A DNA stretch of 64,000 nt, taken from Emcibacter sp. (GTDB taxonomy: Bacteria; Pseudomonadota; Alphaproteobacteria; Sphingomonadales; Emcibacteraceae). Each line of letters starts with the position of its first letter. The first letter of the stretch is position 1. The stretch lies in NCBI GenBank assembly GCA_021774785.1, contig JAJFIQ010000016.1, positions 62,001 to 126,000 of the forward strand, written 5' to 3'. The notes under the pieces are model-generated. The model saw only the letters and a list, made by a program, of their open reading frames with translations. It was not told the DNA's origin and searched no databases. Below are positions 1 to 64,000 of this stretch, piece by piece. Both the position numbers and the translations under genes were made by a program.

Positions 1-984
1 TTGTTACTTAATGGTTGGTTTCAGGGTATGGGCTGGCCGCCCAGCGGACGGGTGATGGTTCATTGGTTTTCGCCCAGTGAACGGGGAACCAAAATGGCCC
101 TGTGGAATGTAGCCCATAATGTTGGCGGCGGCCTTGTCGGGCCGATTGCTATTCTGGGTGTGGCGCTTTTTGCGGACTGGCATGCGATTTTATATTTTCA
201 TGGTTTATTTGCCCTAGCGGTGGCGGTCATTATTTTTCTCATGGTGCGGGATACGCCCCAATCACAGGGGCTGCCCAGCATTGAGAAATATCACAATGAT
301 TACCCCAAGGCATTTGACTATAGCACCAACCATGAGACTGAATTTTCAGCAAAAGAAATCTTCTTTAAATATGTTCTGAACAATAAACTTTTATGGATGA
401 TCGCGGTGGCCAATGCCTTTGTTTATTTGGTGCGATACGGGGTTCTTGACTGGGCGCCAACTTATCTCAGTGAAGTGAAAGATTTTTCTTTTGACGACAG
501 CAGTTGGGCCTATGCCATGTATGAATGGGCGGGAATTCCCGGTACACTAATATGTGGCTGGTTATCGGATGCGGCCTTTAAAGGGCACCGGGCACCGGCG
601 GCTATTCTTTTCATGCTGCTGACCATGATCTGTGTGGTTGTTTATTGGCTCAATCCTGCGGGTAATCCCGGCGTGGATATTGCCATGCTGATCGGTATTG
701 GCTTCTTCATCTATGGGCCGGTGATGTTAATCGGGCTTCATGCTCTTGACCTTGCACCCAAGAAAGCCGCCGGAACAGCAGCGGGCTTTACCGGCCTATT
801 CGGTTATGTGGGTGGGGCGATGACGGCAAATATTGTGATCGGCCTTGTGGTTGATAAATGGGGCTGGGATGCGGGTTTTGAAATGATTGTTGCGGCCTGT
901 GTTTTATCTATACTGCTTCTGGCCATGACTTGGAAAGCCGAAAAGAACTCACATGTTGCGCCTGTGCCTGAGGGAGTGGTTTAA
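1..984 (+). CDS. GlpT-like organophosphate:phosphate antiporter, 5' partial
   Basis: C-terminal part (327 residues visible) of a major facilitator of the organophosphate:phosphate antiporter family, an inner-membrane exchanger of glycerol-3-phosphate or hexose phosphates for phosphate. The opening stretch [18 protein letters not shown] followed by [10 protein letters not shown] is nearly the same as E. coli GlpT at about its residue 130, so roughly the first quarter of the gene lies before the window. Several hydrophobic membrane segments follow, and the protein ends in a short charged tail. The TTG at base 1 is only the window edge, not a start codon. The substrate is inferred from similarity; a UhpT/UhpC-type substrate is possible. 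It is followed by about 500 bases without a clear gene, so it probably ends its transcription unit. Confidence 0.88.
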
Positions 985-1496
985 AATGATGCTGATATTA
1001 GTGGGTGTACAAAAGCTGTGAATGTCGCCCTCTTTTAAATTTAATAGATGTCGCGCATGGGGAACAAATCATGACTTATCTGAACTTTTTCCTAATTTAT
1101 ATTTTTTGGCGACGAAGGCTGACATTAATTATGATCGCCTTGCTTCCTGGAAGTAATTCTAATGAGTAAGGCATTGTCCATATTTACCACGGGTCACAAA
1201 AGGACCTGCTAAAATATTCATAAGATATTACGATATTAGCTGATAAATAATTTAAATCTGTATGAGGTTTCCCTATTCATTGAGCCTGATAAACGTATAT
1301 TTTTTTATCATAATCAAAAGTTTATTTAAGAAACAAATATACCAAAATAATAAATATAATAAAATATTGGTATATTTGTAACATTAATGTTATAACTCTG
1401 TAACTAAAATGAAACATTAAAAATGTCTAACAAACAGGATTTGAGTGCAAAGCTACTAGAAACTAAAAACTATTAATATTTTAAAGGGAAAATATA
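985..1496. other. Intergenic region with TBDR promoter module and a possible 32-codon ORF
   Basis: No conserved gene seen. The left half holds a possible 32-codon reading frame (1071-1169, ATG, with GGGGAA about 8 bases upstream) that would encode a short hydrophobic peptide with a basic centre; nothing supports its expression. The right half is very AT-rich and carries the inverted repeats at 1335-1392 described separately, so it is the regulatory region of the TonB-dependent receptor gene that follows. Confidence 0.5.
1335..1400. promoter_or_regulatory. Repeated promoter module, copy 1 (upstream of TBDR)
   Basis: Holds a perfect 11-bp inverted repeat AAATATACCAA (1335-1345) / TTGGTATATTT (1367-1377) and, directly after it, the 14-bp palindrome TAACATTAATGTTA (1379-1392). 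Almost the same stretch recurs at 6054-6120 before the amidohydrolase gene. Two separate dyads in one conserved block look like binding sites for a shared regulator. The RpiR-family gene at 8389-9279 is the nearest candidate (inference). Confidence 0.6.
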
Positions 1497-3896
1497 ATGT
1501 TAAAGAAAAGAAAAATCTTAAACTACACAGCGTTATCGACGACACTAATTAGTGTCGCGATGCTGGGTAGCGCAGGAAATGCATATGCTGAAGAGGCCGC
1601 GGCTGAAGAAGGCCTGCGCACGCTGGATGAAATAATCGTTACAGCGAGCCGCAGGTCGGAAGGCTTGCAGACTGTAGCGATAACAGTTGAGGCCATGAGT
1701 GGCACAAAGATCAAAGAGATGGGCGTCGACAGTTTTGATGATTATATCTCCTTATTGCCGGGTGTTAGTGGCGATGGTCAGGGGCCGGGCAAAAAAGATA
1801 TTTATATGCGCGGCACAAACTCTGGCCGTACAGCGGTCCGACTTGCCGGTATTGGTGGTGAGCCAGGGGTTGCCGTATATCTCGACGAAGCACCAATCTC
1901 GACCGCAGGACGTAATGTGGACTTATATGCGGTCGACATGTCACGGATCGAAGTATTGAAAGGACCACAGGGTACTTTGTTTGGATCCAGTTCTCAGGCG
2001 GGTACCGTCCGTCTTATTACCAACAAACCGCAAATGAATGAATTTCATGCGGGGGGCATATTGGGCGCATCGACGACACGCAGCGGCGGCGTTAGCACTA
2101 AGCTTGAGGCATATGCCAATATTCCGGCCATAGAAGATAAATTGGCGTTTCGTATAGCTGGTTACAACACAACGGAAGCGGGTTATATTGACAATGTCTT
2201 TGACACGATTTCCCTGCCGGAAGATCATCCGGGATTGGGCGGGGTTATCCCGGACAATATTCAGTCAGCCAATAATGGTGCCTTTACCGAGGATGATTAT
2301 AATGAAGCCACTTACCGGGGTGTAAGATTTAGTGCGCTTTGGCAAGTGAATGACGAATGGGATGTGTTGCTCCAACACACAAACCAGAGACTTGATACAA
2401 AGGGTGAATTTGAATTCAACCCGGCAAAAAGCACGGACGGCGACCTGAATGTATCCACATTTTCACCGAACGAAGCTGATGACAGGATTGACCTGACACA
2501 ATGGACTGTGAATGGCATGGTCGGCGGACTGGAAGTGATCTATAACGGTTCCTATTCGGATCGTACATTTCAGGGCAAGACCGACTATACACAATATATT
2601 ACGTTCGGTCCGAGTTCTGCTTATTATACCTGTAGCCCTGATAAATCTCAATGTTTCAGCCCGGTATCCACTACGCTTGAATATTCTCAAACAACACGAT
2701 TTGTTCAGGAATTGCGGTTTGCCACAGATTCTGAAAAGCGTTTGAGAGCAATTGGCGGCGTTTACTATGATGATAATCAGCTTAACTTCTTAACTGACTT
2801 CTTTTGGGATGGTGCCGTTAATGCCGGTTTTGCAAGAAACTTTGCAATTCCCAATAACTTTACCAATACAGGCGGCGAAGCACGCCCAGCTGGTGTGCTA
2901 TTCTTCAATGATTACCAGTTCGACCGTGAAGAAATATCAGTTTTTGGTGAGATTGCCTATGATATCACCGATAGCCTGACGGCGACTTTTGGTGCGCGTC
3001 GTTATAGCATTGAGATTGCCTTGAATGGGTCTTCGAGCTTTGGGTCGCGTATTCCAGGCACAGGGCCAGGCGCTAACGGCGGTAAAGATGTGGGGGCAGG
3101 TCTTGCGGGAATATCGCCGAAAACACAGACGGATACCATTTTCAAGGCCAACCTGTCTTGGCAGATTAATGATGATGCCATGGTGTATTTCACCTTCTCA
3201 CAAGGGTTCCGTAGTGGTGGCTTTAACCGTGATGTCAACAAGCCCGGTGTTGCCCCATCCTTTGACACTGATGATGTGAATAACTATGAGTTTGGCTGGA
3301 AAACTACTTGGCTGGATAATACTCTGCGTTTCAACGGCGCCATCTACCATGTTGATTTTACTGATCTTCAGCAAGGTGTGCTTGATTTCTCTATCTCAAA
3401 TACCACCTTTTTCTCCAATGTTGGTGATGCCGAAATTGATGGTGGTGAATTCCAGATAGAATGGGCGGCAACGGATAATTTAAATCTTTTCGGCTCATTT
3501 TCTTATATTGATTCGCGGATAACCGATCTTCCTGTGACACTGATCAATATCGCTCCTATCGGCTCTGATCTTCCGCTGTCTCCGACAGCAGAGGGAAATT
3601 TTGGCGCCCGCTATCATCAGGATATTGGTGATTATTCAACGTTTGCTCAGGGTGTCTTCAAGTTTACCGGAGAACGTTTCAGCAGTCTGGTTATCAAAAA
3701 CCGTGAGGTATTGGACAGCTATACCCAGCTTGATCTGTCTGCCGGTATTGGCAAGGATAATTGGCAGGCGACATTCTTCATTGATAATGCCTTTGACACG
3801 CTTGGCCTGTTGAGTTCCGCCAGTGAAGAAAGTGTTTTGAGGTTCGTACCAACACGGCCTCGTACCATTGGTTTCAGACTATCTTTTGATTATTAA
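1497..3896 (+). CDS. TonB-dependent outer-membrane receptor
   Basis: A 799-residue outer-membrane active transporter driven by TonB-ExbBD. A signal peptide (about residues 1-31, ending AYA before EE) is followed by a TonB-box-like LDEIIVTASRR near residue 43, then a plug domain (LLPGVSG, IYMRG, VEVLKGPQGTLFG-type elements) and a beta-barrel that ends in the aromatic residue typical of outer-membrane proteins (RLSFDY). ATG 1497 is preceded by AAAGGGAAAAT, a fair ribosome site. The plug resembles the broad CirA/FecA-like receptors of proteobacterial oligotrophs, so the ligand cannot be read from sequence. The shared promoter module suggests that it feeds the gamma-glutamyl amine pathway downstream. 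A strong terminator follows the gene, separating it from the sulfotransferase. Confidence 0.92.
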   Translation: MLKKRKILNYTALSTTLISVAMLGSAGNAYAEEAAAEEGLRTLDEIIVTASRRSEGLQTVAITVEAMSGTKIKEMGVDSFDDYISLLPGVSGDGQGPGKKDIYMRGTNSGRTAVRLAGIGGEPGVAVYLDEAPISTAGRNVDLYAVDMSRIEVLKGPQGTLFGSSSQAGTVRLITNKPQMNEFHAGGILGASTTRSGGVSTKLEAYANIPAIEDKLAFRIAGYNTTEAGYIDNVFDTISLPEDHPGLGGVIPDNIQSANNGAFTEDDYNEATYRGVRFSALWQVNDEWDVLLQHTNQRLDTKGEFEFNPAKSTDGDLNVSTFSPNEADDRIDLTQWTVNGMVGGLEVIYNGSYSDRTFQGKTDYTQYITFGPSSAYYTCSPDKSQCFSPVSTTLEYSQTTRFVQELRFATDSEKRLRAIGGVYYDDNQLNFLTDFFWDGAVNAGFARNFAIPNNFTNTGGEARPAGVLFFNDYQFDREEISVFGEIAYDITDSLTATFGARRYSIEIALNGSSSFGSRIPGTGPGANGGKDVGAGLAGISPKTQTDTIFKANLSWQINDDAMVYFTFSQGFRSGGFNRDVNKPGVAPSFDTDDVNNYEFGWKTTWLDNTLRFNGAIYHVDFTDLQQGVLDFSISNTTFFSNVGDAEIDGGEFQIEWAATDNLNLFGSFSYIDSRITDLPVTLINIAPIGSDLPLSPTAEGNFGARYHQDIGDYSTFAQGVFKFTGERFSSLVIKNREVLDSYTQLDLSAGIGKDNWQATFFIDNAFDTLGLLSSASEESVLRFVPTRPRTIGFRLSFDY

Positions 3897-3923
3897 GATG
3901 CCTAAACCAGTATAAATATAGTT

Positions 3924-3956
3924 GGGCCGGTGCTTTATCGCACCGGCCCTTCTTCC
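3924..3956 (+). terminator. Rho-independent terminator after TBDR
   Basis: A perfect 10-bp stem GGGCCGGTGC (3924-3933) / GCACCGGCCC (3940-3949) with a six-base loop, followed by a T-rich run (TTCTTCCTT). It lies 28 bases after the receptor stop codon. Confidence 0.85.
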
Positions 3957-4012
3957 TTGTAAGGCCCCATAAGTCATGCTAGGAATATTGTGGACATTAC
4001 AAGGACATCCCG

Positions 4013-6001
4013 TTGACAGAAGAAACCGAAAATTCGCTACTTGATAACGTAATTCAACAGGGGCAAATGCTGATACAGAGGGGGAATTTTTCTGTAGCTT
4101 CTGTCCTTCTTAACGAATTATTATTGGACAATCCGGGTCATATTGAAGGACTCTATTGTCTGGCTGTGTGTCAGCGTAAGCAGATGAAATACCCAGAAGC
4201 ATTGGCTACCATAGAGCAGATGATTGCCAAGGCACCGGACCATGGCCGCGCACATCAGGAGAAGGGCTATATTTATCAGGCTATGGACGAGTCACCTAAA
4301 GCTATAGCGTCCCTTGAAATGGCGGTGGAATTGAACCCGGCCCTGTTTGGAAGTTGGGAGGCATTGATCAAGGAACCGACCTATGCCAAGCGTCAGGAGG
4401 CACAGCAACATCTGGACTGGCTTTCCACTCTGCCGCCTGAATTGGTGTCCGTTGCCAGCCTGATCAATCAGAAGAAATTATATCAGGCAGAACAGTTATG
4501 CCGGCAATTTTTGAAAAGCCACCCTCGCAACACGGAAGCCATGCGTCTGCTGGCGGAGCTGGGGTCCAAATTTCATATTCTAGATGATGCTGAATTTTTA
4601 TTGGCAAGTTGCCTTGAGTTTGATCCCGATTTTAGACGTGCGCGACTGGACTATGTTAATATTCTGCAAAAGAGGCAAAAATTTCATAAGGCTTTGGAAC
4701 AGGCGCAGATATTGCTGAAAACTGACCCCGATAATGTATATTTTCAAAGTAGTCTTGGTAATGCGCAACAGGCCGTCGGTGATTTTGAGGGGGCAATCAG
4801 CACTTTTAAGCGTATCCTGAAAAGCACGCCAGATAATCATCAAATTCATCTGATTCACGGGCATGCCCTAAAAACTATGGGGCGGGTTGATGATGCCGTT
4901 GCCTCTTATCAGGGCAGTTATGGTGTCAAACCTGATTATGGGGATGCCTTTTGGTCATTGGCAAATTTAAAAACCTACCGCTTTTCAGCCGAAGAACGTC
5001 AACAGATGCGCGACCAGGAAGCGAGCGCAGCCACATCTCTGGATGATAGAGTACATCTGTGTTTTGCGCTGGGTAAAGATCTTGAGGACAGCGAATGTTT
5101 CGAGGAGGCCTTTTCTTATTATGCCCGTGGGAACGCTCTGAGAAATGATCAGGATAGGTTTGACAGAAAATCAATAGACGTCGGGCTTGATACGCAAAAG
5201 AGCCAATTTGATGCGGCATTCTTCAAAAGCCGTGAAGGGGTGGGATGTGCGGCGCCGGATCCTATATTCATTGTCGGTCTTCCAAGGGCGGGGTCAACAC
5301 TTTTGGAACAAATTCTCTCATCGCACTCACAGGTGGACGGCACGATGGAGCTTTCCAATATTATTGGGCTGTCCCATCAGCTAAATGGTCGAAAATTGGA
5401 TCAAGATAATCCCCTCTATCCGGGAAATTTGAAAGAAATACCATCCGAAGTTCTGACAAAGATGGGTGAAAATTATATTGAAGACACGAGATACCATCGT
5501 CAGGGTGCCGCCTTTTTTATCGACAAGATGCCCAATAATTTCCGCCATATTGCCCTTATCCAATTGATCCTGCCTAATGCGAAGATCATTGACGCCAGAC
5601 GCCATCCTCTCTCCTGTTGTTTTAGCGGATTTAAACAGCTGTTTGGTGAGGGGCAGCAATTCTCTTACGCTCTTGATGATATTGGTCATTATTACCACAG
5701 CTATGTGGAGGTCATGGATCATTGGGACAGGGAATTGCCTGGGCGGATTTTACGGGTGCAATATGAGGATGTGATTGGGGATCTGGAGACGCAGGTGCGG
5801 CGCATTCTGGATTATTGTGGCCTGCCTTTTGAGCAGGCCTGTCTTGACTTTCACAAATCCAAACGCGCTGTACGCACGCCAAGTTCCGAGCAGGTTCGCC
5901 AACCCATATATAAATCGGGAATGGATCAATGGGAAAATTTTGAGTCCTTCCTTGACCCCCTCAAGAAAGCCCTCGGGCCGGCATTGACAAATTATAGATA
6001 A
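4013..6001 (+). CDS. TPR-repeat sulfotransferase family protein
   Basis: A 662-residue protein with an N-terminal run of tetratricopeptide repeats (about residues 10-340) and a C-terminal PAPS-dependent sulfotransferase domain. The 5'-phosphosulfate loop is seen as GLPRAGSTLLEQIL near residue 420 and the 3'-phosphate motif as RRHPLSCCFS near residue 530. The chosen start is TTG 4013, with AAGGA at 4001-4005 seven bases upstream; no ATG fits as well. There is no signal peptide, so it is probably cytoplasmic. The family would move sulfate from PAPS to an acceptor, but acceptors of bacterial TPR-sulfotransferases are mostly unknown. Genes of this type often stand beside TonB-dependent receptors, as here, though the terminator in between makes a separate transcript likely. 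No PAPS synthesis genes are seen in the window. Confidence 0.85.
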   Translation: MTEETENSLLDNVIQQGQMLIQRGNFSVASVLLNELLLDNPGHIEGLYCLAVCQRKQMKYPEALATIEQMIAKAPDHGRAHQEKGYIYQAMDESPKAIASLEMAVELNPALFGSWEALIKEPTYAKRQEAQQHLDWLSTLPPELVSVASLINQKKLYQAEQLCRQFLKSHPRNTEAMRLLAELGSKFHILDDAEFLLASCLEFDPDFRRARLDYVNILQKRQKFHKALEQAQILLKTDPDNVYFQSSLGNAQQAVGDFEGAISTFKRILKSTPDNHQIHLIHGHALKTMGRVDDAVASYQGSYGVKPDYGDAFWSLANLKTYRFSAEERQQMRDQEASAATSLDDRVHLCFALGKDLEDSECFEEAFSYYARGNALRNDQDRFDRKSIDVGLDTQKSQFDAAFFKSREGVGCAAPDPIFIVGLPRAGSTLLEQILSSHSQVDGTMELSNIIGLSHQLNGRKLDQDNPLYPGNLKEIPSEVLTKMGENYIEDTRYHRQGAAFFIDKMPNNFRHIALIQLILPNAKIIDARRHPLSCCFSGFKQLFGEGQQFSYALDDIGHYYHSYVEVMDHWDRELPGRILRVQYEDVIGDLETQVRRILDYCGLPFEQACLDFHKSKRAVRTPSSEQVRQPIYKSGMDQWENFESFLDPLKKALGPALTNYR

Positions 6002-6053
6002 AATAAGTGATGTTGCGAAAGAAGCTTGTATCGTGTGACTATGATTTAGAATT

Positions 6054-6120
6054 AAATATACCAAAATAATAAATATAATAATATATTGTTTTATTTATTA
6101 CATTAATGTTATTATAATTT
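6054..6120. promoter_or_regulatory. Repeated promoter module, copy 2 (upstream of amidohydrolase)
   Basis: Matches 1335-1400 almost base for base over its first half, then again at TTACATTAATGTTA (6098-6111), the counterpart of the 14-bp palindrome in copy 1. The second arm of the ATATACC dyad has decayed here (TTGTTTTATTT in place of TTGGTATATTT). The block ends about 35 bases before the amidohydrolase start codon. Confidence 0.6.
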
Positions 6121-6154
6121 CTAAATAAAATACGAAACGGAAATAAAAATAAAA

Positions 6155-6925
6155 ATGTTATTGCAACCATTGACTGACCCTCACCCTTCTGTCGTAGAAA
6201 GATGTGAGGGCAATTCACCATTCGTATTTGTTTGTGAGCATGCTGGGTTGGATGTGCCACAGGCTTTGGGGGATTTAGGTCTTAAGCGTTACGACTGGAA
6301 ACAGCATATAGCCAGTGATTTAGGCGCCAAACAATTAGCACGCCTAATCGCACAGCAATTAAACTCTACGCTTATTTTTCAGCAATATAGCCGATTGGTT
6401 ATTGATTGTAATCGGGCCTATACTGCTGACAGTCTTATTCCGGAATTTAGCCATGGGACAGAAATTCCGGGAAACAGGGGTCTTGGTCAGCAAGAAAGAA
6501 TAGCCCGCATTGATGAAATTCATGCGCCGTTTCACAAAAAAATTAAACAAGAACTGGAGGTAAGGCAGGTTCAGAATATACCGACTATTTTAGTGTCAAT
6601 TCACAGTTTTACCCCTAATCTAGGTGATGAAGAACGACCATGGCAGGTGGGCGTTCAATATGCGAAAAATAAAGAATTCGCAAATATTGTTATGGGCTTG
6701 TTACGGGAGGATTTAACACTTTGTGTCGGTGATAACCAGCCATGGCCTGTCAATGAAATGGATGATTATACTATTCCCGTGCACGGCGACGGACGGAATA
6801 TTCCCTATGTTATGATTGAAGTTCGTCAGGATTTGATTGTGAAAAAGGCCGCGCAAATCGATTGGGCCAAAAGACTGTCAGCTATTTTCGAGAGAGCGGG
6901 CAGGGAATATTATTCACAGACTTGA
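6155..6925 (+). CDS. N-formylglutamate amidohydrolase family protein
   Basis: A 256-residue cytoplasmic zinc-type amidohydrolase of the N-formylglutamate amidohydrolase family (HutG type 2), which cleaves an N-acyl or amide bond to release glutamate. Visible family marks are CEHAGLDVP near residue 29, DCNRAY near residue 88, the HGTEIPGNRGL stretch, SIHSFTP near residue 151 and the C-terminal YVMIEVRQDLI. ATG 6155 follows an A-rich leader without a strong ribosome site. No histidine-degradation genes are near. Instead a glutamine-synthetase-like gene follows after 83 bases, so the likely job is to hydrolyse a gamma-glutamyl amide made by that pathway (inference). The start of the probable catabolic unit coincides with the repeated promoter module. 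Confidence 0.85.
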   Translation: MLLQPLTDPHPSVVERCEGNSPFVFVCEHAGLDVPQALGDLGLKRYDWKQHIASDLGAKQLARLIAQQLNSTLIFQQYSRLVIDCNRAYTADSLIPEFSHGTEIPGNRGLGQQERIARIDEIHAPFHKKIKQELEVRQVQNIPTILVSIHSFTPNLGDEERPWQVGVQYAKNKEFANIVMGLLREDLTLCVGDNQPWPVNEMDDYTIPVHGDGRNIPYVMIEVRQDLIVKKAAQIDWAKRLSAIFERAGREYYSQT

Positions 6926-7008
6926 GCCTGTTTTATCAATTTGCCGTTAAAATTAATTTTAACATGCTTATAATAGATATTATTTTTTAACAAAAAGGAA
7001 GAGCGCTC

Positions 7009-8376
7009 ATGCAGGTTAGGGAGGTTCGAACCGCAGACGATGCGAAAAAGATTGTTATTGAACGGGACATCAAGACAATCAAAATCGCCGTAACGGATGT
7101 TGATGGCATTTTGCGCGGCAAGTATATTTCGCGGGATAAATTTCTATCTTGTCTGGATGGGTCACTGGGTTTCTGTGATGTTGTTCTGGGTTGGGATTCA
7201 AACGATACTCTTTATGAGAATAGTACTTTTACAGGCTGGCATACAGCCTACCCGGATGCAGAGATCAGATTGATTTATGATAGTTGTCGTGAGGCAGCTT
7301 TTGAAGATAATGTCTTGTTTTTTCTGGCTGAATTTGTTGGGCGTGCCGCAACAATATGCCCACGAAACACCCTTGGACGTGTGCTGGCTAAGGCAAAAAA
7401 TATGGGCTATGATGTGACATCGGCCTACGAATTTGAATTTTTTGTTTTTGATGAAACGCCAGATACCATACGGGAAAAAAATTATCAAAATTTAAAAAAC
7501 CTTACCCCCGGAAATTTTGGATATTCCGTTCTCAGGTCCTCCGTATATAACGAATTATATCATGAAATGATGAGCCTGTGTCAGGATATGGATATGGAGA
7601 TTGAAGGGCTGCATACGGAAACCGGCCCGGGCGTTCTTGAGGCCGCGCTCAGATATGATAGGGCGATCCATTCAGCAGATAAGGCAACCTTGTTTAAGAC
7701 ATTCATAAAAATCCTGGCGCAGCGGCGTGATTTAATGGCCACCTTTATGGCAAAATGGTCTGTGGATTATCCCGGCCAATCCGGCCATATGCATATCTCA
7801 CTTCAGAATGAGAATGGCGGCGGCGTTTTTTATGATGCCACAAAGCCTGATAATATATCTGATGAGATGCGCTGGTTTATAGGCGGGCAGCAAAAGCTCA
7901 TGCCCGAATTGCTTTCCATGGTTGCTTGTACGGTTAATTCCTTCGCCCGGCTTGTTCCGGGTCAATGGGCGCCGACTGATGCCACATGGGGGGTAGAAAA
8001 TCGCACCTGCGCGCTGAGAACTATTGGCGGTGGCGAACATTCTACCCGGGTGGAGTATCGTATTTCAGCATCGGATATTAATCCTTATATAGCGGGTGCC
8101 GCCGCGATTGGCAGCGGTCTGTGGGGCATTGAAAATAAAATAGAACCAACAGCACCGATCTCCGGCAATGCCTATGATCACGCGATGCCAGCGGAATTCA
8201 CACTGCCAGCCACTTTGGGGTCTGCTGCGGGCCGTTTACGGACTTCAGCGGCGGCCAAGGAGTTATTTGGTGATGAATTTGTGGATCACTATGCCCGTAC
8301 CCGTGACTGGGAGGAGCTTGAGGCCCGAAAGGCAGTTACCGATTGGCAGCTCAAACGTTATTTTGAGATCATCTAA
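7009..8376 (+). CDS. Glutamine-synthetase-like gamma-glutamyl-amine ligase
   Basis: A 455-residue member of the glutamine synthetase superfamily, of the PuuA/IpuC/GlnA4-like branch that joins glutamate to an amine at the cost of ATP. The N-terminal beta-grasp domain has TDVDGILRGKYI near residue 28. Catalytic-domain marks are YEFEFFVF (metal glutamates, about residue 140), GPGVLEAAL near 205, SGHMHISL near 258, GQWAPTDATWGVENR near 322 and YRISASDINPYIAGAA near 350. It is slightly shorter than true GlnA and has no adenylylation-site tail that I can recognise. A ribosome site (AAAAGGAAGAG) lies just before ATG 7009. Neighbours (permease, alcohol and aldehyde dehydrogenases, glutamyl-amide hydrolase) point to amine catabolism, with ethanolamine the best guess from the permease type. 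Confidence 0.85.
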   Translation: MQVREVRTADDAKKIVIERDIKTIKIAVTDVDGILRGKYISRDKFLSCLDGSLGFCDVVLGWDSNDTLYENSTFTGWHTAYPDAEIRLIYDSCREAAFEDNVLFFLAEFVGRAATICPRNTLGRVLAKAKNMGYDVTSAYEFEFFVFDETPDTIREKNYQNLKNLTPGNFGYSVLRSSVYNELYHEMMSLCQDMDMEIEGLHTETGPGVLEAALRYDRAIHSADKATLFKTFIKILAQRRDLMATFMAKWSVDYPGQSGHMHISLQNENGGGVFYDATKPDNISDEMRWFIGGQQKLMPELLSMVACTVNSFARLVPGQWAPTDATWGVENRTCALRTIGGGEHSTRVEYRISASDINPYIAGAAAIGSGLWGIENKIEPTAPISGNAYDHAMPAEFTLPATLGSAAGRLRTSAAAKELFGDEFVDHYARTRDWEELEARKAVTDWQLKRYFEII

Positions 8377-8388
8377 AGCATATAGCCT

Positions 8389-9279
8389 TCACGGAACTTC
8401 TTTGCCGATGAGATCACTATGCAATGGCTGACGTAATGCTTCAAGTTTCTTGATTCGGGCATTAATTGATTTGTGATTGCGTTCGTTTAATTTTGCAACA
8501 ATACATTCTAATAATACAAGGGTAGAAACCGCAGAATCCCATTGCGAAGGAACCGCCGTGGGCATGGGGAATATATGGTCAGCAATTGTTGCAATCGGTG
8601 AAAGCCATTGATCAGTGAATAGAATGATATGCGACCCTCTTTTTTTTGCTTGCTCACAGAAGAGAAGAACATCCCTTTGATATCGTCTTACGTCAAAAAC
8701 AATGATAATATCCTTAACCCCCAAATCGTAAATTACCTCCGGCCAGGTTTCCCGTTGTTGGGGTACGATGTGAACATGGGGTCTTATGATATGCAGGTGA
8801 AAATAAAAATATCGTGCAAGACTATCTGTAAAACGTCCGCCAAGGAGGAAAACGGGTCTGTTTTCATTTGCGATAAGGGATATTACCGCATTGAATTCAT
8901 TGCTGTTTACCGACATATTAGCCAGCCCAATATTTTGGAGGCATGCTTCAGCATAGGGGACGAACGGGGCATCCGTATTGGGCGATGTTTCTGATTTATT
9001 CACACGGTCCAGCGGTGCTTCAAACCCTAATTGAAGTTCTTTGCGCAGCATTGTCTGAAAATTACCGTAACTTTTGAATCCAAGCTTTTTTATGGTACGC
9101 AAGACTGTTGGCCCGCTAACGTTGGCTATTTCGGCTAGGGCAGCTATTGTGCAAAGTCCGGCCGTTGGATATTGATTGAGAAGGGTGCGCGCAACAATAC
9201 GTTCTTTTGATGTAAGTTGATCAAGATTCGACCGAATTAGGATGCCCATGTTACTAGATTGATTACTATTATCGGCCAT
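8389..9279 (-). CDS. MurR/RpiR family transcriptional regulator
   Basis: A 296-residue regulator with an N-terminal RpiR helix-turn-helix (about residues 15-85; LTSKERIVARTLL, then TIAALAEIANVSGPTVLRTI) and a C-terminal SIS fold (about residues 125-255; FLLGGRFTDSLARY, DIIIVFDVRRY, IILFTD). SIS domains usually bind phosphosugars, but many RpiR regulators of amino-acid and amine genes also carry them. It faces away from the permease gene and shares a 170-base region with it, and its 3' end abuts the glutamine-synthetase-like gene end to end. The likely targets are this catabolic cluster and the receptor at 1497 (inference from position and from dyads in the promoters). Confidence 0.88.
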   Translation of the reverse strand: MADNSNQSSNMGILIRSNLDQLTSKERIVARTLLNQYPTAGLCTIAALAEIANVSGPTVLRTIKKLGFKSYGNFQTMLRKELQLGFEAPLDRVNKSETSPNTDAPFVPYAEACLQNIGLANMSVNSNEFNAVISLIANENRPVFLLGGRFTDSLARYFYFHLHIIRPHVHIVPQQRETWPEVIYDLGVKDIIIVFDVRRYQRDVLLFCEQAKKRGSHIILFTDQWLSPIATIADHIFPMPTAVPSQWDSAVSTLVLLECIVAKLNERNHKSINARIKKLEALRQPLHSDLIGKEVP

Positions 9280-9418
9280 TTTTAACCATTATCATTGGAT
9301 ATTTTACATCATATAATTTTTTATTCTTCTTTAATCGAACATTTTAAACTAAATTACGCCAACATACAAACTAAGAAAAATGTAATAATATTTGCTTAAT
9401 TATTGATAAAGCTATTTT

Positions 9419-9436
9419 TTTGTAATATAAATTACA
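9419..9436. promoter_or_regulatory. Candidate operator of the RpiR regulator
   Basis: An 18-bp dyad with arms TTGTAAT / ATTACAA around ATAA lies just before the permease gene. Its half-site resembles TTGTAACAT at 1376-1384 within copy 1 of the repeated promoter module, so the same protein could read both. The assignment is inference. Confidence 0.4.
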
Positions 9437-9491
9437 ACAATAATTTCGCGTGACTTTTGTGGAAACATTAAAAATTGGGATCGGTTTGATC

Positions 9492-10946
9492 ATGGGAACA
9501 GAGAATAGTGATAGTATCGTTGATGCTGAATATGAAAATGTCGACGAAGGGTATTTTTCTGAACGTGAACTCCGCAAAGGGGCTGCGGGTTGGATACTTT
9601 TAGCCGGCCTTGGTGTTGCTTATGTGATTTCAGGTGATTTTGCCGGCTGGAACTTTGGTCTTGCTGAGGGCGGTTGGGGCGGTCTCGCTATTGCGACGCT
9701 GCTAATGGCAGTAATGTATACAACTATGATTTTCTCCCTTGCAGAACTTTCTGCAACAATCCCGTCCGCAGGGGGTGGTTATGGTTTTGCCCGTCGAGCA
9801 TTTGGTCCCTTGGGGGGATTCTTGACGGGCACGGCCATACTACTGGAATATTCAGTAGCACCGGCGGCAATTGCCACTTTTATCAGTGCCTATCTTGATA
9901 GTTTGATCGGAATTTCAGGCTGGCCTGTATCGCTGGCGTTCTTTGCTGTCTTCATTGGCATACATTTATATGGTGTAGGGGAGGCTTTGAAGCTCATGCT
10001 GGGTGTCACCATAGTAGCTGTTATGGCTTTGCTTATTTTTATCGTTGCGATGACTCCCCATTTCGAGGTGGCAAATCTTTTTGATATTCCGGTTGCAGGG
10101 GGCATTGGGGCCAGCAAATATCTTCCATACGGCATGATTGGTATATGGGCGGCCATTCCTTACGGAATGTGGTTTTTCCTTGCCGTTGAAGGACTGCCTC
10201 TGGCGGCGGAAGAAACAGCCGACCCGCAGCGTAATATGCCAAAAGGCATGATTGCGGCGATTATCGTATTATTACTCTTGGCGGCACTGGTATTGCTGCT
10301 TGGGCCAGGGGGCGGTGGTGCGGCAAATATTGCCAATGCGGGTGATCCCCTGATTGCAGCGATGCGGTCAGATACCGCTTATGGCGGGCCGACACTGACC
10401 GGAAAAATAATCAATATTGTGGGACTTGCGGGATTGATAGCCAGTTTCTTCTCCATAATATTTGGTTACTCCCGTCAGGTGTTTGCCTTGTCCCGTGCAG
10501 GATATTTGCCACGAGTTCTGTCTTTGACTTCAAAACGCAAAACACCCTACCTTGCTCTATTGGTGCCCGGATCACTGGGTTTTCTGCTGTCATTGACCGT
10601 AGATGGTAATATGTTGATTTTGGTGGCCGTATTCGGGGCTTCCATATCCTATATATTAATGATGGCCGCCCATATAAAACTCAGGGTAAGCGAACCTGAT
10701 ATGGATAGACCCTACCGTACACCCGGCGGTGTTGTTACATCGGGGATCGCTTTGTTTCTTGCCGTCATCGCATTGATAGCAGGGTTTCTGGTAGAGCCAA
10801 ATGTGATTTTCTATGCTGCAATTTTCTATTGTCTTATGGTGTCCTATTTTCTGCTGTATAGTCGACATCATCTTGTTGCACAGGCACCAGAAGAAGAATT
10901 TGAAGCGATACGGCAAGCGGAAGCCGCCCTTGATAACGAAAATTAA
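9492..10946 (+). CDS. Ethanolamine-type APC permease
   Basis: An inner-membrane amino-acid/polyamine/organocation permease with about 12 membrane helices. The N-terminal part (AYVISGDFAGWNFGLA, AGGGYGFARRAFGPLGG, GTAILLEYSVAPAAIA) closely follows the ethanolamine permease subgroup. I prefer ATG 9492 (484 residues); an in-frame GTG at 9450 would add 14 residues but has no ribosome site, whereas GGGATCGG lies upstream of 9492. The C-terminal tail is acidic. The gene is divergent from the RpiR regulator and is followed at 150 bases by aldehyde and alcohol dehydrogenase genes, which fits import of an amino alcohol. The substrate is inferred from family resemblance. Confidence 0.85.
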   Translation: MGTENSDSIVDAEYENVDEGYFSERELRKGAAGWILLAGLGVAYVISGDFAGWNFGLAEGGWGGLAIATLLMAVMYTTMIFSLAELSATIPSAGGGYGFARRAFGPLGGFLTGTAILLEYSVAPAAIATFISAYLDSLIGISGWPVSLAFFAVFIGIHLYGVGEALKLMLGVTIVAVMALLIFIVAMTPHFEVANLFDIPVAGGIGASKYLPYGMIGIWAAIPYGMWFFLAVEGLPLAAEETADPQRNMPKGMIAAIIVLLLLAALVLLLGPGGGGAANIANAGDPLIAAMRSDTAYGGPTLTGKIINIVGLAGLIASFFSIIFGYSRQVFALSRAGYLPRVLSLTSKRKTPYLALLVPGSLGFLLSLTVDGNMLILVAVFGASISYILMMAAHIKLRVSEPDMDRPYRTPGGVVTSGIALFLAVIALIAGFLVEPNVIFYAAIFYCLMVSYFLLYSRHHLVAQAPEEEFEAIRQAEAALDNEN

Positions 10947-11095
10947 ACCTCATATTTTTCGATTTTGACGTAGCAGGCAACAGTTGAGTGGCGTGGATTA
11001 TATTTAATTTGATATTATCTCAAGTCAATCAATGTGGCCTGAAAAATTTCTTTTAGGGCAACTTTAGACATGACTATAACGAATAAGGAAAAGAA

Positions 11096-12487
11096 GTGAC
11101 GGCCAATATTTTTCAAGTAACATCGCCTGTTGATGGCTCAATATATCTGGAACGCGAATATGTCTCCGGGGCGCAATTGGATCAGGCATTGGAAGAAGCA
11201 AGTAAAGCACAACTAAAATGGCAAGCAAGATCAATTACAGAACGGGCAGAAGTCTGTAACCGCACAATTGATATATTTCAACAATCGAAGGCTAGACATG
11301 GGCAGGAACTAGCGCAGCAAATGGGCCGTCCTATCCGATACGGCGATGGGGAAGTCGCGGGCGTAGTTGAACGGTCAAGCTATATGATTGATATTGCCGC
11401 AGACGCCTTGGCGGATATAAAAATAAAAGACCCGACAACGGAACGTCTAATCAAAAGGGTGCCTCTGGGAACAGTACTTACCATAGCACCGTGGAATTAC
11501 CCGTATCTCACGGCAATTAATTCTGTCATTCCTGCCATTATGGCTGGCAACGCCGTTATTCTTAAACATTCGAGCCAAACACCATTATGTGCAGAACGTC
11601 TTGAGGAATGTTTTAGGGATGCCGGATTACCGTCGGGTGTGTTTCAGTCCCTGCATATAACCCATGAAGATACGGCGTCAGCCATTGGCTCCGGAAAAAT
11701 CAATTATGTAGCTTTTACCGGATCAGTCCCCGCAGGTGCGCGTATAGAAGAAGCCATTGCGGGCCAGTTCATGGGCTCTGGTCTGGAATTGGGCGGCAAA
11801 GACCCGGCCTATGTACGGGCAGACGCAAACCTGCCACATGCCATTGAAAGTCTGGTCGATGGTGCCTTTTTTAATTCGGGTCAATCCTGTTGTGGCATCG
11901 AGCGCATTTATGTCAACAGATCTGTTTTTAAGGATTTCGTGGATGGTTTTGTCGCCCTTACCAAGCAGTATACATTGGGTAGTCCCTTAGAGGCGGAAAC
12001 CACGCTTGGCCCATTGGTCAATGTTAAGGCGGCGGAGTTTGTCCGTAACCAAACGGCAGAGGCTATCAGCCAAGGTGCAAAGGCACTGATTGATCCGACA
12101 TTATTTCCTCTGGACCAGCCGGGCAGTAATTATCTCGCCCCTCAAATATTGATTGATGTTGATCATTCCATGCGCGTTATGACAGAGGAAAGTTTCGGTC
12201 CCGTAATTGGCATTATGGCCGTTGACAGTGATGATGAAGCGATAGCACTTATGAATGATAGCGAATTTGGCCTAACGGCTTCGGTATGGACGGAAGATAT
12301 TGCTGTTGCCACTGCTATTGGGGAACGGGTACAGACCGGTACTTTCTTTTCGAACCGTTGCGATTATCTGGATCCGGCACTTGCCTGGACCGGTATTAAG
12401 AATTCGGGTCGTGGCTGCACCTTATCGCGCGTTGGTTATGAAGCATTAACCAGGCCTAAATCATATCATTTCCGTGTTTTGGCTTAA
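11096..12487 (+). CDS. NAD(P)-dependent aldehyde dehydrogenase
   Basis: A 463-residue aldehyde dehydrogenase that oxidises an aldehyde to a carboxylate. Marks in order are the cofactor-site APWNYP near residue 132, FTGSVPAGA near 207, the general-base motif ELGGKDP near 231 and the nucleophile loop GQSCCG with the catalytic cysteine near 265; EESFGPV lies near residue 365. It starts at GTG 11096 with AAGGAAAAGAA directly upstream. It is followed after 15 bases by an iron alcohol dehydrogenase, so alcohol to aldehyde to acid are probably consecutive steps. In this context the substrate may be a gamma-glutamyl aminoaldehyde, as with PuuC in the putrescine pathway (inference). It is shorter than PuuC-type enzymes (about 495), nearer to succinate-semialdehyde dehydrogenases of the Sad type. 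Confidence 0.88.
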   Translation: MTANIFQVTSPVDGSIYLEREYVSGAQLDQALEEASKAQLKWQARSITERAEVCNRTIDIFQQSKARHGQELAQQMGRPIRYGDGEVAGVVERSSYMIDIAADALADIKIKDPTTERLIKRVPLGTVLTIAPWNYPYLTAINSVIPAIMAGNAVILKHSSQTPLCAERLEECFRDAGLPSGVFQSLHITHEDTASAIGSGKINYVAFTGSVPAGARIEEAIAGQFMGSGLELGGKDPAYVRADANLPHAIESLVDGAFFNSGQSCCGIERIYVNRSVFKDFVDGFVALTKQYTLGSPLEAETTLGPLVNVKAAEFVRNQTAEAISQGAKALIDPTLFPLDQPGSNYLAPQILIDVDHSMRVMTEESFGPVIGIMAVDSDDEAIALMNDSEFGLTASVWTEDIAVATAIGERVQTGTFFSNRCDYLDPALAWTGIKNSGRGCTLSRVGYEALTRPKSYHFRVLA

Positions 12488-12502
12488 TAGAAAGGCCTAT
12501 CT

Positions 12503-13660
12503 ATGACGTTATCAGCAAGTTGGAATTATCCCACTTCAATTTCACTGGGGGCAGGCCGCATCAGTGATGTGGTTGACGAATGTCGGTCTTTGGGGGTTAA
12601 AAGGCCTTTGATTGTGACGGACCCGGGCTTATGTGAGCTGCCATTCATTGGTAAATTACTAGCGGATTGTACTAATTCTGACCTTGGTGTTGGTCTGTTT
12701 TCTCAAGTACATCCAAACCCGACGGGAGAAGATATAGATGCCGGCCTTAATATGTTCAAGCAGGGCGGCCATGATGGGGTTATTGCCATTGGTGGCGGAA
12801 GCAGCCTTGATGCCGGAAAGGCCGTGGCCCTGATGGCGGGGCAAACGCGCTCCCTTTGGGATTTTGAAGATGTTGGCGATAACTGGACACGGGTAGATAC
12901 ATCTGCTGTAGCGCCTATCATTGCCCTGCCCACGACGGCTGGCACCGGATCAGAGGTGGGGCGTGCATCCGTTATTCTGGATGCTGAAACCCATAAGAAG
13001 AAAATTATTTTTCACCCCCTTATGATGCCAAAAAAAGTCATATTGGATCCCGAACTTACCGTTGGTTTACCTGCGGGTCTTACCGCAGCCACAGGGATGG
13101 ACGCGCTGTCGCATAGTCTGGAAGCATTTTGCGCTCCCGGGTTTCATCCCATGGCACGCGGTATTGCCGTCGAAGCCATTGGTATGGTCAAAGAGTGGTT
13201 GCCGCTGGCTGTTCGGGATGGACAAAATATTGAGGCACGCACCCATATGCTGGTTGCATCAATGATGGGTGCCACTGCATTCCAACGCGGTCTTGGGGCA
13301 ATGCATGCCATCGCTCATTCTCTGGGGGCTGTTTTTGGGGCCCATCATGGAATGTTAAACGCCATACTGATGCCATATGTATTAAAGGCAAATAAATCTG
13401 TTATCGGGGATGACATAGGCTGGTTAGCTCAAGTGATCGGGTTGGAGGGTAATTTCGAGGCGTTTCTTGAATGGATACTCAATTTTCGCAAAGAGCTGGA
13501 AATTCCCCATAGCCTGTCTTCTATTGGGGTTACATCAGATTGCGTCACTCATATTGGCAAAATGTCAGTGGAAGACCCCAGTGCGGGCGGCAACCCCATC
13601 GTGTTCGATAAAGAAGCCTATAGTGCGATCTGCATGGATGCCATTAAAGGATCTCTATAA
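12503..13660 (+). CDS. Iron-containing (group III) alcohol dehydrogenase
   Basis: A 385-residue cytoplasmic dehydrogenase interconverting an alcohol and an aldehyde with NAD(P). The nucleotide-binding GGGSSLDAGK is near residue 98, PTTAGTGSE near 143, and the metal-ligand segments GMDALSHSLEAF (near 194) and AHSLGAVFGAHHG (near 268) supply the Asp and His ligands. ATG 12503 lies 15 bases after the aldehyde dehydrogenase, with GAAAGG in the gap, so the two form one operon. A weak hairpin follows the gene. In the proposed route it would oxidise the hydroxyl of a gamma-glutamylated amino alcohol; direct action on free alcohols is the alternative. Confidence 0.88.
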   Translation: MTLSASWNYPTSISLGAGRISDVVDECRSLGVKRPLIVTDPGLCELPFIGKLLADCTNSDLGVGLFSQVHPNPTGEDIDAGLNMFKQGGHDGVIAIGGGSSLDAGKAVALMAGQTRSLWDFEDVGDNWTRVDTSAVAPIIALPTTAGTGSEVGRASVILDAETHKKKIIFHPLMMPKKVILDPELTVGLPAGLTAATGMDALSHSLEAFCAPGFHPMARGIAVEAIGMVKEWLPLAVRDGQNIEARTHMLVASMMGATAFQRGLGAMHAIAHSLGAVFGAHHGMLNAILMPYVLKANKSVIGDDIGWLAQVIGLEGNFEAFLEWILNFRKELEIPHSLSSIGVTSDCVTHIGKMSVEDPSAGGNPIVFDKEAYSAICMDAIKGSL

Positions 13661-13696
13661 TTGTCAACATCCCCCAGGGGAAGAATTAATTAATGG

Positions 13697-13733
13697 CAGG
13701 CCCGGAATTTTGATGATATTTCGGTTGGGCCTG
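13697..13733 (+). terminator. Weak hairpin after alcohol dehydrogenase
   Basis: Stem CAGGCCC (13697-13703) / GGGCCTG (13727-13733) with a long 23-base loop, followed by TTTGTCT. It is a plausible but suboptimal terminator for the permease-dehydrogenase unit. Confidence 0.45.
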
Positions 13734-13753
13734 TTTGTCTCGTGACAATATCC

Positions 13754-13823
13754 CAACAATATAATATCAGTCTCAAATACAAGGTCACCGTGGCTAAATG
13801 TCGTGGTGTTAATTATATTGTTG
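13754..13823. promoter_or_regulatory. Spaced 12-bp inverted repeat before AraC gene
   Basis: Perfect arms CAACAATATAAT (13754-13765) and ATTATATTGTTG (13812-13823), 46 bases apart, lie about 100 bases before the AraC-family start codon. Two distant half-sites of this kind could be an autoregulatory or looping site for the AraC protein; a very weak hairpin is the alternative. Confidence 0.45.
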
Positions 13824-13920
13824 TTTCAATGTCTACCTAAACTATCCTTTGGATTTCCGGTAACTAATGGTAACATTTATCTACAAGAGTTTACTTTCAT
13901 AAATAAATAGCAGACATTAA

Positions 13921-15009
13921 ATGATAATAAAGACTGCCCTATCTCAGGAAATAGAAAACCTGAAACAAGGCAATTTATTTACTGTTTCTCTGACTGATAT
14001 TAAACCTCTTCTGGACATGACACATATTGCGACTTCGGCCAAAATTTTTCACAAATATGTCAATATCAATAAGCAGAAAAAACAGAAGCAGACAATGCCA
14101 TTATCTGATTATTTTCGCATATTATGGGAGTTATCTGTAGCCTTGCAGGATGAAACGATACATCTGTCCTCCCGACATTTAATGCCCGGCTCCACCAGTT
14201 ATATAATGTCCAATATTTCATCCTGCAAAAATCTGGAGGATGCTATGAAACTGATCGCGAAATCCTATAATATGCTTCATGGAGGGCCGTATAACCGTGT
14301 GGAAATCAGGAATGGTTTCTTACTTTACATTATTGATGACAGCCAGTTTCCCTATATGATGGAGAATGAAGATTATATCCATTTCACCATGGAATGCGTG
14401 CTAATTTATCTGCAAGGTATTTTATCTTTTAGTACGTCCCAGGATTTGCTGCCACTATTGCGCAAGGTATATACCAAGCGTAAAAGGGGGCCTATGAAAA
14501 GCCGTCATATGGGCTATTGGAATGTTCCGGTGCGCTATCAATCTGGTCAATATACCTTGATGTATGATCTGTCTGCAGCCACATTACCCATCACCATTGA
14601 CCAACAGCACATGCCATCCTCACGGGAAATATATGATCACGTGATTACTATGATTGTCCAAATTTCTTCTTCTGGAGAAGTAAGCACAATGGGTGTTGTA
14701 GAACAGGTTCATCTGGCCATTGAACAGGGTCTGCTGAATCAACAAGACGTTGCACGTCACCTGGGTTTTAGCGTACCAACACTTCGGCGGCGCCTGTCCA
14801 TGGAAAATACTACCTTCCGGCAACTCGCCTCCCAAGCTCTGAACGAAAAGTCAAAGCAGTTGATGTCTCAGGGTATTCACATAAATGACATCGCAGATGA
14901 GCTGGGGTTTTCAGATTTCAGAAGCTTCATCCGGGCCTTTAAAAATTGGAACACCATTACCCCAACAGCCTATTTAAATACTATAAATAAGAAAAACACA
15001 TCCAATTAA
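13921..15009 (+). CDS. AraC family transcriptional regulator
   Basis: A 362-residue regulator with a long N-terminal sensor of the arabinose-binding-like type (about residues 20-210) and a C-terminal double helix-turn-helix (about residues 255-355). Visible DNA-binding marks are DVARHLGFSVPTLRRRL and ININDIADELGFSD-type elements, followed by SFIRAFKNW and TPTAYL. Regulators of this layout (OruR/ArgR-like) often control uptake and breakdown of hydrophobic or ester-like compounds. It lies 168 bases before a receptor gene on the same strand and probably controls that receptor and the esterase behind it (inference from position). No strong ribosome site precedes ATG 13921. Confidence 0.88.
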   Translation: MIIKTALSQEIENLKQGNLFTVSLTDIKPLLDMTHIATSAKIFHKYVNINKQKKQKQTMPLSDYFRILWELSVALQDETIHLSSRHLMPGSTSYIMSNISSCKNLEDAMKLIAKSYNMLHGGPYNRVEIRNGFLLYIIDDSQFPYMMENEDYIHFTMECVLIYLQGILSFSTSQDLLPLLRKVYTKRKRGPMKSRHMGYWNVPVRYQSGQYTLMYDLSAATLPITIDQQHMPSSREIYDHVITMIVQISSSGEVSTMGVVEQVHLAIEQGLLNQQDVARHLGFSVPTLRRRLSMENTTFRQLASQALNEKSKQLMSQGIHINDIADELGFSDFRSFIRAFKNWNTITPTAYLNTINKKNTSN

Positions 15010-15177
15010 TTAGCATAATGGCTTGATATTAAAGCAATAATTAAAATGAGCGAAATTGTCCACTTAAATTGAACCCAAAGATCATATACCTTTTACCCCG
15101 CTTGATCCTATCATAAAAATGAGGAAATTTTAATACAACCCCGGTTGTTTATCGACCGATCATGGCAGGATCTTAAT

Positions 15178-17415
15178 ATGAGAAAACAAATTACAAATAA
15201 TGTGATCAATACATCATGTCTGACGGCTCTTTTTATGGCCTTGTCAACAGTATCCCTATTAGCGGAAACAGGTGCAGAAAACACCGTGTTGGACGAAGTA
15301 ATCGTCACCGCCCGACGTCAAAGCGAAAATCTTCAGACAGTTCCTCTGGCAGTTAGCGCCTTTAGTTCTGAGGAACTTTTCAACAACAGAATCGAGGACA
15401 TAGGCAACCTTCAGGCCCATGTGCCGAACCTTAGTCTGCATGTAGGGGATGCAGCTAATGCGGTAATTTACCTGCGCGGTGTAGGGCAGATTGACTCTAT
15501 TTCCTTTAATGATCCGGGGGTCGGTGTTTATGTGGATGACGTTTATATGGGACGCGCTCAGGGGTCATTTCTTGATGTCATGGACCCTGAACGGATTGAA
15601 GTATTGCGTGGACCACAGGGGACACTCTATGGCCGGAATACCATCGGTGGTGCTATCAAATTTGTCAGTGCCCGTCCGAGCAATGAGGTAGAAGGTTATA
15701 TTGAAGCAGGGTATGGCAATTTTAATCAGTTCCGGGCCAAAGCCTCTCTCGGTGGTCCCATCATAGAGGATATATTAATGGCCAAAGCTGCCGTGGCCCA
15801 CAGTTCCCATGATGGTTATTCACAAAATTTGTTTGACGGCAATGATGATTTTGACAAGGAAACCAACAGCTGGCGAGTCAGCGCCCTGTTAACGCCCGAT
15901 GAAAATCTGTCTTTCTATCTGGTCGTTGATGGATCAAAAAACAATCCTGATCGTTCCCGTTCACCCCATAAGGAAACACCAATTTTTTCTGTGCCAAGTG
16001 GTGAATTTATTAACCCGACTGATGACCCTTTTCTGGTTAATGTCAACTTCAACAATCTGGAAAGTCTGAGGACATTTGGTGTTGCTCTGACGGGGGAATA
16101 TAATATTAATGAATTTACATTCAAATCGATAACTTCTTACAGGGAGATGGATTACCGAACCAAAATTGATCTGGATGGCACTATAGATTCTTCCTTCGGC
16201 ATCTATGATTTTGAGGATCAGGATCAATTCAGCCAGGAACTACAGTTTATCTATAATGGTGACAATATATCTCTGGTATCCGGATTATATTATTTCCGTG
16301 AAGATGATGTGACTTTTGCCGGAGCCATTGCCCCCGATTTTTTTGTTGTATTACCGGTTTTCGGGGTGTTCCCATTTCCCATCATTAACGCCGGACGGCG
16401 GGATCAGACCAACAGTAGCATGGCCGCCTACGCCCAGCTCAAATATGAGGCAACTAAAGATCTGACTGTAACGTTTGGATTGCGCTTTACCAAAGAAAAG
16501 AAAGAAGTTGAAAGTGCTGGAGAAGAGTTTTTCGGCACCGGAATTACGACGCCCGAAGAAATGGAAGCTGTCTTTGGCACCGGGATTGGTTTCGGTCGTA
16601 CCAGCTTTAACGCTGAAAATGAATGGGAATCCTTTTCACCCAAAATAGGGTTGGATTATAAGATCAGTGAAGATGTTATGGTTTATGCCAGTGCCAGCCG
16701 CGGCTTCAAAAGTGGAGGGTTTAATGGTCGCCTAACCAACCGAGCTCAGTCCTTTGATCCGGAAACCCTTTGGAGCTATGAAGCCGGTTTTAAATCCACC
16801 TTGGCTGATCAGCGCATACGATTGAATATGGCGGCATTTTACAATGATTATAAGAATTTCCAACTGAGTCGCTTTACTGCAAATCCTGATACGGGCGCCT
16901 TTGAATCTGTCTTTGATAACGCCGGGAAGGCTACAATATGGGGGGTAGAAATGGAAATGACCGCCCTGTTGGTTGATAATGTTACGCTAGATGTCAATGC
17001 GGGCTATCTGAACAGTAGTTATGACGAATTTTTTGGTGATTTTGGTGTTGATGTCAGTGATGACCGCAATTTGGTCAATGCACCGGACTTTACCTCCCGC
17101 GCCAGCTTGAACTATGACCATGATCTCGATAATCTGGGAACACTAACGTTTAACGGCGCGATCAGTTATCGGTCCAAAACCTATCTCACCGTATCCAGCA
17201 GTGAAGTTCTGGCTCAGGATGGTTATGCTCTTCTGGAAGCCTCCATCCAGTTTGTATCGGAAGACCAGCATTGGAATGTCATACTGGCCGGTCAGAATCT
17301 GACAGACAAGGAATTTCGGGAACATGGTTTTGATTTGAGTGCAGCACCGGGCGTTCAACTTGGGTATTATGGGACACCCCGTACCTATAGCCTGACAGTG
17401 CACTATAATTTCTAA
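15178..17415 (+). CDS. TonB-dependent outer-membrane receptor
   Basis: A 745-residue outer-membrane receptor from the chosen ATG 15178, which has AGGA at 15167-15170 with good spacing; an in-frame TTG at 15145 would place 11 polar residues before the signal peptide. After the signal peptide (ending about LLAETG) a TonB-box-like VLDEVIVTARRQ is seen, then the plug (VYLRGVGQ-like YLRGVGQID, VEVLRGPQGTLYGRNT type) and a barrel ending in VHYNF. The sequence DVYMGRAQG and the RGPQGTLYGRNTIGGA motif mark the large IroN/FecA-like group common in sphingomonads and relatives. It is followed after 34 bases by an esterase, so an ester or lactone is a plausible ligand (inference). It shares no repeat element with the first receptor promoter. 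Confidence 0.92.
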   Translation: MRKQITNNVINTSCLTALFMALSTVSLLAETGAENTVLDEVIVTARRQSENLQTVPLAVSAFSSEELFNNRIEDIGNLQAHVPNLSLHVGDAANAVIYLRGVGQIDSISFNDPGVGVYVDDVYMGRAQGSFLDVMDPERIEVLRGPQGTLYGRNTIGGAIKFVSARPSNEVEGYIEAGYGNFNQFRAKASLGGPIIEDILMAKAAVAHSSHDGYSQNLFDGNDDFDKETNSWRVSALLTPDENLSFYLVVDGSKNNPDRSRSPHKETPIFSVPSGEFINPTDDPFLVNVNFNNLESLRTFGVALTGEYNINEFTFKSITSYREMDYRTKIDLDGTIDSSFGIYDFEDQDQFSQELQFIYNGDNISLVSGLYYFREDDVTFAGAIAPDFFVVLPVFGVFPFPIINAGRRDQTNSSMAAYAQLKYEATKDLTVTFGLRFTKEKKEVESAGEEFFGTGITTPEEMEAVFGTGIGFGRTSFNAENEWESFSPKIGLDYKISEDVMVYASASRGFKSGGFNGRLTNRAQSFDPETLWSYEAGFKSTLADQRIRLNMAAFYNDYKNFQLSRFTANPDTGAFESVFDNAGKATIWGVEMEMTALLVDNVTLDVNAGYLNSSYDEFFGDFGVDVSDDRNLVNAPDFTSRASLNYDHDLDNLGTLTFNGAISYRSKTYLTVSSSEVLAQDGYALLEASIQFVSEDQHWNVILAGQNLTDKEFREHGFDLSAAPGVQLGYYGTPRTYSLTVHYNF

Positions 17416-17449
17416 TCCTGCTTATATCTTTTATTGAAAGTATGTTTTG

Positions 17450-18397
17450 ATGACTATTGATCAACAGACAGCCGCGCTGCTGGATCAGATCAACCAGCAT
17501 GTGGCAGGTCCAGGCGAGACCTTTTCCATTGCAGATGCGCGGGCTGGTGCCCGGGATTTATTCTCTGGTTTTTCCGGGGAGATTGAACAAAAATGCCGAA
17601 TAGAGGATCGCCAGATCATTTGGGCGGCGTGCGATGTGCCAGTCCGGATTTATTATCCGAAAGAGGAAAACGTACCCCCGTCTCTTCCCATAGTTGTTTT
17701 CTTTCATGGGGGGGGCTGGTCATTGGGGGATGTGGCGTCATATGACAGTCTGGTTCGTTCATTATGTGTATATAGCAGAGCAATATACATCAGCGTTGAT
17801 TACCGTCTGGCCCCGGAACATAAATATCCCGCCGGATTAAATGATTGTCTCGCCGTTACCGAATGGACACTGGCACAGGCTGAAGATATTGGCGGAGACA
17901 GATCAAGGGTGGCAGTAATGGGCGACAGTGCAGGTGGCAATCTTGCAACAGTGATCTGTCATATGATCAACAAAAACACAGAAAAGCAGATCAAGGCGCA
18001 ATTCCTTCTCTATCCTGTGGTGGATAATTCACGACCCCATGAATATTATTCATCCCGTATGTCATCGGGAAATGGTGAATATCTACTGTCCAGAGATGGT
18101 ATTGATACTGCCGTTGGCTGGTACTTGTCCCCTGATGATGATAGGTCGGACCCAGCCATTTCTCCAGTGCGGCAGAATGAATTGTCCCATATGCCACCGA
18201 CTGTCATTGTAATAGGCGGTTATGATCCCCTGTTGGATGAAGCAAAAAAATATCATGACAGGCTTAAATCTTCTGGTGTTGCGACACTGTACAGATGCTA
18301 TGATACAACCATTCATGCCTTCTTATCTTTTGGCGTTCTTGATATAGCTCATAAAGGCCGCCAGTATATTGCGGAACAGGTCCGTCAATTATTATAG
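17450..18397 (+). CDS. Alpha/beta hydrolase, HSL-family esterase
   Basis: A 315-residue carboxylesterase-like enzyme of the hormone-sensitive-lipase family. The oxyanion motif FFHGGGWSLGD lies near residue 84, the nucleophile elbow GDSAGGNLA near 157, the catalytic Asp in DPLLDEA near 258 and the His in TIHAF near 286. ATG 17450 is preferred; a TTG three bases earlier is in frame, and GAAAG lies upstream. There is no signal peptide, so it acts in the cytoplasm. It is in line with the receptor before it and meets pgi tail to tail. It probably cleaves an ester carried in by that receptor; the exact substrate cannot be read. Confidence 0.88.
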   Translation: MTIDQQTAALLDQINQHVAGPGETFSIADARAGARDLFSGFSGEIEQKCRIEDRQIIWAACDVPVRIYYPKEENVPPSLPIVVFFHGGGWSLGDVASYDSLVRSLCVYSRAIYISVDYRLAPEHKYPAGLNDCLAVTEWTLAQAEDIGGDRSRVAVMGDSAGGNLATVICHMINKNTEKQIKAQFLLYPVVDNSRPHEYYSSRMSSGNGEYLLSRDGIDTAVGWYLSPDDDRSDPAISPVRQNELSHMPPTVIVIGGYDPLLDEAKKYHDRLKSSGVATLYRCYDTTIHAFLSFGVLDIAHKGRQYIAEQVRQLL

Positions 18398-18440
18398 TTT
18401 CCATAATATTTAGTTCGTCACTATTTATTTAGCCTGTCGG

Positions 18441-20078
18441 TTATTGCCGGGTATTTTTGTAAAAATTTATCAGGCCAATTGTGGAGCTATCCTGATTCTC
18501 AATGGGGCCATCCTGTTCCAGTTGAGGAAGGATATGATTAGCCAGTTCTTTGCCAAGCTCCACCCCCCACTGGTCAAACGAACATACCCGCCAAATGATT
18601 CCCTGAACAAAAATCTTATGCTCATAAAGAGCGATCAATGCACCTAGAGAATGTGGATCAATCCTTTCCAACATGATTGTATTGGTAGGCCGGTTTCCCT
18701 GATGAATTTTATGGGAAACCAGATTAGCTATATAGGGTTCGGATTTTCCTTTGGCGCGTAGTTCTTCCCGAACCTGTTCTTTATTGATTCCGGTCATCAA
18801 GGCTTGAGTCTGTGCAATAAAATTAGCCATCAAATATTCATGATGTCCCTTAACGGTGGTAGAGCTTTCTACAGCGCTGATAAAATCAGCCGGGATAATA
18901 TTTTTACCCTGATGCAGATATTGATAAAAAGCATGTTGACCATTGATGCCCAACTGGCCCCAGATGATAGAACCCGTGGAATAAGGAACATCAATGCCGT
19001 CCCAATCCACTGATTTGCCATTACTTTCCATATCCGCTTGCTGCATGTAGGCTGAGAACATATGCAGAGACTGATTGTAGGGCAGAATGGCCTGAGTTTG
19101 CATGCCAAGGAAGGTGCTGTTCCATACGCCTATCAAAGCCTGAATGACAGGAGCATTACTTTCCAATGGGGCGTTTAGGAAGTGCTGATCCATGGCAAAG
19201 GCACCCGCCAGTAATTTCTGAAAATTATCAAAACCCAGATTGAGTGCAATGGGTAGCCCAATGGCCGACCATAAGGAAAATCGCCCACCGACCCAATCCC
19301 ATAAGTCATGAATATTATTCTTCGGAATCCCGAATTTGACGGCATTAGCACGATTTGCCGTTACGGCTATAAAATGTCTTTCTACGGCAGTTTCATCAAA
19401 AGAGGAGGCCTGTAACCAATTCCGGGCTGTCGCCGCATTGGTCAATGTCTCACGCGTGGTGAAAGTTTTTGATGAAATGATAAATAGAACCTGTTCCGGG
19501 TTTAAGGGACGTAAAACCTGGGCAATCTGGAAACTGTCCACGTTTGAGACGTAATGAACGCTGACTTTGTTATCGCTGTATTTACGCAGGGCTTCAGTCA
19601 CCATTTGGGGCCCAAGATTTGATCCGCCAATGCCTATATTGACCACATCGGTAATACGTTTTCCTGAATAGCCTCGCCATTTCCCCGACCTGATGCTGTC
19701 GGTCAGCTTTTTCATTTTATCCAGTTCAGTACTTATTTGGTCCATCACATCGGAACCATCCACATAAATGGGATCGGCATCTATATTACGAAGTGCCACA
19801 TGAAGCACAGGTCGGTCCTCTGTCAAATTGATCCGGCCACCGGAAAACATGCGTGCCCGCCAGCTCTCCACATCAACTTCCCGTGCGAGATCAAACAATC
19901 CGGTCATGACCTCATCTGTCACCAGGTTTTTGGAATAATCGAAAAGAATATTTTCAATATTTATTGAAAATTTTTCAAATCTGTCCGGGTCAGTGGCAAA
20001 CAGATCTTTCAGGTGAAGATGAGTTTCCTTTTCACTTTGACTTTCAAGGAATTTCCAAGCGGCATTGTTTGTCTTCAT
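18441..20078 (-). CDS. pgi: Glucose-6-phosphate isomerase
   Basis: A 545-residue phosphoglucose isomerase, the usual length for the proteobacterial enzyme, interconverting glucose-6-phosphate and fructose-6-phosphate in the cytoplasm. Seen are GIGGSNLGPQMV near residue 150, the phosphate loop SSKTFTT near 205, VGGRFSLWSAIGLP near 265, the catalytic-region MESNGKSVD near 350 and the C-terminal signature QWGVELGKELA near 505. A GTTTAACGTTAAAC palindrome at 20204-20217 lies about 125 bases before its start, linking it to the mannoside regulon. Its role there would be to feed fructose-6-phosphate from mannose or fructose, or glucose-6-phosphate, into central metabolism, possibly an Entner-Doudoroff route (inference). 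Confidence 0.97.
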   Translation of the reverse strand: MKTNNAAWKFLESQSEKETHLHLKDLFATDPDRFEKFSINIENILFDYSKNLVTDEVMTGLFDLAREVDVESWRARMFSGGRINLTEDRPVLHVALRNIDADPIYVDGSDVMDQISTELDKMKKLTDSIRSGKWRGYSGKRITDVVNIGIGGSNLGPQMVTEALRKYSDNKVSVHYVSNVDSFQIAQVLRPLNPEQVLFIISSKTFTTRETLTNAATARNWLQASSFDETAVERHFIAVTANRANAVKFGIPKNNIHDLWDWVGGRFSLWSAIGLPIALNLGFDNFQKLLAGAFAMDQHFLNAPLESNAPVIQALIGVWNSTFLGMQTQAILPYNQSLHMFSAYMQQADMESNGKSVDWDGIDVPYSTGSIIWGQLGINGQHAFYQYLHQGKNIIPADFISAVESSTTVKGHHEYLMANFIAQTQALMTGINKEQVREELRAKGKSEPYIANLVSHKIHQGNRPTNTIMLERIDPHSLGALIALYEHKIFVQGIIWRVCSFDQWGVELGKELANHILPQLEQDGPIENQDSSTIGLINFYKNTRQ

Positions 20079-20203
20079 GAAATATAATCCGGCAAAAATT
20101 TGGGGTGCTCTTAATGTTACAAGAACACCCCATTGGAGTTTGACTAAAATATCAAGGGGTATATGCAGAAAACGATTTTTTTTAAACCGTTATCAGGCCT
20201 TAC

Positions 20204-20217
20204 GTTTAACGTTAAAC
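20204..20217. promoter_or_regulatory. LacI operator upstream of pgi
   Basis: The perfect 14-bp palindrome GTTTAACGTTAAAC, of LacI-family form with a central CpG. The same sequence occurs at 22627-22640, 30735-30748 and 30770-30783, each before a gene of the mannoside cluster. Confidence 0.75.
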
Positions 20218-20260
20218 AAAAGTAAAATCAAGGGAAAAATAACCTATGACCATAAATAAC

Positions 20261-21382
20261 TTATCCTGCTAAACTGTGTGAAGTCTGACTGTTTTCGACA
20301 GTGATTGCCTCGCCATTACCATCAAAAAATAAAATATTCCGGGGGTCAATGCTCAACGTCAAGCGATCCATATCATTGAAGATATGCTGCCCCTGGAGCT
20401 TTACCCGGATATCGATCTTATCGAATAATTTTGCATAAATATAAGTGGAATCTCCGAGTGTTTCCACAGCATCCGTGGTCATCTCCAAGGCAAGGTCCTC
20501 ATCTCTGACAAAGGGCTTAATATGTTCTGGCCGCAAGCCAAGCGTTATCTCATCACCCACCTGTAATGCAGGTACATTAACATCAAGGTAGACGTCCATG
20601 TTTTCCCCCAACTGGATTAGCAACTTGTTTTTCTTATGCCTAGTGACTATGCCATCAAGTAAATTGATTTTAGGGCTACCTATAAAACTGGCAGTGAACG
20701 TATTTTTCGGGTGATTATAAAGTTCTAGGGGCGATCCCATCTGGGCAATGTTTCCAGCGTCCAGAACGATAATTTTATCGGCGAGTGTCATTGCTTCTAC
20801 CTGATCATGGGTCACATAAATCATGGTACTTCCGAGCTTCTGATGTAGCTTGCCCAACTCATGGCGCATTTGAACCCGCAATTCGGTGTCAAGATTTGAT
20901 AACGGCTCGTCGAATAAAAATATTTTTGGGTCACGAACAATGGTTCGCCCGATAGCCACGCGTTGTCGCTGGCCACCAGAGAGGTGACTTGGAAGACGAT
21001 CTAGATAATCACTCAACTGCAGGATATCAGCGGCCTGCTTGACTTTCTGATCAATGTGTTGCTTGCTGCATTTCATATTTTTCAGTCCAAAACTCAAATT
21101 TTCACTAACCGTCATATGGGGGTAAAGAGCATAGGACTGGAAAACCATGGCGATGCCACGTTTCGAGGCCGCTGTATGTGTTACATCATCGTCACCAATA
21201 TAAATATTGCCGGAAGTAATATCTTCCAATCCTGCAATCATCCTCAATATAGTAGATTTTCCGCAACCTGAAGGCCCAACCAGAACAATGAATTCCCCTG
21301 ACTGAATATCAAAATTTATATCATGAATGATTTCAGTCTGATCATAAGCTTTTACCAGATTTTTAACGGTCACATTGGTCAT
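20261..21382 (-). CDS. MalK/UgpC-type sugar ABC transporter ATPase
   Basis: A 373-residue ATPase of the CUT1 sugar importer family. Walker A GPSGCGKST near residue 37, signature LSGGQRQRVAIG near 134, Walker B FLFDEPLSNLD near 155, switch histidine YVTHDQVEAM near 188, then a C-terminal TOBE-like regulatory domain (about 240-360; GLRPEHIKPF). It stands 15 bases after the LacI gene on the same strand, with GGGAGA before its ATG, so the two form an operon. The solute-binding protein and two permeases that lack their own ATPase are encoded divergently at 23997-27024, so this ATPase almost surely energises them. Confidence 0.94.
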   Translation of the reverse strand: MTNVTVKNLVKAYDQTEIIHDINFDIQSGEFIVLVGPSGCGKSTILRMIAGLEDITSGNIYIGDDDVTHTAASKRGIAMVFQSYALYPHMTVSENLSFGLKNMKCSKQHIDQKVKQAADILQLSDYLDRLPSHLSGGQRQRVAIGRTIVRDPKIFLFDEPLSNLDTELRVQMRHELGKLHQKLGSTMIYVTHDQVEAMTLADKIIVLDAGNIAQMGSPLELYNHPKNTFTASFIGSPKINLLDGIVTRHKKNKLLIQLGENMDVYLDVNVPALQVGDEITLGLRPEHIKPFVRDEDLALEMTTDAVETLGDSTYIYAKLFDKIDIRVKLQGQHIFNDMDRLTLSIDPRNILFFDGNGEAITVENSQTSHSLAG

Positions 21383-21397
21383 ATTTCAAAAGTCTCC

Positions 21398-22453
21398 CTA
21401 TCTTTTGGCTGTGCTATCTCTTTCAATAAGTGTCGCTTCAATATTAATCCTTCTACTCTGATCTTCATCCTTGTTAAGAAGCGCTTCCGCCGCCTTGCGA
21501 CCCTTTGCATAGGCATCCTGCCGGACAGTCGTCAACGCGGGTAAAGCAGAGTTTAAACCATGGGGCGAAAGGTCATCAAATCCCGTTACCGAGATACGCC
21601 CGGGGACATCCAGTCCAAGGCGTTGACATTCTTCCATTGCACCGTAAGCAAGCCGGTCTGAGAAACAGATGAAAGCCGTAATGTCCGGCTGAAGTTCCAG
21701 CAGATGCCGTGCCGCTTCTGCGCCGCCATCTCTACTATTTGTCGTTTCACGGACCAATATACTGTTCAGCTTAATGCCTTTGCTCGTGATGGCTTCCCGA
21801 CAACCAATCATGCGTTGATTTGGTACGTAATTATCTGTTTCAAGTTTGCGGTCGAGGGTGAATAAATCATGGCTTCTTTCTGTTAAAGGAAAGGTAATTA
21901 TGCCGATTTTTTTATGTCCCAGAGACATAATATGATCGGTCATTTCGCGCATAATAGTGGCATCATTTGTTAAAACGCTAATATGCAAAGGGGCATCAAA
22001 GTCAACCACAACAGTGGGGAGGCCTCTGGATAATGCGCGTTGCGTTGTTGGATTGCTTTTATATGGTGCATTAAGGATATAGCCATCTACCATCGCATCC
22101 AATGACTCAAAATTATTCAGATCATTGTTTTTTAGGGGAATCAGAACAATGTTGGTACCCCGCTCCTCACAGATTGAGGAAACGCCACGCAGGAAAGCAA
22201 TATCATGGGGGTCGGAAAAGGCATAACTCAGTTGATCATTATAAATGATACCTATGGCACCACATAATCCTGTCCGGAGTGATCTGGCAGCAGGGTTAGG
22301 ACCGTGGTAATTAATGGATTTTGCATAGTCCAGAATTTTCTTTTGAAGTTTGCTGGATACCTTTGCAGGATTATTGAAGGCATTGGAAACAGATGTATGC
22401 GTAATACCAAGGTCAGCAGCAATAGATTTCAGTGTCGTTTTATTTCGGCGCAT
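21398..22453 (-). CDS. LacI family repressor of the mannoside regulon
   Basis: A 351-residue repressor with an N-terminal LacI helix-turn-helix (TLKSIAADLGITHTSVSNAF, about residues 7-27, with the hinge up to about 60) and a periplasmic-binding-protein-like sensor domain (about 65-345). A ribosome site AGAGGG precedes ATG. The gene is divergent from the sugar importer operon, and two palindromes GTTTAACGTTAA(AC) lie in the shared region, as expected for an autoregulated local repressor. The same palindrome before pgi and the receptor at 30835 defines a small regulon. The inducer is likely a mannose- or glucose-containing sugar or sugar phosphate (inference). Confidence 0.93.
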   Translation of the reverse strand: MRRNKTTLKSIAADLGITHTSVSNAFNNPAKVSSKLQKKILDYAKSINYHGPNPAARSLRTGLCGAIGIIYNDQLSYAFSDPHDIAFLRGVSSICEERGTNIVLIPLKNNDLNNFESLDAMVDGYILNAPYKSNPTTQRALSRGLPTVVVDFDAPLHISVLTNDATIMREMTDHIMSLGHKKIGIITFPLTERSHDLFTLDRKLETDNYVPNQRMIGCREAITSKGIKLNSILVRETTNSRDGGAEAARHLLELQPDITAFICFSDRLAYGAMEECQRLGLDVPGRISVTGFDDLSPHGLNSALPALTTVRQDAYAKGRKAAEALLNKDEDQSRRINIEATLIERDSTAKR

Positions 22454-22592
22454 TTTTTCAAATACCCTCTTAATGAATTAATTTAATAATATTGACTGTA
22501 TAATAACAGGATAATTTTTGATCTTCTACAGTCATCGAGCTTCACTCAATTGCAATATACATCATCTACTTTCCAATATATAGTGATAAGAG

Positions 22593-22642
22593 TTTAACGT
22601 TAATTATTGACATTGGCAACAGTTAAGTTTAACGTTAAACTT
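22593..22642. promoter_or_regulatory. Paired LacI operators in divergent promoter region
   Basis: Two sites: GTTTAACGTTAA at 22593-22604 (two bases short of the full palindrome) and a perfect 18-bp palindrome AAGTTTAACGTTAAACTT at 22625-22642. Their centres are about 34 bases apart, roughly three helical turns. They sit between the LacI-ATPase operon and the importer operon and could control both. Confidence 0.75.
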
Positions 22643-22687
22643 AGTTTTCGATTTATAGGGAAAAATAGCCGTACAAACGGCTACGAG

Positions 22688-23980
22688 ATGCTGGTTAATA
22701 AAGTAATGAAATTAAAAAACAAAAAATCTCAATCAATAATTTTTCTGTTATTTTGCAGCATATTGTTTTTTGTGGCCACATTTGTTCTTGGGAAACCATC
22801 AGTCTATTCGCAGGAAACCGTTTCCGAAAATTCCAGAATCAATTTGAAACATTTTAATCATTTATTTGCGCCCATAAAAGTGGGCAATAGAAAAATGGCC
22901 GTTGTCAATATCTATAGCGAATACCCGGATTATACCTTTGCCATTGAACCTGCCGAAGGGTTTGCATGTGTGGACGATGTGGCAAGGGCCATTGTCATGT
23001 TGTCTGAATATCTGAAAGACCAGCCGGACGAAGTTGTTTTGACCAAAACAAGAATGCTGGTTGAGTTTGTTTTGCATATGCAAAACGACAATGGTTATTT
23101 TAATAATTTCATCTGGCCGGACCTGTCCATTAATACCCTTTATAAAACTTCGGTAGCAGAAATGAATTGGTGGTCTTTCAGGGCATTGTGGAGTTTGGAG
23201 ACGGCTCATAGACTGTTTCGTTCGGATGCGGAACTGACGGCAAGGATCGAAAAAGCCATAGAAAAAGTCGTTATCAGGATAAGAGAAGATATTCCTGTAA
23301 CGGATTTAAAAACCGAGGTTGTTAACAGCATAGAGGTTGCGACATGGCTGCCTAGCAAATATGCTGCAGATCAGGCTGCTGTCGCTATCATAGCCCTGCT
23401 GCCATATTATAAAAGAAGCGCGGACGTCCAAATTGCGGCTATTATCAATGCACTGGCACAGGGCATTATGACAATGCAAAAGGGTGATGCGGAGAATTAT
23501 CCTTATGGTATGTTTTTAAGTTGGAAGAATGAATGGCATGCCTGGGGCAACAGTCAGGCCTATGCTTTACTATTGGCAGGACAACAGCTGGCCCGTCCCG
23601 CGTATATTGAAAGCGCCTTGCGGGAAGTGGATAATTTTTATCCTTTTCTTATGAAAAGTGGGTTTGCAGAATCTCTTGTTTTAGAGCGTGATGGGGGTCA
23701 TTATTTTCAAGCCCGCAAGGCACAGTTCCCTCAAATTTCCTATGGGGTCCGTCCAATGGTATATGCTGTATCGGAAGCTTACCGGGTAACTAAAAATGAA
23801 AAATACACCACCCAATTGGCGCAGTTAAAATCATGGTTTCAGGGCAATAATATAGCCGCAGAAACCATGTATAATCAGAAGAGCGGGAGGACCTTTGATG
23901 CCATTAAATCCGCCACTGAAATTAATATGAATTCCGGCGCGGAATCAACCATAGAAAGCATATTGGTCTTACAGAGGTAA
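22688..23980 (+). CDS. Predicted exported alpha/alpha-toroid protein, function unassigned
   Basis: I do not recognise a named family with certainty. From ATG 22688 the protein has 430 residues; ATG 22706 (starting MKLKNKKSQ) is an alternative, and upstream in-frame codons overlap the operator and are unlikely. A hydrophobic segment (FLLFCSILFFVATFVLG) after lysines is a signal peptide or anchor, so the protein is probably periplasmic. The body has alternating helices with FACVDDVARAIVMLSEYL, NGYFNNFIW and MNWWSFRALWSL, a pattern like (alpha/alpha)-barrel glycosidases and epimerases, with acidic DD as possible catalytic residues. It is the first gene of the importer operon, 16 bases before the solute-binding protein. 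It may trim an oligosaccharide before uptake (inference). Confidence 0.65.
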   Translation: MLVNKVMKLKNKKSQSIIFLLFCSILFFVATFVLGKPSVYSQETVSENSRINLKHFNHLFAPIKVGNRKMAVVNIYSEYPDYTFAIEPAEGFACVDDVARAIVMLSEYLKDQPDEVVLTKTRMLVEFVLHMQNDNGYFNNFIWPDLSINTLYKTSVAEMNWWSFRALWSLETAHRLFRSDAELTARIEKAIEKVVIRIREDIPVTDLKTEVVNSIEVATWLPSKYAADQAAVAIIALLPYYKRSADVQIAAIINALAQGIMTMQKGDAENYPYGMFLSWKNEWHAWGNSQAYALLLAGQQLARPAYIESALREVDNFYPFLMKSGFAESLVLERDGGHYFQARKAQFPQISYGVRPMVYAVSEAYRVTKNEKYTTQLAQLKSWFQGNNIAAETMYNQKSGRTFDAIKSATEINMNSGAESTIESILVLQR

Positions 23981-23996
23981 GTGCAAAGGGAGGTTT

Positions 23997-25286
23997 ATGA
24001 AGACTATAATAAGCATATTTTTGGCCGGTAGCCTTCTGTTGTTGGGCAGTTGTTCTGAGTCTGGTCCGACAACAGAAGATGCTACGACGAATAAAGTGAT
24101 TAAATTATGGGTCGCCCCGGACGAATCACAAGAGGCCTTTTGGAAGATTGTAGTAGAGCGATGGAATAAAAGCGGCTTAGGCACGCCTGTGGAATTAAAG
24201 ACGATCCCGGCTGTTGAAAGTTCGGAAAAGGCTATTTTAACGGCCTTGGTCGCAGATAATGCCCCTGATATTTCGACGAATATATTTTCAGGATTTTCCA
24301 CTCAACTGGCGAGTTTAGGACAGTTGCAGGACCTTTCCGTGATGGATGGTTATCAGGAACTTGTCTCGGTTCGGCATATGGAAACTATCATGCAGGGCTG
24401 GGATCAGGACGGGAAGAAATATGTCTTTCCCCTTTATTCAAACCCCACTTTGATATGGTGGCGGCGTGACATTCTGCAAAGGCTTGGAATTATAAAAATT
24501 CCGGAAACTTATGATGACGTATATGCGTTATCAGAACAATATGCCGCCTCTGATAATAAATATGGCATGCAGATTATGACGGGTAAAATCTGGTACGATA
24601 GATGGTTTGATTTTATTTCATTTTATTATGCCGCTTCAAATGGTGCGCCTTATGTTAAGGATGGCAAGGCACTTTATAAAAATGAAGCCGGCCTTGCGGT
24701 GCTGACATTCATGGAAACCATATATAAGAATGGTTGGACGGCCTTGGATTTTGAAAGTGATGATCCCTTAACGACTGGTCTTGTCGTAGGGGGTGTCAGG
24801 GGGCCATGGAGCATTTCATTTTTTGAGCGAATGTATCCTGATACCTTGAAAAAAATCATTGTTGGGCCAATGATAACGAAACATAAAGGGGATGGAAAAA
24901 CTTTCACATTGGCGGATAGCAAAGGGCTTGTCATATTCAAAAATAGCAAAGTGAAAGAGGAAGCCTTCGCCTTTATTTCTTGGGTATTCAGTAATGACGA
25001 AATCAGCCTACTATGGCTGGAAAAAACAAGTCTTCCGCCTGCGCGGGGTGACTTGATGGATAATGTAATATTCAAAAATTTTTATAATACACATCCTATA
25101 GCCAGACAATATGCTTCATATGTCAATGTGGCCGTTCCATCCGCATTCACTGAAAATACGATTGATGTACAAAAAACCATGGGATTTGAAATGGTTGACC
25201 CCGTGAAATTTGGCACCAAATCGCCGGAGGCGGCTCTAGCGGATGCCGTCAGGCGTACGGACAAAATTCTGCGGGCGGAGCATTGA
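23997..25286 (+). CDS. Sugar ABC transporter solute-binding lipoprotein
   Basis: A 429-residue family-1 solute-binding protein, MalE/UgpB-like, of a CUT1 importer. The N-terminus MKTIISIFLAGSLLLLGSC is a lipoprotein signal with the lipobox cysteine at residue 19 or 20, so the protein is probably anchored in the inner membrane facing the periplasm. KLWVAPDESQEAFWKIV opens the first lobe, and NAPDISTN and the C-terminal MGFEMVDP region match the fold. AGGGAGG lies just before ATG 23997. It is followed by two permeases and enzymes for mannosides and alpha-glucosides, so an oligosaccharide with mannose or glucose is the likely ligand. Confidence 0.92.
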   Translation: MKTIISIFLAGSLLLLGSCSESGPTTEDATTNKVIKLWVAPDESQEAFWKIVVERWNKSGLGTPVELKTIPAVESSEKAILTALVADNAPDISTNIFSGFSTQLASLGQLQDLSVMDGYQELVSVRHMETIMQGWDQDGKKYVFPLYSNPTLIWWRRDILQRLGIIKIPETYDDVYALSEQYAASDNKYGMQIMTGKIWYDRWFDFISFYYAASNGAPYVKDGKALYKNEAGLAVLTFMETIYKNGWTALDFESDDPLTTGLVVGGVRGPWSISFFERMYPDTLKKIIVGPMITKHKGDGKTFTLADSKGLVIFKNSKVKEEAFAFISWVFSNDEISLLWLEKTSLPPARGDLMDNVIFKNFYNTHPIARQYASYVNVAVPSAFTENTIDVQKTMGFEMVDPVKFGTKSPEAALADAVRRTDKILRAEH

Positions 25287-25288
25287 GT

Positions 25289-26179
25289 ATGAAAATTGGC
25301 AATATAAATATCGTGGAAATAAAGGAATCCCAAATAGGGGCCGCACTGGCAATTTCATTTCTGTTGTTTAATGTAATTTTCTGGGCTTATCCGTTCCTGT
25401 GGCTGGTGATTTTGTCTGTTACCGAATGGCGTTTTTTTGATGTGCCGACGTTCAGTGGGCTGAAAAACTTTTTTGCCGTTTTATACGACCCCGAATTCTG
25501 GCGATCATTATGGAATGTCATCCGGTTTTTGGGATATTATGTACCCATTGTACTGGCCTGTTCGCTAGGCTTTGCATTTGGTCTTCAACATATCGGGCGC
25601 GGTAAAGTCTTTATTGCATTGTCGTTTTTGGTGGCACACATATCTTCCGGCGTTGCCTATTCTCTGGTTTTTGAAAAAATATTCAGTTCTACGGGCCCTT
25701 TGAATACATTTCTGGCGGATTGGTTTGGTTTCACAATTCCCTGGTTGTCCAGTCCCAATATGGCCATGCTGTCAATTTCTCTTGTGGTGACTTGGAAGTT
25801 CGTCGGCTATTACGGCTTGATTTTATATTCGGGTCTGGTTGCCATACCACAGGAAATATATGATGCGGCCAAACTGGATAATACGAAACTCCTTACAAAG
25901 TTATTCAAAGTCACGCTACCCATGATCAACGCGCAGCTTGTCATGGTGTTGGTGTTTGCCATAACCGTTGCGTTTGGCATATTTACCGAACCCTACATGA
26001 TCACGGGCGGCGGGCCAATGGAAAGCACTAATATGCCACTGTTGGTTATTTATGAGACGGCATTCAACCGTTTGCAACCAAGCCGTGCTGCATTGATGGC
26101 CATTATTATTGCCGTTGTCAGTTATTTAGTTATCAAGATTATGCGCAAATTACTGGAAAAAAATGTGGAACTGGTATGA
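25289..26179 (+). CDS. Sugar ABC transporter permease, MalF-like
   Basis: A 296-residue inner-membrane permease with about six helices. The coupling EAA loop is seen as EIYDAAKLDNTKLLTKLFKV near residue 190. ATG 25289 is preferred over an in-frame TTG at 25283 because it follows a GGAG (GCGGAGCATTG) and begins just after the stop of the binding-protein gene. It lacks the long periplasmic loop of MalF, as in most CUT1 permeases. It pairs with the next gene, with which it overlaps by four bases. Confidence 0.92.
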   Translation: MKIGNINIVEIKESQIGAALAISFLLFNVIFWAYPFLWLVILSVTEWRFFDVPTFSGLKNFFAVLYDPEFWRSLWNVIRFLGYYVPIVLACSLGFAFGLQHIGRGKVFIALSFLVAHISSGVAYSLVFEKIFSSTGPLNTFLADWFGFTIPWLSSPNMAMLSISLVVTWKFVGYYGLILYSGLVAIPQEIYDAAKLDNTKLLTKLFKVTLPMINAQLVMVLVFAITVAFGIFTEPYMITGGGPMESTNMPLLVIYETAFNRLQPSRAALMAIIIAVVSYLVIKIMRKLLEKNVELV

Positions 26180-27024
26180 TTGATTTAAAGAAAATAATAC
26201 CGCAAAAAACTGTGGGTAGCTGGATCATTACAATTTTAATGTATCTATTGGCCATAACATGGTTGTATCCTTATATCTGGATGGTTATGGCGTCCCTCAA
26301 ACCAACGCCTGAGATATACCACACGGATTTATTTTCCGGTACGTTGACCATGGAAAATTATCAATTTCTGTTTGATAGTGCGGAAAAAATTAACCGTCCG
26401 TTCCTGAAATCTCTTTTCAACTCCTTTTTTATCACACTTACTGTCACGGTTTCAGTCGTGATTACATCGGCTTTCATTGGCTACGCTATGGCGAAAATTG
26501 ACTTTCGCGGACGTGCGCAGGTAAATGATTTTATTCTGTTTCAAATGGTTGTGCCAGCCATGGTGTTAATGATCCCCCTTTTTGTTCTGATAAAACAGCT
26601 TGGATTAATTAATACATATTCCGCGATGATATTGCCAGTAATGATGTCGGGCTGGGGCATTTTTATGATGGCTCAGGCATTTAAGGGTACGCCAAATGAT
26701 TATATTGATGCGGCAAAACTGGATCGGGCGAGCTTGAGACAGATTGTATTCAACCTTATGGTACCCCTTAACAAGGCTATTGTAGCCATTGTCGCATTAT
26801 TTACTTTCACCGGTACGTGGGACAATTTCATGTGGCCACTTATCGTCATGTCGGACGTTGAAAAAATGCCTTTGTCGGTATTGCTTGCAACTTTCAGCAA
26901 ACAATATGGCACTGATGTTGGCCCCGTGATGGCGGGGTCGGTATTACAGGCTCTGCCGCTGGTACTGTTGTTCATTATTTTCCGCAAATATTTTTTACAG
27001 GGAATGTCACTGTCTTTGAAGTGA
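26176..27024 (+). CDS. Sugar ABC transporter permease, MalG-like
   Basis: A 282-residue inner-membrane permease with about six helices and the EAA-loop segment DYIDAAKLDRASLRQIVFN near residue 175. Its ATG overlaps the stop of the preceding permease (ATGA), a sign of translational coupling. It ends ...LQGMSLSLK, a common end for MalG-like partners. With the MalF-like partner, the lipoprotein and the divergently encoded ATPase it forms a complete importer. Confidence 0.92.
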   Translation: MIDLKKIIPQKTVGSWIITILMYLLAITWLYPYIWMVMASLKPTPEIYHTDLFSGTLTMENYQFLFDSAEKINRPFLKSLFNSFFITLTVTVSVVITSAFIGYAMAKIDFRGRAQVNDFILFQMVVPAMVLMIPLFVLIKQLGLINTYSAMILPVMMSGWGIFMMAQAFKGTPNDYIDAAKLDRASLRQIVFNLMVPLNKAIVAIVALFTFTGTWDNFMWPLIVMSDVEKMPLSVLLATFSKQYGTDVGPVMAGSVLQALPLVLLFIIFRKYFLQGMSLSLK

Positions 27025-27034
27025 CCTGAATTAT

Positions 27035-28651
27035 ATGTTGTCAAATACAAAACATAAATGGTGGCAAAGCACCGTCTTTTACGAGATTTATATCGCCAGT
27101 TTCCAGGATGGTAACGGTGATGGGGTTGGTGACTTTAAAGGGCTGACAAGCCGTCTGGACTATTTGCAGGATCTGGGTGTGAATGGCCTGTGGATAACAC
27201 CATTCTACCCGTCGCCCAAGGTGGACAATGGCTATGATGTTTCGGACTATTTTAATGTAGATCCGGATTTTGGAAGCCTTGCGGATTTTGATCATTTCAT
27301 AGAGCAGGCCCATGAGCGCGGAATAAAGGTTATCATCGATATTGTGCTGAACCATGTCTCCACGGAACATGCGTGGTTCAGGGAAGCGCTGGTCAACCCC
27401 GAGAGCAAATATCGGGATTATTTCTTTTTTCAGGACAAGTCAAATGGCTGGGAATCCTTTTTCGGTGGCTCGGCATGGCAAAAGGAGCCGGTGGGAATCC
27501 AGGTTTACTACCATAAATTTTCCCCGGAGCAGGCGGACCTTAACTGGCAAAACAGGGCGGTGAGGGATGATATGCTGACTGTGTTGAAATTCTGGCTGGA
27601 CAGGGGTGTTGATGGTTTTCGATTTGATGTGATTAATTTTCTGTCTTGTAATGGTATTGGCGAGGAGAATTTGAGCGATGCTGACGGCAGGCAAATCCAC
27701 AGCCATGATATAGACCAGCCGGGAATTTATGACTGTCTTTCGGACATATGCGCTTATGTCAGGGATTATAGTGAGCGCGCGGGCAAGGATTGTTTTCTGG
27801 TGGGTGAGGTGGGTCATGAAGAACTGGCGAAGCTGGCCCCCTATCAAAGTGATGATCTGCTGGATGTTGTATTTAACTTCAACCTAGGTTCCATAACTCA
27901 CTTTGACATTGGTAATGTCCATGCGCAACTGGTCGCCATGGAGGATCAGCTTAGTGGGTTACCAACGATATTCTTTAACAGTCACGATATGGCCAGATCC
28001 ATCAGCCGACTTTGCCATGATAATGTTGAGCATGCCGCAGCACTGGCCGCTCTGACACTAACAGCGAAGGGCGTTAGTTTTTTATATTTTGGTGAAGAAA
28101 TTGGTATGCCAAATTTCATTCCGGTAAGCGTTAGTGAGATACAGGATATTCAGGCCAAAAATCACTATCAACTGGCGATAACAGACGGCAAGACAAGGCA
28201 TCAGGCCTATGACATAGCGTTAGAGGAATGTCGAGACAAGTCCCGCTTATACATGCAGTGGAATAGTGATGAGTTTTCTGGCTTCAGTACAGCCACGCCT
28301 TGGATTGGTAAAAAAGCACCGGAAAACCTGCCCAATGTTGACGAACAGATCGGTGACTCGGATAGCCTTTTGCAATGGTATAAAAATTTAATTGTTCTGC
28401 GCCGAGATAACATGGCGCTTAACTTTGGTAACTACGATGCCTTGTCTCTTGAACAAGGCCTGTTGTCATTTTCACGTAGCTGGCAAAATCAAATCGTTCA
28501 CACCCTGATAAATTTCAGTGATGTCCAACAGCCTATTAACCACAATAGTTCCTATGAAGTTATGGCCAGCAAAGGATTTAACCTTTGCGAACCGAATTAT
28601 CTACTACCTTACGGGACATTAATTATAAGAGAAGTACGAGATGTTTGTTAA
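27035..28651 (+). CDS. GH13 alpha-glucosidase (oligo-1,6-glucosidase-like)
   Basis: A 538-residue intracellular glycoside hydrolase of family 13, (beta/alpha)8 barrel, without signal peptide. Region I is DIVLNHVS near residue 108, the nucleophile aspartate is in GFRFDVINF near residue 198, the acid/base glutamate in LVGEVG near 257, and the third acid in NSHDMARS near 317. The last motif reads SHD rather than the usual NHD. The family splits alpha-1,4 or alpha-1,6 glucosides; the exact linkage cannot be fixed. It is 10 bases after the permease and overlaps the GH130 gene by 11 bases, so it acts on the imported sugar. A trehalulose/dextran glucosidase-like specificity is as likely as maltase. 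Confidence 0.9.
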   Translation: MLSNTKHKWWQSTVFYEIYIASFQDGNGDGVGDFKGLTSRLDYLQDLGVNGLWITPFYPSPKVDNGYDVSDYFNVDPDFGSLADFDHFIEQAHERGIKVIIDIVLNHVSTEHAWFREALVNPESKYRDYFFFQDKSNGWESFFGGSAWQKEPVGIQVYYHKFSPEQADLNWQNRAVRDDMLTVLKFWLDRGVDGFRFDVINFLSCNGIGEENLSDADGRQIHSHDIDQPGIYDCLSDICAYVRDYSERAGKDCFLVGEVGHEELAKLAPYQSDDLLDVVFNFNLGSITHFDIGNVHAQLVAMEDQLSGLPTIFFNSHDMARSISRLCHDNVEHAAALAALTLTAKGVSFLYFGEEIGMPNFIPVSVSEIQDIQAKNHYQLAITDGKTRHQAYDIALEECRDKSRLYMQWNSDEFSGFSTATPWIGKKAPENLPNVDEQIGDSDSLLQWYKNLIVLRRDNMALNFGNYDALSLEQGLLSFSRSWQNQIVHTLINFSDVQQPINHNSSYEVMASKGFNLCEPNYLLPYGTLIIREVRDVC

Positions 28652-29702
28652 ACGTTCAGAATTTAATCCAATCATTACGCCAGACATGGTCAAACCCAGT
28701 CAGGAGGGCTTCAAAGTTGAAGGCACCTTTAATGCGGGCGCCATAGATTACAATGGTGAAACTGTGATGTTGCTCCGGGTTGCTGAAAGCATGCCGAGTA
28801 GTGTGGAAAATGAAATTAAGGTGCCATTGCTTATTGAGCGGAATGGTTCGTGGGAGATAACCATTAAAAGCTTCCGGCGGGATGACCCCGATTATGATTT
28901 TTCTGATCCCCGCAGCATCATATCGCAAAAGGACCCCAACCAGGTTTATCTTACTTCTCTTTCGCATATTCGCATCGCGCGAAGTGCCAATGGTGTGGAT
29001 TTTGTCGTTAATGATGACGCATTTATTTTCCCAGATAACAGATATGAAATTTACGGCTGTGAGGACCCTAGAGTGACCCTGATTGATGGCACCTATCATA
29101 TTAATTATTCGTCCATTTCGGATCTAGGTATCAGTACATCACTGGCTCAGACAACCGATTTTCAAAAGGTTGAAAAACGGGGTATTATTTTTGCGCCGGA
29201 TAACAGGGATGTTTGTTTCTTTCCTGAGAAAGTAAATGGTTACTATTGGGCCCTTCATCGTCCGGCCCCCATGCATCTTGGCAGACCAGAAATATGGCTG
29301 GCAAAATCTCCCGACCTGATTCATTGGGGCGACCACAACATACTGCTAGAATGTTCTGATAATGACTGGGATCAAATGAAAATTGGGGGTGGGGCCCCTC
29401 TGCTCAAAACGGATAAAGGCTGGCTACAGATTTACCATGGAGTAGATAGTACGCAACGTTATTGTCTGGGCGCTTTACTCATCGATAAGGATGACCCCAC
29501 CAAAGTCATTGCCCGTATGCGCGATCCTATCGCAGAGCCTCGGGAGGCATATGAAACAGATGGTTTCTTTGGCAATGTGGTCTTTTGCTGTGGGGCAATA
29601 ATAAGAGACGATATGCTTAATATCTATTATGGCGCGGCAGATGAAGTCATGGCGTTGGCAACGGTTAGTCTGGATGAGCTTTGGAACCATCTTTCCGTTT
29701 GA
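28641..29702 (+). CDS. GH130 family beta-mannoside phosphorylase/hydrolase
   Basis: A 353-residue protein of glycoside hydrolase family 130, a five-bladed beta-propeller family that acts on beta-mannosides, mostly by phosphorolysis to mannose-1-phosphate. Seen are NAGAIDYNGETVMLLRV near residue 30, the catalytic-acid motif CEDPRVT near residue 141, FFPEKVNGYYWALHRP near 195 and GGGAPLLKTDKGWL near 249. No signal peptide, so it is cytoplasmic. It overlaps the end of the GH13 gene. The phosphomannomutase at 35899 would take up the mannose-1-phosphate, which favours the phosphorylase reading; some GH130 members are hydrolases. Confidence 0.87.
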   Translation: MFVKRSEFNPIITPDMVKPSQEGFKVEGTFNAGAIDYNGETVMLLRVAESMPSSVENEIKVPLLIERNGSWEITIKSFRRDDPDYDFSDPRSIISQKDPNQVYLTSLSHIRIARSANGVDFVVNDDAFIFPDNRYEIYGCEDPRVTLIDGTYHINYSSISDLGISTSLAQTTDFQKVEKRGIIFAPDNRDVCFFPEKVNGYYWALHRPAPMHLGRPEIWLAKSPDLIHWGDHNILLECSDNDWDQMKIGGGAPLLKTDKGWLQIYHGVDSTQRYCLGALLIDKDDPTKVIARMRDPIAEPREAYETDGFFGNVVFCCGAIIRDDMLNIYYGAADEVMALATVSLDELWNHLSV

Positions 29703-29748
29703 ATAAGCAACCATAAATTACATCTATAGAGAATTAAAAGACAATATT

Positions 29749-30687
29749 ATGAGTAGAGAAAATATAAAACGTGTCCATGAACTGTTTTCCGAATTTCAGC
29801 TGGGGCAGGATGATCAAAATAAAAATACAGCTAAATTACGTTTCACAGGCGTGGAAGGACAGGATGTTTATAATATTACGGCCCCCTTTACCTCAGCGAA
29901 TAAAATCATAATAGCCGGACGCGTAGAACCGAGAGATAAGGAGAATTCCATTGTTATCTTTTTTGAGGAAATTGAAGGTGTCTGGACCCCCATTCCCTGT
30001 GCGCCCACTTTTGAATTGCAAGACCCTTTTGTTACATTCATCCAGAACGAATTAATTTTTGGCGGCGTAAAAATCAAGGAAGTTGGAAGAAAACTGGTGT
30101 GGAAAACAGTTTTCTTCCGTGGGTCGGATATTTTTAATCTGGTTGAGTTCTTTCAAGGCCCCTCTGGCATGAAGGATATTCGATTATGCGATCTTGATAA
30201 TGGCAAGATTGCTGTCTTTACCAGACCTCAGGGTGAAATTGGTGGGCGTGGTACCGTTGGCTATGTTGAAGTTTACCAACTGGAGAATCTGACTGCAGAA
30301 GTTATTGAGAGTGCTGCCCTGATTGATAATATGTTTCACCCCTTGGATTGGGGAGGCGTTAATGAGGCTCATATACTGCCCAACGGGGATATTGGTGTGC
30401 TGGCGCATGGGGCCTATTATAAAAACGATCAAATTGGTCAAGAGAGGCATTATTATGCCACATCCTTTATTTATAATCCGGCCCTCAGGCAATTCAGGGA
30501 TTATAAAATTATCGCCAGTCGGAATCAGTTTGAAAAGGGACCTGCAAAGAGAGAAAATTTGGAAGATGTGATATTTTCTTCAGGGTTAAGTCAGTGTGAT
30601 GGAAAAACCATATTATATGCAGGTGTATCCGATACCGAGGCGCATTGGATTGAAATTAAAGACCCTTTCTACACGGAAAGAAAATAA
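29749..30687 (+). CDS. DUF1861-like beta-propeller protein
   Basis: A 312-residue protein that I place, with moderate confidence, in the DUF1861 (MTP-1) family, which has a five-bladed propeller related to GH130/GH43-type folds. ELQDPFVTFIQNELIFGGV near residue 85 resembles the EDPRVTLIDG segment of the GH130 gene next door, but with a glutamine before the aspartate. GMKDIRLCDLDNGKIAVFTRP near 137 and WGGVNEAHILPNGDIGVLAH near 200 look like further blade strands with conserved acids. There is no signal peptide. It is last in the importer operon, 46 bases after GH130. It probably acts on a mannose-containing sugar; the reaction is not known to me. Confidence 0.65.
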   Translation: MSRENIKRVHELFSEFQLGQDDQNKNTAKLRFTGVEGQDVYNITAPFTSANKIIIAGRVEPRDKENSIVIFFEEIEGVWTPIPCAPTFELQDPFVTFIQNELIFGGVKIKEVGRKLVWKTVFFRGSDIFNLVEFFQGPSGMKDIRLCDLDNGKIAVFTRPQGEIGGRGTVGYVEVYQLENLTAEVIESAALIDNMFHPLDWGGVNEAHILPNGDIGVLAHGAYYKNDQIGQERHYYATSFIYNPALRQFRDYKIIASRNQFEKGPAKRENLEDVIFSSGLSQCDGKTILYAGVSDTEAHWIEIKDPFYTERK

Positions 30688-30734
30688 AAACCTCATTTGA
30701 TATTTAGATAAATTCAGATATTTTTAAAATTTTT

Positions 30735-30783
30735 GTTTAACGTTAAACTTTTCACTTGATTCCATTTTTGTTTAACGTTAAAC
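30735..30783. promoter_or_regulatory. Tandem LacI operators upstream of TBDR
   Basis: Two perfect GTTTAACGTTAAAC palindromes at 30735-30748 and 30770-30783, centres 35 bases apart, nearly the same spacing as the pair at 22593-22642. A third partial core (TTAACGTTTAA) lies at about 30803-30813, just before the ribosome site of the receptor gene. Confidence 0.78.
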
Positions 30784-30834
30784 TGTAAGTAAGATAAAAA
30801 ATTAACGTTTAATATTTTAATAGGGAGATTTCTA

Positions 30835-33573
30835 ATGAATGACAATAAGCCGAAATTTAAACATATCTTATTGGGGACGGCAGCTTTTATCGCGCTTGCG
30901 GTTCCGCAGGTATATGCGGCAGATGAAGATGTCGCAGATGATGAAAATTTTGAACTGGAAGAAATTGTTGTAACAGGCATACGCGGCAGTCAGATGCGCG
31001 CTTTGCAGACCAAGCGTAATTCAGATGGAATTATGGATGGAATTGCTGCTGAGGATATGGGTAAATTTCCGGATCAGAATATTTCAGAAGCCTTGCAACG
31101 TATTCCTGGTGTTACTATTTCTCGGGCTGGCGGTGAAGGTCAGTTTGTTACCGTACGTGGCATGGGCCCCGCTTTTAATACTGTCCTGCTTAATGGCCGT
31201 GTTCTTGCCACAGAAAACGATGGTCGTGAATTCAGCTTTGATATTCTTGCCGCAGAATTGATTAGTGCCGCAGAAGTTCATAAAACACCAACAGCCAGCC
31301 TGATTGAAGGTGGTATCGGTGCGACAATTAATATGAAAACAGCGCGCCCGCTTGATAAAGAAGGCTTTCATGGTGCTATATCTGCTAAAGGCCTTTATGA
31401 TACATCACGGGAAGAGGTTTCTCCGTTTGTTTCCGGATATGTAAGCCAAACCTCCAATGATGGTGAGTTTGGTGTCCTTGGCTCATTCTCCTATATCAAC
31501 CGTAAATTCCGTAATGAAAGAATCTTCACAGATGGATTTGAGGCGAACCGGCCTCTCGATTTTGATAATGACGGTACCCCTGAATTTACAGGTGTCTCTC
31601 TACCTACTTTTGTCAGTAATGATATCAGTGAAAGTGAGCGTGAGCGCATTAGTGGAACGATTGCATTACAGTGGCAGGCAAGTGATGATCTGCTCCTGAC
31701 CCTTGACGGGCTTTATTCCAAACTTGACGTTAATGATGATACCCGCTTCTTTTTCCATTATGGTGGCCCAGACCAGATTGTCGAAGCGACTTTGGATGAA
31801 AATAATACGGTGATTTCATCACGGCAAGATGGAACGAACGGCCAGGCTATCGGCTCTTTCATTCGCCCGCGTTTGGGGGAAACCTATCAGACGGGCTTTA
31901 ATGCGGAATGGCAGGGCAGTGATAATCTTTCCGCTGTTTTTGACACAGCTTATTCTAAATCAACGGACAGCACTTCAGGAAATCAGGCCTGGTTTGATGC
32001 CAGACTTAACACTGATAAATCCAATATTGTCTTTAATGAGGTCGATGGATTGCCCGTATTTTCCGGTTTTGGTGACATAAGTGATACGTCGGCCGCAACC
32101 TTTGGCTGGTTCACCTGGGAAGGCCGGAGTATTTCGGATGAAACCTTTCAGGCGACATTCGATCTGAATTATGATTTTGACGATGCCGGTGCCCTGGTCT
32201 CTATTCAGGCAGGAAGCAATTACGCTTATCGTGAAAAAGCCAAGACCGTTGCCAAGACTCCGGGTGATGTGCAATGTCTTTTCTGCGGTGTGCCGCTTGA
32301 CCAGAGTGTATTCTCTACCGTTGATGCCAGTGGATTTCTCGGTGGCGACTCGTTTAATACTGATTTCCCGACATTTTCGATCACAGAACTGGAAGAATAT
32401 TTTCTCTCTGATGCGGGGATTGATGCGGCGGCGGTAAATAGAGCTGGTCCGGGAGCAGATGCAGTAGCAATAGCTGTAGCTAAAGCTGAAATACAAGCAA
32501 CTATTGCGGCTAATGGCGGTGATTTGGGTGTGCAGCCTGTGCCAGGAGAAGGCGGTACGGTCACTGAAAAGAATTATGGTGCCTATGTTCAGGCTAAATT
32601 TGAAGGTACTATTGGTAATGCGCCCTGGTCTGGTAATCTGGGACTTCGTTATACACGGACTGATGTCAAATCCTCTGGTGTTGGTCAGGAGATACTGGAT
32701 ATATTTATCCCCACCGGCGGTGGCAGTACTGACCCGGTAGCTGTATTTTCAGACCCTATTCCAATTTCGGAAAGTGGCTCCTACAATGTGTGGTTACCCA
32801 GTGCGAACTTCAAACTAGATATGTATGAAGATATCGTGTTCCGTGCCGCAATTGGCAAAACCCTGACCCGCGCAACCTTAAGCGATTTGATGCTGGCAAG
32901 AAGCTTCAACGTACGGGAAAGAGAACGGAATGTATCCAGTGGTAATCCCGGACTGAAGCCGATGGTGGCCTGGAATTATGATGCTAACTTAACCTGGTAT
33001 ATAGATGATGCCAGCTACATGAGTGTTGCCTGGTTCCATAAAGATCTCTCTGATAAGTCGAGAAGAGAAACCAATATTGTTCAGATTCTTGGATTTGATT
33101 TCTTATCAAACCGTCCAGAGAACCTTGGAAACGGTAGCATTGATGGCGTTGAACTGTCTGCACAATATACCTTCAGTTCCCTGCCAGCACCATTTGATGG
33201 TTTGGGCTTGCAGGGCAACTATACAAATGTGACACAGAAAACCGATGGTGAAGAGGATAACGAAACCTCTGAAACCTATAACGTGGTTGGTTTCTACGAA
33301 AAAGGCCCAATTCAGGCCCGTATTGCCTATAATTATCGTGCAGGGTATCTTGACTCTCCAGCCGCGAACCGTGGCCAGCCTAAACATATCCGGGCTTATG
33401 GTCAGTGGGATGCTAGCTTTAGCTATGATGTCACTGAGGATATTACCGTCTTTTTAGAGGCGATTAATATAACCAATTCGCAGACACTTTCTTTTTCAAT
33501 CTTTGAAAACCGCGTCATTGAGATTGCCGATACCGGCAGTCGCTACACAATTGGTGCCCGTTGGAACTTCTAA
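30835..33573 (+). CDS. TonB-dependent receptor, TonB-Xanth-Caul type
   Basis: A 912-residue outer-membrane transporter. The signal peptide ends near VYAADED (about residue 29), the TonB-box-like LEEIVVTGIRGS is near residue 41, and the plug begins with AEDMGKFPDQNISEALQRIP, the hallmark of the TonB-Xanth-Caul carbohydrate-type receptors (Caulobacter MalA-like). The barrel ends in YTIGARWNF. GGGAG precedes ATG 30835. Tandem operators for the local LacI repressor lie just upstream, and a clean terminator follows. It most probably brings the mannose/glucose oligosaccharide across the outer membrane for the ABC importer; the combination of a receptor with an ABC importer is less usual than with an MFS symporter. 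Confidence 0.94.
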   Translation: MNDNKPKFKHILLGTAAFIALAVPQVYAADEDVADDENFELEEIVVTGIRGSQMRALQTKRNSDGIMDGIAAEDMGKFPDQNISEALQRIPGVTISRAGGEGQFVTVRGMGPAFNTVLLNGRVLATENDGREFSFDILAAELISAAEVHKTPTASLIEGGIGATINMKTARPLDKEGFHGAISAKGLYDTSREEVSPFVSGYVSQTSNDGEFGVLGSFSYINRKFRNERIFTDGFEANRPLDFDNDGTPEFTGVSLPTFVSNDISESERERISGTIALQWQASDDLLLTLDGLYSKLDVNDDTRFFFHYGGPDQIVEATLDENNTVISSRQDGTNGQAIGSFIRPRLGETYQTGFNAEWQGSDNLSAVFDTAYSKSTDSTSGNQAWFDARLNTDKSNIVFNEVDGLPVFSGFGDISDTSAATFGWFTWEGRSISDETFQATFDLNYDFDDAGALVSIQAGSNYAYREKAKTVAKTPGDVQCLFCGVPLDQSVFSTVDASGFLGGDSFNTDFPTFSITELEEYFLSDAGIDAAAVNRAGPGADAVAIAVAKAEIQATIAANGGDLGVQPVPGEGGTVTEKNYGAYVQAKFEGTIGNAPWSGNLGLRYTRTDVKSSGVGQEILDIFIPTGGGSTDPVAVFSDPIPISESGSYNVWLPSANFKLDMYEDIVFRAAIGKTLTRATLSDLMLARSFNVRERERNVSSGNPGLKPMVAWNYDANLTWYIDDASYMSVAWFHKDLSDKSRRETNIVQILGFDFLSNRPENLGNGSIDGVELSAQYTFSSLPAPFDGLGLQGNYTNVTQKTDGEEDNETSETYNVVGFYEKGPIQARIAYNYRAGYLDSPAANRGQPKHIRAYGQWDASFSYDVTEDITVFLEAINITNSQTLSFSIFENRVIEIADTGSRYTIGARWNF

Positions 33574-33596
33574 TCAGTTCTTTCGTTATTTAATGT

Positions 33597-33629
33597 AAAA
33601 ACGGCAAAGTCTCTCACTTTGCCGTTTTT
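33597..33629 (+). terminator. Rho-independent terminator after TBDR
   Basis: A 14-bp stem, AAAAACGGCAAAGT (33597-33610) and ACTTTGCCGTTTTT (33616-33629), with a five-base loop and A/T flanks on both sides. It would end the receptor transcript and separate it from the kinase-isomerase genes. Confidence 0.88.
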
Positions 33630-33652
33630 ACTTAAAACAAAACAAAAATTAC

Positions 33653-34615
33653 ATGTTGTTTAGGACCAGAATGATGACTAGCCAGTCTTCTGAAAATATA
33701 TTATTCGGTGGCCTTGAGGCGGGCGGTACCAAGTTCAATTGTGTTATTGGCTATGGCAATGGTGATATCATTGCGCGACAAATTTTTCCAACCACCAGCC
33801 CACAGGAAACCCTTACCCGTACGCGGGGATTTTTTGAAGAAAATGTTTCTGTTCATGGGTCATTGCAGGCATTGGGGATTGCCCATTTTGGTCCGGTTGA
33901 AATCAACAGGAACACCGAAAACTACGGAAAAATAATGGCCTCGGCAAAGCCAGACTGGTCTTACACAGACATTGTGGGCTATTTTTCTTCTATTTTTGAT
34001 GTGCCTATCGCCTTTCAAAGCGATGTGAATATTGCTGCGATGGGCGAGCATTATTTCGGGGCCGCTAAAGACATTGATAATTTTATTTATATTACCGTTG
34101 GCACTGGCATTGGCGGTGGTGTTTATGTCAATGGGGAATTGCTGAATGATCTCAGGCACCCGGAAATTGGTCATATGCTGATCCCCCATGAGGATCCTTT
34201 TCAGGGATGTTGTCCGTATCACAAAAATTGCCTGGAAGGACTAGCCTCCGGTCCTGCGATCAGGAAACGGTGGGGAAGTCCAGCCGAAACACTTGACCGG
34301 GATCATCCCGCTTGGGAACTGGAAGCGCAATATCTGGCTATTCTATGTGTCAATCTGACCTATTGTTATGCCCCTGAGAAGATAATTTTGGGTGGTGGCG
34401 TAATGCAGCAAGAACAGATATTCACTCTAGTGAGACAACGATTTCTTTCGTTGATGAATGGATATATGTCAACACTAGATACGGCAATGATTGAGCAATA
34501 TATTGTGCCACCTCAGCTTGCTGGTGATGCTGCAACTAAAGGTTCTTTGATCTTTGCGCAGCAAGCCTATGATTCAAACTCAGTTCACTTGTCTTTCGGC
34601 GGGTGTTTGAAATGA
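33653..34615 (+). CDS. ROK family fructokinase (ScrK/GmuE-like)
   Basis: A 320-residue ROK kinase, phosphorylating fructose to fructose-6-phosphate with ATP. It follows Bacillus GmuE/YdhR closely: GGLEAGGTKFNC near residue 18, IAHFGPVEIN near 78, the ITVGTGIGGG loop near 145, the zinc-site HPEIGH...CCPYHKNCLEG near 170-200 and LGGGVMQQEQ near 250. GmuE sits in the glucomannan operon of B. subtilis, which supports the mannoside setting here. ATG 33653 is used; ATG 33671 is an alternative and gives a more usual N-terminus. It overlaps the next gene by four bases. With the isomerase behind it, it converts mannose through fructose to fructose-6-phosphate. Confidence 0.92.
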   Translation: MLFRTRMMTSQSSENILFGGLEAGGTKFNCVIGYGNGDIIARQIFPTTSPQETLTRTRGFFEENVSVHGSLQALGIAHFGPVEINRNTENYGKIMASAKPDWSYTDIVGYFSSIFDVPIAFQSDVNIAAMGEHYFGAAKDIDNFIYITVGTGIGGGVYVNGELLNDLRHPEIGHMLIPHEDPFQGCCPYHKNCLEGLASGPAIRKRWGSPAETLDRDHPAWELEAQYLAILCVNLTYCYAPEKIILGGGVMQQEQIFTLVRQRFLSLMNGYMSTLDTAMIEQYIVPPQLAGDAATKGSLIFAQQAYDSNSVHLSFGGCLK

Positions 34616-35823
34616 TGAAAGCTGTAAACACAACTTTTTCTCAGCCGGATTTCCGTTCTAAAGATTTTCTTATTGATCATGTACGTTCAATATTGAGTTA
34701 TTACTATCCGCAATGTATTGACCAGGCGGGCGGGGGCTATTTTCAGCATTTTGAGGCCGATGGGAAGGTCAGCAATAGCAATAGACAAAAACATTTGGTT
34801 AGCAGCAGCCGGTTAACGATAAATTTTGCCGTGGCAGCAAAGCAATTTGATGATGATGGTTTTCTGGAGGCGGCAAAGCATGGTGTCAATTTTTTGCGCG
34901 AAGGCCATCGTAATGCTGAGAATGGTGGCTATGCCTGGACCCTGCAAAATGGGAAGATCAGTGATGCCGATAACCATTGTTACGGAGTAGCATTTGTTCT
35001 GATGGCCTATGCTCGTACTTATGCTGCTGGTGCCAAAGAAATATATGAATACATCGATGAGACGTTTCAGTTCATGGAACGCAATTTCTGGCGGGAACAG
35101 GATCAATTATATGTCGAAGTTATAGATGCTGATCTGAAAACGGTATCACCCTACCGGGGACAAAATTCCAATATGCATTGTTGTGAGGCCTTAATCAGTG
35201 CTTATGAGGCAACAGGCGAAAAGCGTTACCTGGAACGTGCTATGATCGTTGCCAGACGTGTCACTGTTGAGCTGGCCGCGCAGTGTGACGGCAAAATTTG
35301 GGAACATTATAACGACCACTGGCAAGTTGACTTTGACTATAATGCCGGTGATACGGAAAATAAATTACGCCCTTGGGGTTACCAGCCGGGTCATTTCACT
35401 GAATGGGCAAAATTACTATTACTCATTAATAAACACAGTCCCCGGAACTGGTTGGGGGCAAGGGCAAAAGCACTCTTTGATAAGGCCATGGAAGTGGCCT
35501 TCGATAGTGATCGTTGTGGCCTCTTTTACGGATTTTCGCCTTCGGGTGAGATATGTAGTGGCGGGAAATACAGTTGGGTACAGGCGGAAACAATCGCCGC
35601 TGCTGCCTTGTTGGCGACACAACAGGAAAATCGTATCTATTGGTGTATATATCATCAGTTCTGGCAATATGTCTGGACATATATGATCGACCATAGGCAA
35701 AAATGCTGGCATCGAAATCTGACCCCTGATAATAAAATCATTCCGCCATCTGCGGTTGCCATGGGCAGAACGGATTATCATTCTATTTGCTCATGTATAG
35801 AAATAATCAACTTACTGTCATAG
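34612..35823 (+). CDS. AGE-family mannose/aldose isomerase
   Basis: A 403-residue (alpha/alpha)6-barrel protein of the N-acylglucosamine 2-epimerase family. RGQNSNMHCCEALISAYEAT near residue 185, WEHYNDHWQVDFDYN near 230 and RPWGYQPGHFTEWAKLL near 255 carry the conserved His residues used for ring opening and isomerisation. The pattern is nearer to D-mannose isomerases than to GlcNAc epimerases. I chose ATG 34612, which overlaps the TGA of the kinase gene and has GGCGGG eight bases upstream; a GTG at 34603 is in frame. The likely reaction is mannose to fructose, the substrate for the kinase before it. A cellobiose-2-epimerase role is less likely. Confidence 0.85.
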   Translation: MMKAVNTTFSQPDFRSKDFLIDHVRSILSYYYPQCIDQAGGGYFQHFEADGKVSNSNRQKHLVSSSRLTINFAVAAKQFDDDGFLEAAKHGVNFLREGHRNAENGGYAWTLQNGKISDADNHCYGVAFVLMAYARTYAAGAKEIYEYIDETFQFMERNFWREQDQLYVEVIDADLKTVSPYRGQNSNMHCCEALISAYEATGEKRYLERAMIVARRVTVELAAQCDGKIWEHYNDHWQVDFDYNAGDTENKLRPWGYQPGHFTEWAKLLLLINKHSPRNWLGARAKALFDKAMEVAFDSDRCGLFYGFSPSGEICSGGKYSWVQAETIAAAALLATQQENRIYWCIYHQFWQYVWTYMIDHRQKCWHRNLTPDNKIIPPSAVAMGRTDYHSICSCIEIINLLS

Positions 35824-35898
35824 AGTAGTGTATCTTAATTTATAGATTATACTCGACAGAAAAACTTCAAGTGAAAATATATTTTAAAGGTAGTCGCT

Positions 35899-37287
35899 AT
35901 GACATCACTCACCTGTTTTAAAGCCTATGATGTTCGTGGACAGCTTGGCAAAGAACTTAATGAAGATATTGCTTACCGTATTGGTCGGGCGTTTGGGAAA
36001 TTTCTTCAACCACTAGGAGTGCCTAAAAAGGTTGTCATTGGCGGTGACGTTCGGCTGACGTCTGACGAACTCAAGAATGCCGTCACGATGGGGCTTGTGG
36101 ATGCGGGTGTGGATGTTATTGATCTTGGCATGACAGGTACGGAAGAGGTTTATTTTGCTACCAATTATTTAAAAGTTGATGGTGGTGTTGAGGTGACAGC
36201 CAGTCATAACCCAATGAATTATAATGGTATGAAACTGGTACGGGAGGGGTCGCGACCCATCAGTTGTGATAACGGGCTTTGGGATATAAAACGCCTTGCG
36301 GAAGAAAACATTTTTGATGAACCCGTAACAAAGGCTTCTGTTACAAAAATGTCTGTACTTGAGGCTTACATAGATCATTTAATGACCTATGTAGATGTTA
36401 GCAATTTCAAGCCACTCAAACTGGTGGTTAATGCCGGCAATGGTGCGGCAGGGCCTGTGGTCGATGCTCTAGAAGGCCGTTTCAAGGCTCTAAATATACC
36501 CTTGGAATTGATTAAAATAAATCATGAACCCGATGGGAGTTTCCCCTGTGGAATTCCCAATCCGATGCTTGTTGAAAATCGTGAGGATACGAGGGCTGCC
36601 GTACTGGCACATGGTGCCAATATGGGAATTGCATGGGACGGAGATTTTGATCGATGTTTCTTGTTTGATGAAAAGGGTCAGTTCATTGATGGTTATTATA
36701 TCGTCGGTTTGCTGGCGGAGGCTTTTCTGCAAAAAAATCCCGATGAAAAAATAATTTATGATCCCCGTCTCACCTGGAATACCATTGATCTTGTGACTGA
36801 TGCTGGCGGCAGGGCAATACAGGCCAAATCTGGCCACTCCTTTATGAAAGAGAGCATGCGTACCGAAGATGCTATTTATGGTGGGGAAGTGAGCGCGCAT
36901 CATTATTTTCGGGATTTTTCTTATTGTGATAGTGGCATGATTCCGTGGTTGCTGGTCACTGAAATATTGTCAAAAAGGGGTGGGGCTCTCTCGGAAATGG
37001 TCTCAAGTCGTATTGCAGCTTATCCTTCTTCAGGGGAGATTAATAGCCAGATAGAGAATCCGGAAGAAGCAATCCAGCGGGTGCAGAATCACTATGGGTC
37101 TAATGCTATCAACATTGATTATACCGATGGCATTAGCCTTGAATTTGATCAGTGGCGCTTTAGTCTCAGGTGTTCCAATACCGAACCAGTGGTTCGTCTG
37201 AATGTTGAGGCAAGGGGAGATTTTGAGATGATGGTAAAGAAAACCAAAGAAGTTTTATTGCTTCTTCGTCAAGGGATTGCCCGGTAA
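35899..37287 (+). CDS. manB: Phosphomannomutase, CpsG/ManB type
   Basis: A 462-residue phosphohexomutase interconverting mannose-1-phosphate and mannose-6-phosphate. It matches E. coli CpsG along its length: [18 protein letters not shown] at the start, the phosphoserine loop [18 protein letters not shown] near residue 101, the metal loop [15 protein letters not shown] near 250, [13 protein letters not shown] near 335 and the phosphate-binding [12 protein letters not shown] near 425. AAAGGTAG precedes ATG 35899. In this cluster it probably runs catabolically, taking mannose-1-phosphate from a GH130 phosphorolysis to mannose-6-phosphate. A mannose-6-phosphate isomerase is not in the window. Biosynthesis of GDP-mannose is the alternative role. 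Confidence 0.94.
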
Positions 37288-37725
37288 CTTCTCCATGACG
37301 AACCAAGTCCACCTCCAAGTGACGCAATGAATGTGGATATTTGTTGTCTATAACGATAGCAGATGAATGATCTTTGACGCGTTCTTGAAATAACAATATG
37401 TGCCAGTCATACTGAGAAGCGGGTGTCTTGTCTCAAGCGAGATAATAAGTTAATTTGACACTGCCATAATATATTACAAAATGTAATGAACCATTGATTA
37501 TTCGTCGCTTGCTTTTTTTGATAATTTTTTGTTCACTGTTTATAGAATATCCAAACGTATATCTTGTTGGAAGCCATTATTGCCGTTGTATACGATAGAG
37601 TTTTATGGAAAACGTGATGCGGGACAATGTATTAACGCAAGGCATAGCTGTATGTATTGTTGTTCGGAAATCAATCCGCTGTGACAGATTTTCCAACCGC
37701 CCATTAATCAAGATGAGTTTTTATA
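37288..37725. other. Intergenic region before CoA-transferase
   Basis: No gene recognised in 438 bases. The only structure I see is the inverted repeat ATTACA-AAA-TGTAAT at 37473-37487, in an AT-rich stretch that may hold the promoter of the CoA-transferase genes. Its half-site resembles the TGTAAT of the dyad at 9419-9436; with so short a match this may be chance. Confidence 0.4.
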
Positions 37726-38436
37726 ATGATTGACAAGCGTATTAAGACTGTTGCCGAAGCTATTGCTGATATAACGGACGGATCTGTTGTAATGATTGGT
37801 GGTTTTGGTGAGGCTGGCAGCCCATCCGAATTGATTCATGCCCTGATTGATCACGGGGCCAAAGACCTGACCGTAATTAATAATAATACGGGTAATGGTG
37901 AGGTAGGGCTTGCCGCCCTGATCGGTAATGAACAGGTGAGTAAAATGATCTGCTCTTACCCGCGATCCAGCCATTCAAAAGTTTTCCCTACGCTTTATCG
38001 TGCGGGAAAAATAGCACTTGAGATTGTACCACAAGGAACCCTTGCCGAACGTATTCGTGCAGGAGGGGCAGGGATTCCGGCCTTTTATACCGCAACTACC
38101 GTGGACACGCCATTGGCGGACGGCAAGGAAATCCGAAATATTGATGGTCGTGATTATGTTCTGGAATACGGGTTGAAGGCCGATTTTGCATTGATAAAAT
38201 GTGAAAAGGCTGATCGTCTGGGTAACTTGATTTACAATAAAACTGCTCGAAATTTTAATCCGATCATGTGCACAGCCGCTAATACGACGATAGTGCAGGC
38301 TAGAAAAATTGTTGCTGTAGGTGACCTTGATCCAGAAATTGTTGTGACACCAAATGTGTATGTCGATCGTGTTGTTGAGGTCGCTAACCCCGTGATTGAA
38401 TCGCAACTCGTTGAAGAGGGGGTGTGTTACATATGA
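37726..38436 (+). CDS. pcaI: 3-oxoadipate/3-oxoacid CoA-transferase subunit A
   Basis: A 236-residue alpha subunit of a class I CoA-transferase, moving CoA from succinyl-CoA to 3-oxoadipate or a related 3-oxoacid. The CoA-binding GGFGEAGSPSELIHALI lies near residue 24, NNNTGNGEVGLAALI near 50 and ICSYPRSSHS near 74, which are close to PcaI. GLKADFALIKCEKADRLGN near 148 fits the family. It overlaps the beta-subunit gene by four bases. No other beta-ketoadipate genes are close, although a phenol pathway begins 20 kb away; ScoA (acetoacetate use) is the other reading. Confidence 0.87.
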   Translation: MIDKRIKTVAEAIADITDGSVVMIGGFGEAGSPSELIHALIDHGAKDLTVINNNTGNGEVGLAALIGNEQVSKMICSYPRSSHSKVFPTLYRAGKIALEIVPQGTLAERIRAGGAGIPAFYTATTVDTPLADGKEIRNIDGRDYVLEYGLKADFALIKCEKADRLGNLIYNKTARNFNPIMCTAANTTIVQARKIVAVGDLDPEIVVTPNVYVDRVVEVANPVIESQLVEEGVCYI

Positions 38437-39101
38437 ACACTGAAAATTCAAAGGTAAAAGGCTGGACACGGGAACAGATGGCGGAGCTTGCTGCTATGGA
38501 TATCCCCGATGGGTCATATGTTAATCTTGGCATAGGTATTCCGGAATTGGTGGCGAAATTTGTACCAGAGGACCGTGAATTTATCTATCATACGGAGAAT
38601 GGATTGCTGGGTATGGGCCCTGCACCGGAGCCGGGCCAAGAAGATTCTGAACTGATTAATGCGGGCAAAAAAGCTGTGACCGCACTCCCCGGCGCAAGTT
38701 TTTTTCACCATGGGGATAGTTTTACCATGATCCGTGGGGGTCATATTGATGTCTGCGTATTGGGTGCCATGCAGATTTCACAGGAAGGGGATTTGGCAAA
38801 TTGGTCTACAGGGGCGCCCGATGCCATTCCGGCGGTCGGCGGTGCTATGGATTTGGTGGCGGGTGTTAAAACCATATTTGTCATCAGCCAGCACACCACT
38901 AAAAATGGTGTGGCGAAACTTGTTGAAAAATGTAGCTATCCCTTGACGGGTAAAAAGGTTGTCACCCGTGTTTTCTCTGATTTGGCGATTATTGATGTAA
39001 CGCCTGAAGGGTTTCGTGTACGTAGGTTAGCCCCCGGTATTACCTTTGAAGAGGTTTGTGAAAAAACTGATGCACCGCTTTTGCCCATTAAGGCGTATTA
39101 A
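38433..39101 (+). CDS. pcaJ: 3-oxoadipate/3-oxoacid CoA-transferase subunit B
   Basis: A 222-residue beta subunit carrying the catalytic glutamate in HTENGLLGMGP (about residue 50), to which CoA is bound during the reaction. YVNLGIGIPELVAKF near residue 25, DSFTMIRGGHIDVCVLGAMQ near 92 and GDLANWSTG near 116 follow PcaJ/ScoB closely. ATG 38433 overlaps the stop of subunit A (ATGA), so translation is coupled; a GTG nine bases earlier is in frame. The two subunits form the active complex. The 220 bases after it hold no gene. Confidence 0.88.
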   Translation: MNTENSKVKGWTREQMAELAAMDIPDGSYVNLGIGIPELVAKFVPEDREFIYHTENGLLGMGPAPEPGQEDSELINAGKKAVTALPGASFFHHGDSFTMIRGGHIDVCVLGAMQISQEGDLANWSTGAPDAIPAVGGAMDLVAGVKTIFVISQHTTKNGVAKLVEKCSYPLTGKKVVTRVFSDLAIIDVTPEGFRVRRLAPGITFEEVCEKTDAPLLPIKAY

Positions 39102-39321
39102 GAAGTCAGCGAGCATAAGCAGAAAACGGCTGTGTTTTTGAACGGGCAAAAAATTTACCCAGTGGCGTTAGCCGTAATATTTTGCCGCGCGGTAAGGCTT
39201 TATGTGGTGTGCAATCAATGTCGTGAATTAGTCAAGGGAACTCCTATTGGCACAGGGTGTTGAATTTAATCTGGATTAATTAAAGTGGGCTGCTCAATAT
39301 CTATGTTTTAGATAGTGTCCG

Positions 39322-40221
39322 CTATCGCTCCGCCCATAGCCAGGCGGCACCCCTGACACCGCTTGAATCACCGTGTTCGGCCTTAATGACAGGTGTGTTG
39401 AAGACATCGGAAAATACCCATTTTGACATTTCTATGGGGAGATCCGCATATATTTCCGTGACATTGGAAACACCACCGCCCATAACGATGACATCAGGAT
39501 CAAGAATATTTACCACAAGGGCCAACCCTCTTGCAGCCCGGTTAATAAATTGCTCGTAAGTTTTTTTTGCTGATATGTTTCCGGCTCTCATCTGTGTGAT
39601 GATTTCTTCCAGTGTTATTGTATCGCCTGTTGTTTTACAATGCTCTCTCGCAATGCTGCTGCCCGAAATATATGTCTCAAGACAACCCTGCTTTCCACAA
39701 TAACAGGGATTGCCGGGCAATTCTTCCGGGGTCGGCCAGGGAAGGGGGTTATGCCCCCATTCACCGCTGATACGATGCCGTCCTGAGATGACTTTTTTAT
39801 CTATGGCAATGCCGGCACCGCAACCGGTACCAAGGATAACCGCAAAAACATTGTTATAATTTGCTCCGGCTCCGTCTATGGCCTCCGATATGGCGAAACA
39901 GTTGGCATCATTCGTGACGCGCACCTCCCGCTTAAGGGCATGAGAAACATCCTGATCAAGCTTTTGTCCAATGAGCCATGTGGAATTGGCATTCTTTACA
40001 AGGCCTGTCGCAGGGGATATGGCACCGGGTATGCCAAGGCCAATAGTGCCTTTCATTCCCACTTCAATCTCTATATCCAGAATCAAGCGGCAAATCGCTT
40101 CGATACCTGCTTGATAATCCCCTGGGGGGGTTGGTACCCGGATGCGGGATAGTTCGATACCATCTTTTGTTAGTGCGATGCCCTCTATTTTTGTGCCGCC
40201 AAGATCAATCCCAATATACAT
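39322..40221 (-). CDS. mak: Manno(fructo)kinase Mak, ROK family
   Basis: A 299-residue ROK sugar kinase that follows E. coli Mak almost throughout: IGIDLGGTKIEGIAL at the start, GLGIPGAISPATGLVKNANS near residue 63, NDANCFAISEA near 103, ILGTGCGAGIAI near 128, GEWGHNPLPWP near 152, the zinc-site cysteines CYCGKQGCLET near 175 and HGDSSGVRGAAWLW at the end. It makes fructose-6-phosphate (or mannose-6-phosphate) from the free sugar and ATP. Its start lies four bases after the amylosucrase stop, so the two form one operon in which it uses the fructose released from sucrose. It is the second fructokinase in the window. Confidence 0.94.
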   Translation of the reverse strand: MYIGIDLGGTKIEGIALTKDGIELSRIRVPTPPGDYQAGIEAICRLILDIEIEVGMKGTIGLGIPGAISPATGLVKNANSTWLIGQKLDQDVSHALKREVRVTNDANCFAISEAIDGAGANYNNVFAVILGTGCGAGIAIDKKVISGRHRISGEWGHNPLPWPTPEELPGNPCYCGKQGCLETYISGSSIAREHCKTTGDTITLEEIITQMRAGNISAKKTYEQFINRAARGLALVVNILDPDVIVMGGGVSNVTEIYADLPIEMSKWVFSDVFNTPVIKAEHGDSSGVRGAAWLWAER

Positions 40222-40225
40222 TTGT

Positions 40226-42076
40226 TTATGCCTTTAACCATATGCAGTGATAAGGGGCCAAAGCCAGCCCCTGCGAAAGATCATATCTTGCGCCCGTGAA
40301 TTGTTCAATAAGTGGTATAGACAACTCATTCTTTGTTATAAACTCAGATGATAATTTTTGCGATTCCGGCGAAAAATTAGCCAGTACCAGAAATAATCCC
40401 TCTGGGCATTTCCTGACAAAAGCGAAAATATGTGAATTGCCACTATCCAAGATCAGTGTCGGCACATCTGCATGCAATAATGGTTGTTTTTTCCTGAGCT
40501 GCGTCATTTCACGAATATCTGAAAAAATTTGTCTGCGGGTGTTTTTTAGTTTTACATTTTCCACTTGATTATTGTCCGGCAAAGCGGGCCGGTGCAGCCA
40601 CCGGTCATCGGTTACGGGATCAAGCTTATTATAGTCATAATCGTTAAACAGACCAATTTCCTCACCCATGAATATAAGGGGAATGCCGCCAAAGGCGAAA
40701 ATAATTTTGTAAAGCATCATGATACGTGAAATAGCGGTGTTTATGTCTGCTTCATTTCCGCATTCCATGGCCTTCTCAAGCCCCGCCAATGACGCTAACG
40801 TACCATTTGTGCCATGAAAAGCATCCTTTCTGGATATCTGAAAAGCTTGACCGCGAGCAAAGCTGCCTTCAGTTTGACCTTCATAGAAGTCATTTAGTTT
40901 TTTTAAATCATCCTTATTGGCCGCCCATGATGCCCCTTCATCATCTGTTAAAGCACCCCAGCCGATATCATCATGGCATCTGAGATAAGTTATCCAGCTT
41001 GTCCCCAAGGGCTTTTGCGGCAAAGATTTAAGCATGGCTGACATGCGCAGGACATCCCCGGTTGCCAGACTGTCCCAAAGAGCCGCCATCAATGCATTGT
41101 GATAGGATAATTGGCATTCCGGCTTTTTGCCTGCCGTATCACCCAGATATTTACTGATATATCTTGCGCCGACAATGGCTTCCGCTTTCAGACAAACAGC
41201 AGGCGCGGCAAGAGACATAACCGCTCGAAAAACCTGTAGCAGTTTATGGGTTTCCGGTAAATTCAGACAATTTGTACCTTTTTTCTTCCAGAGATAGGCG
41301 GTGGCATCAAGTCGGAATACCTGTATTCCTTTATTGGCCAGTGAAAGTATGGCCTTCAACATTTCCAGAAAGACATTGGGGTTTTTATAATTTAAATCCC
41401 ATTGGTAATAATAGAAGGTTGTCCAGACCCAGCTTTTCGTTTCTTCAAAATAGGTAAAATTTCCCGGTGACGTTTCAGGCAGGACCTCGTTCAGCGTATT
41501 TTCATATTCTTTTGTCGTCGCTTCATCATCGAAAAAATAATAAAAATCCCTGTAATAAGGGTCGCCCGCCATGGCTTTTTGTGCCCACTTATGGTCCATG
41601 GCCGTATGATTGAACACAAAATCAATGCATGGGCTAATTTCATTTTCTTTTAGGGTTCTGGTCAGCTTCTCCAGATCATCCATTGAACCGTATTTGGGAT
41701 TTGTTGCATAATAATCCGCAACGGCAAAGCCTCCGTCGTTATGTCCCTTGCGGGGCTTTAGTGCAGAGAGAAGATGAAGGTAAGTGACACCCAGTTCCTT
41801 CAAGTAAGGAATTTTCTTGTTAATGCCGCTAAAATCACCCGCAAAGCGGTCCACGTAACACATATAGGCCATCATGTCCGGCTTAAGGTACCAGTCTTGA
41901 TTATAGGATTTTCTGATATTATCCAGATCAAGAAGATACGCTGGCCTTTGGTCAATAGAGGCGTCAATAATTTTGAATATTTTTAACAGCCACAGGTCAA
42001 ATTCCGGCAGATGTCCGTAGAGATCCCGCAAAATATTTGAAATCACATCTTTATTTTTTTTGTAATTCATTTCCAA
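40226..42076 (-). CDS. Amylosucrase (GH13)
   Basis: A 616-residue GH13 enzyme, near the 636 of Neisseria amylosucrase, which builds an alpha-1,4-glucan from sucrose and frees fructose. YLKELGVTYLHLLSALKPR near residue 85, DFVFNHTAMDHKWAQ near 150, WVWTTFYYYQWDLNY near 213, the nucleophile in VFRLDATAYLW near 255, the acid/base in LKAEAIVGARY near 295, and CHDDIGWGAL near 365 all align to the family, including the QWDLNY and HDDIGW marks typical of amylosucrases. There is no signal peptide, so it acts in the cytoplasm. Next to Mak, a receptor and a sodium symporter it completes a sucrose cassette. Sucrose hydrolase, a close relative, is the alternative. Confidence 0.9.
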   Translation of the reverse strand: MEMNYKKNKDVISNILRDLYGHLPEFDLWLLKIFKIIDASIDQRPAYLLDLDNIRKSYNQDWYLKPDMMAYMCYVDRFAGDFSGINKKIPYLKELGVTYLHLLSALKPRKGHNDGGFAVADYYATNPKYGSMDDLEKLTRTLKENEISPCIDFVFNHTAMDHKWAQKAMAGDPYYRDFYYFFDDEATTKEYENTLNEVLPETSPGNFTYFEETKSWVWTTFYYYQWDLNYKNPNVFLEMLKAILSLANKGIQVFRLDATAYLWKKKGTNCLNLPETHKLLQVFRAVMSLAAPAVCLKAEAIVGARYISKYLGDTAGKKPECQLSYHNALMAALWDSLATGDVLRMSAMLKSLPQKPLGTSWITYLRCHDDIGWGALTDDEGASWAANKDDLKKLNDFYEGQTEGSFARGQAFQISRKDAFHGTNGTLASLAGLEKAMECGNEADINTAISRIMMLYKIIFAFGGIPLIFMGEEIGLFNDYDYNKLDPVTDDRWLHRPALPDNNQVENVKLKNTRRQIFSDIREMTQLRKKQPLLHADVPTLILDSGNSHIFAFVRKCPEGLFLVLANFSPESQKLSSEFITKNELSIPLIEQFTGARYDLSQGLALAPYHCIWLKA

Positions 42077-42107
42077 ACAAACATATTAAATGAGCGATTA
42101 TAATAAA

Positions 42108-42134
42108 AAGTCCGGGGTTTTATGCCCCGGACTT
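42108..42134 (-). terminator. Rho-independent terminator between TBDR and amylosucrase
   Basis: Perfect 10-bp stem AAGTCCGGGG (42108-42117) / CCCCGGACTT (42125-42134), loop of seven. Read on the minus strand it is followed by TTTTTATTATA, so it ends or attenuates the receptor transcript before the amylosucrase gene. Confidence 0.85.
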
Positions 42135-42152
42135 CCTGTCTGTATGATTAGT

Positions 42153-44603
42153 TTAGAAAGAATATTTCAAACTTGCCGTGATAGAGCGTCCCGCAATGCT
42201 TCTTGCCCGAATGACACCATTAGCGGGGATAGAACCTTCTTCGGATTCTGTCAGGCCAATGACATCAAACAGGTTGTTGGCATTAACGGACAACCGTAGC
42301 CCTTCCACAACCTCAACATAAGCAAAAGCATTCACCTGTGCATAGCCCGGCATGACAAGCTGGTTGTCATCCTGAGCAAAGGAAGATGTGGTACCAATGA
42401 CATTCGCCCCGACAGTGAAGCGGTCATAACTATAGGATGGGGTGAAGGAATATATCAAATCCGCTTGTCTGCGCGGTGTATTACCTTCCAATGCGACATT
42501 AAGGGCGTCCTTGGAAATTTCAGCATCTGTGAATGTGACGCTTCCCCGGATATCAAAACCGTTAATTTGATAAACGGCTTCCAGTTCTACACCTTTAGCC
42601 TTGAAAGTTCTGTCGACGAATTTCTGAGTTGTGGCCTCAAAATTCTGCTCCTCTGTTTTCGCATAAAAGAATGTGGCAAATACGCCCAGGTTATCTGCTC
42701 TGTATTTGACGCCTACTTCAATCTGGTTAACCATATCGACGGCATCTTCGTCACTGACGGAACCATCAGGGTTTATTTTGCCGAACAACAACCGGTCCGC
42801 ATTGGCTCGTCCGCCCCGGCTATAGCGGGCAAAGGTGGCAAGGTCATCGGAAAAGGCATAGTTGGCTCCAAGAGAGTAAGACCAGTATGACCAATCATAA
42901 TCAACAACGGAGGGGTTGGCATTATCTATAACTGAAACGCTCTGCTCCGGTACTGAAATTACCCCGTCCTGGTTAACATCAAGATTGGCAGACTGGACGG
43001 CACCGGCAAATGTACCAAAGGCATTACCACTGTCATAACGGATACTGGCATCCACATTCAGTTTGTCCGTTTCCACAGACACAGAGGCATAGGGTGCGTC
43101 AATATCATAGGTGGTATCATAACTGCGTGTACAGCAATTGCCCCAGAAAGGAACACCAAAAGCAACCAGGCCATTATCCGTGACCAGATTGCCACTGGCA
43201 TCTGTCACATCAATCAAGGCCGCATTGTCACCCTTTACTTCCAACAGAAAAGTATCCCAGACCCAATCCATATCTATGGTTTGTCTGGATTTATAATAAC
43301 CGGCCATGAGATTAACGGTGGTATCACCATCCATATCCAAAGTTTTTTTCAGCCGTAAATCGTTGCTGAAATTCCCGAAATCATTAATTTCAACATTAAA
43401 CAGATGGGTTCTCATCAGCAACCCATTGCCGTTCAGTCCGGCCGGGTTACTTATCGCGTCACCGCCATTTGGTCCGTTGGCATAGCTTAATGTGGAGCCG
43501 GCACCGCCAATGGAATCTGCGATACCCTGTGCATCATCAACCTGTGACGGGAAAGGGGATACAAAACGTCCCCTGTTGCTTGTCACTCGTATTTTATCGG
43601 TGATGTTCAGGCCTTCAGCCAGATCAAAGGAAAACTCACCGCCAACACTGGTGGAGATTGGCCGCATACCATCTGAAATATCCGTGGTGCGGGGGTTATT
43701 GTCACCATTAAGGCCCAGAACTTTCTGGAAAAACACACTATGCGGTGTATCCGACCCCGCGTCAAAACCAGCGACCGACCCCACGACAGGATCGCTATTT
43801 GATCCTGTTACGAGAACGGGCATGGGCAAAATTCCGACGGAGCGGTCATTCAGATGTTTGAAGTAAAGACGGACATAGCCGTTTTCAAATTCTTTGGTGA
43901 CATTGGCCTTGATTTGCCCACCGGAATTTCCGTTATATCCAGACCTTCTGGGACCTTCACCTTCCCGGTAGAATCCGGCAACATGAAATCTCAAAGTGTC
44001 ATTAATGGGGGTGCCATATTCGAAATCCACCCGCGTACTATTAAAATCAAGCCCGATAGTGGCCCCAATACTGCCACCGGCTTCTTCACCGGTTTTACTG
44101 ATAAAATTAATCACGCCGCCCGGTGAGTTACTGGCAAATGTTGAGGCCGAACCACCGCGGATGGATTCAATTCTGTCAATGGAATAATCCGCCCTTAAGA
44201 ATATATCGGCATTGCCAAAGGCTATGTCACCAAATTCCATAACCGGATGACCATCTTCATGCAGTTGAAGGAATTTTGCGCCACCGGCCGCCACTGGCAA
44301 ACCGCGTACGGCAATATTAGCATTACCTTCGCCACCAGAGGATTCTGAACGAATGCCCGGAATGTTGCGAAATATTTCTGCTGTGGAGCGGGGGGCATAA
44401 TCGGAAATTTGTTCTGTTCCTATGGAACTTACAGATACGCTTGAATGTAGTTTTGTGGTTCCGCCTGCTGTACCCGTGACAACAATTTCATCCATCAAAA
44501 GTAGATCAACATCGTTATTTTCAGTGTCTTCTGCATAGGCACTGGTCGGTGTTATTAACATTGCCAGAGACACGCCGCAAAGTAATTTTGATATATTAGA
44601 CAT
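42153..44603 (-). CDS. TonB-dependent receptor of the sucrose cassette
   Basis: An 816-residue outer-membrane receptor. The start at 44603 has GGGAGAAAATT before ATG and gives a normal signal peptide (SLAMLITPTSAYAEDTEN); a frame opening at 44735 would begin inside the operators. The TonB-box-like MDEIVVTGTAGG is near residue 37, the plug has STAEIFRNIPGIRSESSGGE near 75 and ends in SGGSASTFASNSPGGVINF-type elements, and the barrel ends SITASLKYSF. A paired CAACCGGTTG operator lies 97-130 bases upstream. It would take up sucrose or a related glucoside; receptors of this kind (SuxA-like in Xanthomonas) are known in sucrose loci. Confidence 0.92.
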   Translation of the reverse strand: MSNISKLLCGVSLAMLITPTSAYAEDTENNDVDLLLMDEIVVTGTAGGTTKLHSSVSVSSIGTEQISDYAPRSTAEIFRNIPGIRSESSGGEGNANIAVRGLPVAAGGAKFLQLHEDGHPVMEFGDIAFGNADIFLRADYSIDRIESIRGGSASTFASNSPGGVINFISKTGEEAGGSIGATIGLDFNSTRVDFEYGTPINDTLRFHVAGFYREGEGPRRSGYNGNSGGQIKANVTKEFENGYVRLYFKHLNDRSVGILPMPVLVTGSNSDPVVGSVAGFDAGSDTPHSVFFQKVLGLNGDNNPRTTDISDGMRPISTSVGGEFSFDLAEGLNITDKIRVTSNRGRFVSPFPSQVDDAQGIADSIGGAGSTLSYANGPNGGDAISNPAGLNGNGLLMRTHLFNVEINDFGNFSNDLRLKKTLDMDGDTTVNLMAGYYKSRQTIDMDWVWDTFLLEVKGDNAALIDVTDASGNLVTDNGLVAFGVPFWGNCCTRSYDTTYDIDAPYASVSVETDKLNVDASIRYDSGNAFGTFAGAVQSANLDVNQDGVISVPEQSVSVIDNANPSVVDYDWSYWSYSLGANYAFSDDLATFARYSRGGRANADRLLFGKINPDGSVSDEDAVDMVNQIEVGVKYRADNLGVFATFFYAKTEEQNFEATTQKFVDRTFKAKGVELEAVYQINGFDIRGSVTFTDAEISKDALNVALEGNTPRRQADLIYSFTPSYSYDRFTVGANVIGTTSSFAQDDNQLVMPGYAQVNAFAYVEVVEGLRLSVNANNLFDVIGLTESEEGSIPANGVIRARSIAGRSITASLKYSF

Positions 44604-44699
44604 AATTTTCTCCCATATTTTTAATATTAACAATTTCCCCGACCTATCGCCATATCTGACAGGTCGCGGAAATAATAAAGTGACACATAGCACTAATAA

Positions 44700-44732
44700 C
44701 AACCGGTTGCAATAGTAAAATACAACCGGTTG
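44700..44732. promoter_or_regulatory. Twin LacI-type operators CAACCGGTTG
   Basis: Two identical 10-bp palindromes at 44700-44709 and 44723-44732, 23 bases centre to centre (about two helical turns), each followed by CA. They sit in the divergent region between the receptor and the symporter, close to likely promoters of both. The LacI gene at 46380-47513 is the likely binder. Confidence 0.75.
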
Positions 44733-44824
44733 CAAATATTATTTTATTGATCTATAGTCATTACGATAATAAAGAAATGATTCCGGAACTCAGAAATGAT
44801 ACCGTTGCTCAATCGGGAGGATAT

Positions 44825-46396
44825 ATGTCAAATTTCAATGTAGAACTGCATACTATTGATATAACTATTCTGGTCGCCTATTTTCTGTTTGTTATGGGAC
44901 TGGGTATATATCTTGGCCGGAAATATAAGGATGCGGAAGATTATTTTCTTGCTGGCAGAAGCATGATATGGCCTTTCATAGGATTGTCTCTTTTTGCGTC
45001 GAATATATCCAGCACAACCCTGATCGGGTTGGCGGGTGAGGCCTATGGTACGGGAATTTCCGTTTTTAATTATGAATGGATGGCGGCTGTTGTATTGGTC
45101 TTTTTTGCTATTTTTATCCTGCCTTTTGTTCTGCGTTCGGGTGTTTATACCATGCCCGAATTTCTGGAGAGGCGGTTTGATGGCCGTGCGCGGGTCTATT
45201 TTGCCGGCTTGACCATATTCCTGAATATTTTTGTTGATACGGCAGGCAGTCTATTTGCCGGGGCGCTGGTCATTCAAATGGTGTTCCCGGATGTTGCCAT
45301 ACTTGCGGTAGTGGCGGGGGTATATACGATAACCGGTGGCTTGGCGGCAGTAATATATACCGACGCTATTCAGGCCATACTATTGATTGTTGGTTCGGTT
45401 GTGATATCGGTTATTGCCTTTGACAAGATCGGTGACTGGGACACTTTGGTTTCACAGGTTTCTCCGGACAAATTAAGCTTGGTCAGACCCCTGGATGACC
45501 CGGGAGTGCCGTGGCTTGGTTTGGTGGTTGGTGTGCCGTTGCTGGGTTTTTATTTCTGGTGTACAAACCAGTTTATGGTACAGCGCGTTCTCAGCGCCAA
45601 AGATATTAATCATGGTCGATGGGGAAGTTTGTTCGCGGGTGCTTTAAAGCTCCCGGTATTATTTATCATGGTACTTCCCGGTACCTTTGCGATTATACTT
45701 TATCCTGATCTTGCCCGGCCGGACCTTGTGTATCCCACATTATTATTTGATCTTCTGCCGGTGGGTTTGCTGGGGCTGGTTCTGGCGGGTTTTGTTGCGG
45801 CATTGATGTCACAGATTGACTCGACCCTTAATTCAGCTTCGACCCTTGTCACCATGGATTTTGTGCGCAAATTTCACCCCGAACTATCCAGTCACCGCTT
45901 GTTGATCATTGGCCGATATGTGACCTTTATAATTATGGTTCTTGCCGTGTTATGGGCACCGCAAATTGAAAGTTTCTCATCTTTATTCAAATATTTACAG
46001 AAAGTTCTGGCCTATGCCATTCCGCCAGTTGTTGCTTTATTTCTTATCGGCTCTTTTTGGAAAGGGGCCCATGCAAAGGCAGCATTCTCAACGATTGTTC
46101 TGGGCAACCTCTTAAGCGCGGGTCTGTTTATCGCCATTGAGCTGTTGGAGGTCATGTCATTACATTTCCTTTATGTGCCGCCAATTCTGTTTGTTGTTTG
46201 CTGCTTTATTTTGATAATTTTCAGTATCATATTGCCGAAGGGGGCGGAAGAAGATGCCACGGACCTTGTCTGGACCAAAGGTATTTATGATGCGGAAACC
46301 ATCGAACTTAAAGCCTACCCTTGGTATCAGAACTACCGTGTGCTATCGGTTATTCTGCTCTCGGCAACGGCAGCTATTGTTATTTCTTTTTGGTAA
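44825..46396 (+). CDS. Sodium:solute symporter (SSS/SGLT-like)
   Basis: A 523-residue inner-membrane symporter of the SSS family with about 13-14 helices. DAEDYFLAGRSMIWPFIGLS near residue 34, FASNISSTTLIGLAGEAYG near 57 and GGLAAVIYTDAIQAILLI near 175 are SGLT marks. The chosen ATG 44825 follows GGGAGG with proper spacing; an upstream ATG at 44747 would begin just after the operators and add a polar 26 residues. It is divergent from the receptor and shares the operators, so it is the likely inner-membrane step for sucrose or another sugar. Its 3' end overlaps the convergent LacI gene by 17 bases. Confidence 0.9.
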   Translation: MSNFNVELHTIDITILVAYFLFVMGLGIYLGRKYKDAEDYFLAGRSMIWPFIGLSLFASNISSTTLIGLAGEAYGTGISVFNYEWMAAVVLVFFAIFILPFVLRSGVYTMPEFLERRFDGRARVYFAGLTIFLNIFVDTAGSLFAGALVIQMVFPDVAILAVVAGVYTITGGLAAVIYTDAIQAILLIVGSVVISVIAFDKIGDWDTLVSQVSPDKLSLVRPLDDPGVPWLGLVVGVPLLGFYFWCTNQFMVQRVLSAKDINHGRWGSLFAGALKLPVLFIMVLPGTFAIILYPDLARPDLVYPTLLFDLLPVGLLGLVLAGFVAALMSQIDSTLNSASTLVTMDFVRKFHPELSSHRLLIIGRYVTFIIMVLAVLWAPQIESFSSLFKYLQKVLAYAIPPVVALFLIGSFWKGAHAKAAFSTIVLGNLLSAGLFIAIELLEVMSLHFLYVPPILFVVCCFILIIFSIILPKGAEEDATDLVWTKGIYDAETIELKAYPWYQNYRVLSVILLSATAAIVISFW

Positions 46397-47513
46397 GGGC
46401 GCCACAGGAACTACGGATGGTCAGTTCAGTTGGCAAAAGAACCGAAGCTGGTTCTTCACCGTCGAGAATGCGCAATAGGTTTTTGACCATTTGATGTCCG
46501 CCTTCCGCGCAATTTTGGCGTACGGTGGTTAAGGCCGGATTATAATAGGATGACAACATAATATCATCATAACCGATTACGGATATATCATCAGGAACCT
46601 CAAGGTCATATTGCTTTAAGGCCCGTATTGCGGACATGGCAAGCACATCACTTGCGGCTACAATGCTGTCAAATCTGGTGCCACTTTTTATTAATTCTGC
46701 CGTGGCGGCAAAAGCCGCTTCACTTTCAAAAGGCGTACTCATTTCTAATCTGTTATCAGGCTTAATGCCGGCCTTCTTTAAAGCGGCTAGGTAACCCTCA
46801 TAGCGCAACCGGACTTCGGGTAGATTCTTATCGCCAAGAAAGGCAAGACGTTTCCGACCCAATGACAGCAAATGTTCCGCAGCCATTTTTCCTCCATTGA
46901 AATTATCACTACCCACGGAGCAATATTTCTGGCCGGGCAATTTCGCGCCCCAGACGACAAAAGCATCAAATGTTTCCCAAAGGTGATTGATTTTATCATG
47001 CTCATCGCCCTGACCAATTAATATCATGCCGTCACAACGTTGTAATTTCGTGTATTCTTCAATCCAGTTTACGGATTGACCCGATGTTTTAGCTAATAAT
47101 AATTCATGGCCGGCCTCATTCAATGCATCGGCAATATTGCCCAATAATTCAAGGAAAAAAGGATCAAGAATACGCCAGTCCGAATTATTGGCGCTCGGCA
47201 TGAGAACGGCGATGGTAAGGGTTTCTTTCAGGAAAAAATTACGGGCATTCACATTAAGCCGGTAATTATGTTCCTTGGCCAGACCTTTAATCTTGTCACG
47301 GGTTTTTTTGCTGACCAGAGGGTTGTCGCTTAGAGCTCTTGATACCGTGGATTTGGATACCCCCGCAAGTTCAGCCAAATCATCCATCTTGATTGGCCTG
47401 CGTTTATTTATACGGTGCTTGCGGTCCACTTCAGAAGTCAAATATACATCCTTATTTATAAGGGTAAATGCTACACGGTTATTCTCCAAATACCAACATA
47501 GTTTTACTTTCAA
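46380..47513 (-). CDS. LacI family repressor of the sucrose cassette
   Basis: A 377-residue frame with a LacI helix-turn-helix at MDDLAELAGVSKSTVSRALS (about residues 43-62) and a sugar-binding sensor domain behind it. In LacI proteins the helix-turn-helix is almost at the N-terminus, so the true start is probably later than ATG 47513; a GTG at 47429 and the ATG at 47387 are candidates. The sensor has YCSVGSDNFNGGKMAAEHLL near 200 and DISVIGYDDIMLSSYYNP near 320. It ends inside the symporter gene on the other strand. The likely operators are the two CAACCGGTTG sites 1.7 kb away. Confidence 0.9.
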   Translation of the reverse strand: MKVKLCWYLENNRVAFTLINKDVYLTSEVDRKHRINKRRPIKMDDLAELAGVSKSTVSRALSDNPLVSKKTRDKIKGLAKEHNYRLNVNARNFFLKETLTIAVLMPSANNSDWRILDPFFLELLGNIADALNEAGHELLLAKTSGQSVNWIEEYTKLQRCDGMILIGQGDEHDKINHLWETFDAFVVWGAKLPGQKYCSVGSDNFNGGKMAAEHLLSLGRKRLAFLGDKNLPEVRLRYEGYLAALKKAGIKPDNRLEMSTPFESEAAFAATAELIKSGTRFDSIVAASDVLAMSAIRALKQYDLEVPDDISVIGYDDIMLSSYYNPALTTVRQNCAEGGHQMVKNLLRILDGEEPASVLLPTELTIRSSCGALTKKK

Positions 47514-47636
47514 ACCTGAAAAAATTAACAGCCATTATCACATTAAGTTTTTATGTCCTGAAGCAAGCAGGAGAGGAGGGCAGGGTTATATTTTATCTGG
47601 TTTATGTTCCGTAAGCGAAAAATTGACATCACGAGG

Positions 47637-49424
47637 TTATTTTTTTAACCGATATGCTAATTGTGGTCGCGTGATACCGAGCGTGCGGGCTGCGGCGGAT
47701 AGGTTGCCATCGGCTTTTGCAACAGCTTTTTCAATGAGATTTCTCTCAAGTGTCTCAAGCCCTATATTTTGATCAATCAGGCTGTCTATGATTGTATCTA
47801 CAGGATGCTGGTCACGGTTATTCTCGTCCAGATTGGGGCTGGTTGAATCATTCACCGAACCATCTTTATTTATACCCAGGATGGGGATGGTGATTTCTTC
47901 GCCGAAAGTAAATAGATGGCTCAGGTCAATGGCACCATCATTGGGGGCCAAGATGACCCCCCTTTCTATTAGATTTTCAAGTTCCCGAATATTGCCGGGC
48001 CAGTTATAATTGAGAAACCCATTGATAGCACGGGATGTAAAACCGGTAATATTTTTATCGTAGCTGGTACCATATTTCTTTAGGAAGTGATTAATTAGTA
48101 GCGGGATATCAGCCTTTCGTTCCCGAAGAGGTGGAATATGAATGGGAAAGACATTCAGTCTAAAATATAAATCTTCCCGGAACCGCCCTTCTTTTACTTC
48201 CTGTTTTAGGTTAACATTGGTGGCTGCGATGACTCTAATATCTATCTCGATGGTTTTTTTGCCGCCGACACGCTCAATCTGTTGTTCCTGTAGGACGCGG
48301 AGCAATTTTCCCTGAGCCGCCAGAGATAATGTGCCAATTTCATCCAGAAATATGGTTCCGGTATCCGCCCGTTCAAAACGTCCTGCCCGGGATTCTATGG
48401 CCCCTGTGAAAGCACCTTTCTCAACACCGAATAGTTCTGATTCCAACAAGCTATCCGGTATGGCGGCACAGTTGACCGCGATATAGGGGGTGTCCTGCCG
48501 TTCACTGATCTGATGTAGGGTGCGGGCGAACATTTCCTTGCCTACGCCAGATTCCCCAAGGAACAATACCGTAGCATTGGTTTTGCCTACCTTGTCCAGC
48601 ATGTGACATGCCACATTAAAGGCCGCAGAAGCCCCCACCATATTTGTGGATATTTTTGAATGAAATTCAGTTTTTACATCAGGACTTATGTCCGCATCAA
48701 GATCGACAACCTGTTCACGTGCCTTCATAATGGTGTCAGCATTGGCAAAAGCCTGTGGCTGCATGAAGGCCATGTCTTCTTCAATATCATCCCATTCTTC
48801 AACTGGCTTGCCGATAATGCGGCAATGGACGTGCCCGATGGCGCGACATTCCACTTCCTGATATACAATTGGTCGACCCATAAAGACTGATGTATATCCA
48901 CTGGCGTAACCAATCTGCATCCAACAGACGGGTTCGGTTCCTATACCGTATTTTTCAATATGGATTTCATCCTCTATGCTGTCATGCCATAGAAATTCAC
49001 CGTAAAATTTGCCTTTAGCCACATCAGCTTCAAGTCGTACAGGCTCTACAGATACAATACCTTCCAGCGCGTGAAGCTGTGGACCGACGGAGAAAATATC
49101 GAAAAAATCCTCCCCCGGCCTTAACTTGGCGGCCAACTCTGCGTCCTGGGCGCCGGAGACATACCCCATTCGGGTTAACAGGGCGCGGGCCTTATTGATC
49201 CCAAGGGATTCAATAAGTTCAGAGCGTAATGCCCCCATGGAACCGGCATGTAACATCATCATGCGAATGTCATCAAGCCAGATCCGACCATCTTGTGGTG
49301 AAAATTTCAGGCGTTCAGAAAGGTCGTGAAAGTCCGGTAGGCCGGGAATCATTTCAATTTTATCGTTAATATCTTCGGGTTGACCAAAGGATGCCCGGCC
49401 CGGGAAAATATGAGATTTAGTCAC
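47637..49424 (-). CDS. Sigma-54 activator of phenol genes, DmpR/MopR-like
   Basis: A 595-residue enhancer-binding protein. An XylR-type aromatic sensor domain (about residues 25-125) and a V4R domain (about 130-200) carry [11 protein letters not shown] and [17 protein letters not shown], whose cysteines and glutamate match the zinc site next to the phenol pocket of MopR. The sigma-54 AAA domain (about 260-480) has Walker A GESGVGKE, the sigma-54 contact GAFTGA and Walker [10 protein letters not shown] Fis-type helix-turn-helix ([19 protein letters not shown]) ends the protein. Phenolic effectors bind the sensor and release the ATPase. It is divergent from the envelope module, and its targets are probably the two sigma-54 promoters at 49750 and 58796. 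Confidence 0.94.
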
Positions 49425-49841
49425 GTTATAGACCTTTCATAATTAACACATGAATAATAGCCCCGGACGATAAGTATTATACTCATTTCTACTGTATAAA
49501 TAAGCTATCTCATCCGGGAATTACAAGCGTTATTTTATGATTTAATCAATTTAACTAATAAAATAATAAGGAATTTTATCATTTGAGAAGGTCGGTATTT
49601 GTAATTCCCGGAACCTATTCAACGGATCGCTCTCATTTAATATATTAAGTAATTATATGGTTAAGTCTTTGAAAAACGTATAGGAAATTTAACGAGTTAA
49701 ACAATCGTTTTTAACAAAAAATTAAGATTCTCCAATGGAATAAAATAATTGGCATAGCTTTTGCATTTTTAGCTCCCTAAAGGCCCGACTAAAATTTTGA
49801 AATAAAATTAAAGGCCCTATTGATTATTTGGAGGATTGGAA
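49425..49841. other. Divergent regulatory region with inverted repeats
   Basis: No gene in 417 bases. It contains a perfect 13-bp inverted repeat CCGGGAATTACAA (49514-49526) / TTGTAATTCCCGG (49599-49611), a TGATTTAATCA palindrome at 49538-49548 between the arms, and the sigma-54 promoter at 49750. The repeats lie 140-240 bases before the promoter, where enhancer sites of DmpR-type proteins are expected. Confidence 0.6.
49750..49765 (+). promoter_or_regulatory. Sigma-54 promoter of the envelope module
   Basis: TGGCATAGCTTTTGCA has the -24 GG (49751-49752) and -12 GC (49763-49764) with exactly ten bases between and a TTGCA -12 box. It faces the Ycf48-like gene, about 77 bases before its start. 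Confidence 0.85.
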
Positions 49842-50831
49842 TTGTTTGCAGGATTAAAGGTTGAGAACCGGAAAACTTCCCTCATTGCACTGATTGGGCT
49901 ATTGGCGCTTGTATCAGGATGTGAGGCAAAACTCGATTTATCCGGGGTTGAGGCTTCTACAGCACAATCACAAACGCGCTATGATCATTATCAGGCGGCT
50001 GCCAGATCTTCTGAAGCCGTCGTGGTCATTGGTAACCGTGGGGTGATTCTGATTTCCAATGATACTGGTGAAAACTGGCGTCGTCATGCTCTACCCGGTA
50101 GCAGTCCGGTGTCATTCCCAACATTAGTAGATGTTGACGTATGTCCTGATAACCGCTTTGTAGTATTGGACGCTGACCGCAAGCTCTGGATATCAGATGC
50201 CAATGGTGAAAACTGGATATCCAAGCCTATTCCCACCGAAGAAGAAGTGCTTGACCTTACCTGTGATCAAAGTGGTGCTCTGTGGGTTGCGGGCAGTTTC
50301 ACCCTGATCATGGATAGCCATGACCTTGGAGATACCTGGACGGATAAATCCATTGCAGAAGATGCCATGTTCAGCCGTATCCAGTTTGTAGATCAACATA
50401 ATGGCATCGTGACGGGTGAATTTGGAACTGTTTACATCACAAATGATGGCGGGAAAAGTTGGGAAGCCAATAATTCTATTCCCAATGAATTTTACCCCAT
50501 GGCTTCGCATTTTATATCACCTGATGTGGGTTGGGTCGGGGGACTTCAGGGTATTATTTTTCATACGGAGGATGGTGGTAAAAATTGGCGTCGCCAGCAA
50601 ACAGGCACAGTTGCTCCAATCTATAATATCTGTGTCGTGAATGGTGAGGCTTATGCCGTTGGCGAGCAAGGTACCATTCTCACTTTATCAGGAGATGTGT
50701 GGAAGCCGGTCGATGCAAAGCTGGGGTTTGGTTACCTGCGGGCCTTGCTTCCCATGAAGGACGGAAATTTGTTGATCGCGGGTGGTGGTGGATTAGTCAA
50801 GCTTCTGACTGCGCAGGATCTAGAGGATTAA
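49842..50831 (+). CDS. Ycf48/HCF136-like beta-propeller lipoprotein
   Basis: A 329-residue protein of the Ycf48-like (BNR repeat) propeller group. I place the start at TTG 49842, seven bases after GGAGG (49830-49834); a TTG at 49836 is too close to it. The N-terminus has a lipobox LVSGCEAK with cysteine near residue 27, so it is a lipoprotein. Repeats of the form SNDTGENWRRH, SDANGENWISK, TNDGGKSWEA and TEDGGKNWRRQ recur through the chain. In plants and cyanobacteria the fold assists photosystem II assembly, but heterotrophs carry it next to RND, DUF1302 and DUF1329 genes, as here. A chaperone or scaffold role for that envelope module is inference. Confidence 0.85.
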   Translation: MFAGLKVENRKTSLIALIGLLALVSGCEAKLDLSGVEASTAQSQTRYDHYQAAARSSEAVVVIGNRGVILISNDTGENWRRHALPGSSPVSFPTLVDVDVCPDNRFVVLDADRKLWISDANGENWISKPIPTEEEVLDLTCDQSGALWVAGSFTLIMDSHDLGDTWTDKSIAEDAMFSRIQFVDQHNGIVTGEFGTVYITNDGGKSWEANNSIPNEFYPMASHFISPDVGWVGGLQGIIFHTEDGGKNWRRQQTGTVAPIYNICVVNGEAYAVGEQGTILTLSGDVWKPVDAKLGFGYLRALLPMKDGNLLIAGGGGLVKLLTAQDLED

Positions 50832-50893
50832 TTCATTCGTCGGGCGATCGAAAAGAAACAGAATTAAGAAATATAATATTAGGGACTATGTAA

Positions 50894-53287
50894 ATGTCGA
50901 AATTCACCCACTTTCTCAAAGATATTGATGATCATATCTTTGCTTACCCAAAAATAATTTTGGGTTTGTTACTGGCTATCACGATATTTTTTGCTATGCA
51001 AATTCCCGGGGTAAAAATGTATTCCGACTTTGCCGATCTGTTGCCACAAGAGCATCCCTATATTCAGCTTCATAACGATATTCGCGATACATTTGGCGGT
51101 GCCAATGTGGTCGTGGTTGGTGTTGAGGTGGAAGAAGGCACGATCTTTAATAATGATGTGTTGGCTCTGATACATCGCTTGACACAGGCTGTAGATAGTC
51201 TGCCGGCGATCAATCATAACCTTGTTACCAGCCTGACCCATCGTACTTCACGGAAAACATGGTTGTCAGAAGAAGGTTCTATTGTATCACAACCCTATTA
51301 TGATCCTACCAAAAACCCCATTTTGAATGTGGAAGAAATGGCCGAAATGCGTGATGCCGTATTGGCTAACCCTCGGGTATATGGTCTGATGGTCTCGCCT
51401 GATCTGAAATCTGCATTGATCAAGGGACAGCTGAACGAGGGGGCTCTTGATTATGAAAAAACCTTTATTCAAATTCAGGAATTCAGGGCTAAAGAACAGG
51501 TTTCGGGTATCAATATTCATGTAACCGGACAGCCAATGCTTGTGGGTTGGGTCTATACTTATATTCAGCAAATCATTCAGATTTTCATGTTCACTATTGT
51601 CTTCATGTTCGTATTGTTGATGGTTTATTTCAGACGGTTATACGGTGTTCTGATCCCCATGGTGGGCATTGCCATTTCTTCCATATGGGGAATCGGTATC
51701 CTGTCGTTGTTGGGCTATAATCTGGACCCGCTCACCCTGGTGATACCATTCCTTATTTCCGCACGGGCAATGTCCCACGGTATACAGCTTGTGGAGCGTT
51801 ATTATGATGAATTTGCCAAATGCGGCAATGGTCGAAAAGCAGCCCGCACAACTTTTGACAGTCTGTTCCGTCCGGGTTCACTCGGGGTGATCTCTGATGC
51901 GGTGGGTCTGTTGCTGATATCATTAGGATCGATCCCCATAAATACAAAATTATCTTATTATGCCTCTCTCTGGGCGTTATGCGTGATTGTGAATGTTCTG
52001 GTCATGGTGCCTATGCTGTTGTCGGTTTTACCCCAACCCAAGAGGGCAGAAATTCGTCATGGCTGGATCAGAAAATTTCTTCCCAAGGTTGGTGCTTTAG
52101 TGGCAAATCCAAATAGCGCAAGACGCATATTAATGGCGACCATAGCTTTGTTTGTAATCGGCGGATTTTTTAGCTCATCTGTACAGATTGGCGAAGCTGA
52201 ACCGGGCAGCCCCTTGCTCTATCCCGATCATGATTACAATATGTCTTCATCGGCGATTAATACCAGCTTTCCCGGTTCCGAAGAGCTTTATATCATTGCC
52301 CGGACGGAAGAAAAAGGCGGCCTGAAAAAGCCGGAAGTGATTAAGGCGCTGGAAGACTTCCAGAATTATATGTTGAATGACCCGGAACTTGGTGGAGCCA
52401 AGGGCCTGCCGGATTTGGTGAAGCAGGTTAATCGTTTGTTGCATAATAATGATCCGCGTTATTTTCAGGTACCCCATGATGAATTTTATGTGGGCGGGCT
52501 TATGTTTGCTTATATGGCATCAAGCCCCATTCCCGGTGCTTTGAAAGAGTTTGTAAATCCGGAAGAAACCGATGCTAATATGGTGTTCTATTACAAAGAT
52601 CATCAGGGCGAAACCATTCGCCGGGCTACCCATATGATTAAAAGCTGGATCGCTGAAAAGGGTGAAACCATAGAGGGGCTGAGCTTTCATCTGGCCGGGG
52701 GTATCATCGGGGTGACGGCTGCTATTAATGAGGCCGTATTTGTCACCAACGCGATTGTAGTTCCATCGGTTCTGGCACTGATATTCCTGTTTGTGACTTT
52801 CTTTTATGGTTCGTTCCATGCGGGTTGGCTGATGTTTCTGGCCATGTCTTTTGCCACCATCCTCAGCTATGGCTACATGGGCTTTATGAACATAGGAATC
52901 AACGTGAATACGGTGCCGATCATAGCGGTCGGAATCGGGGTTGGTATCGATTATTCCATTTACATAATGGACCGTATCCGGGAAGAAATTTTAACATCGG
53001 ATAGTCTACAGGCGGCGGTTATTCGCGCCATCAGTACCACGGGCCTTGCGGTCTGTGTAACAGCAGGTGCCTTGATCCTTGGGGTGATCATGTGGGTATT
53101 CCTGTCGGATCTGCGTTTCCAGTCCGATGCCGCCCTGCTTCTTGTTGTGATGCTTGTCTTTAACATGGTGGCTTCCCTATTTATCGTCCCCAGCTGGATC
53201 ACAATCTTTAAACCAAAATTTATCACAGACATTGAGGTTGTCGACGGCGTGATTGAAGAAAAGCACGCCACCCAAACGGCAGCTTGA
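50894..53287 (+). CDS. RND superfamily exporter (MMPL-like)
   Basis: A 797-residue inner-membrane protein with two halves, each one helix, a large periplasmic domain and five helices, as in the RND/MMPL exporters. ILGLLLAITIFFAMQIPG near residue 22 is the first helix; VVVVGVEVEEG near 75 begins the first periplasmic domain; the second half starts near residue 410. VGIGVGIDYSIYIMDRIREE near 680 is a conserved helix-4 segment with the Asp used for proton relay in this family. It belongs to the predicted lipid or hydrophobic-compound transporters rather than the drug pumps with outer-membrane channels. It lies between the Ycf48-like and DUF1302 genes and is probably co-transcribed. Confidence 0.9.
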   Translation: MSKFTHFLKDIDDHIFAYPKIILGLLLAITIFFAMQIPGVKMYSDFADLLPQEHPYIQLHNDIRDTFGGANVVVVGVEVEEGTIFNNDVLALIHRLTQAVDSLPAINHNLVTSLTHRTSRKTWLSEEGSIVSQPYYDPTKNPILNVEEMAEMRDAVLANPRVYGLMVSPDLKSALIKGQLNEGALDYEKTFIQIQEFRAKEQVSGINIHVTGQPMLVGWVYTYIQQIIQIFMFTIVFMFVLLMVYFRRLYGVLIPMVGIAISSIWGIGILSLLGYNLDPLTLVIPFLISARAMSHGIQLVERYYDEFAKCGNGRKAARTTFDSLFRPGSLGVISDAVGLLLISLGSIPINTKLSYYASLWALCVIVNVLVMVPMLLSVLPQPKRAEIRHGWIRKFLPKVGALVANPNSARRILMATIALFVIGGFFSSSVQIGEAEPGSPLLYPDHDYNMSSSAINTSFPGSEELYIIARTEEKGGLKKPEVIKALEDFQNYMLNDPELGGAKGLPDLVKQVNRLLHNNDPRYFQVPHDEFYVGGLMFAYMASSPIPGALKEFVNPEETDANMVFYYKDHQGETIRRATHMIKSWIAEKGETIEGLSFHLAGGIIGVTAAINEAVFVTNAIVVPSVLALIFLFVTFFYGSFHAGWLMFLAMSFATILSYGYMGFMNIGINVNTVPIIAVGIGVGIDYSIYIMDRIREEILTSDSLQAAVIRAISTTGLAVCVTAGALILGVIMWVFLSDLRFQSDAALLLVVMLVFNMVASLFIVPSWITIFKPKFITDIEVVDGVIEEKHATQTAA

Positions 53288-53340
53288 TGGCCCATCAGGG
53301 CAATTTTCAAGTTCCTAATAACAATATTCGGGAGTACTAA

Positions 53341-55317
53341 ATGACTAAAATAAAACATTTAAAACTTGGGACTAAGGCCGCGACGATGTCGATGGCAGCG
53401 GTATTATCCTTTACGGGAATATCGGGCGTATATGCCGGCACTTCTGCTGACGGAACGCTGGAATGGAGTGGTTTTCTGGAGAATGCCACATTTCTGCGTA
53501 AAGATGTGGGATTGGTAAAATTCCGTAATACTGTTCAGTTAGAACTGGTTAAGCAATTCAGTACAGGCAACACTTTCTCTGAGCTGTCATTCAATGTGAC
53601 TTTTCGCGGGTCATATGATGGTGTTTATGACCTGAACAAGGACGATTTTGGACGTAATGCCGGCGGCCCCATTGAGCTGCAAAGCACATTCTCCGCTGGC
53701 CCGCCTTTTGTACCTCACGGGGGTGGACTGGTATCCACTGGTGCCTTTTTCTTTGGCTTTGATGTGGGGGCGAACCCCAATGAAGGCCTGATGGTCTTGG
53801 GCAGTGATTCCCACGCCAATGATCAGGGCGGGGTTTCTTTTGGGATTCCCGTGCGTCCTTGTGATGTTGATAGCCGGGGTTGTATTCCGGGTTATCTGGA
53901 CCTTTCTTTGGATAATCTGCGTTTTCCAGAATTCAACAGCCGGATGGATTTCCTGCGTGAAGCCTATATTGATGGCAGCATTCCTTTCTCCAACGGTCAT
54001 GAACTGAATATCCGTCTGGGTCGTCAGCAAGTTGTCTGGGGCCGTACAGACCTGTTCCGGGTTTTGGATGTGATCAACCCTGTGGATTTCTCCCGTCAGA
54101 ATATTTATGACGAGTTGGAAGATATTCGTATCCCCCAATGGATTTTGAATTTGGATTATCGTATGGGTGCCGTAGGCAGCTTTGATGATTTGAATTTAAA
54201 TCTGGTTTGGAATTTCGATAAATTCCGTCCTAATTCACTGGGGCAGGGCGGTACGCCTTATCAGATATTAGGGGCTGGCGGGTTTTTCCGTGGCATGAAA
54301 AACTGCTGGGATAATGGTTGTACGGTAGCCAATTTTGCCGGACTTCCTGTGCCGGGCACAACGGGCCTTGCGGCGACTGACTTTGCGCCGGGAACCCTTG
54401 GTATCCGTAGTGCGCAATTACCGGAATGGAAACTGGACAATACCCAGATCGGCTTTAAGGTCGAAGGCGTAAAAGGTGGTGTTGGATTTTCTGTTAACTA
54501 TCTGACTTACCTGAGCCAATTACCTTCCTTGCGTGGTGGTAGTGTGGGACCGGCGGCCTTGAATAACTTCACAGGTGAAGTGAAACAATGGCCTTATCTG
54601 ATTGCTTTTGATATAGCCTTTCCGCGCATACATCTGTTTGGCGGGTCCATGGACCTCTATGCGGACAGTATCAAATCTGTGTTCCGTGTTGAGGCGGCCT
54701 ATACCACGGGCGAGGAATTTGCCAATACGCTCAGGCCAGAGCTTTTTTCCAAGAATGATGTCATCCGTTATGTCATCGGCTGGGATCGGGATACGTTCAT
54801 TCCTTTCCTGAACAAGAATAAAGCCTTCCTCTTTTCCGCACAGTTATTTGGGCAGCATATCCTGAACCATGAACTGGAAGATACCCCAGCCACACTGGCG
54901 GGCATACCGGGCTTTACCAAGGCCGGTATTCCAGACTGGAAAGAAAACTGGATCATGACTTTCCTGATGAAAGGCTGGTACATGCAGAACCGTTTAAGTC
55001 CTCAGCTGTTATCGGCTTATGACTTCCGGGCGGGGGCGGCTGTTATTTCACCGTCTGTTGACTGGCTGATTAATGATGACTGGCGTTTGATTATTGCCGC
55101 GAATTTCAAGTTCGGTAAAGGCCCGCGCAAGTTCGATGATTGTCGTTCGTGCAACCCATGGGGTCCGTTCACGGCAACACCATTCCATGCCGACCCCTTT
55201 GCAGCGGGATCTGTCGGACTTGGCGGATTTGAGCCTCTGGGACGTTTCCGCGCTGGGCCTATAGGTATGGCAAATCGTGAAGACGAAATTCAGATCACAC
55301 TGCGCTATCGCTTCTAA
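53341..55317 (+). CDS. DUF1302 outer-membrane barrel protein
   Basis: A 658-residue protein of the DUF1302 family. A signal peptide (about residues 1-33, ending VYAG) is followed by LEWSGFLENATFLRKD, then RLGRQQVVWGRTDLFRVLDV near residue 225 with NPVDFSRQN, the marks of the family, and the chain ends in a barrel-like EIQITLRYRF with terminal phenylalanine. So it is most likely an outer-membrane beta-barrel. GGGAG precedes ATG 53341. DUF1302 and DUF1329 genes almost always travel together, as they do here, 26 bases apart. Their function is not settled; uptake or traffic of hydrophobic compounds across the envelope is a reasonable guess. Confidence 0.88.
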   Translation: MTKIKHLKLGTKAATMSMAAVLSFTGISGVYAGTSADGTLEWSGFLENATFLRKDVGLVKFRNTVQLELVKQFSTGNTFSELSFNVTFRGSYDGVYDLNKDDFGRNAGGPIELQSTFSAGPPFVPHGGGLVSTGAFFFGFDVGANPNEGLMVLGSDSHANDQGGVSFGIPVRPCDVDSRGCIPGYLDLSLDNLRFPEFNSRMDFLREAYIDGSIPFSNGHELNIRLGRQQVVWGRTDLFRVLDVINPVDFSRQNIYDELEDIRIPQWILNLDYRMGAVGSFDDLNLNLVWNFDKFRPNSLGQGGTPYQILGAGGFFRGMKNCWDNGCTVANFAGLPVPGTTGLAATDFAPGTLGIRSAQLPEWKLDNTQIGFKVEGVKGGVGFSVNYLTYLSQLPSLRGGSVGPAALNNFTGEVKQWPYLIAFDIAFPRIHLFGGSMDLYADSIKSVFRVEAAYTTGEEFANTLRPELFSKNDVIRYVIGWDRDTFIPFLNKNKAFLFSAQLFGQHILNHELEDTPATLAGIPGFTKAGIPDWKENWIMTFLMKGWYMQNRLSPQLLSAYDFRAGAAVISPSVDWLINDDWRLIIAANFKFGKGPRKFDDCRSCNPWGPFTATPFHADPFAAGSVGLGGFEPLGRFRAGPIGMANREDEIQITLRYRF

Positions 55318-55343
55318 GAATTGATTTAACGAAGGATTTTAAA

Positions 55344-56657
55344 ATGAAAAATTTAATTACGAGTATGATAACGGGTGCGGTTCTGGGGCTGGGGGCAACA
55401 TCAGCCACTGCCGCAGACATGAATGATGTTGAAAAATCATTCTACCCCTACAAGAACAGCGTTCCCAGCCATGAAGGTTTGTCTGCGGGTATGACCATTA
55501 ATCAGTCCAATGTGGAGCAGTTCAAGGATATTCTTGATGAAGGTATGTATCAGTTCATCAAGGATGGGTGGACAGAGATGAGTGTCACCGACACTATGGC
55601 ATTCGAATTGAATACCTCTTATATCGAAGCAACAAAAAACGGTATGGGTAAAGTATCGCTCGGGGAAAAACCAGGTGATATTAGAGGATTTGTTGCCGGT
55701 CGGCCTTTCCCGCAGGAGCCGAGTATGGATGATCCCCGCGCTGGTGAAAAACTCGCCTGGAATTATAAATATGGCTATAACTGGGGTGATAATGCGGCAA
55801 TTTACCCATTCTACTGGAAATTCCGTGATCTGAATTCAGAAAAAATTGAAAGAACGCTGAAATTTAACTTTCACTTTCTGAATCTGAAACATCGGGTGAA
55901 TGACGATCCAAAGCCCGACCTGCCAAAGAACCCCGCTAATTTATTCCGTGGTATTTATGTGCAGGTTCTGGAACCCTTTGATGTGAAGAATACCCAGCTC
56001 TTGATCCATCGCTATGAAGATGATTTGAAGCGGGACAACGCGTGGTTATATCTGGGATTCCAGCGTCGTGTGCGTCGGCTGGCAACGGGTCAGATTACCG
56101 ATAGTTTCTTAGGGTCCGACCTGATGATCGAGGATTTTGAAGGTTACAACGGGCGTATTTCTGATATGTCCTGGTCCTATAAGGGCACCAAGAATGTCAT
56201 GCTGCCCTTCTATAAGCATAATGATCAGAAGCTTACCGAAGATCATAAAACGCCCGATGGCTTCCAATTTATTGAGTTCGGTGGCAAGGGCGGTTGTTTC
56301 CCACAGATCGACTGGCAATTACGCAAAGTATATGTAGTTGAATCAGCGCCTGTTGATCCAAACCACCCCATCAGCAAGCGGGTTCATTATGTTGATGCGG
56401 AAACATTCACTCTACCCCGGACGGTAATTTATGACCGCAAGGGTGAGTTATGGAAAACCTTTATCATTGGTCAGGCCCATCCGGATCATCATCTGCCGAA
56501 GAATAAGGGCACCGGGGTCTCCATTGATGATTCCTTTATGATGCTGGATGTTCAGGGTGCTCATTGCACAACCGGCCAGTTTAAAGGTCAGGTAGACCCC
56601 GCTCTTAACCCACGTAAGAAATTTACCGTTCAGAATATGCGTGTGACTGGTAAATAA
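55344..56657 (+). CDS. DUF1329 periplasmic protein
   Basis: A 437-residue protein of the DUF1329 family, whose fold is related to LolA/LolB lipid carriers. The signal peptide ends in ATAADMND (about residue 24). SVPSHEGLSAGMTINQSNVEQ near residue 38, NPANLFRGIYVQVLEPFD near 192, YLGFQRRVRRLA near 235 and SDLMIEDFEGYNG near 258 are typical. Its end, FTVQNMRVTGK, is repeated in remnant form at 57312-57356. A strong terminator follows. It probably acts in the periplasm as a partner of the DUF1302 barrel and the RND protein. Confidence 0.88.
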   Translation: MKNLITSMITGAVLGLGATSATAADMNDVEKSFYPYKNSVPSHEGLSAGMTINQSNVEQFKDILDEGMYQFIKDGWTEMSVTDTMAFELNTSYIEATKNGMGKVSLGEKPGDIRGFVAGRPFPQEPSMDDPRAGEKLAWNYKYGYNWGDNAAIYPFYWKFRDLNSEKIERTLKFNFHFLNLKHRVNDDPKPDLPKNPANLFRGIYVQVLEPFDVKNTQLLIHRYEDDLKRDNAWLYLGFQRRVRRLATGQITDSFLGSDLMIEDFEGYNGRISDMSWSYKGTKNVMLPFYKHNDQKLTEDHKTPDGFQFIEFGGKGGCFPQIDWQLRKVYVVESAPVDPNHPISKRVHYVDAETFTLPRTVIYDRKGELWKTFIIGQAHPDHHLPKNKGTGVSIDDSFMMLDVQGAHCTTGQFKGQVDPALNPRKKFTVQNMRVTGK

Positions 56658-56672
56658 ACTTTCATGCAGCAG

Positions 56673-56706
56673 CCGGGGGCTGGATTACTCCGCCCCCGGA
56701 TTTTTT
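56673..56706 (+). terminator. Terminator-like hairpin after DUF1329
   Basis: Stem CCGGGGGC (56673-56680) / GCCCCCGG (56692-56699), then ATTTTTT. It stands before the AhpD-like gene, so that gene is either read through to or has its own promoter. A degenerate copy is found at about 57372-57400. Confidence 0.8.
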
Positions 56707-56723
56707 AAAAAAGGATTATCAAA

Positions 56724-57287
56724 ATGCCTTATTTACCTTCTTTAAAAAGTGGTACGTTGTTTGATGTTTTCAAACAATATCCACATTTCTCACATTCATT
56801 ACATCTCTTTCTTCAGGATTTATTGCGCGGACCATCGCCGTTTAGTGTAGCGGAACGCGAACTCATTGCCGGATATGTTTCCGGCTTGAACAAATGTGAA
56901 TTTTGTTGCGGAACACATGCAGGTTTGGCGGAGCGGCTTGGCGGATGGGAGGGTCTGGTGGAAATATTCCTTAACGACCAGCCCTATGAGCCGGAGAATC
57001 CAAAAATGGCTTCAATATTAGCTTATGTACGTAAGCTGACACTGGATATTGATAAGGTCGGACAAGAGGACATCGATGTGCTTTTGGTAGATGGCTGGGA
57101 TGAACAGGCCGTTGTTCACGCCAATCTTGTATGCGGTGCGTTTAATCTGTTCAATCGTTGGGTTACTGGCTTGGGCGTGTCGGGGGATCCGCAATATGTT
57201 AAGGGCACTATTAAACAACTGCTCAGTGCCGGCTACGTTGGCGTTAACGATATGATTGAAAATTTTTTATTAAAACAGTCTACCTAA
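56724..57287 (+). CDS. AhpD-like / carboxymuconolactone decarboxylase family protein
   Basis: A 187-residue alkylhydroperoxidase-like helical protein. SVAERELIAGYVSGLNKC near residue 33 leads into CEFCCGTHAGLA (about residues 50-61), the CxxC-x2-H redox site of AhpD-like and peroxidase-related enzymes. AAAAAAGG precedes ATG 56724. It probably reduces peroxides formed near the oxygenases, or it may act in the ring pathway; the sequence does not decide. It lies between the DUF1329 gene and a remnant of a second DUF1329 gene end, which suggests that a rearrangement brought it here. Confidence 0.85.
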   Translation: MPYLPSLKSGTLFDVFKQYPHFSHSLHLFLQDLLRGPSPFSVAERELIAGYVSGLNKCEFCCGTHAGLAERLGGWEGLVEIFLNDQPYEPENPKMASILAYVRKLTLDIDKVGQEDIDVLLVDGWDEQAVVHANLVCGAFNLFNRWVTGLGVSGDPQYVKGTIKQLLSAGYVGVNDMIENFLLKQST

Positions 57288-57311
57288 GTTGATTGATGTT
57301 CACGTACGTCA

Positions 57312-57356
57312 CGCAAGATATTCACGGTGCGTAATATGCGCGTGACAGGTAAATAA
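57312..57356 (+). pseudogene. Remnant of a second DUF1329 gene 3' end
   Basis: Fifteen codons that read RKIFTVRNMRVTGK and stop, against RKKFTVQNMRVTGK at the end of the DUF1329 gene (about 56612-56657). The bases after the stop also match the DUF1329 downstream sequence, including CATGCA and the GCCCCCGG terminator arm. No further DUF1329 coding sequence is seen upstream of 57312. Confidence 0.75.
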
Positions 57357-57419
57357 AATACCATGCAACTACGGGGCAGAATTACGCCGCCCCCGGTTAT
57401 TTAAGATAGGAAATCAAAA

Positions 57420-58025
57420 ATGGTAAGCAGTTCCATAAGTCCGGTCGAGGTCAACATCTTCTTTAATTTCAGAAGCCCTTATTGTTATCTGGCGTCCAAG
57501 AGGATGTTTACCACCTTTGAAGAATATCACGCCAAAATGATCTGGAAACCATTTGGGGGATGGTCTGGCAGGTCAGCTCCAGAGCGGGCAAAAATTAAAA
57601 TCCCCCTGGTCCGTCAGGATGTGGAACGCAGTGCCCGAAAATTAGGAATTCCTTTCATACCACCCCCCATAGAAACGGACCCAACGCTCGCCGGAGCCGT
57701 ATCATTGGTCGCCGAACAGGAAGGTGTGCTTGAGGAATATGTGGTTGAGGTCATGCGCAAAGAATGGGCGGAAGGGTGCAATATTGGCGATATTAATGTT
57801 CTGTTGGAGGTTGGCGAAGAAATCGGCCTTGGTCGAGGTGCCATCACCCGCGCCAGTGATAACAAAGCCCTGTTTAAAAAGATGAATGAAAATTGGGAAG
57901 AAGCTCAGATACGGGGCGTATTCGGGGTTCCGACATTCGTTGTCGGCGATCAGATTTTCTGGGGCAATGATCGTATCGACTGCCTGAAGGACCATCTGCA
58001 TGACTTGAGATTGCGGAAAATATAA
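57420..58025 (+). CDS. 2-hydroxychromene-2-carboxylate isomerase (DsbA-like fold)
   Basis: A 201-residue glutathione-dependent isomerase of the kappa-GST/DsbA fold, as in NahD of naphthalene breakdown. FFNFRSPYCYLA near residue 11 holds the catalytic serine in SPY, PPPIETDPTLAGAVSL near 80 fits the helical domain, and GVFGVPTFVVGDQIFWGNDR near 165 is the hallmark of the family. AGGAAATC precedes ATG 57420. No CxxC of thiol oxidases is present. In a phenol operon this enzyme is not needed, so its presence hints at bicyclic or otherwise larger aromatics, or at another glutathione-linked isomerisation. It is followed 9 bases later by a glutathione transferase. Confidence 0.87.
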   Translation: MVSSSISPVEVNIFFNFRSPYCYLASKRMFTTFEEYHAKMIWKPFGGWSGRSAPERAKIKIPLVRQDVERSARKLGIPFIPPPIETDPTLAGAVSLVAEQEGVLEEYVVEVMRKEWAEGCNIGDINVLLEVGEEIGLGRGAITRASDNKALFKKMNENWEEAQIRGVFGVPTFVVGDQIFWGNDRIDCLKDHLHDLRLRKI

Positions 58026-58034
58026 GGATATGTC

Positions 58035-58682
58035 ATGAAACTTTATTATCGTCAAGATTGCCCATTTTGTTGGAAAGTAAGACTTTTTCTACAGGAATCT
58101 GGCATTCAGGCTCAGGAATTTTCGGTGCAATTGGGCCAAATGCACCCTGATGTCGTGGCTCTGAACCCCAACGGAACGGTGCCTGTTCTGATTGATGGAG
58201 AATTGGTTCTTTGGGAATCTGCTGTGATTATTGAATATCTGGTTGATGATTTCTCAAAAACCTCTCTGTTGGACGGCTCATCTGTTACCCGTGCCCTCAT
58301 CAGGCAACTACATAGTTACAGCGATAATAGAATAGGCAAAGTTTTATTCCCCTTTATCAAGCAGATTCGGGACAGTGTAAACGGCAAAGTGACAGACGAG
58401 CTTTATCAATCGACAGCAAATAACTGGGTAATAATTCAGGAAACCCTTGCCGCACAGCTTGGTGACAAAGACTTTTTTGGAGAGAATTTTTCCGTAGCTG
58501 AATGCGCTTTAATCCCGAGATTTGCGCTCGCGATAGTTTATGGGCTGCCCTTAAATGATGATTTTCCGAACCTGAAAGCGTGGTTCCAGAGATGCATGAA
58601 ACGGCCTTCATTCATGGCTAGTTTGCCCGAAGCTTTTCCGGGTATTGATCAAATGATAAAATTAGAAAATTTACAGATTTGA
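58035..58682 (+). CDS. Glutathione S-transferase family protein
   Basis: A 215-residue glutathione transferase. The thioredoxin-like N-terminal domain (about residues 1-78) begins MKLYYRQDCPFCWKVRLFLQ, with CPFC in the position of a glutaredoxin site, and NPNGTVPVLIDGE and WESAVIIEYL give the cis-proline and glutathione-binding turn. The C-terminal helical domain has FFGENFSVAECALIPRF near 153. The CPFC site fits an Omega-like or glutaredoxin-like activity more than a conjugating one. TAAGGATATGTC before the ATG and the 9-base gap to the isomerase show an operon. It may supply glutathione chemistry to the isomerase step (inference). Confidence 0.88.
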   Translation: MKLYYRQDCPFCWKVRLFLQESGIQAQEFSVQLGQMHPDVVALNPNGTVPVLIDGELVLWESAVIIEYLVDDFSKTSLLDGSSVTRALIRQLHSYSDNRIGKVLFPFIKQIRDSVNGKVTDELYQSTANNWVIIQETLAAQLGDKDFFGENFSVAECALIPRFALAIVYGLPLNDDFPNLKAWFQRCMKRPSFMASLPEAFPGIDQMIKLENLQI

Positions 58683-58694
58683 TCATTTCATCAA
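58679..58694. promoter_or_regulatory. Candidate DmpR-type upstream activator site
   Basis: TTGATCATTTCATCAA resembles the TTGATCAATTGATCAA-type enhancer sites of XylR/DmpR. It overlaps the stop codon of the transferase gene and lies about 100 bases before the -24 box of the phenol hydroxylase promoter, a usual distance. Confidence 0.55.
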
Positions 58695-58795
58695 TATATA
58701 AATTTCAGACGAGGGAGAGATTTTTAATAAGTTTAATAATTTCTAAAACACCTTTTATAACAGATGGTTAAAAAAGTTTTACAAATTAAATAACT

Positions 58796-58811
58796 TGGCA
58801 TGTTCCTTGCT
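58796..58811 (+). promoter_or_regulatory. Sigma-54 promoter of the phenol hydroxylase operon
   Basis: TGGCATGTTCCTTGCT, with GG at 58797-58798 and GC at 58809-58810 separated by ten bases, is close to the -24/-12 consensus. It lies 40 bases before dmpK. Confidence 0.9.
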
Positions 58812-58850
58812 ATTAATAGGCGTAATATACGGACAAAGACAGGAAATTGA

Positions 58851-59147
58851 ATGACACGAATTAAACAGGAAGATCGGGACCGCTTACAGGTATATCGAAA
58901 GTCGGTACGTGTGTTTGGCATACGAAAAGGCAAATTCCTGGAGTTTGACTTTACCGTTGGATGTGAGGAATTGACCATTGAGCTGGTCATGCCATATCCC
59001 ATTTTTAAGGAATTTTGTGAAACCAATCATGTGGCGGAAATTTTATGTGATGAAGGCATTAATGATGATTTTGACAGATTGGCTGGGGGCGTATTGCCGC
59101 AATTATATGACGAGAAAAATATTATACAGTTGGGAGACTTCAAGTGA
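58851..59147 (+). CDS. dmpK: Phenol hydroxylase assembly subunit P0
   Basis: A 98-residue protein like DmpK/PoxA, the small subunit that is not part of the active oxygenase but helps to activate it, perhaps by inserting iron. YRKSVRVFGIRKGKFLEFDF near residue 11 and ELVMPYPIFKEFCE near 42 fit the family, and the length is close to that of DmpK. It is the first gene after the sigma-54 promoter and overlaps dmpL by four bases. GGAAATTGA precedes ATG 58851. Confidence 0.88.
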   Translation: MTRIKQEDRDRLQVYRKSVRVFGIRKGKFLEFDFTVGCEELTIELVMPYPIFKEFCETNHVAEILCDEGINDDFDRLAGGVLPQLYDEKNIIQLGDFK

Positions 59148-60142
59148 GTTTGGAAATTAAAACGAATGTTATTCAGCCACGGCGGCATACCTATTCTCAT
59201 ATCGCTAAAAGGCTTGGGGCGGACAAACCGGCGACCCGCTATCAGGAAGGGACCTGGGACCTTCAGCCAACGGTTAATTTTCACTACCGCCCAACATGGA
59301 AGCCAGATCAGGAACTGTATGACAAGAGCCTGACCAGCATCCAGATGGAAGATTGGTATACATTCAATGATCCCCGACAGATGTATTACGGCACCTATAC
59401 CATGGCCCGTCATAAAATGATGGAAGCCGAAGAGAGTCACTTTAAATTCATTGATAAAAGTAACATGATCGGTCTGATGGATGCTGACTGGCAGCAAAAA
59501 ATCAAGACGTTCTTATTGCCGCTGCGCCATTTTGAATGGGGGGCCAATATGAATAATTGTGATTGTTCGGATAAAGCTTATGGCACAGCCATCAGTCAGG
59601 TGGCGCTATTTGCCGCCATGGACAGGTTGGGCATGGCGCAAATTATCAGCCGCGTCGGCTTACTGTTGGATGACAACACTGGAAAAAGTCTGGATCAGGC
59701 CAAGGTTGACTGGCTGGAAAGTGATTTGTGGCAGGGTGTGCGCAAAATGGTTGAGGACAGCTTTGTGCTGGATGACTGGTTTGAACTGCTGGTGGCCCAA
59801 AATCTATGTATGGATGGTGTCGTTTTCCCGCTTTTTTATCATTATTTTGAGGACGCCGGTATCAGGCAAGGCGGAACAGCTATGTCCATGCTCAATGAAT
59901 TTATGCAGGACTGGGGCAAGGACGAAAAAAGATGGCTGGATCAGCTATTGAAAGTTACAGCAGCTGAAAGCGCGGAAAATGCAGCCCTATTGTCAAAATG
60001 GGCAGCCACATGGACAGAACGGGCGGTCACGGCTTTCACGCCCATTGCCAAGCATGTGTTGGGGGATGAGGCTGCTGATGTCATGTCGTCTATTCGGGCA
60101 GAGATAACAAAACGGGCAAAAAAGTCCGGTATTGAAATATAG
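59144..60142 (+). CDS. dmpL: Phenol hydroxylase beta subunit P1
   Basis: A 332-residue subunit of the soluble di-iron oxygenase, the ferritin-like partner of DmpN without an iron site of its own. RYQEGTWDLQPTVNFHYRP near residue 29, FNDPRQMYYGTY near 74 and RHFEWGANMNNC near 127 are typical of the TmoE/DmpL group. It starts at GTG 59144, which overlaps the stop of dmpK (GTGA), and GGGAGACTT is upstream. It forms the (alpha-beta-gamma)2 oxygenase with DmpN and DmpO. Confidence 0.94.
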   Translation: MSLEIKTNVIQPRRHTYSHIAKRLGADKPATRYQEGTWDLQPTVNFHYRPTWKPDQELYDKSLTSIQMEDWYTFNDPRQMYYGTYTMARHKMMEAEESHFKFIDKSNMIGLMDADWQQKIKTFLLPLRHFEWGANMNNCDCSDKAYGTAISQVALFAAMDRLGMAQIISRVGLLLDDNTGKSLDQAKVDWLESDLWQGVRKMVEDSFVLDDWFELLVAQNLCMDGVVFPLFYHYFEDAGIRQGGTAMSMLNEFMQDWGKDEKRWLDQLLKVTAAESAENAALLSKWAATWTERAVTAFTPIAKHVLGDEAADVMSSIRAEITKRAKKSGIEI

Positions 60143-60151
60143 GAGAAAGTC

Positions 60152-60424
60152 ATGAGCAGGATTGTATCAATCACATTGCAGAATAACGACGATGCCCGAC
60201 CGATCATAGAGGCCATCGAAAAAGATAATCCCGATGCCACGGTTAACCTTTATCCGGCAATGGTCAAGATTGACTGTGATGGTCGTTTGATCGTCAAACA
60301 GGAAACCGTCGAAGGGCTTCTGGGCCGGGAATGGGACGTACAGGAATTACACCTGAGCATCGTCAGTATCGCGGGAAATGTGGACGAAGAAGACGATTAT
60401 TTTGAGTTAAGCTGGAATATATAG
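60152..60424 (+). CDS. dmpM: Phenol hydroxylase effector protein P2
   Basis: A 90-residue cofactor-free coupling protein of the MmoB/DmpM family, which binds the oxygenase and tunes the di-iron site. VSITLQNNDDARPIIEAIE near residue 5 and NLYPAMVKIDCDGRLIVKQ near 32 match the family, and the length equals that of DmpM. AGGAGAAAG before ATG gives a strong ribosome site. It lies between dmpL and dmpN with gaps of about ten bases. Confidence 0.94.
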   Translation: MSRIVSITLQNNDDARPIIEAIEKDNPDATVNLYPAMVKIDCDGRLIVKQETVEGLLGREWDVQELHLSIVSIAGNVDEEDDYFELSWNI

Positions 60425-60434
60425 GAGCAGAGAT

Positions 60435-61952
60435 ATGGCTGAAAAAAGAAAAAAGAAACTGGGCATTAAACAACGCTATTCCATGCTTACACGTGGTCTT
60501 GGTTGGGATACCACCTATCAGCCTATGGACAAAGTTTTTCCCTATGATAATTATGAAGGCATTATCATTCATGACTGGGAAGGCTGGGAAGACCCTTTCC
60601 GTCTGACCATGGATGCCTACTGGAAATTCCAGTCGGAAAAGGAGAAAAAGCTCTATGCGGTGATTGATAGCTTTGCCCAGAATAATGGTCACCTTGGCAT
60701 TACCGATGCCCGTTATGTTAATGCGATCAAGCTGTTCCTGACCGGAGTTTCGCCACTGGAATATCAGGCCGCACGCGGTTTTACCCATGTGGGCCGTCAA
60801 TTTCGTGGTGTGGGACCAAGGGTTGCCTGTCAGATGCAGGCCATAGACGAACTGCGCCATGTGCAAACCCAGATTCATTCCATGAGCCATTATAATAAAT
60901 TTTTTGATGGGCTTCACAGCGCCCCGCACATGCATGACCGGGTCTGGTATCTGTCGGTTCCTAAATCATTCTTTGACGATGCCCGTACCGCTGGGCCGTT
61001 TGAATTTCTGACCTCTATTTCATTTGCTTTTGAATATGTGCTGACCAACCTGCTGTTTGTGCCCTTCATGTCGGGTGCGGCCTTTAATGGTGATATGGCG
61101 ACAGTGACCTTTGGTTTCTCTGCCCAGTCTGACGAAGCCCGTCACATGACCCTGGGGCTGGAGGTGATTAAATTCATGCTTGAACAGGATGAGCGCAATA
61201 TCCCCATTGTACAGCGCTGGATGGATAAATGGTTCTGGCGCGGCACACGTATGCTTACCCTCGTTGGCATGATGATGGATTATATGCTACCTAAGCGTGT
61301 TATGTCATGGCGTGAAGCATGGGATATTTATTTTACCGAAGCGGGCGGAGCTCTGTTTGCAGACCTTGCGCGTTACGGGATCAAACCACCAAAATATGCC
61401 GATATTGCCACCAAAGAGGCTGAACATATCAGCCATCAGGCGTGGAATATTTTCTATAACTATACTCATGCGGCGGCTTTTCATACGTGGATTCCGGAGA
61501 AGGAAGAACTGGACTGGCTGTCAGAGAAATATCCGGACACTTTCGATAAATATTATCGTCCACGCCTTGAATATCTGGACAAGGAAGAAAAGGCCGGACG
61601 GCGTTTTTATAACGATATCCTGCCCATGTTGTGTCAGGTATGCCAAATCCCCATGGGCTTTACCGACATGGATGATCCGACAACCATTTCCTTTCATTCA
61701 TCGGAATATCAGGGCAATAAATATCACACTTGTTCTCATGGTTGTAAGGATATCTTTGATTATGAGCCTGAGAAATATGTTCAGGCCTGGTTACCGGTTC
61801 ATCAGATTTATCAGGGCAATTGTGGCGGGGCCGAAGTTCCCGATGTGCTTAAATGGTACAACTTCAATCTGGGCGCAGATAATATGGAATATCAAGGATC
61901 ACCCGATCAGAAGTTATGGGATGAGTGGCAGGCCCACCGTAAGAAAGCCTGA
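60435..61952 (+). CDS. dmpN: Phenol hydroxylase alpha subunit P3 (di-iron oxygenase)
   Basis: A 505-residue catalytic subunit that hydroxylates phenol to catechol with O2. The di-iron ligands are seen in EYQAARGFTHVGRQ (about residue 112), DELRHVQTQIH (about 141, E and H), FEYVLTNLLFVPF (about 200) and SDEARHMTLGLE (about 236, E and H). YHTCSHGCKDIFDYEPEKY near the C-terminus is the YHS-like zinc segment present in DmpN and TomA3. The length agrees with the family (about 510). GGAGCAGAG precedes ATG. The order K-L-M-N-O-P-Q is that of the Pseudomonas dmp operon. Confidence 0.97.
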   Translation: MAEKRKKKLGIKQRYSMLTRGLGWDTTYQPMDKVFPYDNYEGIIIHDWEGWEDPFRLTMDAYWKFQSEKEKKLYAVIDSFAQNNGHLGITDARYVNAIKLFLTGVSPLEYQAARGFTHVGRQFRGVGPRVACQMQAIDELRHVQTQIHSMSHYNKFFDGLHSAPHMHDRVWYLSVPKSFFDDARTAGPFEFLTSISFAFEYVLTNLLFVPFMSGAAFNGDMATVTFGFSAQSDEARHMTLGLEVIKFMLEQDERNIPIVQRWMDKWFWRGTRMLTLVGMMMDYMLPKRVMSWREAWDIYFTEAGGALFADLARYGIKPPKYADIATKEAEHISHQAWNIFYNYTHAAAFHTWIPEKEELDWLSEKYPDTFDKYYRPRLEYLDKEEKAGRRFYNDILPMLCQVCQIPMGFTDMDDPTTISFHSSEYQGNKYHTCSHGCKDIFDYEPEKYVQAWLPVHQIYQGNCGGAEVPDVLKWYNFNLGADNMEYQGSPDQKLWDEWQAHRKKA

Positions 61953-61985
61953 CATGCAACAAACATTAGAACAAGGATTGATGAG

Positions 61986-62345
61986 ATGTCTGTAACTTCC
62001 ATCGGAAAATATGAATTTGAACCACTGGACAACCAAGAAAATTTTCACGGTAACCAACTAACCTATATCAACTGGGAACAGCATTTGCTGTTCTGTGCCC
62101 CGGTTTGTTTACCCTTGCCGCCGGAGATGCCCTTTGGCACCCTCGTGAAAGAGGTTCTGCCGGGCGTTTACAACAAGCATCCCGATTATGAGAAGATCAA
62201 GTGGGATGATGTCATCTGGAAACTGGATGGGGCTGATTTTACGCCCAATATGAACGCGAGCTTGGCTGATAATGGTTTTAGTCATAAGTCTCTGGTCCGA
62301 TTCTGGACGCCGGGACTAGATGGTATCGAGGGTAGCCATAGCTGA
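61986..62345 (+). CDS. dmpO: Phenol hydroxylase gamma subunit P4
   Basis: A 119-residue small subunit of the oxygenase. GKYEFEPLDNQENFHGNQL near residue 7, FCAPVCLPLPPEMPFG near 35 and WDDVIWKLDG near 73 follow DmpO. AAGGATTGATGAG lies before ATG 61986. The stop overlaps the start of dmpP by one base (TGATG). Confidence 0.93.
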   Translation: MSVTSIGKYEFEPLDNQENFHGNQLTYINWEQHLLFCAPVCLPLPPEMPFGTLVKEVLPGVYNKHPDYEKIKWDDVIWKLDGADFTPNMNASLADNGFSHKSLVRFWTPGLDGIEGSHS

Positions 62346-63403
62346 TGAGCTTTGATCTTACCATAGAACCCATCGGTGAAGTGATAGAGGTAGAGGAAGG
62401 CCAGACCATTCTGGATGCGTGCCTGCGCGCGGGAATCTATATCCCCTATCAATGTAATCATGGCCTGTGCAGTACCTGCAAGGTTGAGGTGGTTGAAGGT
62501 GATGTGGATCTTGGTGATGCTTCGCCCTTTGCCCTGATGGATTTTGAACGGGATGAGGGTAAGGCACTGGCCTGTGTTTGCACGCTGCAAAGCGATGTGG
62601 TTATAGAGGCTGATATCGAAGAGGATGAAGATTCTGAATATCTGCCGATTATTGATTATACGGGTATGGTTTCAGAGGTCACCGCCCTTACCCCCGATGT
62701 GAAAAAGATCATTATTTCACTTGAACAGAAAGCTGAATTTCAGGCCGGACAATATATCCAGCTGGATATCCCTGGCGTTGAAGGGCCACGTGCATTTTCT
62801 ATTGCCAATTCACCGGACCATGGGGATCATGTGGAGCTTCACGTACGTTTAGTCGCGGGCGGTGCGGGTACGACCTATCTTCATAATGAGCTTGCCGCTG
62901 GTGATGGCTTATCCTTTTCCGCGCCCTATGGACATTTTTTTGTGCGCAAGTCACAGAATAAACCGATGATATTTATTGCTGGCGGCACGGGCTTATCAAG
63001 CCCGAAATCCATGATTGATGAATTACTGGAAGCCGGATACGAAGAAAAGCTGACCCTGTTTCACGGGGTGCGGGCCAAGGTGGATTTATATTATCAGAAT
63101 TATTTTCAGGCATTGGCAGATAGCCATGATAATTTTACCTATATTCCGGCCCTGTCCGAGAAAAAAGACGATGATGATTGGGACGGCGAAGTTGGTTTTG
63201 TTCATGAGGCGGTGGAACGCTATTTCGATGGCTCTTTTGCCGGGCATCAGGCTTATCTTTGCGGCCCACCGCCTATGATTGAGGCCTCAATCCGCGCCCT
63301 GATGAAGGGCCGCCTGTTCGAGAAAGATATTTACTGTGAGAAATTTCTGAGTAAGGCAGATGGCACCGACGATAAGCGTTCGCCCCTGTTTAAAAGAATA
63401 TGA
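62345..63403 (+). CDS. dmpP: Phenol hydroxylase reductase P5
   Basis: A 352-residue NADH-dependent reductase that feeds electrons to the oxygenase. An N-terminal plant-type [2Fe-2S] domain (about residues 1-90) has CNHGLCSTCKVEV with the fourth cysteine in ACVCTLQ; the FAD domain (about 105-205) has RAFSIANSP near 152; the NAD domain has AGGTGLSSPKSMI near 216 and YLCGPPPMIEA near 302. Length and layout equal those of DmpP and TomA5. It overlaps dmpO by one base and dmpQ by four. Confidence 0.97.
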   Translation: MSFDLTIEPIGEVIEVEEGQTILDACLRAGIYIPYQCNHGLCSTCKVEVVEGDVDLGDASPFALMDFERDEGKALACVCTLQSDVVIEADIEEDEDSEYLPIIDYTGMVSEVTALTPDVKKIIISLEQKAEFQAGQYIQLDIPGVEGPRAFSIANSPDHGDHVELHVRLVAGGAGTTYLHNELAAGDGLSFSAPYGHFFVRKSQNKPMIFIAGGTGLSSPKSMIDELLEAGYEEKLTLFHGVRAKVDLYYQNYFQALADSHDNFTYIPALSEKKDDDDWDGEVGFVHEAVERYFDGSFAGHQAYLCGPPPMIEASIRALMKGRLFEKDIYCEKFLSKADGTDDKRSPLFKRI

Positions 63404-63687
63404 CCGAAAAAGGGTTTCAGGTCACCGTGATTGGTTCTGACAAGATTTTGACCTGTCAGAAAGATGAGCCGCTTTTGGTTGCATTGGCTCGTCAGGGATA
63501 TCTGAAAGTTCCCGTAGGTTGCCGTCAGGGCGGTTGTGGTGTTTGCAAAATAAGGATCGTAGAAGGTGAATTTGAAACCGGGAAAATGAGTGTGAAACAT
63601 GTGTCAGATGCAGAAAGGAAAATTAATTATACCCTTGCCTGCAAAACATTTCCCAAAAGTGATTTGGCGATAACGACGAAAATATGA
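63400..63687 (+). CDS. dmpQ: Chloroplast-type [2Fe-2S] ferredoxin
   Basis: A 95-residue ferredoxin of the DmpQ/XylT type, which reactivates catechol 2,3-dioxygenase by reducing its oxidised iron. The cluster cysteines are in VGCRQGGCGVCKIRI (about residues 41-55) with the fourth in TLACKTFP near 82. ATG 63400 overlaps the stop of dmpP. Its place directly before the dioxygenase gene is as in the dmp and xyl operons. Confidence 0.94.
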   Translation: MTEKGFQVTVIGSDKILTCQKDEPLLVALARQGYLKVPVGCRQGGCGVCKIRIVEGEFETGKMSVKHVSDAERKINYTLACKTFPKSDLAITTKI

Positions 63688-63697
63688 GGAGAGAAAA

Positions 63698-64000
63698 ATG
63701 GCTATAAATGGTGTATTAAGACCGGGATTTGTTCAGGTAAGGGTTCTGGATATGGCGGAATCAATTATCCATTACCGGGATCGGATCGGTCTGGATGTGG
63801 TGAGCACAGGCGACGATGGCCGGGTCTATCTGAAAGCCTATGATGAATTTGACCGCCACAGTATTGTGCTGCGGGAATGTGATGAGGCGGGCCTTGATAT
63901 GATGGCCTTTAAGGTCAGCAATGAAGCTTGTTTGGACGAGTATGAAGAAAAATTACGTACCGATGGATTTGAAGTCGCGGCAATTGCCGCCGGGGAACAG
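63698..64000 (+). CDS. dmpB: Catechol 2,3-dioxygenase, 3' partial at window end
   Basis: The first 101 codons of an extradiol dioxygenase. GVLRPGFVQVRVLDMAESI near residue 4, LDVVSTGDDGRVYLKAYDEF near 28 and HSIVLRECDEAGLDMMAFKV near 51 follow XylE/DmpB step for step; this is the N-terminal vicinal-oxygen-chelate domain. The metal ligands lie in the missing C-terminal part. AGGAGAG precedes ATG 63698. It would open the catechol ring between carbons 2 and 3, so a meta-cleavage pathway should continue beyond the window. Confidence 0.95.
   Translation, partial: MAINGVLRPGFVQVRVLDMAESIIHYRDRIGLDVVSTGDDGRVYLKAYDEFDRHSIVLRECDEAGLDMMAFKVSNEACLDEYEEKLRTDGFEVAAIAAGEQ

Follow-up and report, generated by a model that had tools for sequence, protein, structure and literature searches.

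What would four genes for envelope proteins do between a regulator gene and a phenol hydroxylase operon? The locus that raises this question lies in 64,000 nucleotides (the window) from Emcibacter sp., a marine bacterium (assembly GCA_021774785.1, contig JAJFIQ010000016.1). All four genes are open frames on the + strand, and a Pfam profile search assigned them to the families named in a sequence-only reading of this DNA: a Ycf48-like propeller, an RND transporter, DUF1302 and DUF1329. That reading had also offered the set as a candidate for an undescribed transport system, a view that we reject because the literature already holds related sets and AmeABCD, in which these four proteins occur together and for which a deletion phenotype is known (PMC6394551). 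The novel point is the placement of the cassette beside phenol catabolism genes, apparently within their regulon; we do not claim that the pairing of sigma-54 with such a cassette, or the TM4 His mark described below, is absent from the literature.

Locus layout and described relatives

A MopR-like sigma-54 activator gene flanks the cassette on one side and a phenol hydroxylase/meta-cleavage operon on the other. The activator gene, divergent to the cassette (47637..49424, - strand), encodes XylR_N, V4R, AAA+ and Fis helix-turn-helix domains (Pfam, NCBIfam) and resembles MopR/MobR, scoring 613.5 bits against the NCBIfam model V4R_TF_MobR, under its cut-off of 999. On the + strand follow the Ycf48-like beta-propeller lipoprotein (49842..50831, or from 49836), a 797-aa HAE3-like RND/MMPL inner-membrane transporter (50894..53287), a DUF1302 outer-membrane barrel (53341..55317) and a DUF1329 periplasmic carrier of LolA fold (55344..56657). 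Accessory genes on the same strand encode an AhpD/peroxidase-related protein (56724..57287; Pfam, NCBIfam), which is absent from the operons of relatives in the host's order, a DsbA-fold protein (57420..58025; Pfam), which those of relatives keep, and a glutathione S-transferase-like protein (58035..58682; Pfam), kept in most operons. Locus L106 has one AhpD/peroxidase-related gene inside its cassette. The phenol hydroxylase genes dmpKLMNOP (58851..63403, + strand; Pfam matches for K, L, M, N, O and P) are followed by a 2Fe-2S ferredoxin gene and the start of catechol 2,3-dioxygenase (63400..64000, + strand), which continues past the window end and is succeeded there by further meta-cleavage genes. 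The interval first singled out, 49842-56657, omits both the activator (47637-49424) and the phenol hydroxylase (from 58851).

The core order Ycf48-RND-DUF1302-DUF1329 was found in all 65 loci with all four genes among the 80 named loci; in the other 15, the fetched sequence starts at most 4.0 kb before DUF1329, too short for the full set. Because every complete named locus keeps this order, the four-gene set is no chance grouping. DUF1329 genes without a DUF1302 neighbour numbered 6 of 83 in the named set, where each lies less than 3 kb from one end of the sequence fetched; in the sampled set they numbered 8 of 43, none close to an end.

AmeABCD of Castellaniella defragrans, described in 2018 as an apolar monoterpene efflux and tolerance system, joins DUF1302, LolA-type DUF1329, Ycf48-like (COG4447) and HAE3-type RND proteins in one substrate-induced cassette that, like the window's, stands beside hydrocarbon catabolism genes (PMC6394551). 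Compared by description, the two differ in gene order, which is DUF1302-DUF1329-Ycf48-RND in Ame, in the propeller, which is predicted to be periplasmic in AmeC and is a lipoprotein in the window, and in setting, with monoterpenes for Ame and a phenol/catechol operon with sigma-54 sites here (PMC6394551). Among 17 sampled loci with the four families, 12 had the Ame order, two the window order, two a third order, and one was longer. We place the cassette in a subfamily of the AmeABCD kind, set apart by its gene order and its predicted lipid-anchored propeller.

Several other reports describe similar sets. In Delftia acidovorans Cs1-4, the YCF48 gene phnL (DelCs14_1758) is by locus number beside DUF1302 and DUF1329 genes; there the substrate is phenanthrene, the phenotype was read as vesicle and nanopod formation, and the passages on phnL leave an RND gene unmentioned (PMC3958437, PMC3110197). 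Orthologs of phnL associate with hydrocarbon oxygenases, according to the same authors (PMC3958437). The 'Nanopod' cluster of the benzene degrader ORM2a, from a benzene-degrading consortium, brings together porin-like, DUF1329, YCF48 and MMPL genes; it differs in its anaerobic Desulfobacterota host and in two extra genes in between, and its authors leave the direction open (PMC13101534). Thalassolituus TOL_3187/TOL_3188 combine MMPL and a LolA-like domain in one protein beside a porin-like neighbour, as in locus L053 (see below), and are distinct from the window cassette in concerning long-chain alkanes, with no propeller mentioned in the account of this pair (PMC6304351). In Zoogloea oleivorans, DUF1302 and DUF1329 are clustered with a sigma-54 regulator and dmpKLMNOP, RND and Ycf48 being absent from the described ORFs 1-17 (PMC7012976). 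Plasmid 2 of Aromatoleum aromaticum EbN1 (NC_006824) carries YCF48-MMPL-DUF1302-DUF1329 in the same order as the window. Its set has beta-oxidation-type neighbours, and its DUF1329 is 26.5% identical to the window's. Pseudomonas putida has PP_2018, which we take to be Ycf48-like. The set of that species is split over two loci, PP_0765/PP_0766 and PP_2018/PP_2019, whose products, namely a DUF1302 and a DUF1329 protein, a multidrug efflux transporter and a periplasmic protein, share a common phenotype on Tween 20 (PMC10866462).

Predicted parts of the envelope path

The propeller (PF14870, E 7.8e-21) may start at TTG 49836 or at TTG 49842, the latter being better spaced behind GGAGG by eye. Its lipobox is LVSGC followed by Glu. 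By our lipobox pattern, which like our family models and identity thresholds is home-made, 64 of 65 propellers of named loci carry such a motif (the 65th has LCAC), as do 2 of 19 in sampled loci and one of four in L048-L051. Against the Ycf48 equivalog model the protein reached 83.6 bits and missed the cut-off of 326.

The transporter (MMPL/RND PF03176, E 1.5e-26) had as its best NCBIfam match the HAE3 model TIGR00921, below cut-off (132.4 vs 351.9 bits). Its relatives of known structure are the exporters MmpL4 and MmpL3, by sequence pointing to siderophore and lipid export. The motif residues are S294-H295 in TM4 and D686-Y687 in TM10, and the TM4 His replaces Asp in the window RND and in all propeller-paired RNDs of two alignments, one holding the window's RND and 67 others kept after thinning a set of 100, the other of 27, of which 8 were already in the first and 19 were new. 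RNDs without a propeller were 3 of 68 in the named set, namely the second RNDs of L075 and L125 and the RND of L103, where the contig ends. In the second alignment they were 3 of 26 SH-type RNDs, these with short flanks. Because the TM4 acidic residue is absent, proton coupling is less certain than in MmpL3. Among the four proteins, Pfam gave no match to a membrane fusion protein or a TolC-type outer-membrane factor, the parts that mark HAE1 tripartite efflux of the AcrAB-TolC type.

The barrel protein (DUF1302, E 2.2e-48) was modelled with 18 long strands. Its best VIA matches were Occ porins, which are uptake channels (OpdK with vanillate, BenF-like; Z 21.6), about 1 Z above the exporter AlgE, whereas in Foldseek AlgE came out on top, at a low TM-score (0.35); the fold searches thus give no settled transport direction. 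In Pfam the protein matched DUF1302 alone and not the OprD sequence family, so that the Occ likeness is one of fold only.

The carrier matched DUF1329 (E 3.7e-72) and LolA_like (E 3e-18). Its model has the LolA/LolB fold, with VIA Z 22.1 to Porphyromonas gingivalis LolA3 (9tp6; rmsd 2.5, 236 aligned) and 12.2 to LolB of the same species. For classical LolA and LolB the Z values were about 8 to 10, and for Pseudomonas aeruginosa LolA 10.4; about 125 additional N-terminal residues extend beyond the fold. The protein had been called LolB-like, which holds for the fold that LolA and LolB share; since its plain signal sequence has no lipobox Cys, a soluble LolA-type carrier fits better than a LolB lipoprotein. 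LolCDE had no Pfam match among the ten window proteins profiled.

In the same genome, locus L053 encodes a natural 1059-aa fusion of RND and a LolA-like domain, with a DUF1302 barrel gene as its neighbour, and this favours direct hand-over from RND to carrier. In P. putida, predicted contacts were weak for carrier-transporter and carrier-barrel and strong for transporter-PP_2018 (PMC10866462). Families and folds together agree with the trans-envelope path suggested earlier, probably from an inner-membrane RND through a periplasmic LolA-fold carrier to an outer-membrane barrel.

Sigma-54 sites and linkage to phenol catabolism

Pattern search and comparison with relatives gave a sigma-54 (-24/-12) site, TGGCATAGCTTTTGC, upstream of the cassette (49750..49764, + strand) and a second, TGGCATGTTCCTTGC, upstream of dmpK (58796..58810, + strand). 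Within the window, the exact pattern was found twice vs 0.44 expected, a weak result in that 9 of 100 shuffles reach two, and the one-mismatch pattern was at chance level (20 found vs 19.7 expected). Because these single-window statistics are weak, the sigma-54 case rests on conservation in relatives. Genome-wide, there were 46 exact sites vs 12 for the reversed control. In 12 loci chosen for having a dmpK gap (232,582 bases, both strands), all 18 exact sites lay in gaps before the cassette or before dmpK. With the window counted, an exact site preceded dmpK in 12 of 12 loci and the cassette in 6 of the 8 loci with that gap; in the two misses, L034 and L035, a LysR-like gene is inserted in the gap. 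L034 lacks any exact site, and of the two in L050 only one precedes the cassette. In the named set, the propeller gene was preceded by an exact site in 37 of 63 loci and by none in 26. The opposite strand and the reversed pattern each gave 0 of 63, and no exact site stood before RND (0 of 68) or DUF1302 (0 of 72). In sampled loci, exact sites stood before 2 of 36 DUF1302 genes and 0 of 19 propeller genes.

A candidate upstream activator site, TTGATCATTTCATCAA (58679..58694), has similar sites in L037, L039, L040 and L041, and resembles the consensus of the DmpR/MopR upstream activator site. An exact 14-nt inverted pair before the cassette (49513..49612; arms 49513-49526 and 49599-49612) was considered as a possible activator site and dropped because an alignment of relatives showed no conservation. 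The block ATGATTTnnTCAA is conserved in relatives where the pair is not, and resembles a site before dmpK in L040 and L041.

The operon context is the strongest functional evidence for the cassette. Recurrence beside genes for hydrophobic substrates had been proposed, and phenol hydroxylase or meta-cleavage genes were indeed present in 62 of 80 named loci, vs 0 of 40 loci of a phylum-wide sample hand-picked from 91 listed places, with only 6 candidates scored in several genomes. Nine of the 80 named loci share their DUF1329 gene with a G locus, and the sets overlap. In fourteen of the 80, neither phenol or meta genes nor a MopR gene lay within reach; nine of these loci are shorter than 12 kb, while L104, L106, L117, L125 and L133 are at least 16 kb long yet lack a phenol-pathway gene. 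Within the host's order, phenol hydroxylase (PF02332) was found in 12 of 12 cassette genomes, and in a 13th PF02332 genome the contig stops where the cassette would start; the Fisher value for co-occurrence was 2.7e-18, with kinship ignored and the contig-end case counted as a miss. A conjugative Pseudomonas veronii plasmid combines the cassette with dmpPONMLK and a sigma-54 regulator, each preceded by an exact site; its RND looks interrupted. In L042, a deletion breaks RND and DUF1302 and leaves DUF1329 and phenol hydroxylase, so that, barring an assembly error, the cassette is not indispensable in that genome. Upstream of a toluene-monooxygenase-like operon, the same genomes hold another, diverged cassette (L050, L051).

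Direction and cargo

The direct function had been called unsettled, which is fair as to direction and cargo. Our leading reading, at a probability of roughly 0.43, is that the four genes encode an envelope-spanning RND system of the same kind as AmeABCD, now part of the phenol/catechol regulon; just as tentatively, we infer its direction and cargo as proton-driven export of membrane-partitioned aromatics from RND through the LolA-type carrier to the barrel. Phenols would act through the divergent MopR-like activator to turn on the phenol hydroxylase operon together with the cassette. The RND, powered by protons that pass through the TM10 Asp-Tyr pair, with a TM4 His standing where an acidic partner is usual, would pick up membrane-partitioned aromatics from the inner membrane and pass them to the DUF1329 carrier, which would cross the periplasm and unload at the 18-strand barrel, either outside or into the outer membrane with possible shedding. 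A propeller usually accompanies this type of RND; here, held by its lipid anchor, it may keep RND and carrier together. The net effect would be that toxic substrate or intermediates dissolved in the membrane are cleared outward while the cell grows on aromatics.

Deletion of ameABCD lowered monoterpene tolerance and slightly raised Nile Red in de-energised cells, and real-time Nile Red efflux was nearly equal in mutant and wild type (PMC6394551). Against export stand this near-equal efflux, the Tween 20 phenotype, the Occ-like barrel, L042, the P. veronii RND, the missing TM4 acid, the 26 of 63 named loci without a site and the five long loci without phenol genes. Phenol is also not very hydrophobic, which counts against export too. 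More metabolites escaped into the medium from the Delftia phnL mutant than from the wild type, and vesicle induction was not regarded as a membrane-stress response (PMC3958437); both argue against a simple metabolite exporter or stress pump. For the metabolite result we lowered our figure for export from 0.45 to 0.43 and raised that for lipid or vesicle export by an equal amount.

The cassette might instead serve uptake, the barrel importing hydrophobic aromatics, the carrier ferrying them inward and the RND inserting or clearing them at the inner membrane to feed the monooxygenase. We consider this unlikely, since known RND and Lol-type carriers work outward, although tight linkage to catabolic genes, a barrel model nearest to Occ uptake porins and the second cassette of L050 and L051, as if there were one route per substrate, would suit it. 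The P. putida genes, described as essential for Tween 20 use, show a growth defect that fits uptake too (PMC10866462), but in C. defragrans acetate addition overcame the defect of the ameABCD deletion on limonene, and the mutant grew normally on functionalised monoterpenoids, even if reduced growth on perillic acid was reported for an ameB transposon mutant (PMC6394551). Slightly less likely still, in our estimate, is that the set exports a lipid or surfactant-like cargo to the outer membrane and so alters permeability or vesicle shedding on hydrocarbons. LolA-type proteins bind lipid, and the sequence relatives of the RND export siderophores and lipids. Disruption of phnL strongly reduced vesicle and nanopod output and slowed growth on phenanthrene (PMC3958437), and the DUF1302 and DUF1329 proteins DelCs14_1756 and DelCs14_1757 were detected in nanopods (PMC3110197). 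Yet the operon genes examined include no lipid biosynthesis gene, and a general lipid would not explain why the subfamily is bound to one catabolic pathway. It is very improbable that the set, without cargo of its own, builds or maintains another envelope component with the propeller as assembly factor. Cyanobacterial Ycf48 is a photosystem II assembly factor, but the window's propeller falls far under the true Ycf48 model, and the fusion and the carrier fold indicate a hydrophobic cargo. The Thalassolituus authors interpret an RND-LolA fusion as transporting a porin, which would suit such a role (PMC6304351).

Beyond the export reading, we regard as doubtful, though conceivable, a general machine that carries oily molecules across the Gram-negative envelope, in which a proton-driven RND would pass its cargo directly to a LolA-fold carrier and this would dock on a dedicated barrel. 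In one branch the carrier would be fused to the RND; the other would have His for the TM4 acidic residue and a propeller partner, whereby one RND could serve several carrier-barrel pairs, each substrate-tuned and controlled by the regulator for that substrate.

How hydrophobic growth substrates cross the two membranes of degraders, or are excluded, is an old open question. The locus links a system that is known but little understood with an aromatic regulon that ranks among the best studied, which opens direction, cargo and the roles of the parts to tests with defined inducers and deletions of single genes. For the family as a whole, concrete starting points on mechanism are the TM4 His mark and the fusion of RND with LolA.

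A probable transport cassette at the head of a phenol operon

The sequence-only reading placed a Ycf48-like propeller, an RND exporter, a DUF1302 barrel and a DUF1329 carrier in one set and saw in them the window's best candidate for an undescribed transport system. Open frames and family matches bore out the four genes on the forward strand: a Ycf48-like protein (49836 or 49842 to 50831), an RND/MMPL transporter (50894-53287), a DUF1302 protein (53341-55317) and a DUF1329 protein (55344-56657). Because they are separated by only 62, 53 and 26 bases, in gene order, the cassette reads as one transcription unit. The claim of novelty did not hold, as AmeABCD, the monoterpene tolerance set of Castellaniella defragrans, is the same kind of system and is already in print with related sets. 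Passages of the available reports describe such sets in Delftia (PMC3958437, PMC3110197), P. putida (PMC10866462) and ORM2a (PMC13101534), and in Zoogloea DUF1302 and DUF1329 lie inside a phenol hydroxylase cluster (passage in PMC7012976). Since the gene order and free propeller described for AmeABCD were not found in the window, we class the cassette as a variant rather than as AmeABCD proper. In the literature on related cassettes we encountered no account of a sigma-54/phenol-regulon subfamily with a lipid-anchored propeller, of a link between the propeller and a characteristic His in TM4, or of fusion and cassette forms as one architecture, which is not to claim their absence from print.

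The window is part of contig C8 of its genome; among named relatives, Emcibacter MAGs come nearest to it (86-87% identity in the DUF1329 protein). A gene for a sigma-54 activator (47637-49424), in which Pfam recognises XylR_N and V4R domains, is transcribed divergently from the cassette; its closest model is that of the phenol regulator MobR, with a score below the model cut-off. Downstream on the same strand follow AhpD-like, DsbA-fold and GST-like genes, dmpKLMNOP (all six with Pfam matches), and ferredoxin and catechol 2,3-dioxygenase genes; beyond the window end are genes resembling semialdehyde dehydrogenase, DmpE/H, DmpF and DmpG. The AhpD-like gene (56724-57287) was not found in the operons of order relatives, and one is contained in the cassette of locus L106. 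Positions 15145-47513 form a carbohydrate uptake and use region with TonB receptors, ABC importer parts, alpha-amylase-family and GH130 enzymes and, assigned by eye, an SSS transporter and a LacI-type regulator.

Conservation and predicted sigma-54 control

Relatives in the order repeat the layout of activator, cassette, DsbA, GST, dmpKLMNOP, ferredoxin and dioxygenase, which was shared by 13 of 19 regions examined (L034-L045 and L052), several of them cut by contig ends; L042 had no GST or dioxygenase matches. A close DUF1329 gene (E below 1e-200) occurred in 12 of 196 genomes of the order, and a Phenol_Hydrox protein in 13, including all 12 of these, with kinship ignored. The operon of the thirteenth genome (G072) is on a contig of 5.6 kb that is cut off at the DsbA gene, right at the expected start of the cassette. 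In L042 (10346-12402, genome G008) RND sequence up to residue 381 is joined, out of frame, to DUF1302 sequence starting at residue 322, which represents either a naturally broken cassette or an assembly error. L046 and L047 hold stand-alone DUF1329 genes 44-48% identical to that of the window, and family models found no RND, DUF1302 or propeller in these fetched regions.

Beyond the order, we fetched 80 named loci, nine of which contain already-seen genes. The core order Ycf48-RND-DUF1302-DUF1329 was kept in all 65 loci holding the four families (ten with an extra copy of one family nearby), while the fetched sequence of the other 15 starts at most 4.0 kb before DUF1329. A phenol hydroxylase or meta-cleavage gene was in reach in 62 of 80 named loci versus none of 40 hand-picked loci from a phylum-wide sample, and MopR-like genes were nearby in 38 versus 2. 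L067, L078 and L081 showed no dmp genes, yet their neighbours belong to the meta-pathway. The layout differs between groups, with the dmp genes of Marinobacter and Pseudomonas on the opposite side of the activator, so that cassette and dmp genes were apparently brought together, or reordered, on more than one occasion. A conjugative plasmid of Pseudomonas veronii, originating from ground water contaminated with aniline, bears YCF48, RND, dmp genes and a sigma-54 regulator, with DUF1302 and DUF1329 across the record start. Its RND (L207:10653-12832), for which no gene is listed, appears in two pieces with about 68 residues missing between them; as these lie in different frames, it may be interrupted.

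The window contains two exact sigma-54 sites (TGGCAYN5TTGC), one before the cassette and one before dmpK, against 0.44 expected, which is weak evidence for one window. Across 12 loci with a dmpK gap (232,582 bases, both strands), all 18 exact sites preceded the cassette or dmpK; on the P. veronii plasmid, YCF48 and dmpK are each preceded by a single exact site. Among named loci an exact site preceded the propeller gene in 37 of 63 (0/63 on the opposite strand, 0/63 for the reversed pattern), the RND in 0 of 68 and DUF1302 in 0 of 72; in the sampled loci, none of 19 propeller genes and 2 of 36 DUF1302 genes had one. L034 and L035, where an inserted gene judged by eye to be LysR-like separates activator from cassette, had no exact site before the cassette. 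A ATGATTTnnTCAA block is also conserved before the cassette, with similar sites before dmpK. On sequence grounds, these conserved sites and block give good support to the prediction that the MopR-like activator controls the cassette.

Lineage marks, related sets and predicted folds

Of 68 aligned RND proteins, 64 had His at position 295 in TM4 (window numbering). The other four, those of L053 and L054 and the second RNDs of L075 and L125, had Asp or Glu there, and none of them has a propeller gene beside it; Asp686 in TM10 was conserved in 67. A second set drew 27 RNDs from ten genomes and shared 8 proteins with the first alignment; 26 had the SH motif, 23 of these with a propeller gene in their short flanks, and the sole Asp-type RND had none there. 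The propeller of the window subfamily is a lipoprotein, with a lipobox pattern in 64 of 65 (LCAC in the other) and Glu directly after the Cys in 61; elsewhere the pattern occurred in 2 of 19 sampled-locus propellers and 1 of 4 in L048-L051.

RND and propeller genes stood side by side in 65 of 68 cases from the named loci and in 18 of 18 from the sampled loci; for DUF1302 with DUF1329 the corresponding counts were 77 of 83 and 35 of 43. An RND lay within 8 kb of only 20 of 43 sampled DUF1329 genes. The many carrier-barrel pairs without RND, together with a genome (G276) holding six DUF1329 matches and one RND match at E 1e-20, suggest that one RND motor may serve several carriers.

In the window's own genome all three PF07044 matches adjoin an RND and a barrel gene. 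On contig C19 (L053:5977-10457) a single 1059-aa ORF joins RND to a LolA-like domain, which follows an apparent extra TM helix, with a DUF1302 barrel next. On contig C11 (L054:5712-10411) RND, LolA-like and barrel genes stand separately in a row without propeller, and the barrel resembles DUF1302 weakly (16.8 bits against a cut-off of 23.2). Thalassolituus is described as having a fusion comparable to that of L053, next to a porin-like gene and induced by long-chain alkane (passage in PMC6304351). Of the sequence data, the L053-type fusion argues most strongly that RND and carrier would act in direct contact. L050 and L051 (genomes G066 and G054, both also with the phenol cassette) hold a diverged second four-gene set (RND identity 29-30%), which stands before a monooxygenase operon and next to a further MopR-like gene (58%); an exact sigma-54 site precedes the set in both. 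This operon includes a Rieske-type ferredoxin, and from this and its gene order we take it to resemble toluene monooxygenase (Tmo).

The DUF1329 model (mean pLDDT 87.9, pTM 0.86) adopts a LolA/LolB fold over residues 126-437; its Z-scores were 22.1 with LolA3 and 12.2 with LolB of P. gingivalis, 20.5 with a solved DUF1329 protein and about 8-10 with classical LolA. The roughly 125 residues ahead of this domain (55344-55720), barely covered by the fold search, are a candidate contact surface. The DUF1302 model (pLDDT 79.7, pTM 0.80) has 18 strands of at least 9 residues, the last carrying a terminal Phe; VIA ranked Occ porins first (Z 21.6) and AlgE close (Z 20.4), and Foldseek put AlgE top at a TM-score of 0.35. 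Relatives of known structure are Ycf48 for the propeller and MmpL4, MmpL3, SecDF and 5khn, presumably HpnN, for the RND.

Direction of transport

RND and Lol systems have a known direction of transport, which we take as support for export. Together with the Ame mutant phenotype (PMC6394551), this leads us to favour the outward direction. Several observations count against it: the Tween 20 phenotype in P. putida (passage in PMC10866462), the vesicle phenotype of the Delftia phnL mutant and the surplus of metabolites outside its cells (passages in PMC3958437), the almost identical Nile Red efflux kinetics of the Ame paper (PMC6394551), and the L042 deletion, which disrupts RND and DUF1302, joined out of frame, and leaves the phenol operon in place. 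Regarding the Delftia gene, PMC13101534 refers to the Delftia paper as having deleted DelCs14_1722, a DUF1329 gene; passages of PMC3958437 name instead phnL, DelCs14_1758, a YCF48 protein. A mixed reading, in which export into the outer membrane would be followed by vesicle shedding, would reconcile the Ame and phnL results. In the favoured reading, proton-driven export of membrane-dissolved aromatics, the RND would take up these compounds and pass them to the DUF1329 carrier, which would deliver them to the DUF1302 barrel, with the propeller as a putative docking partner.
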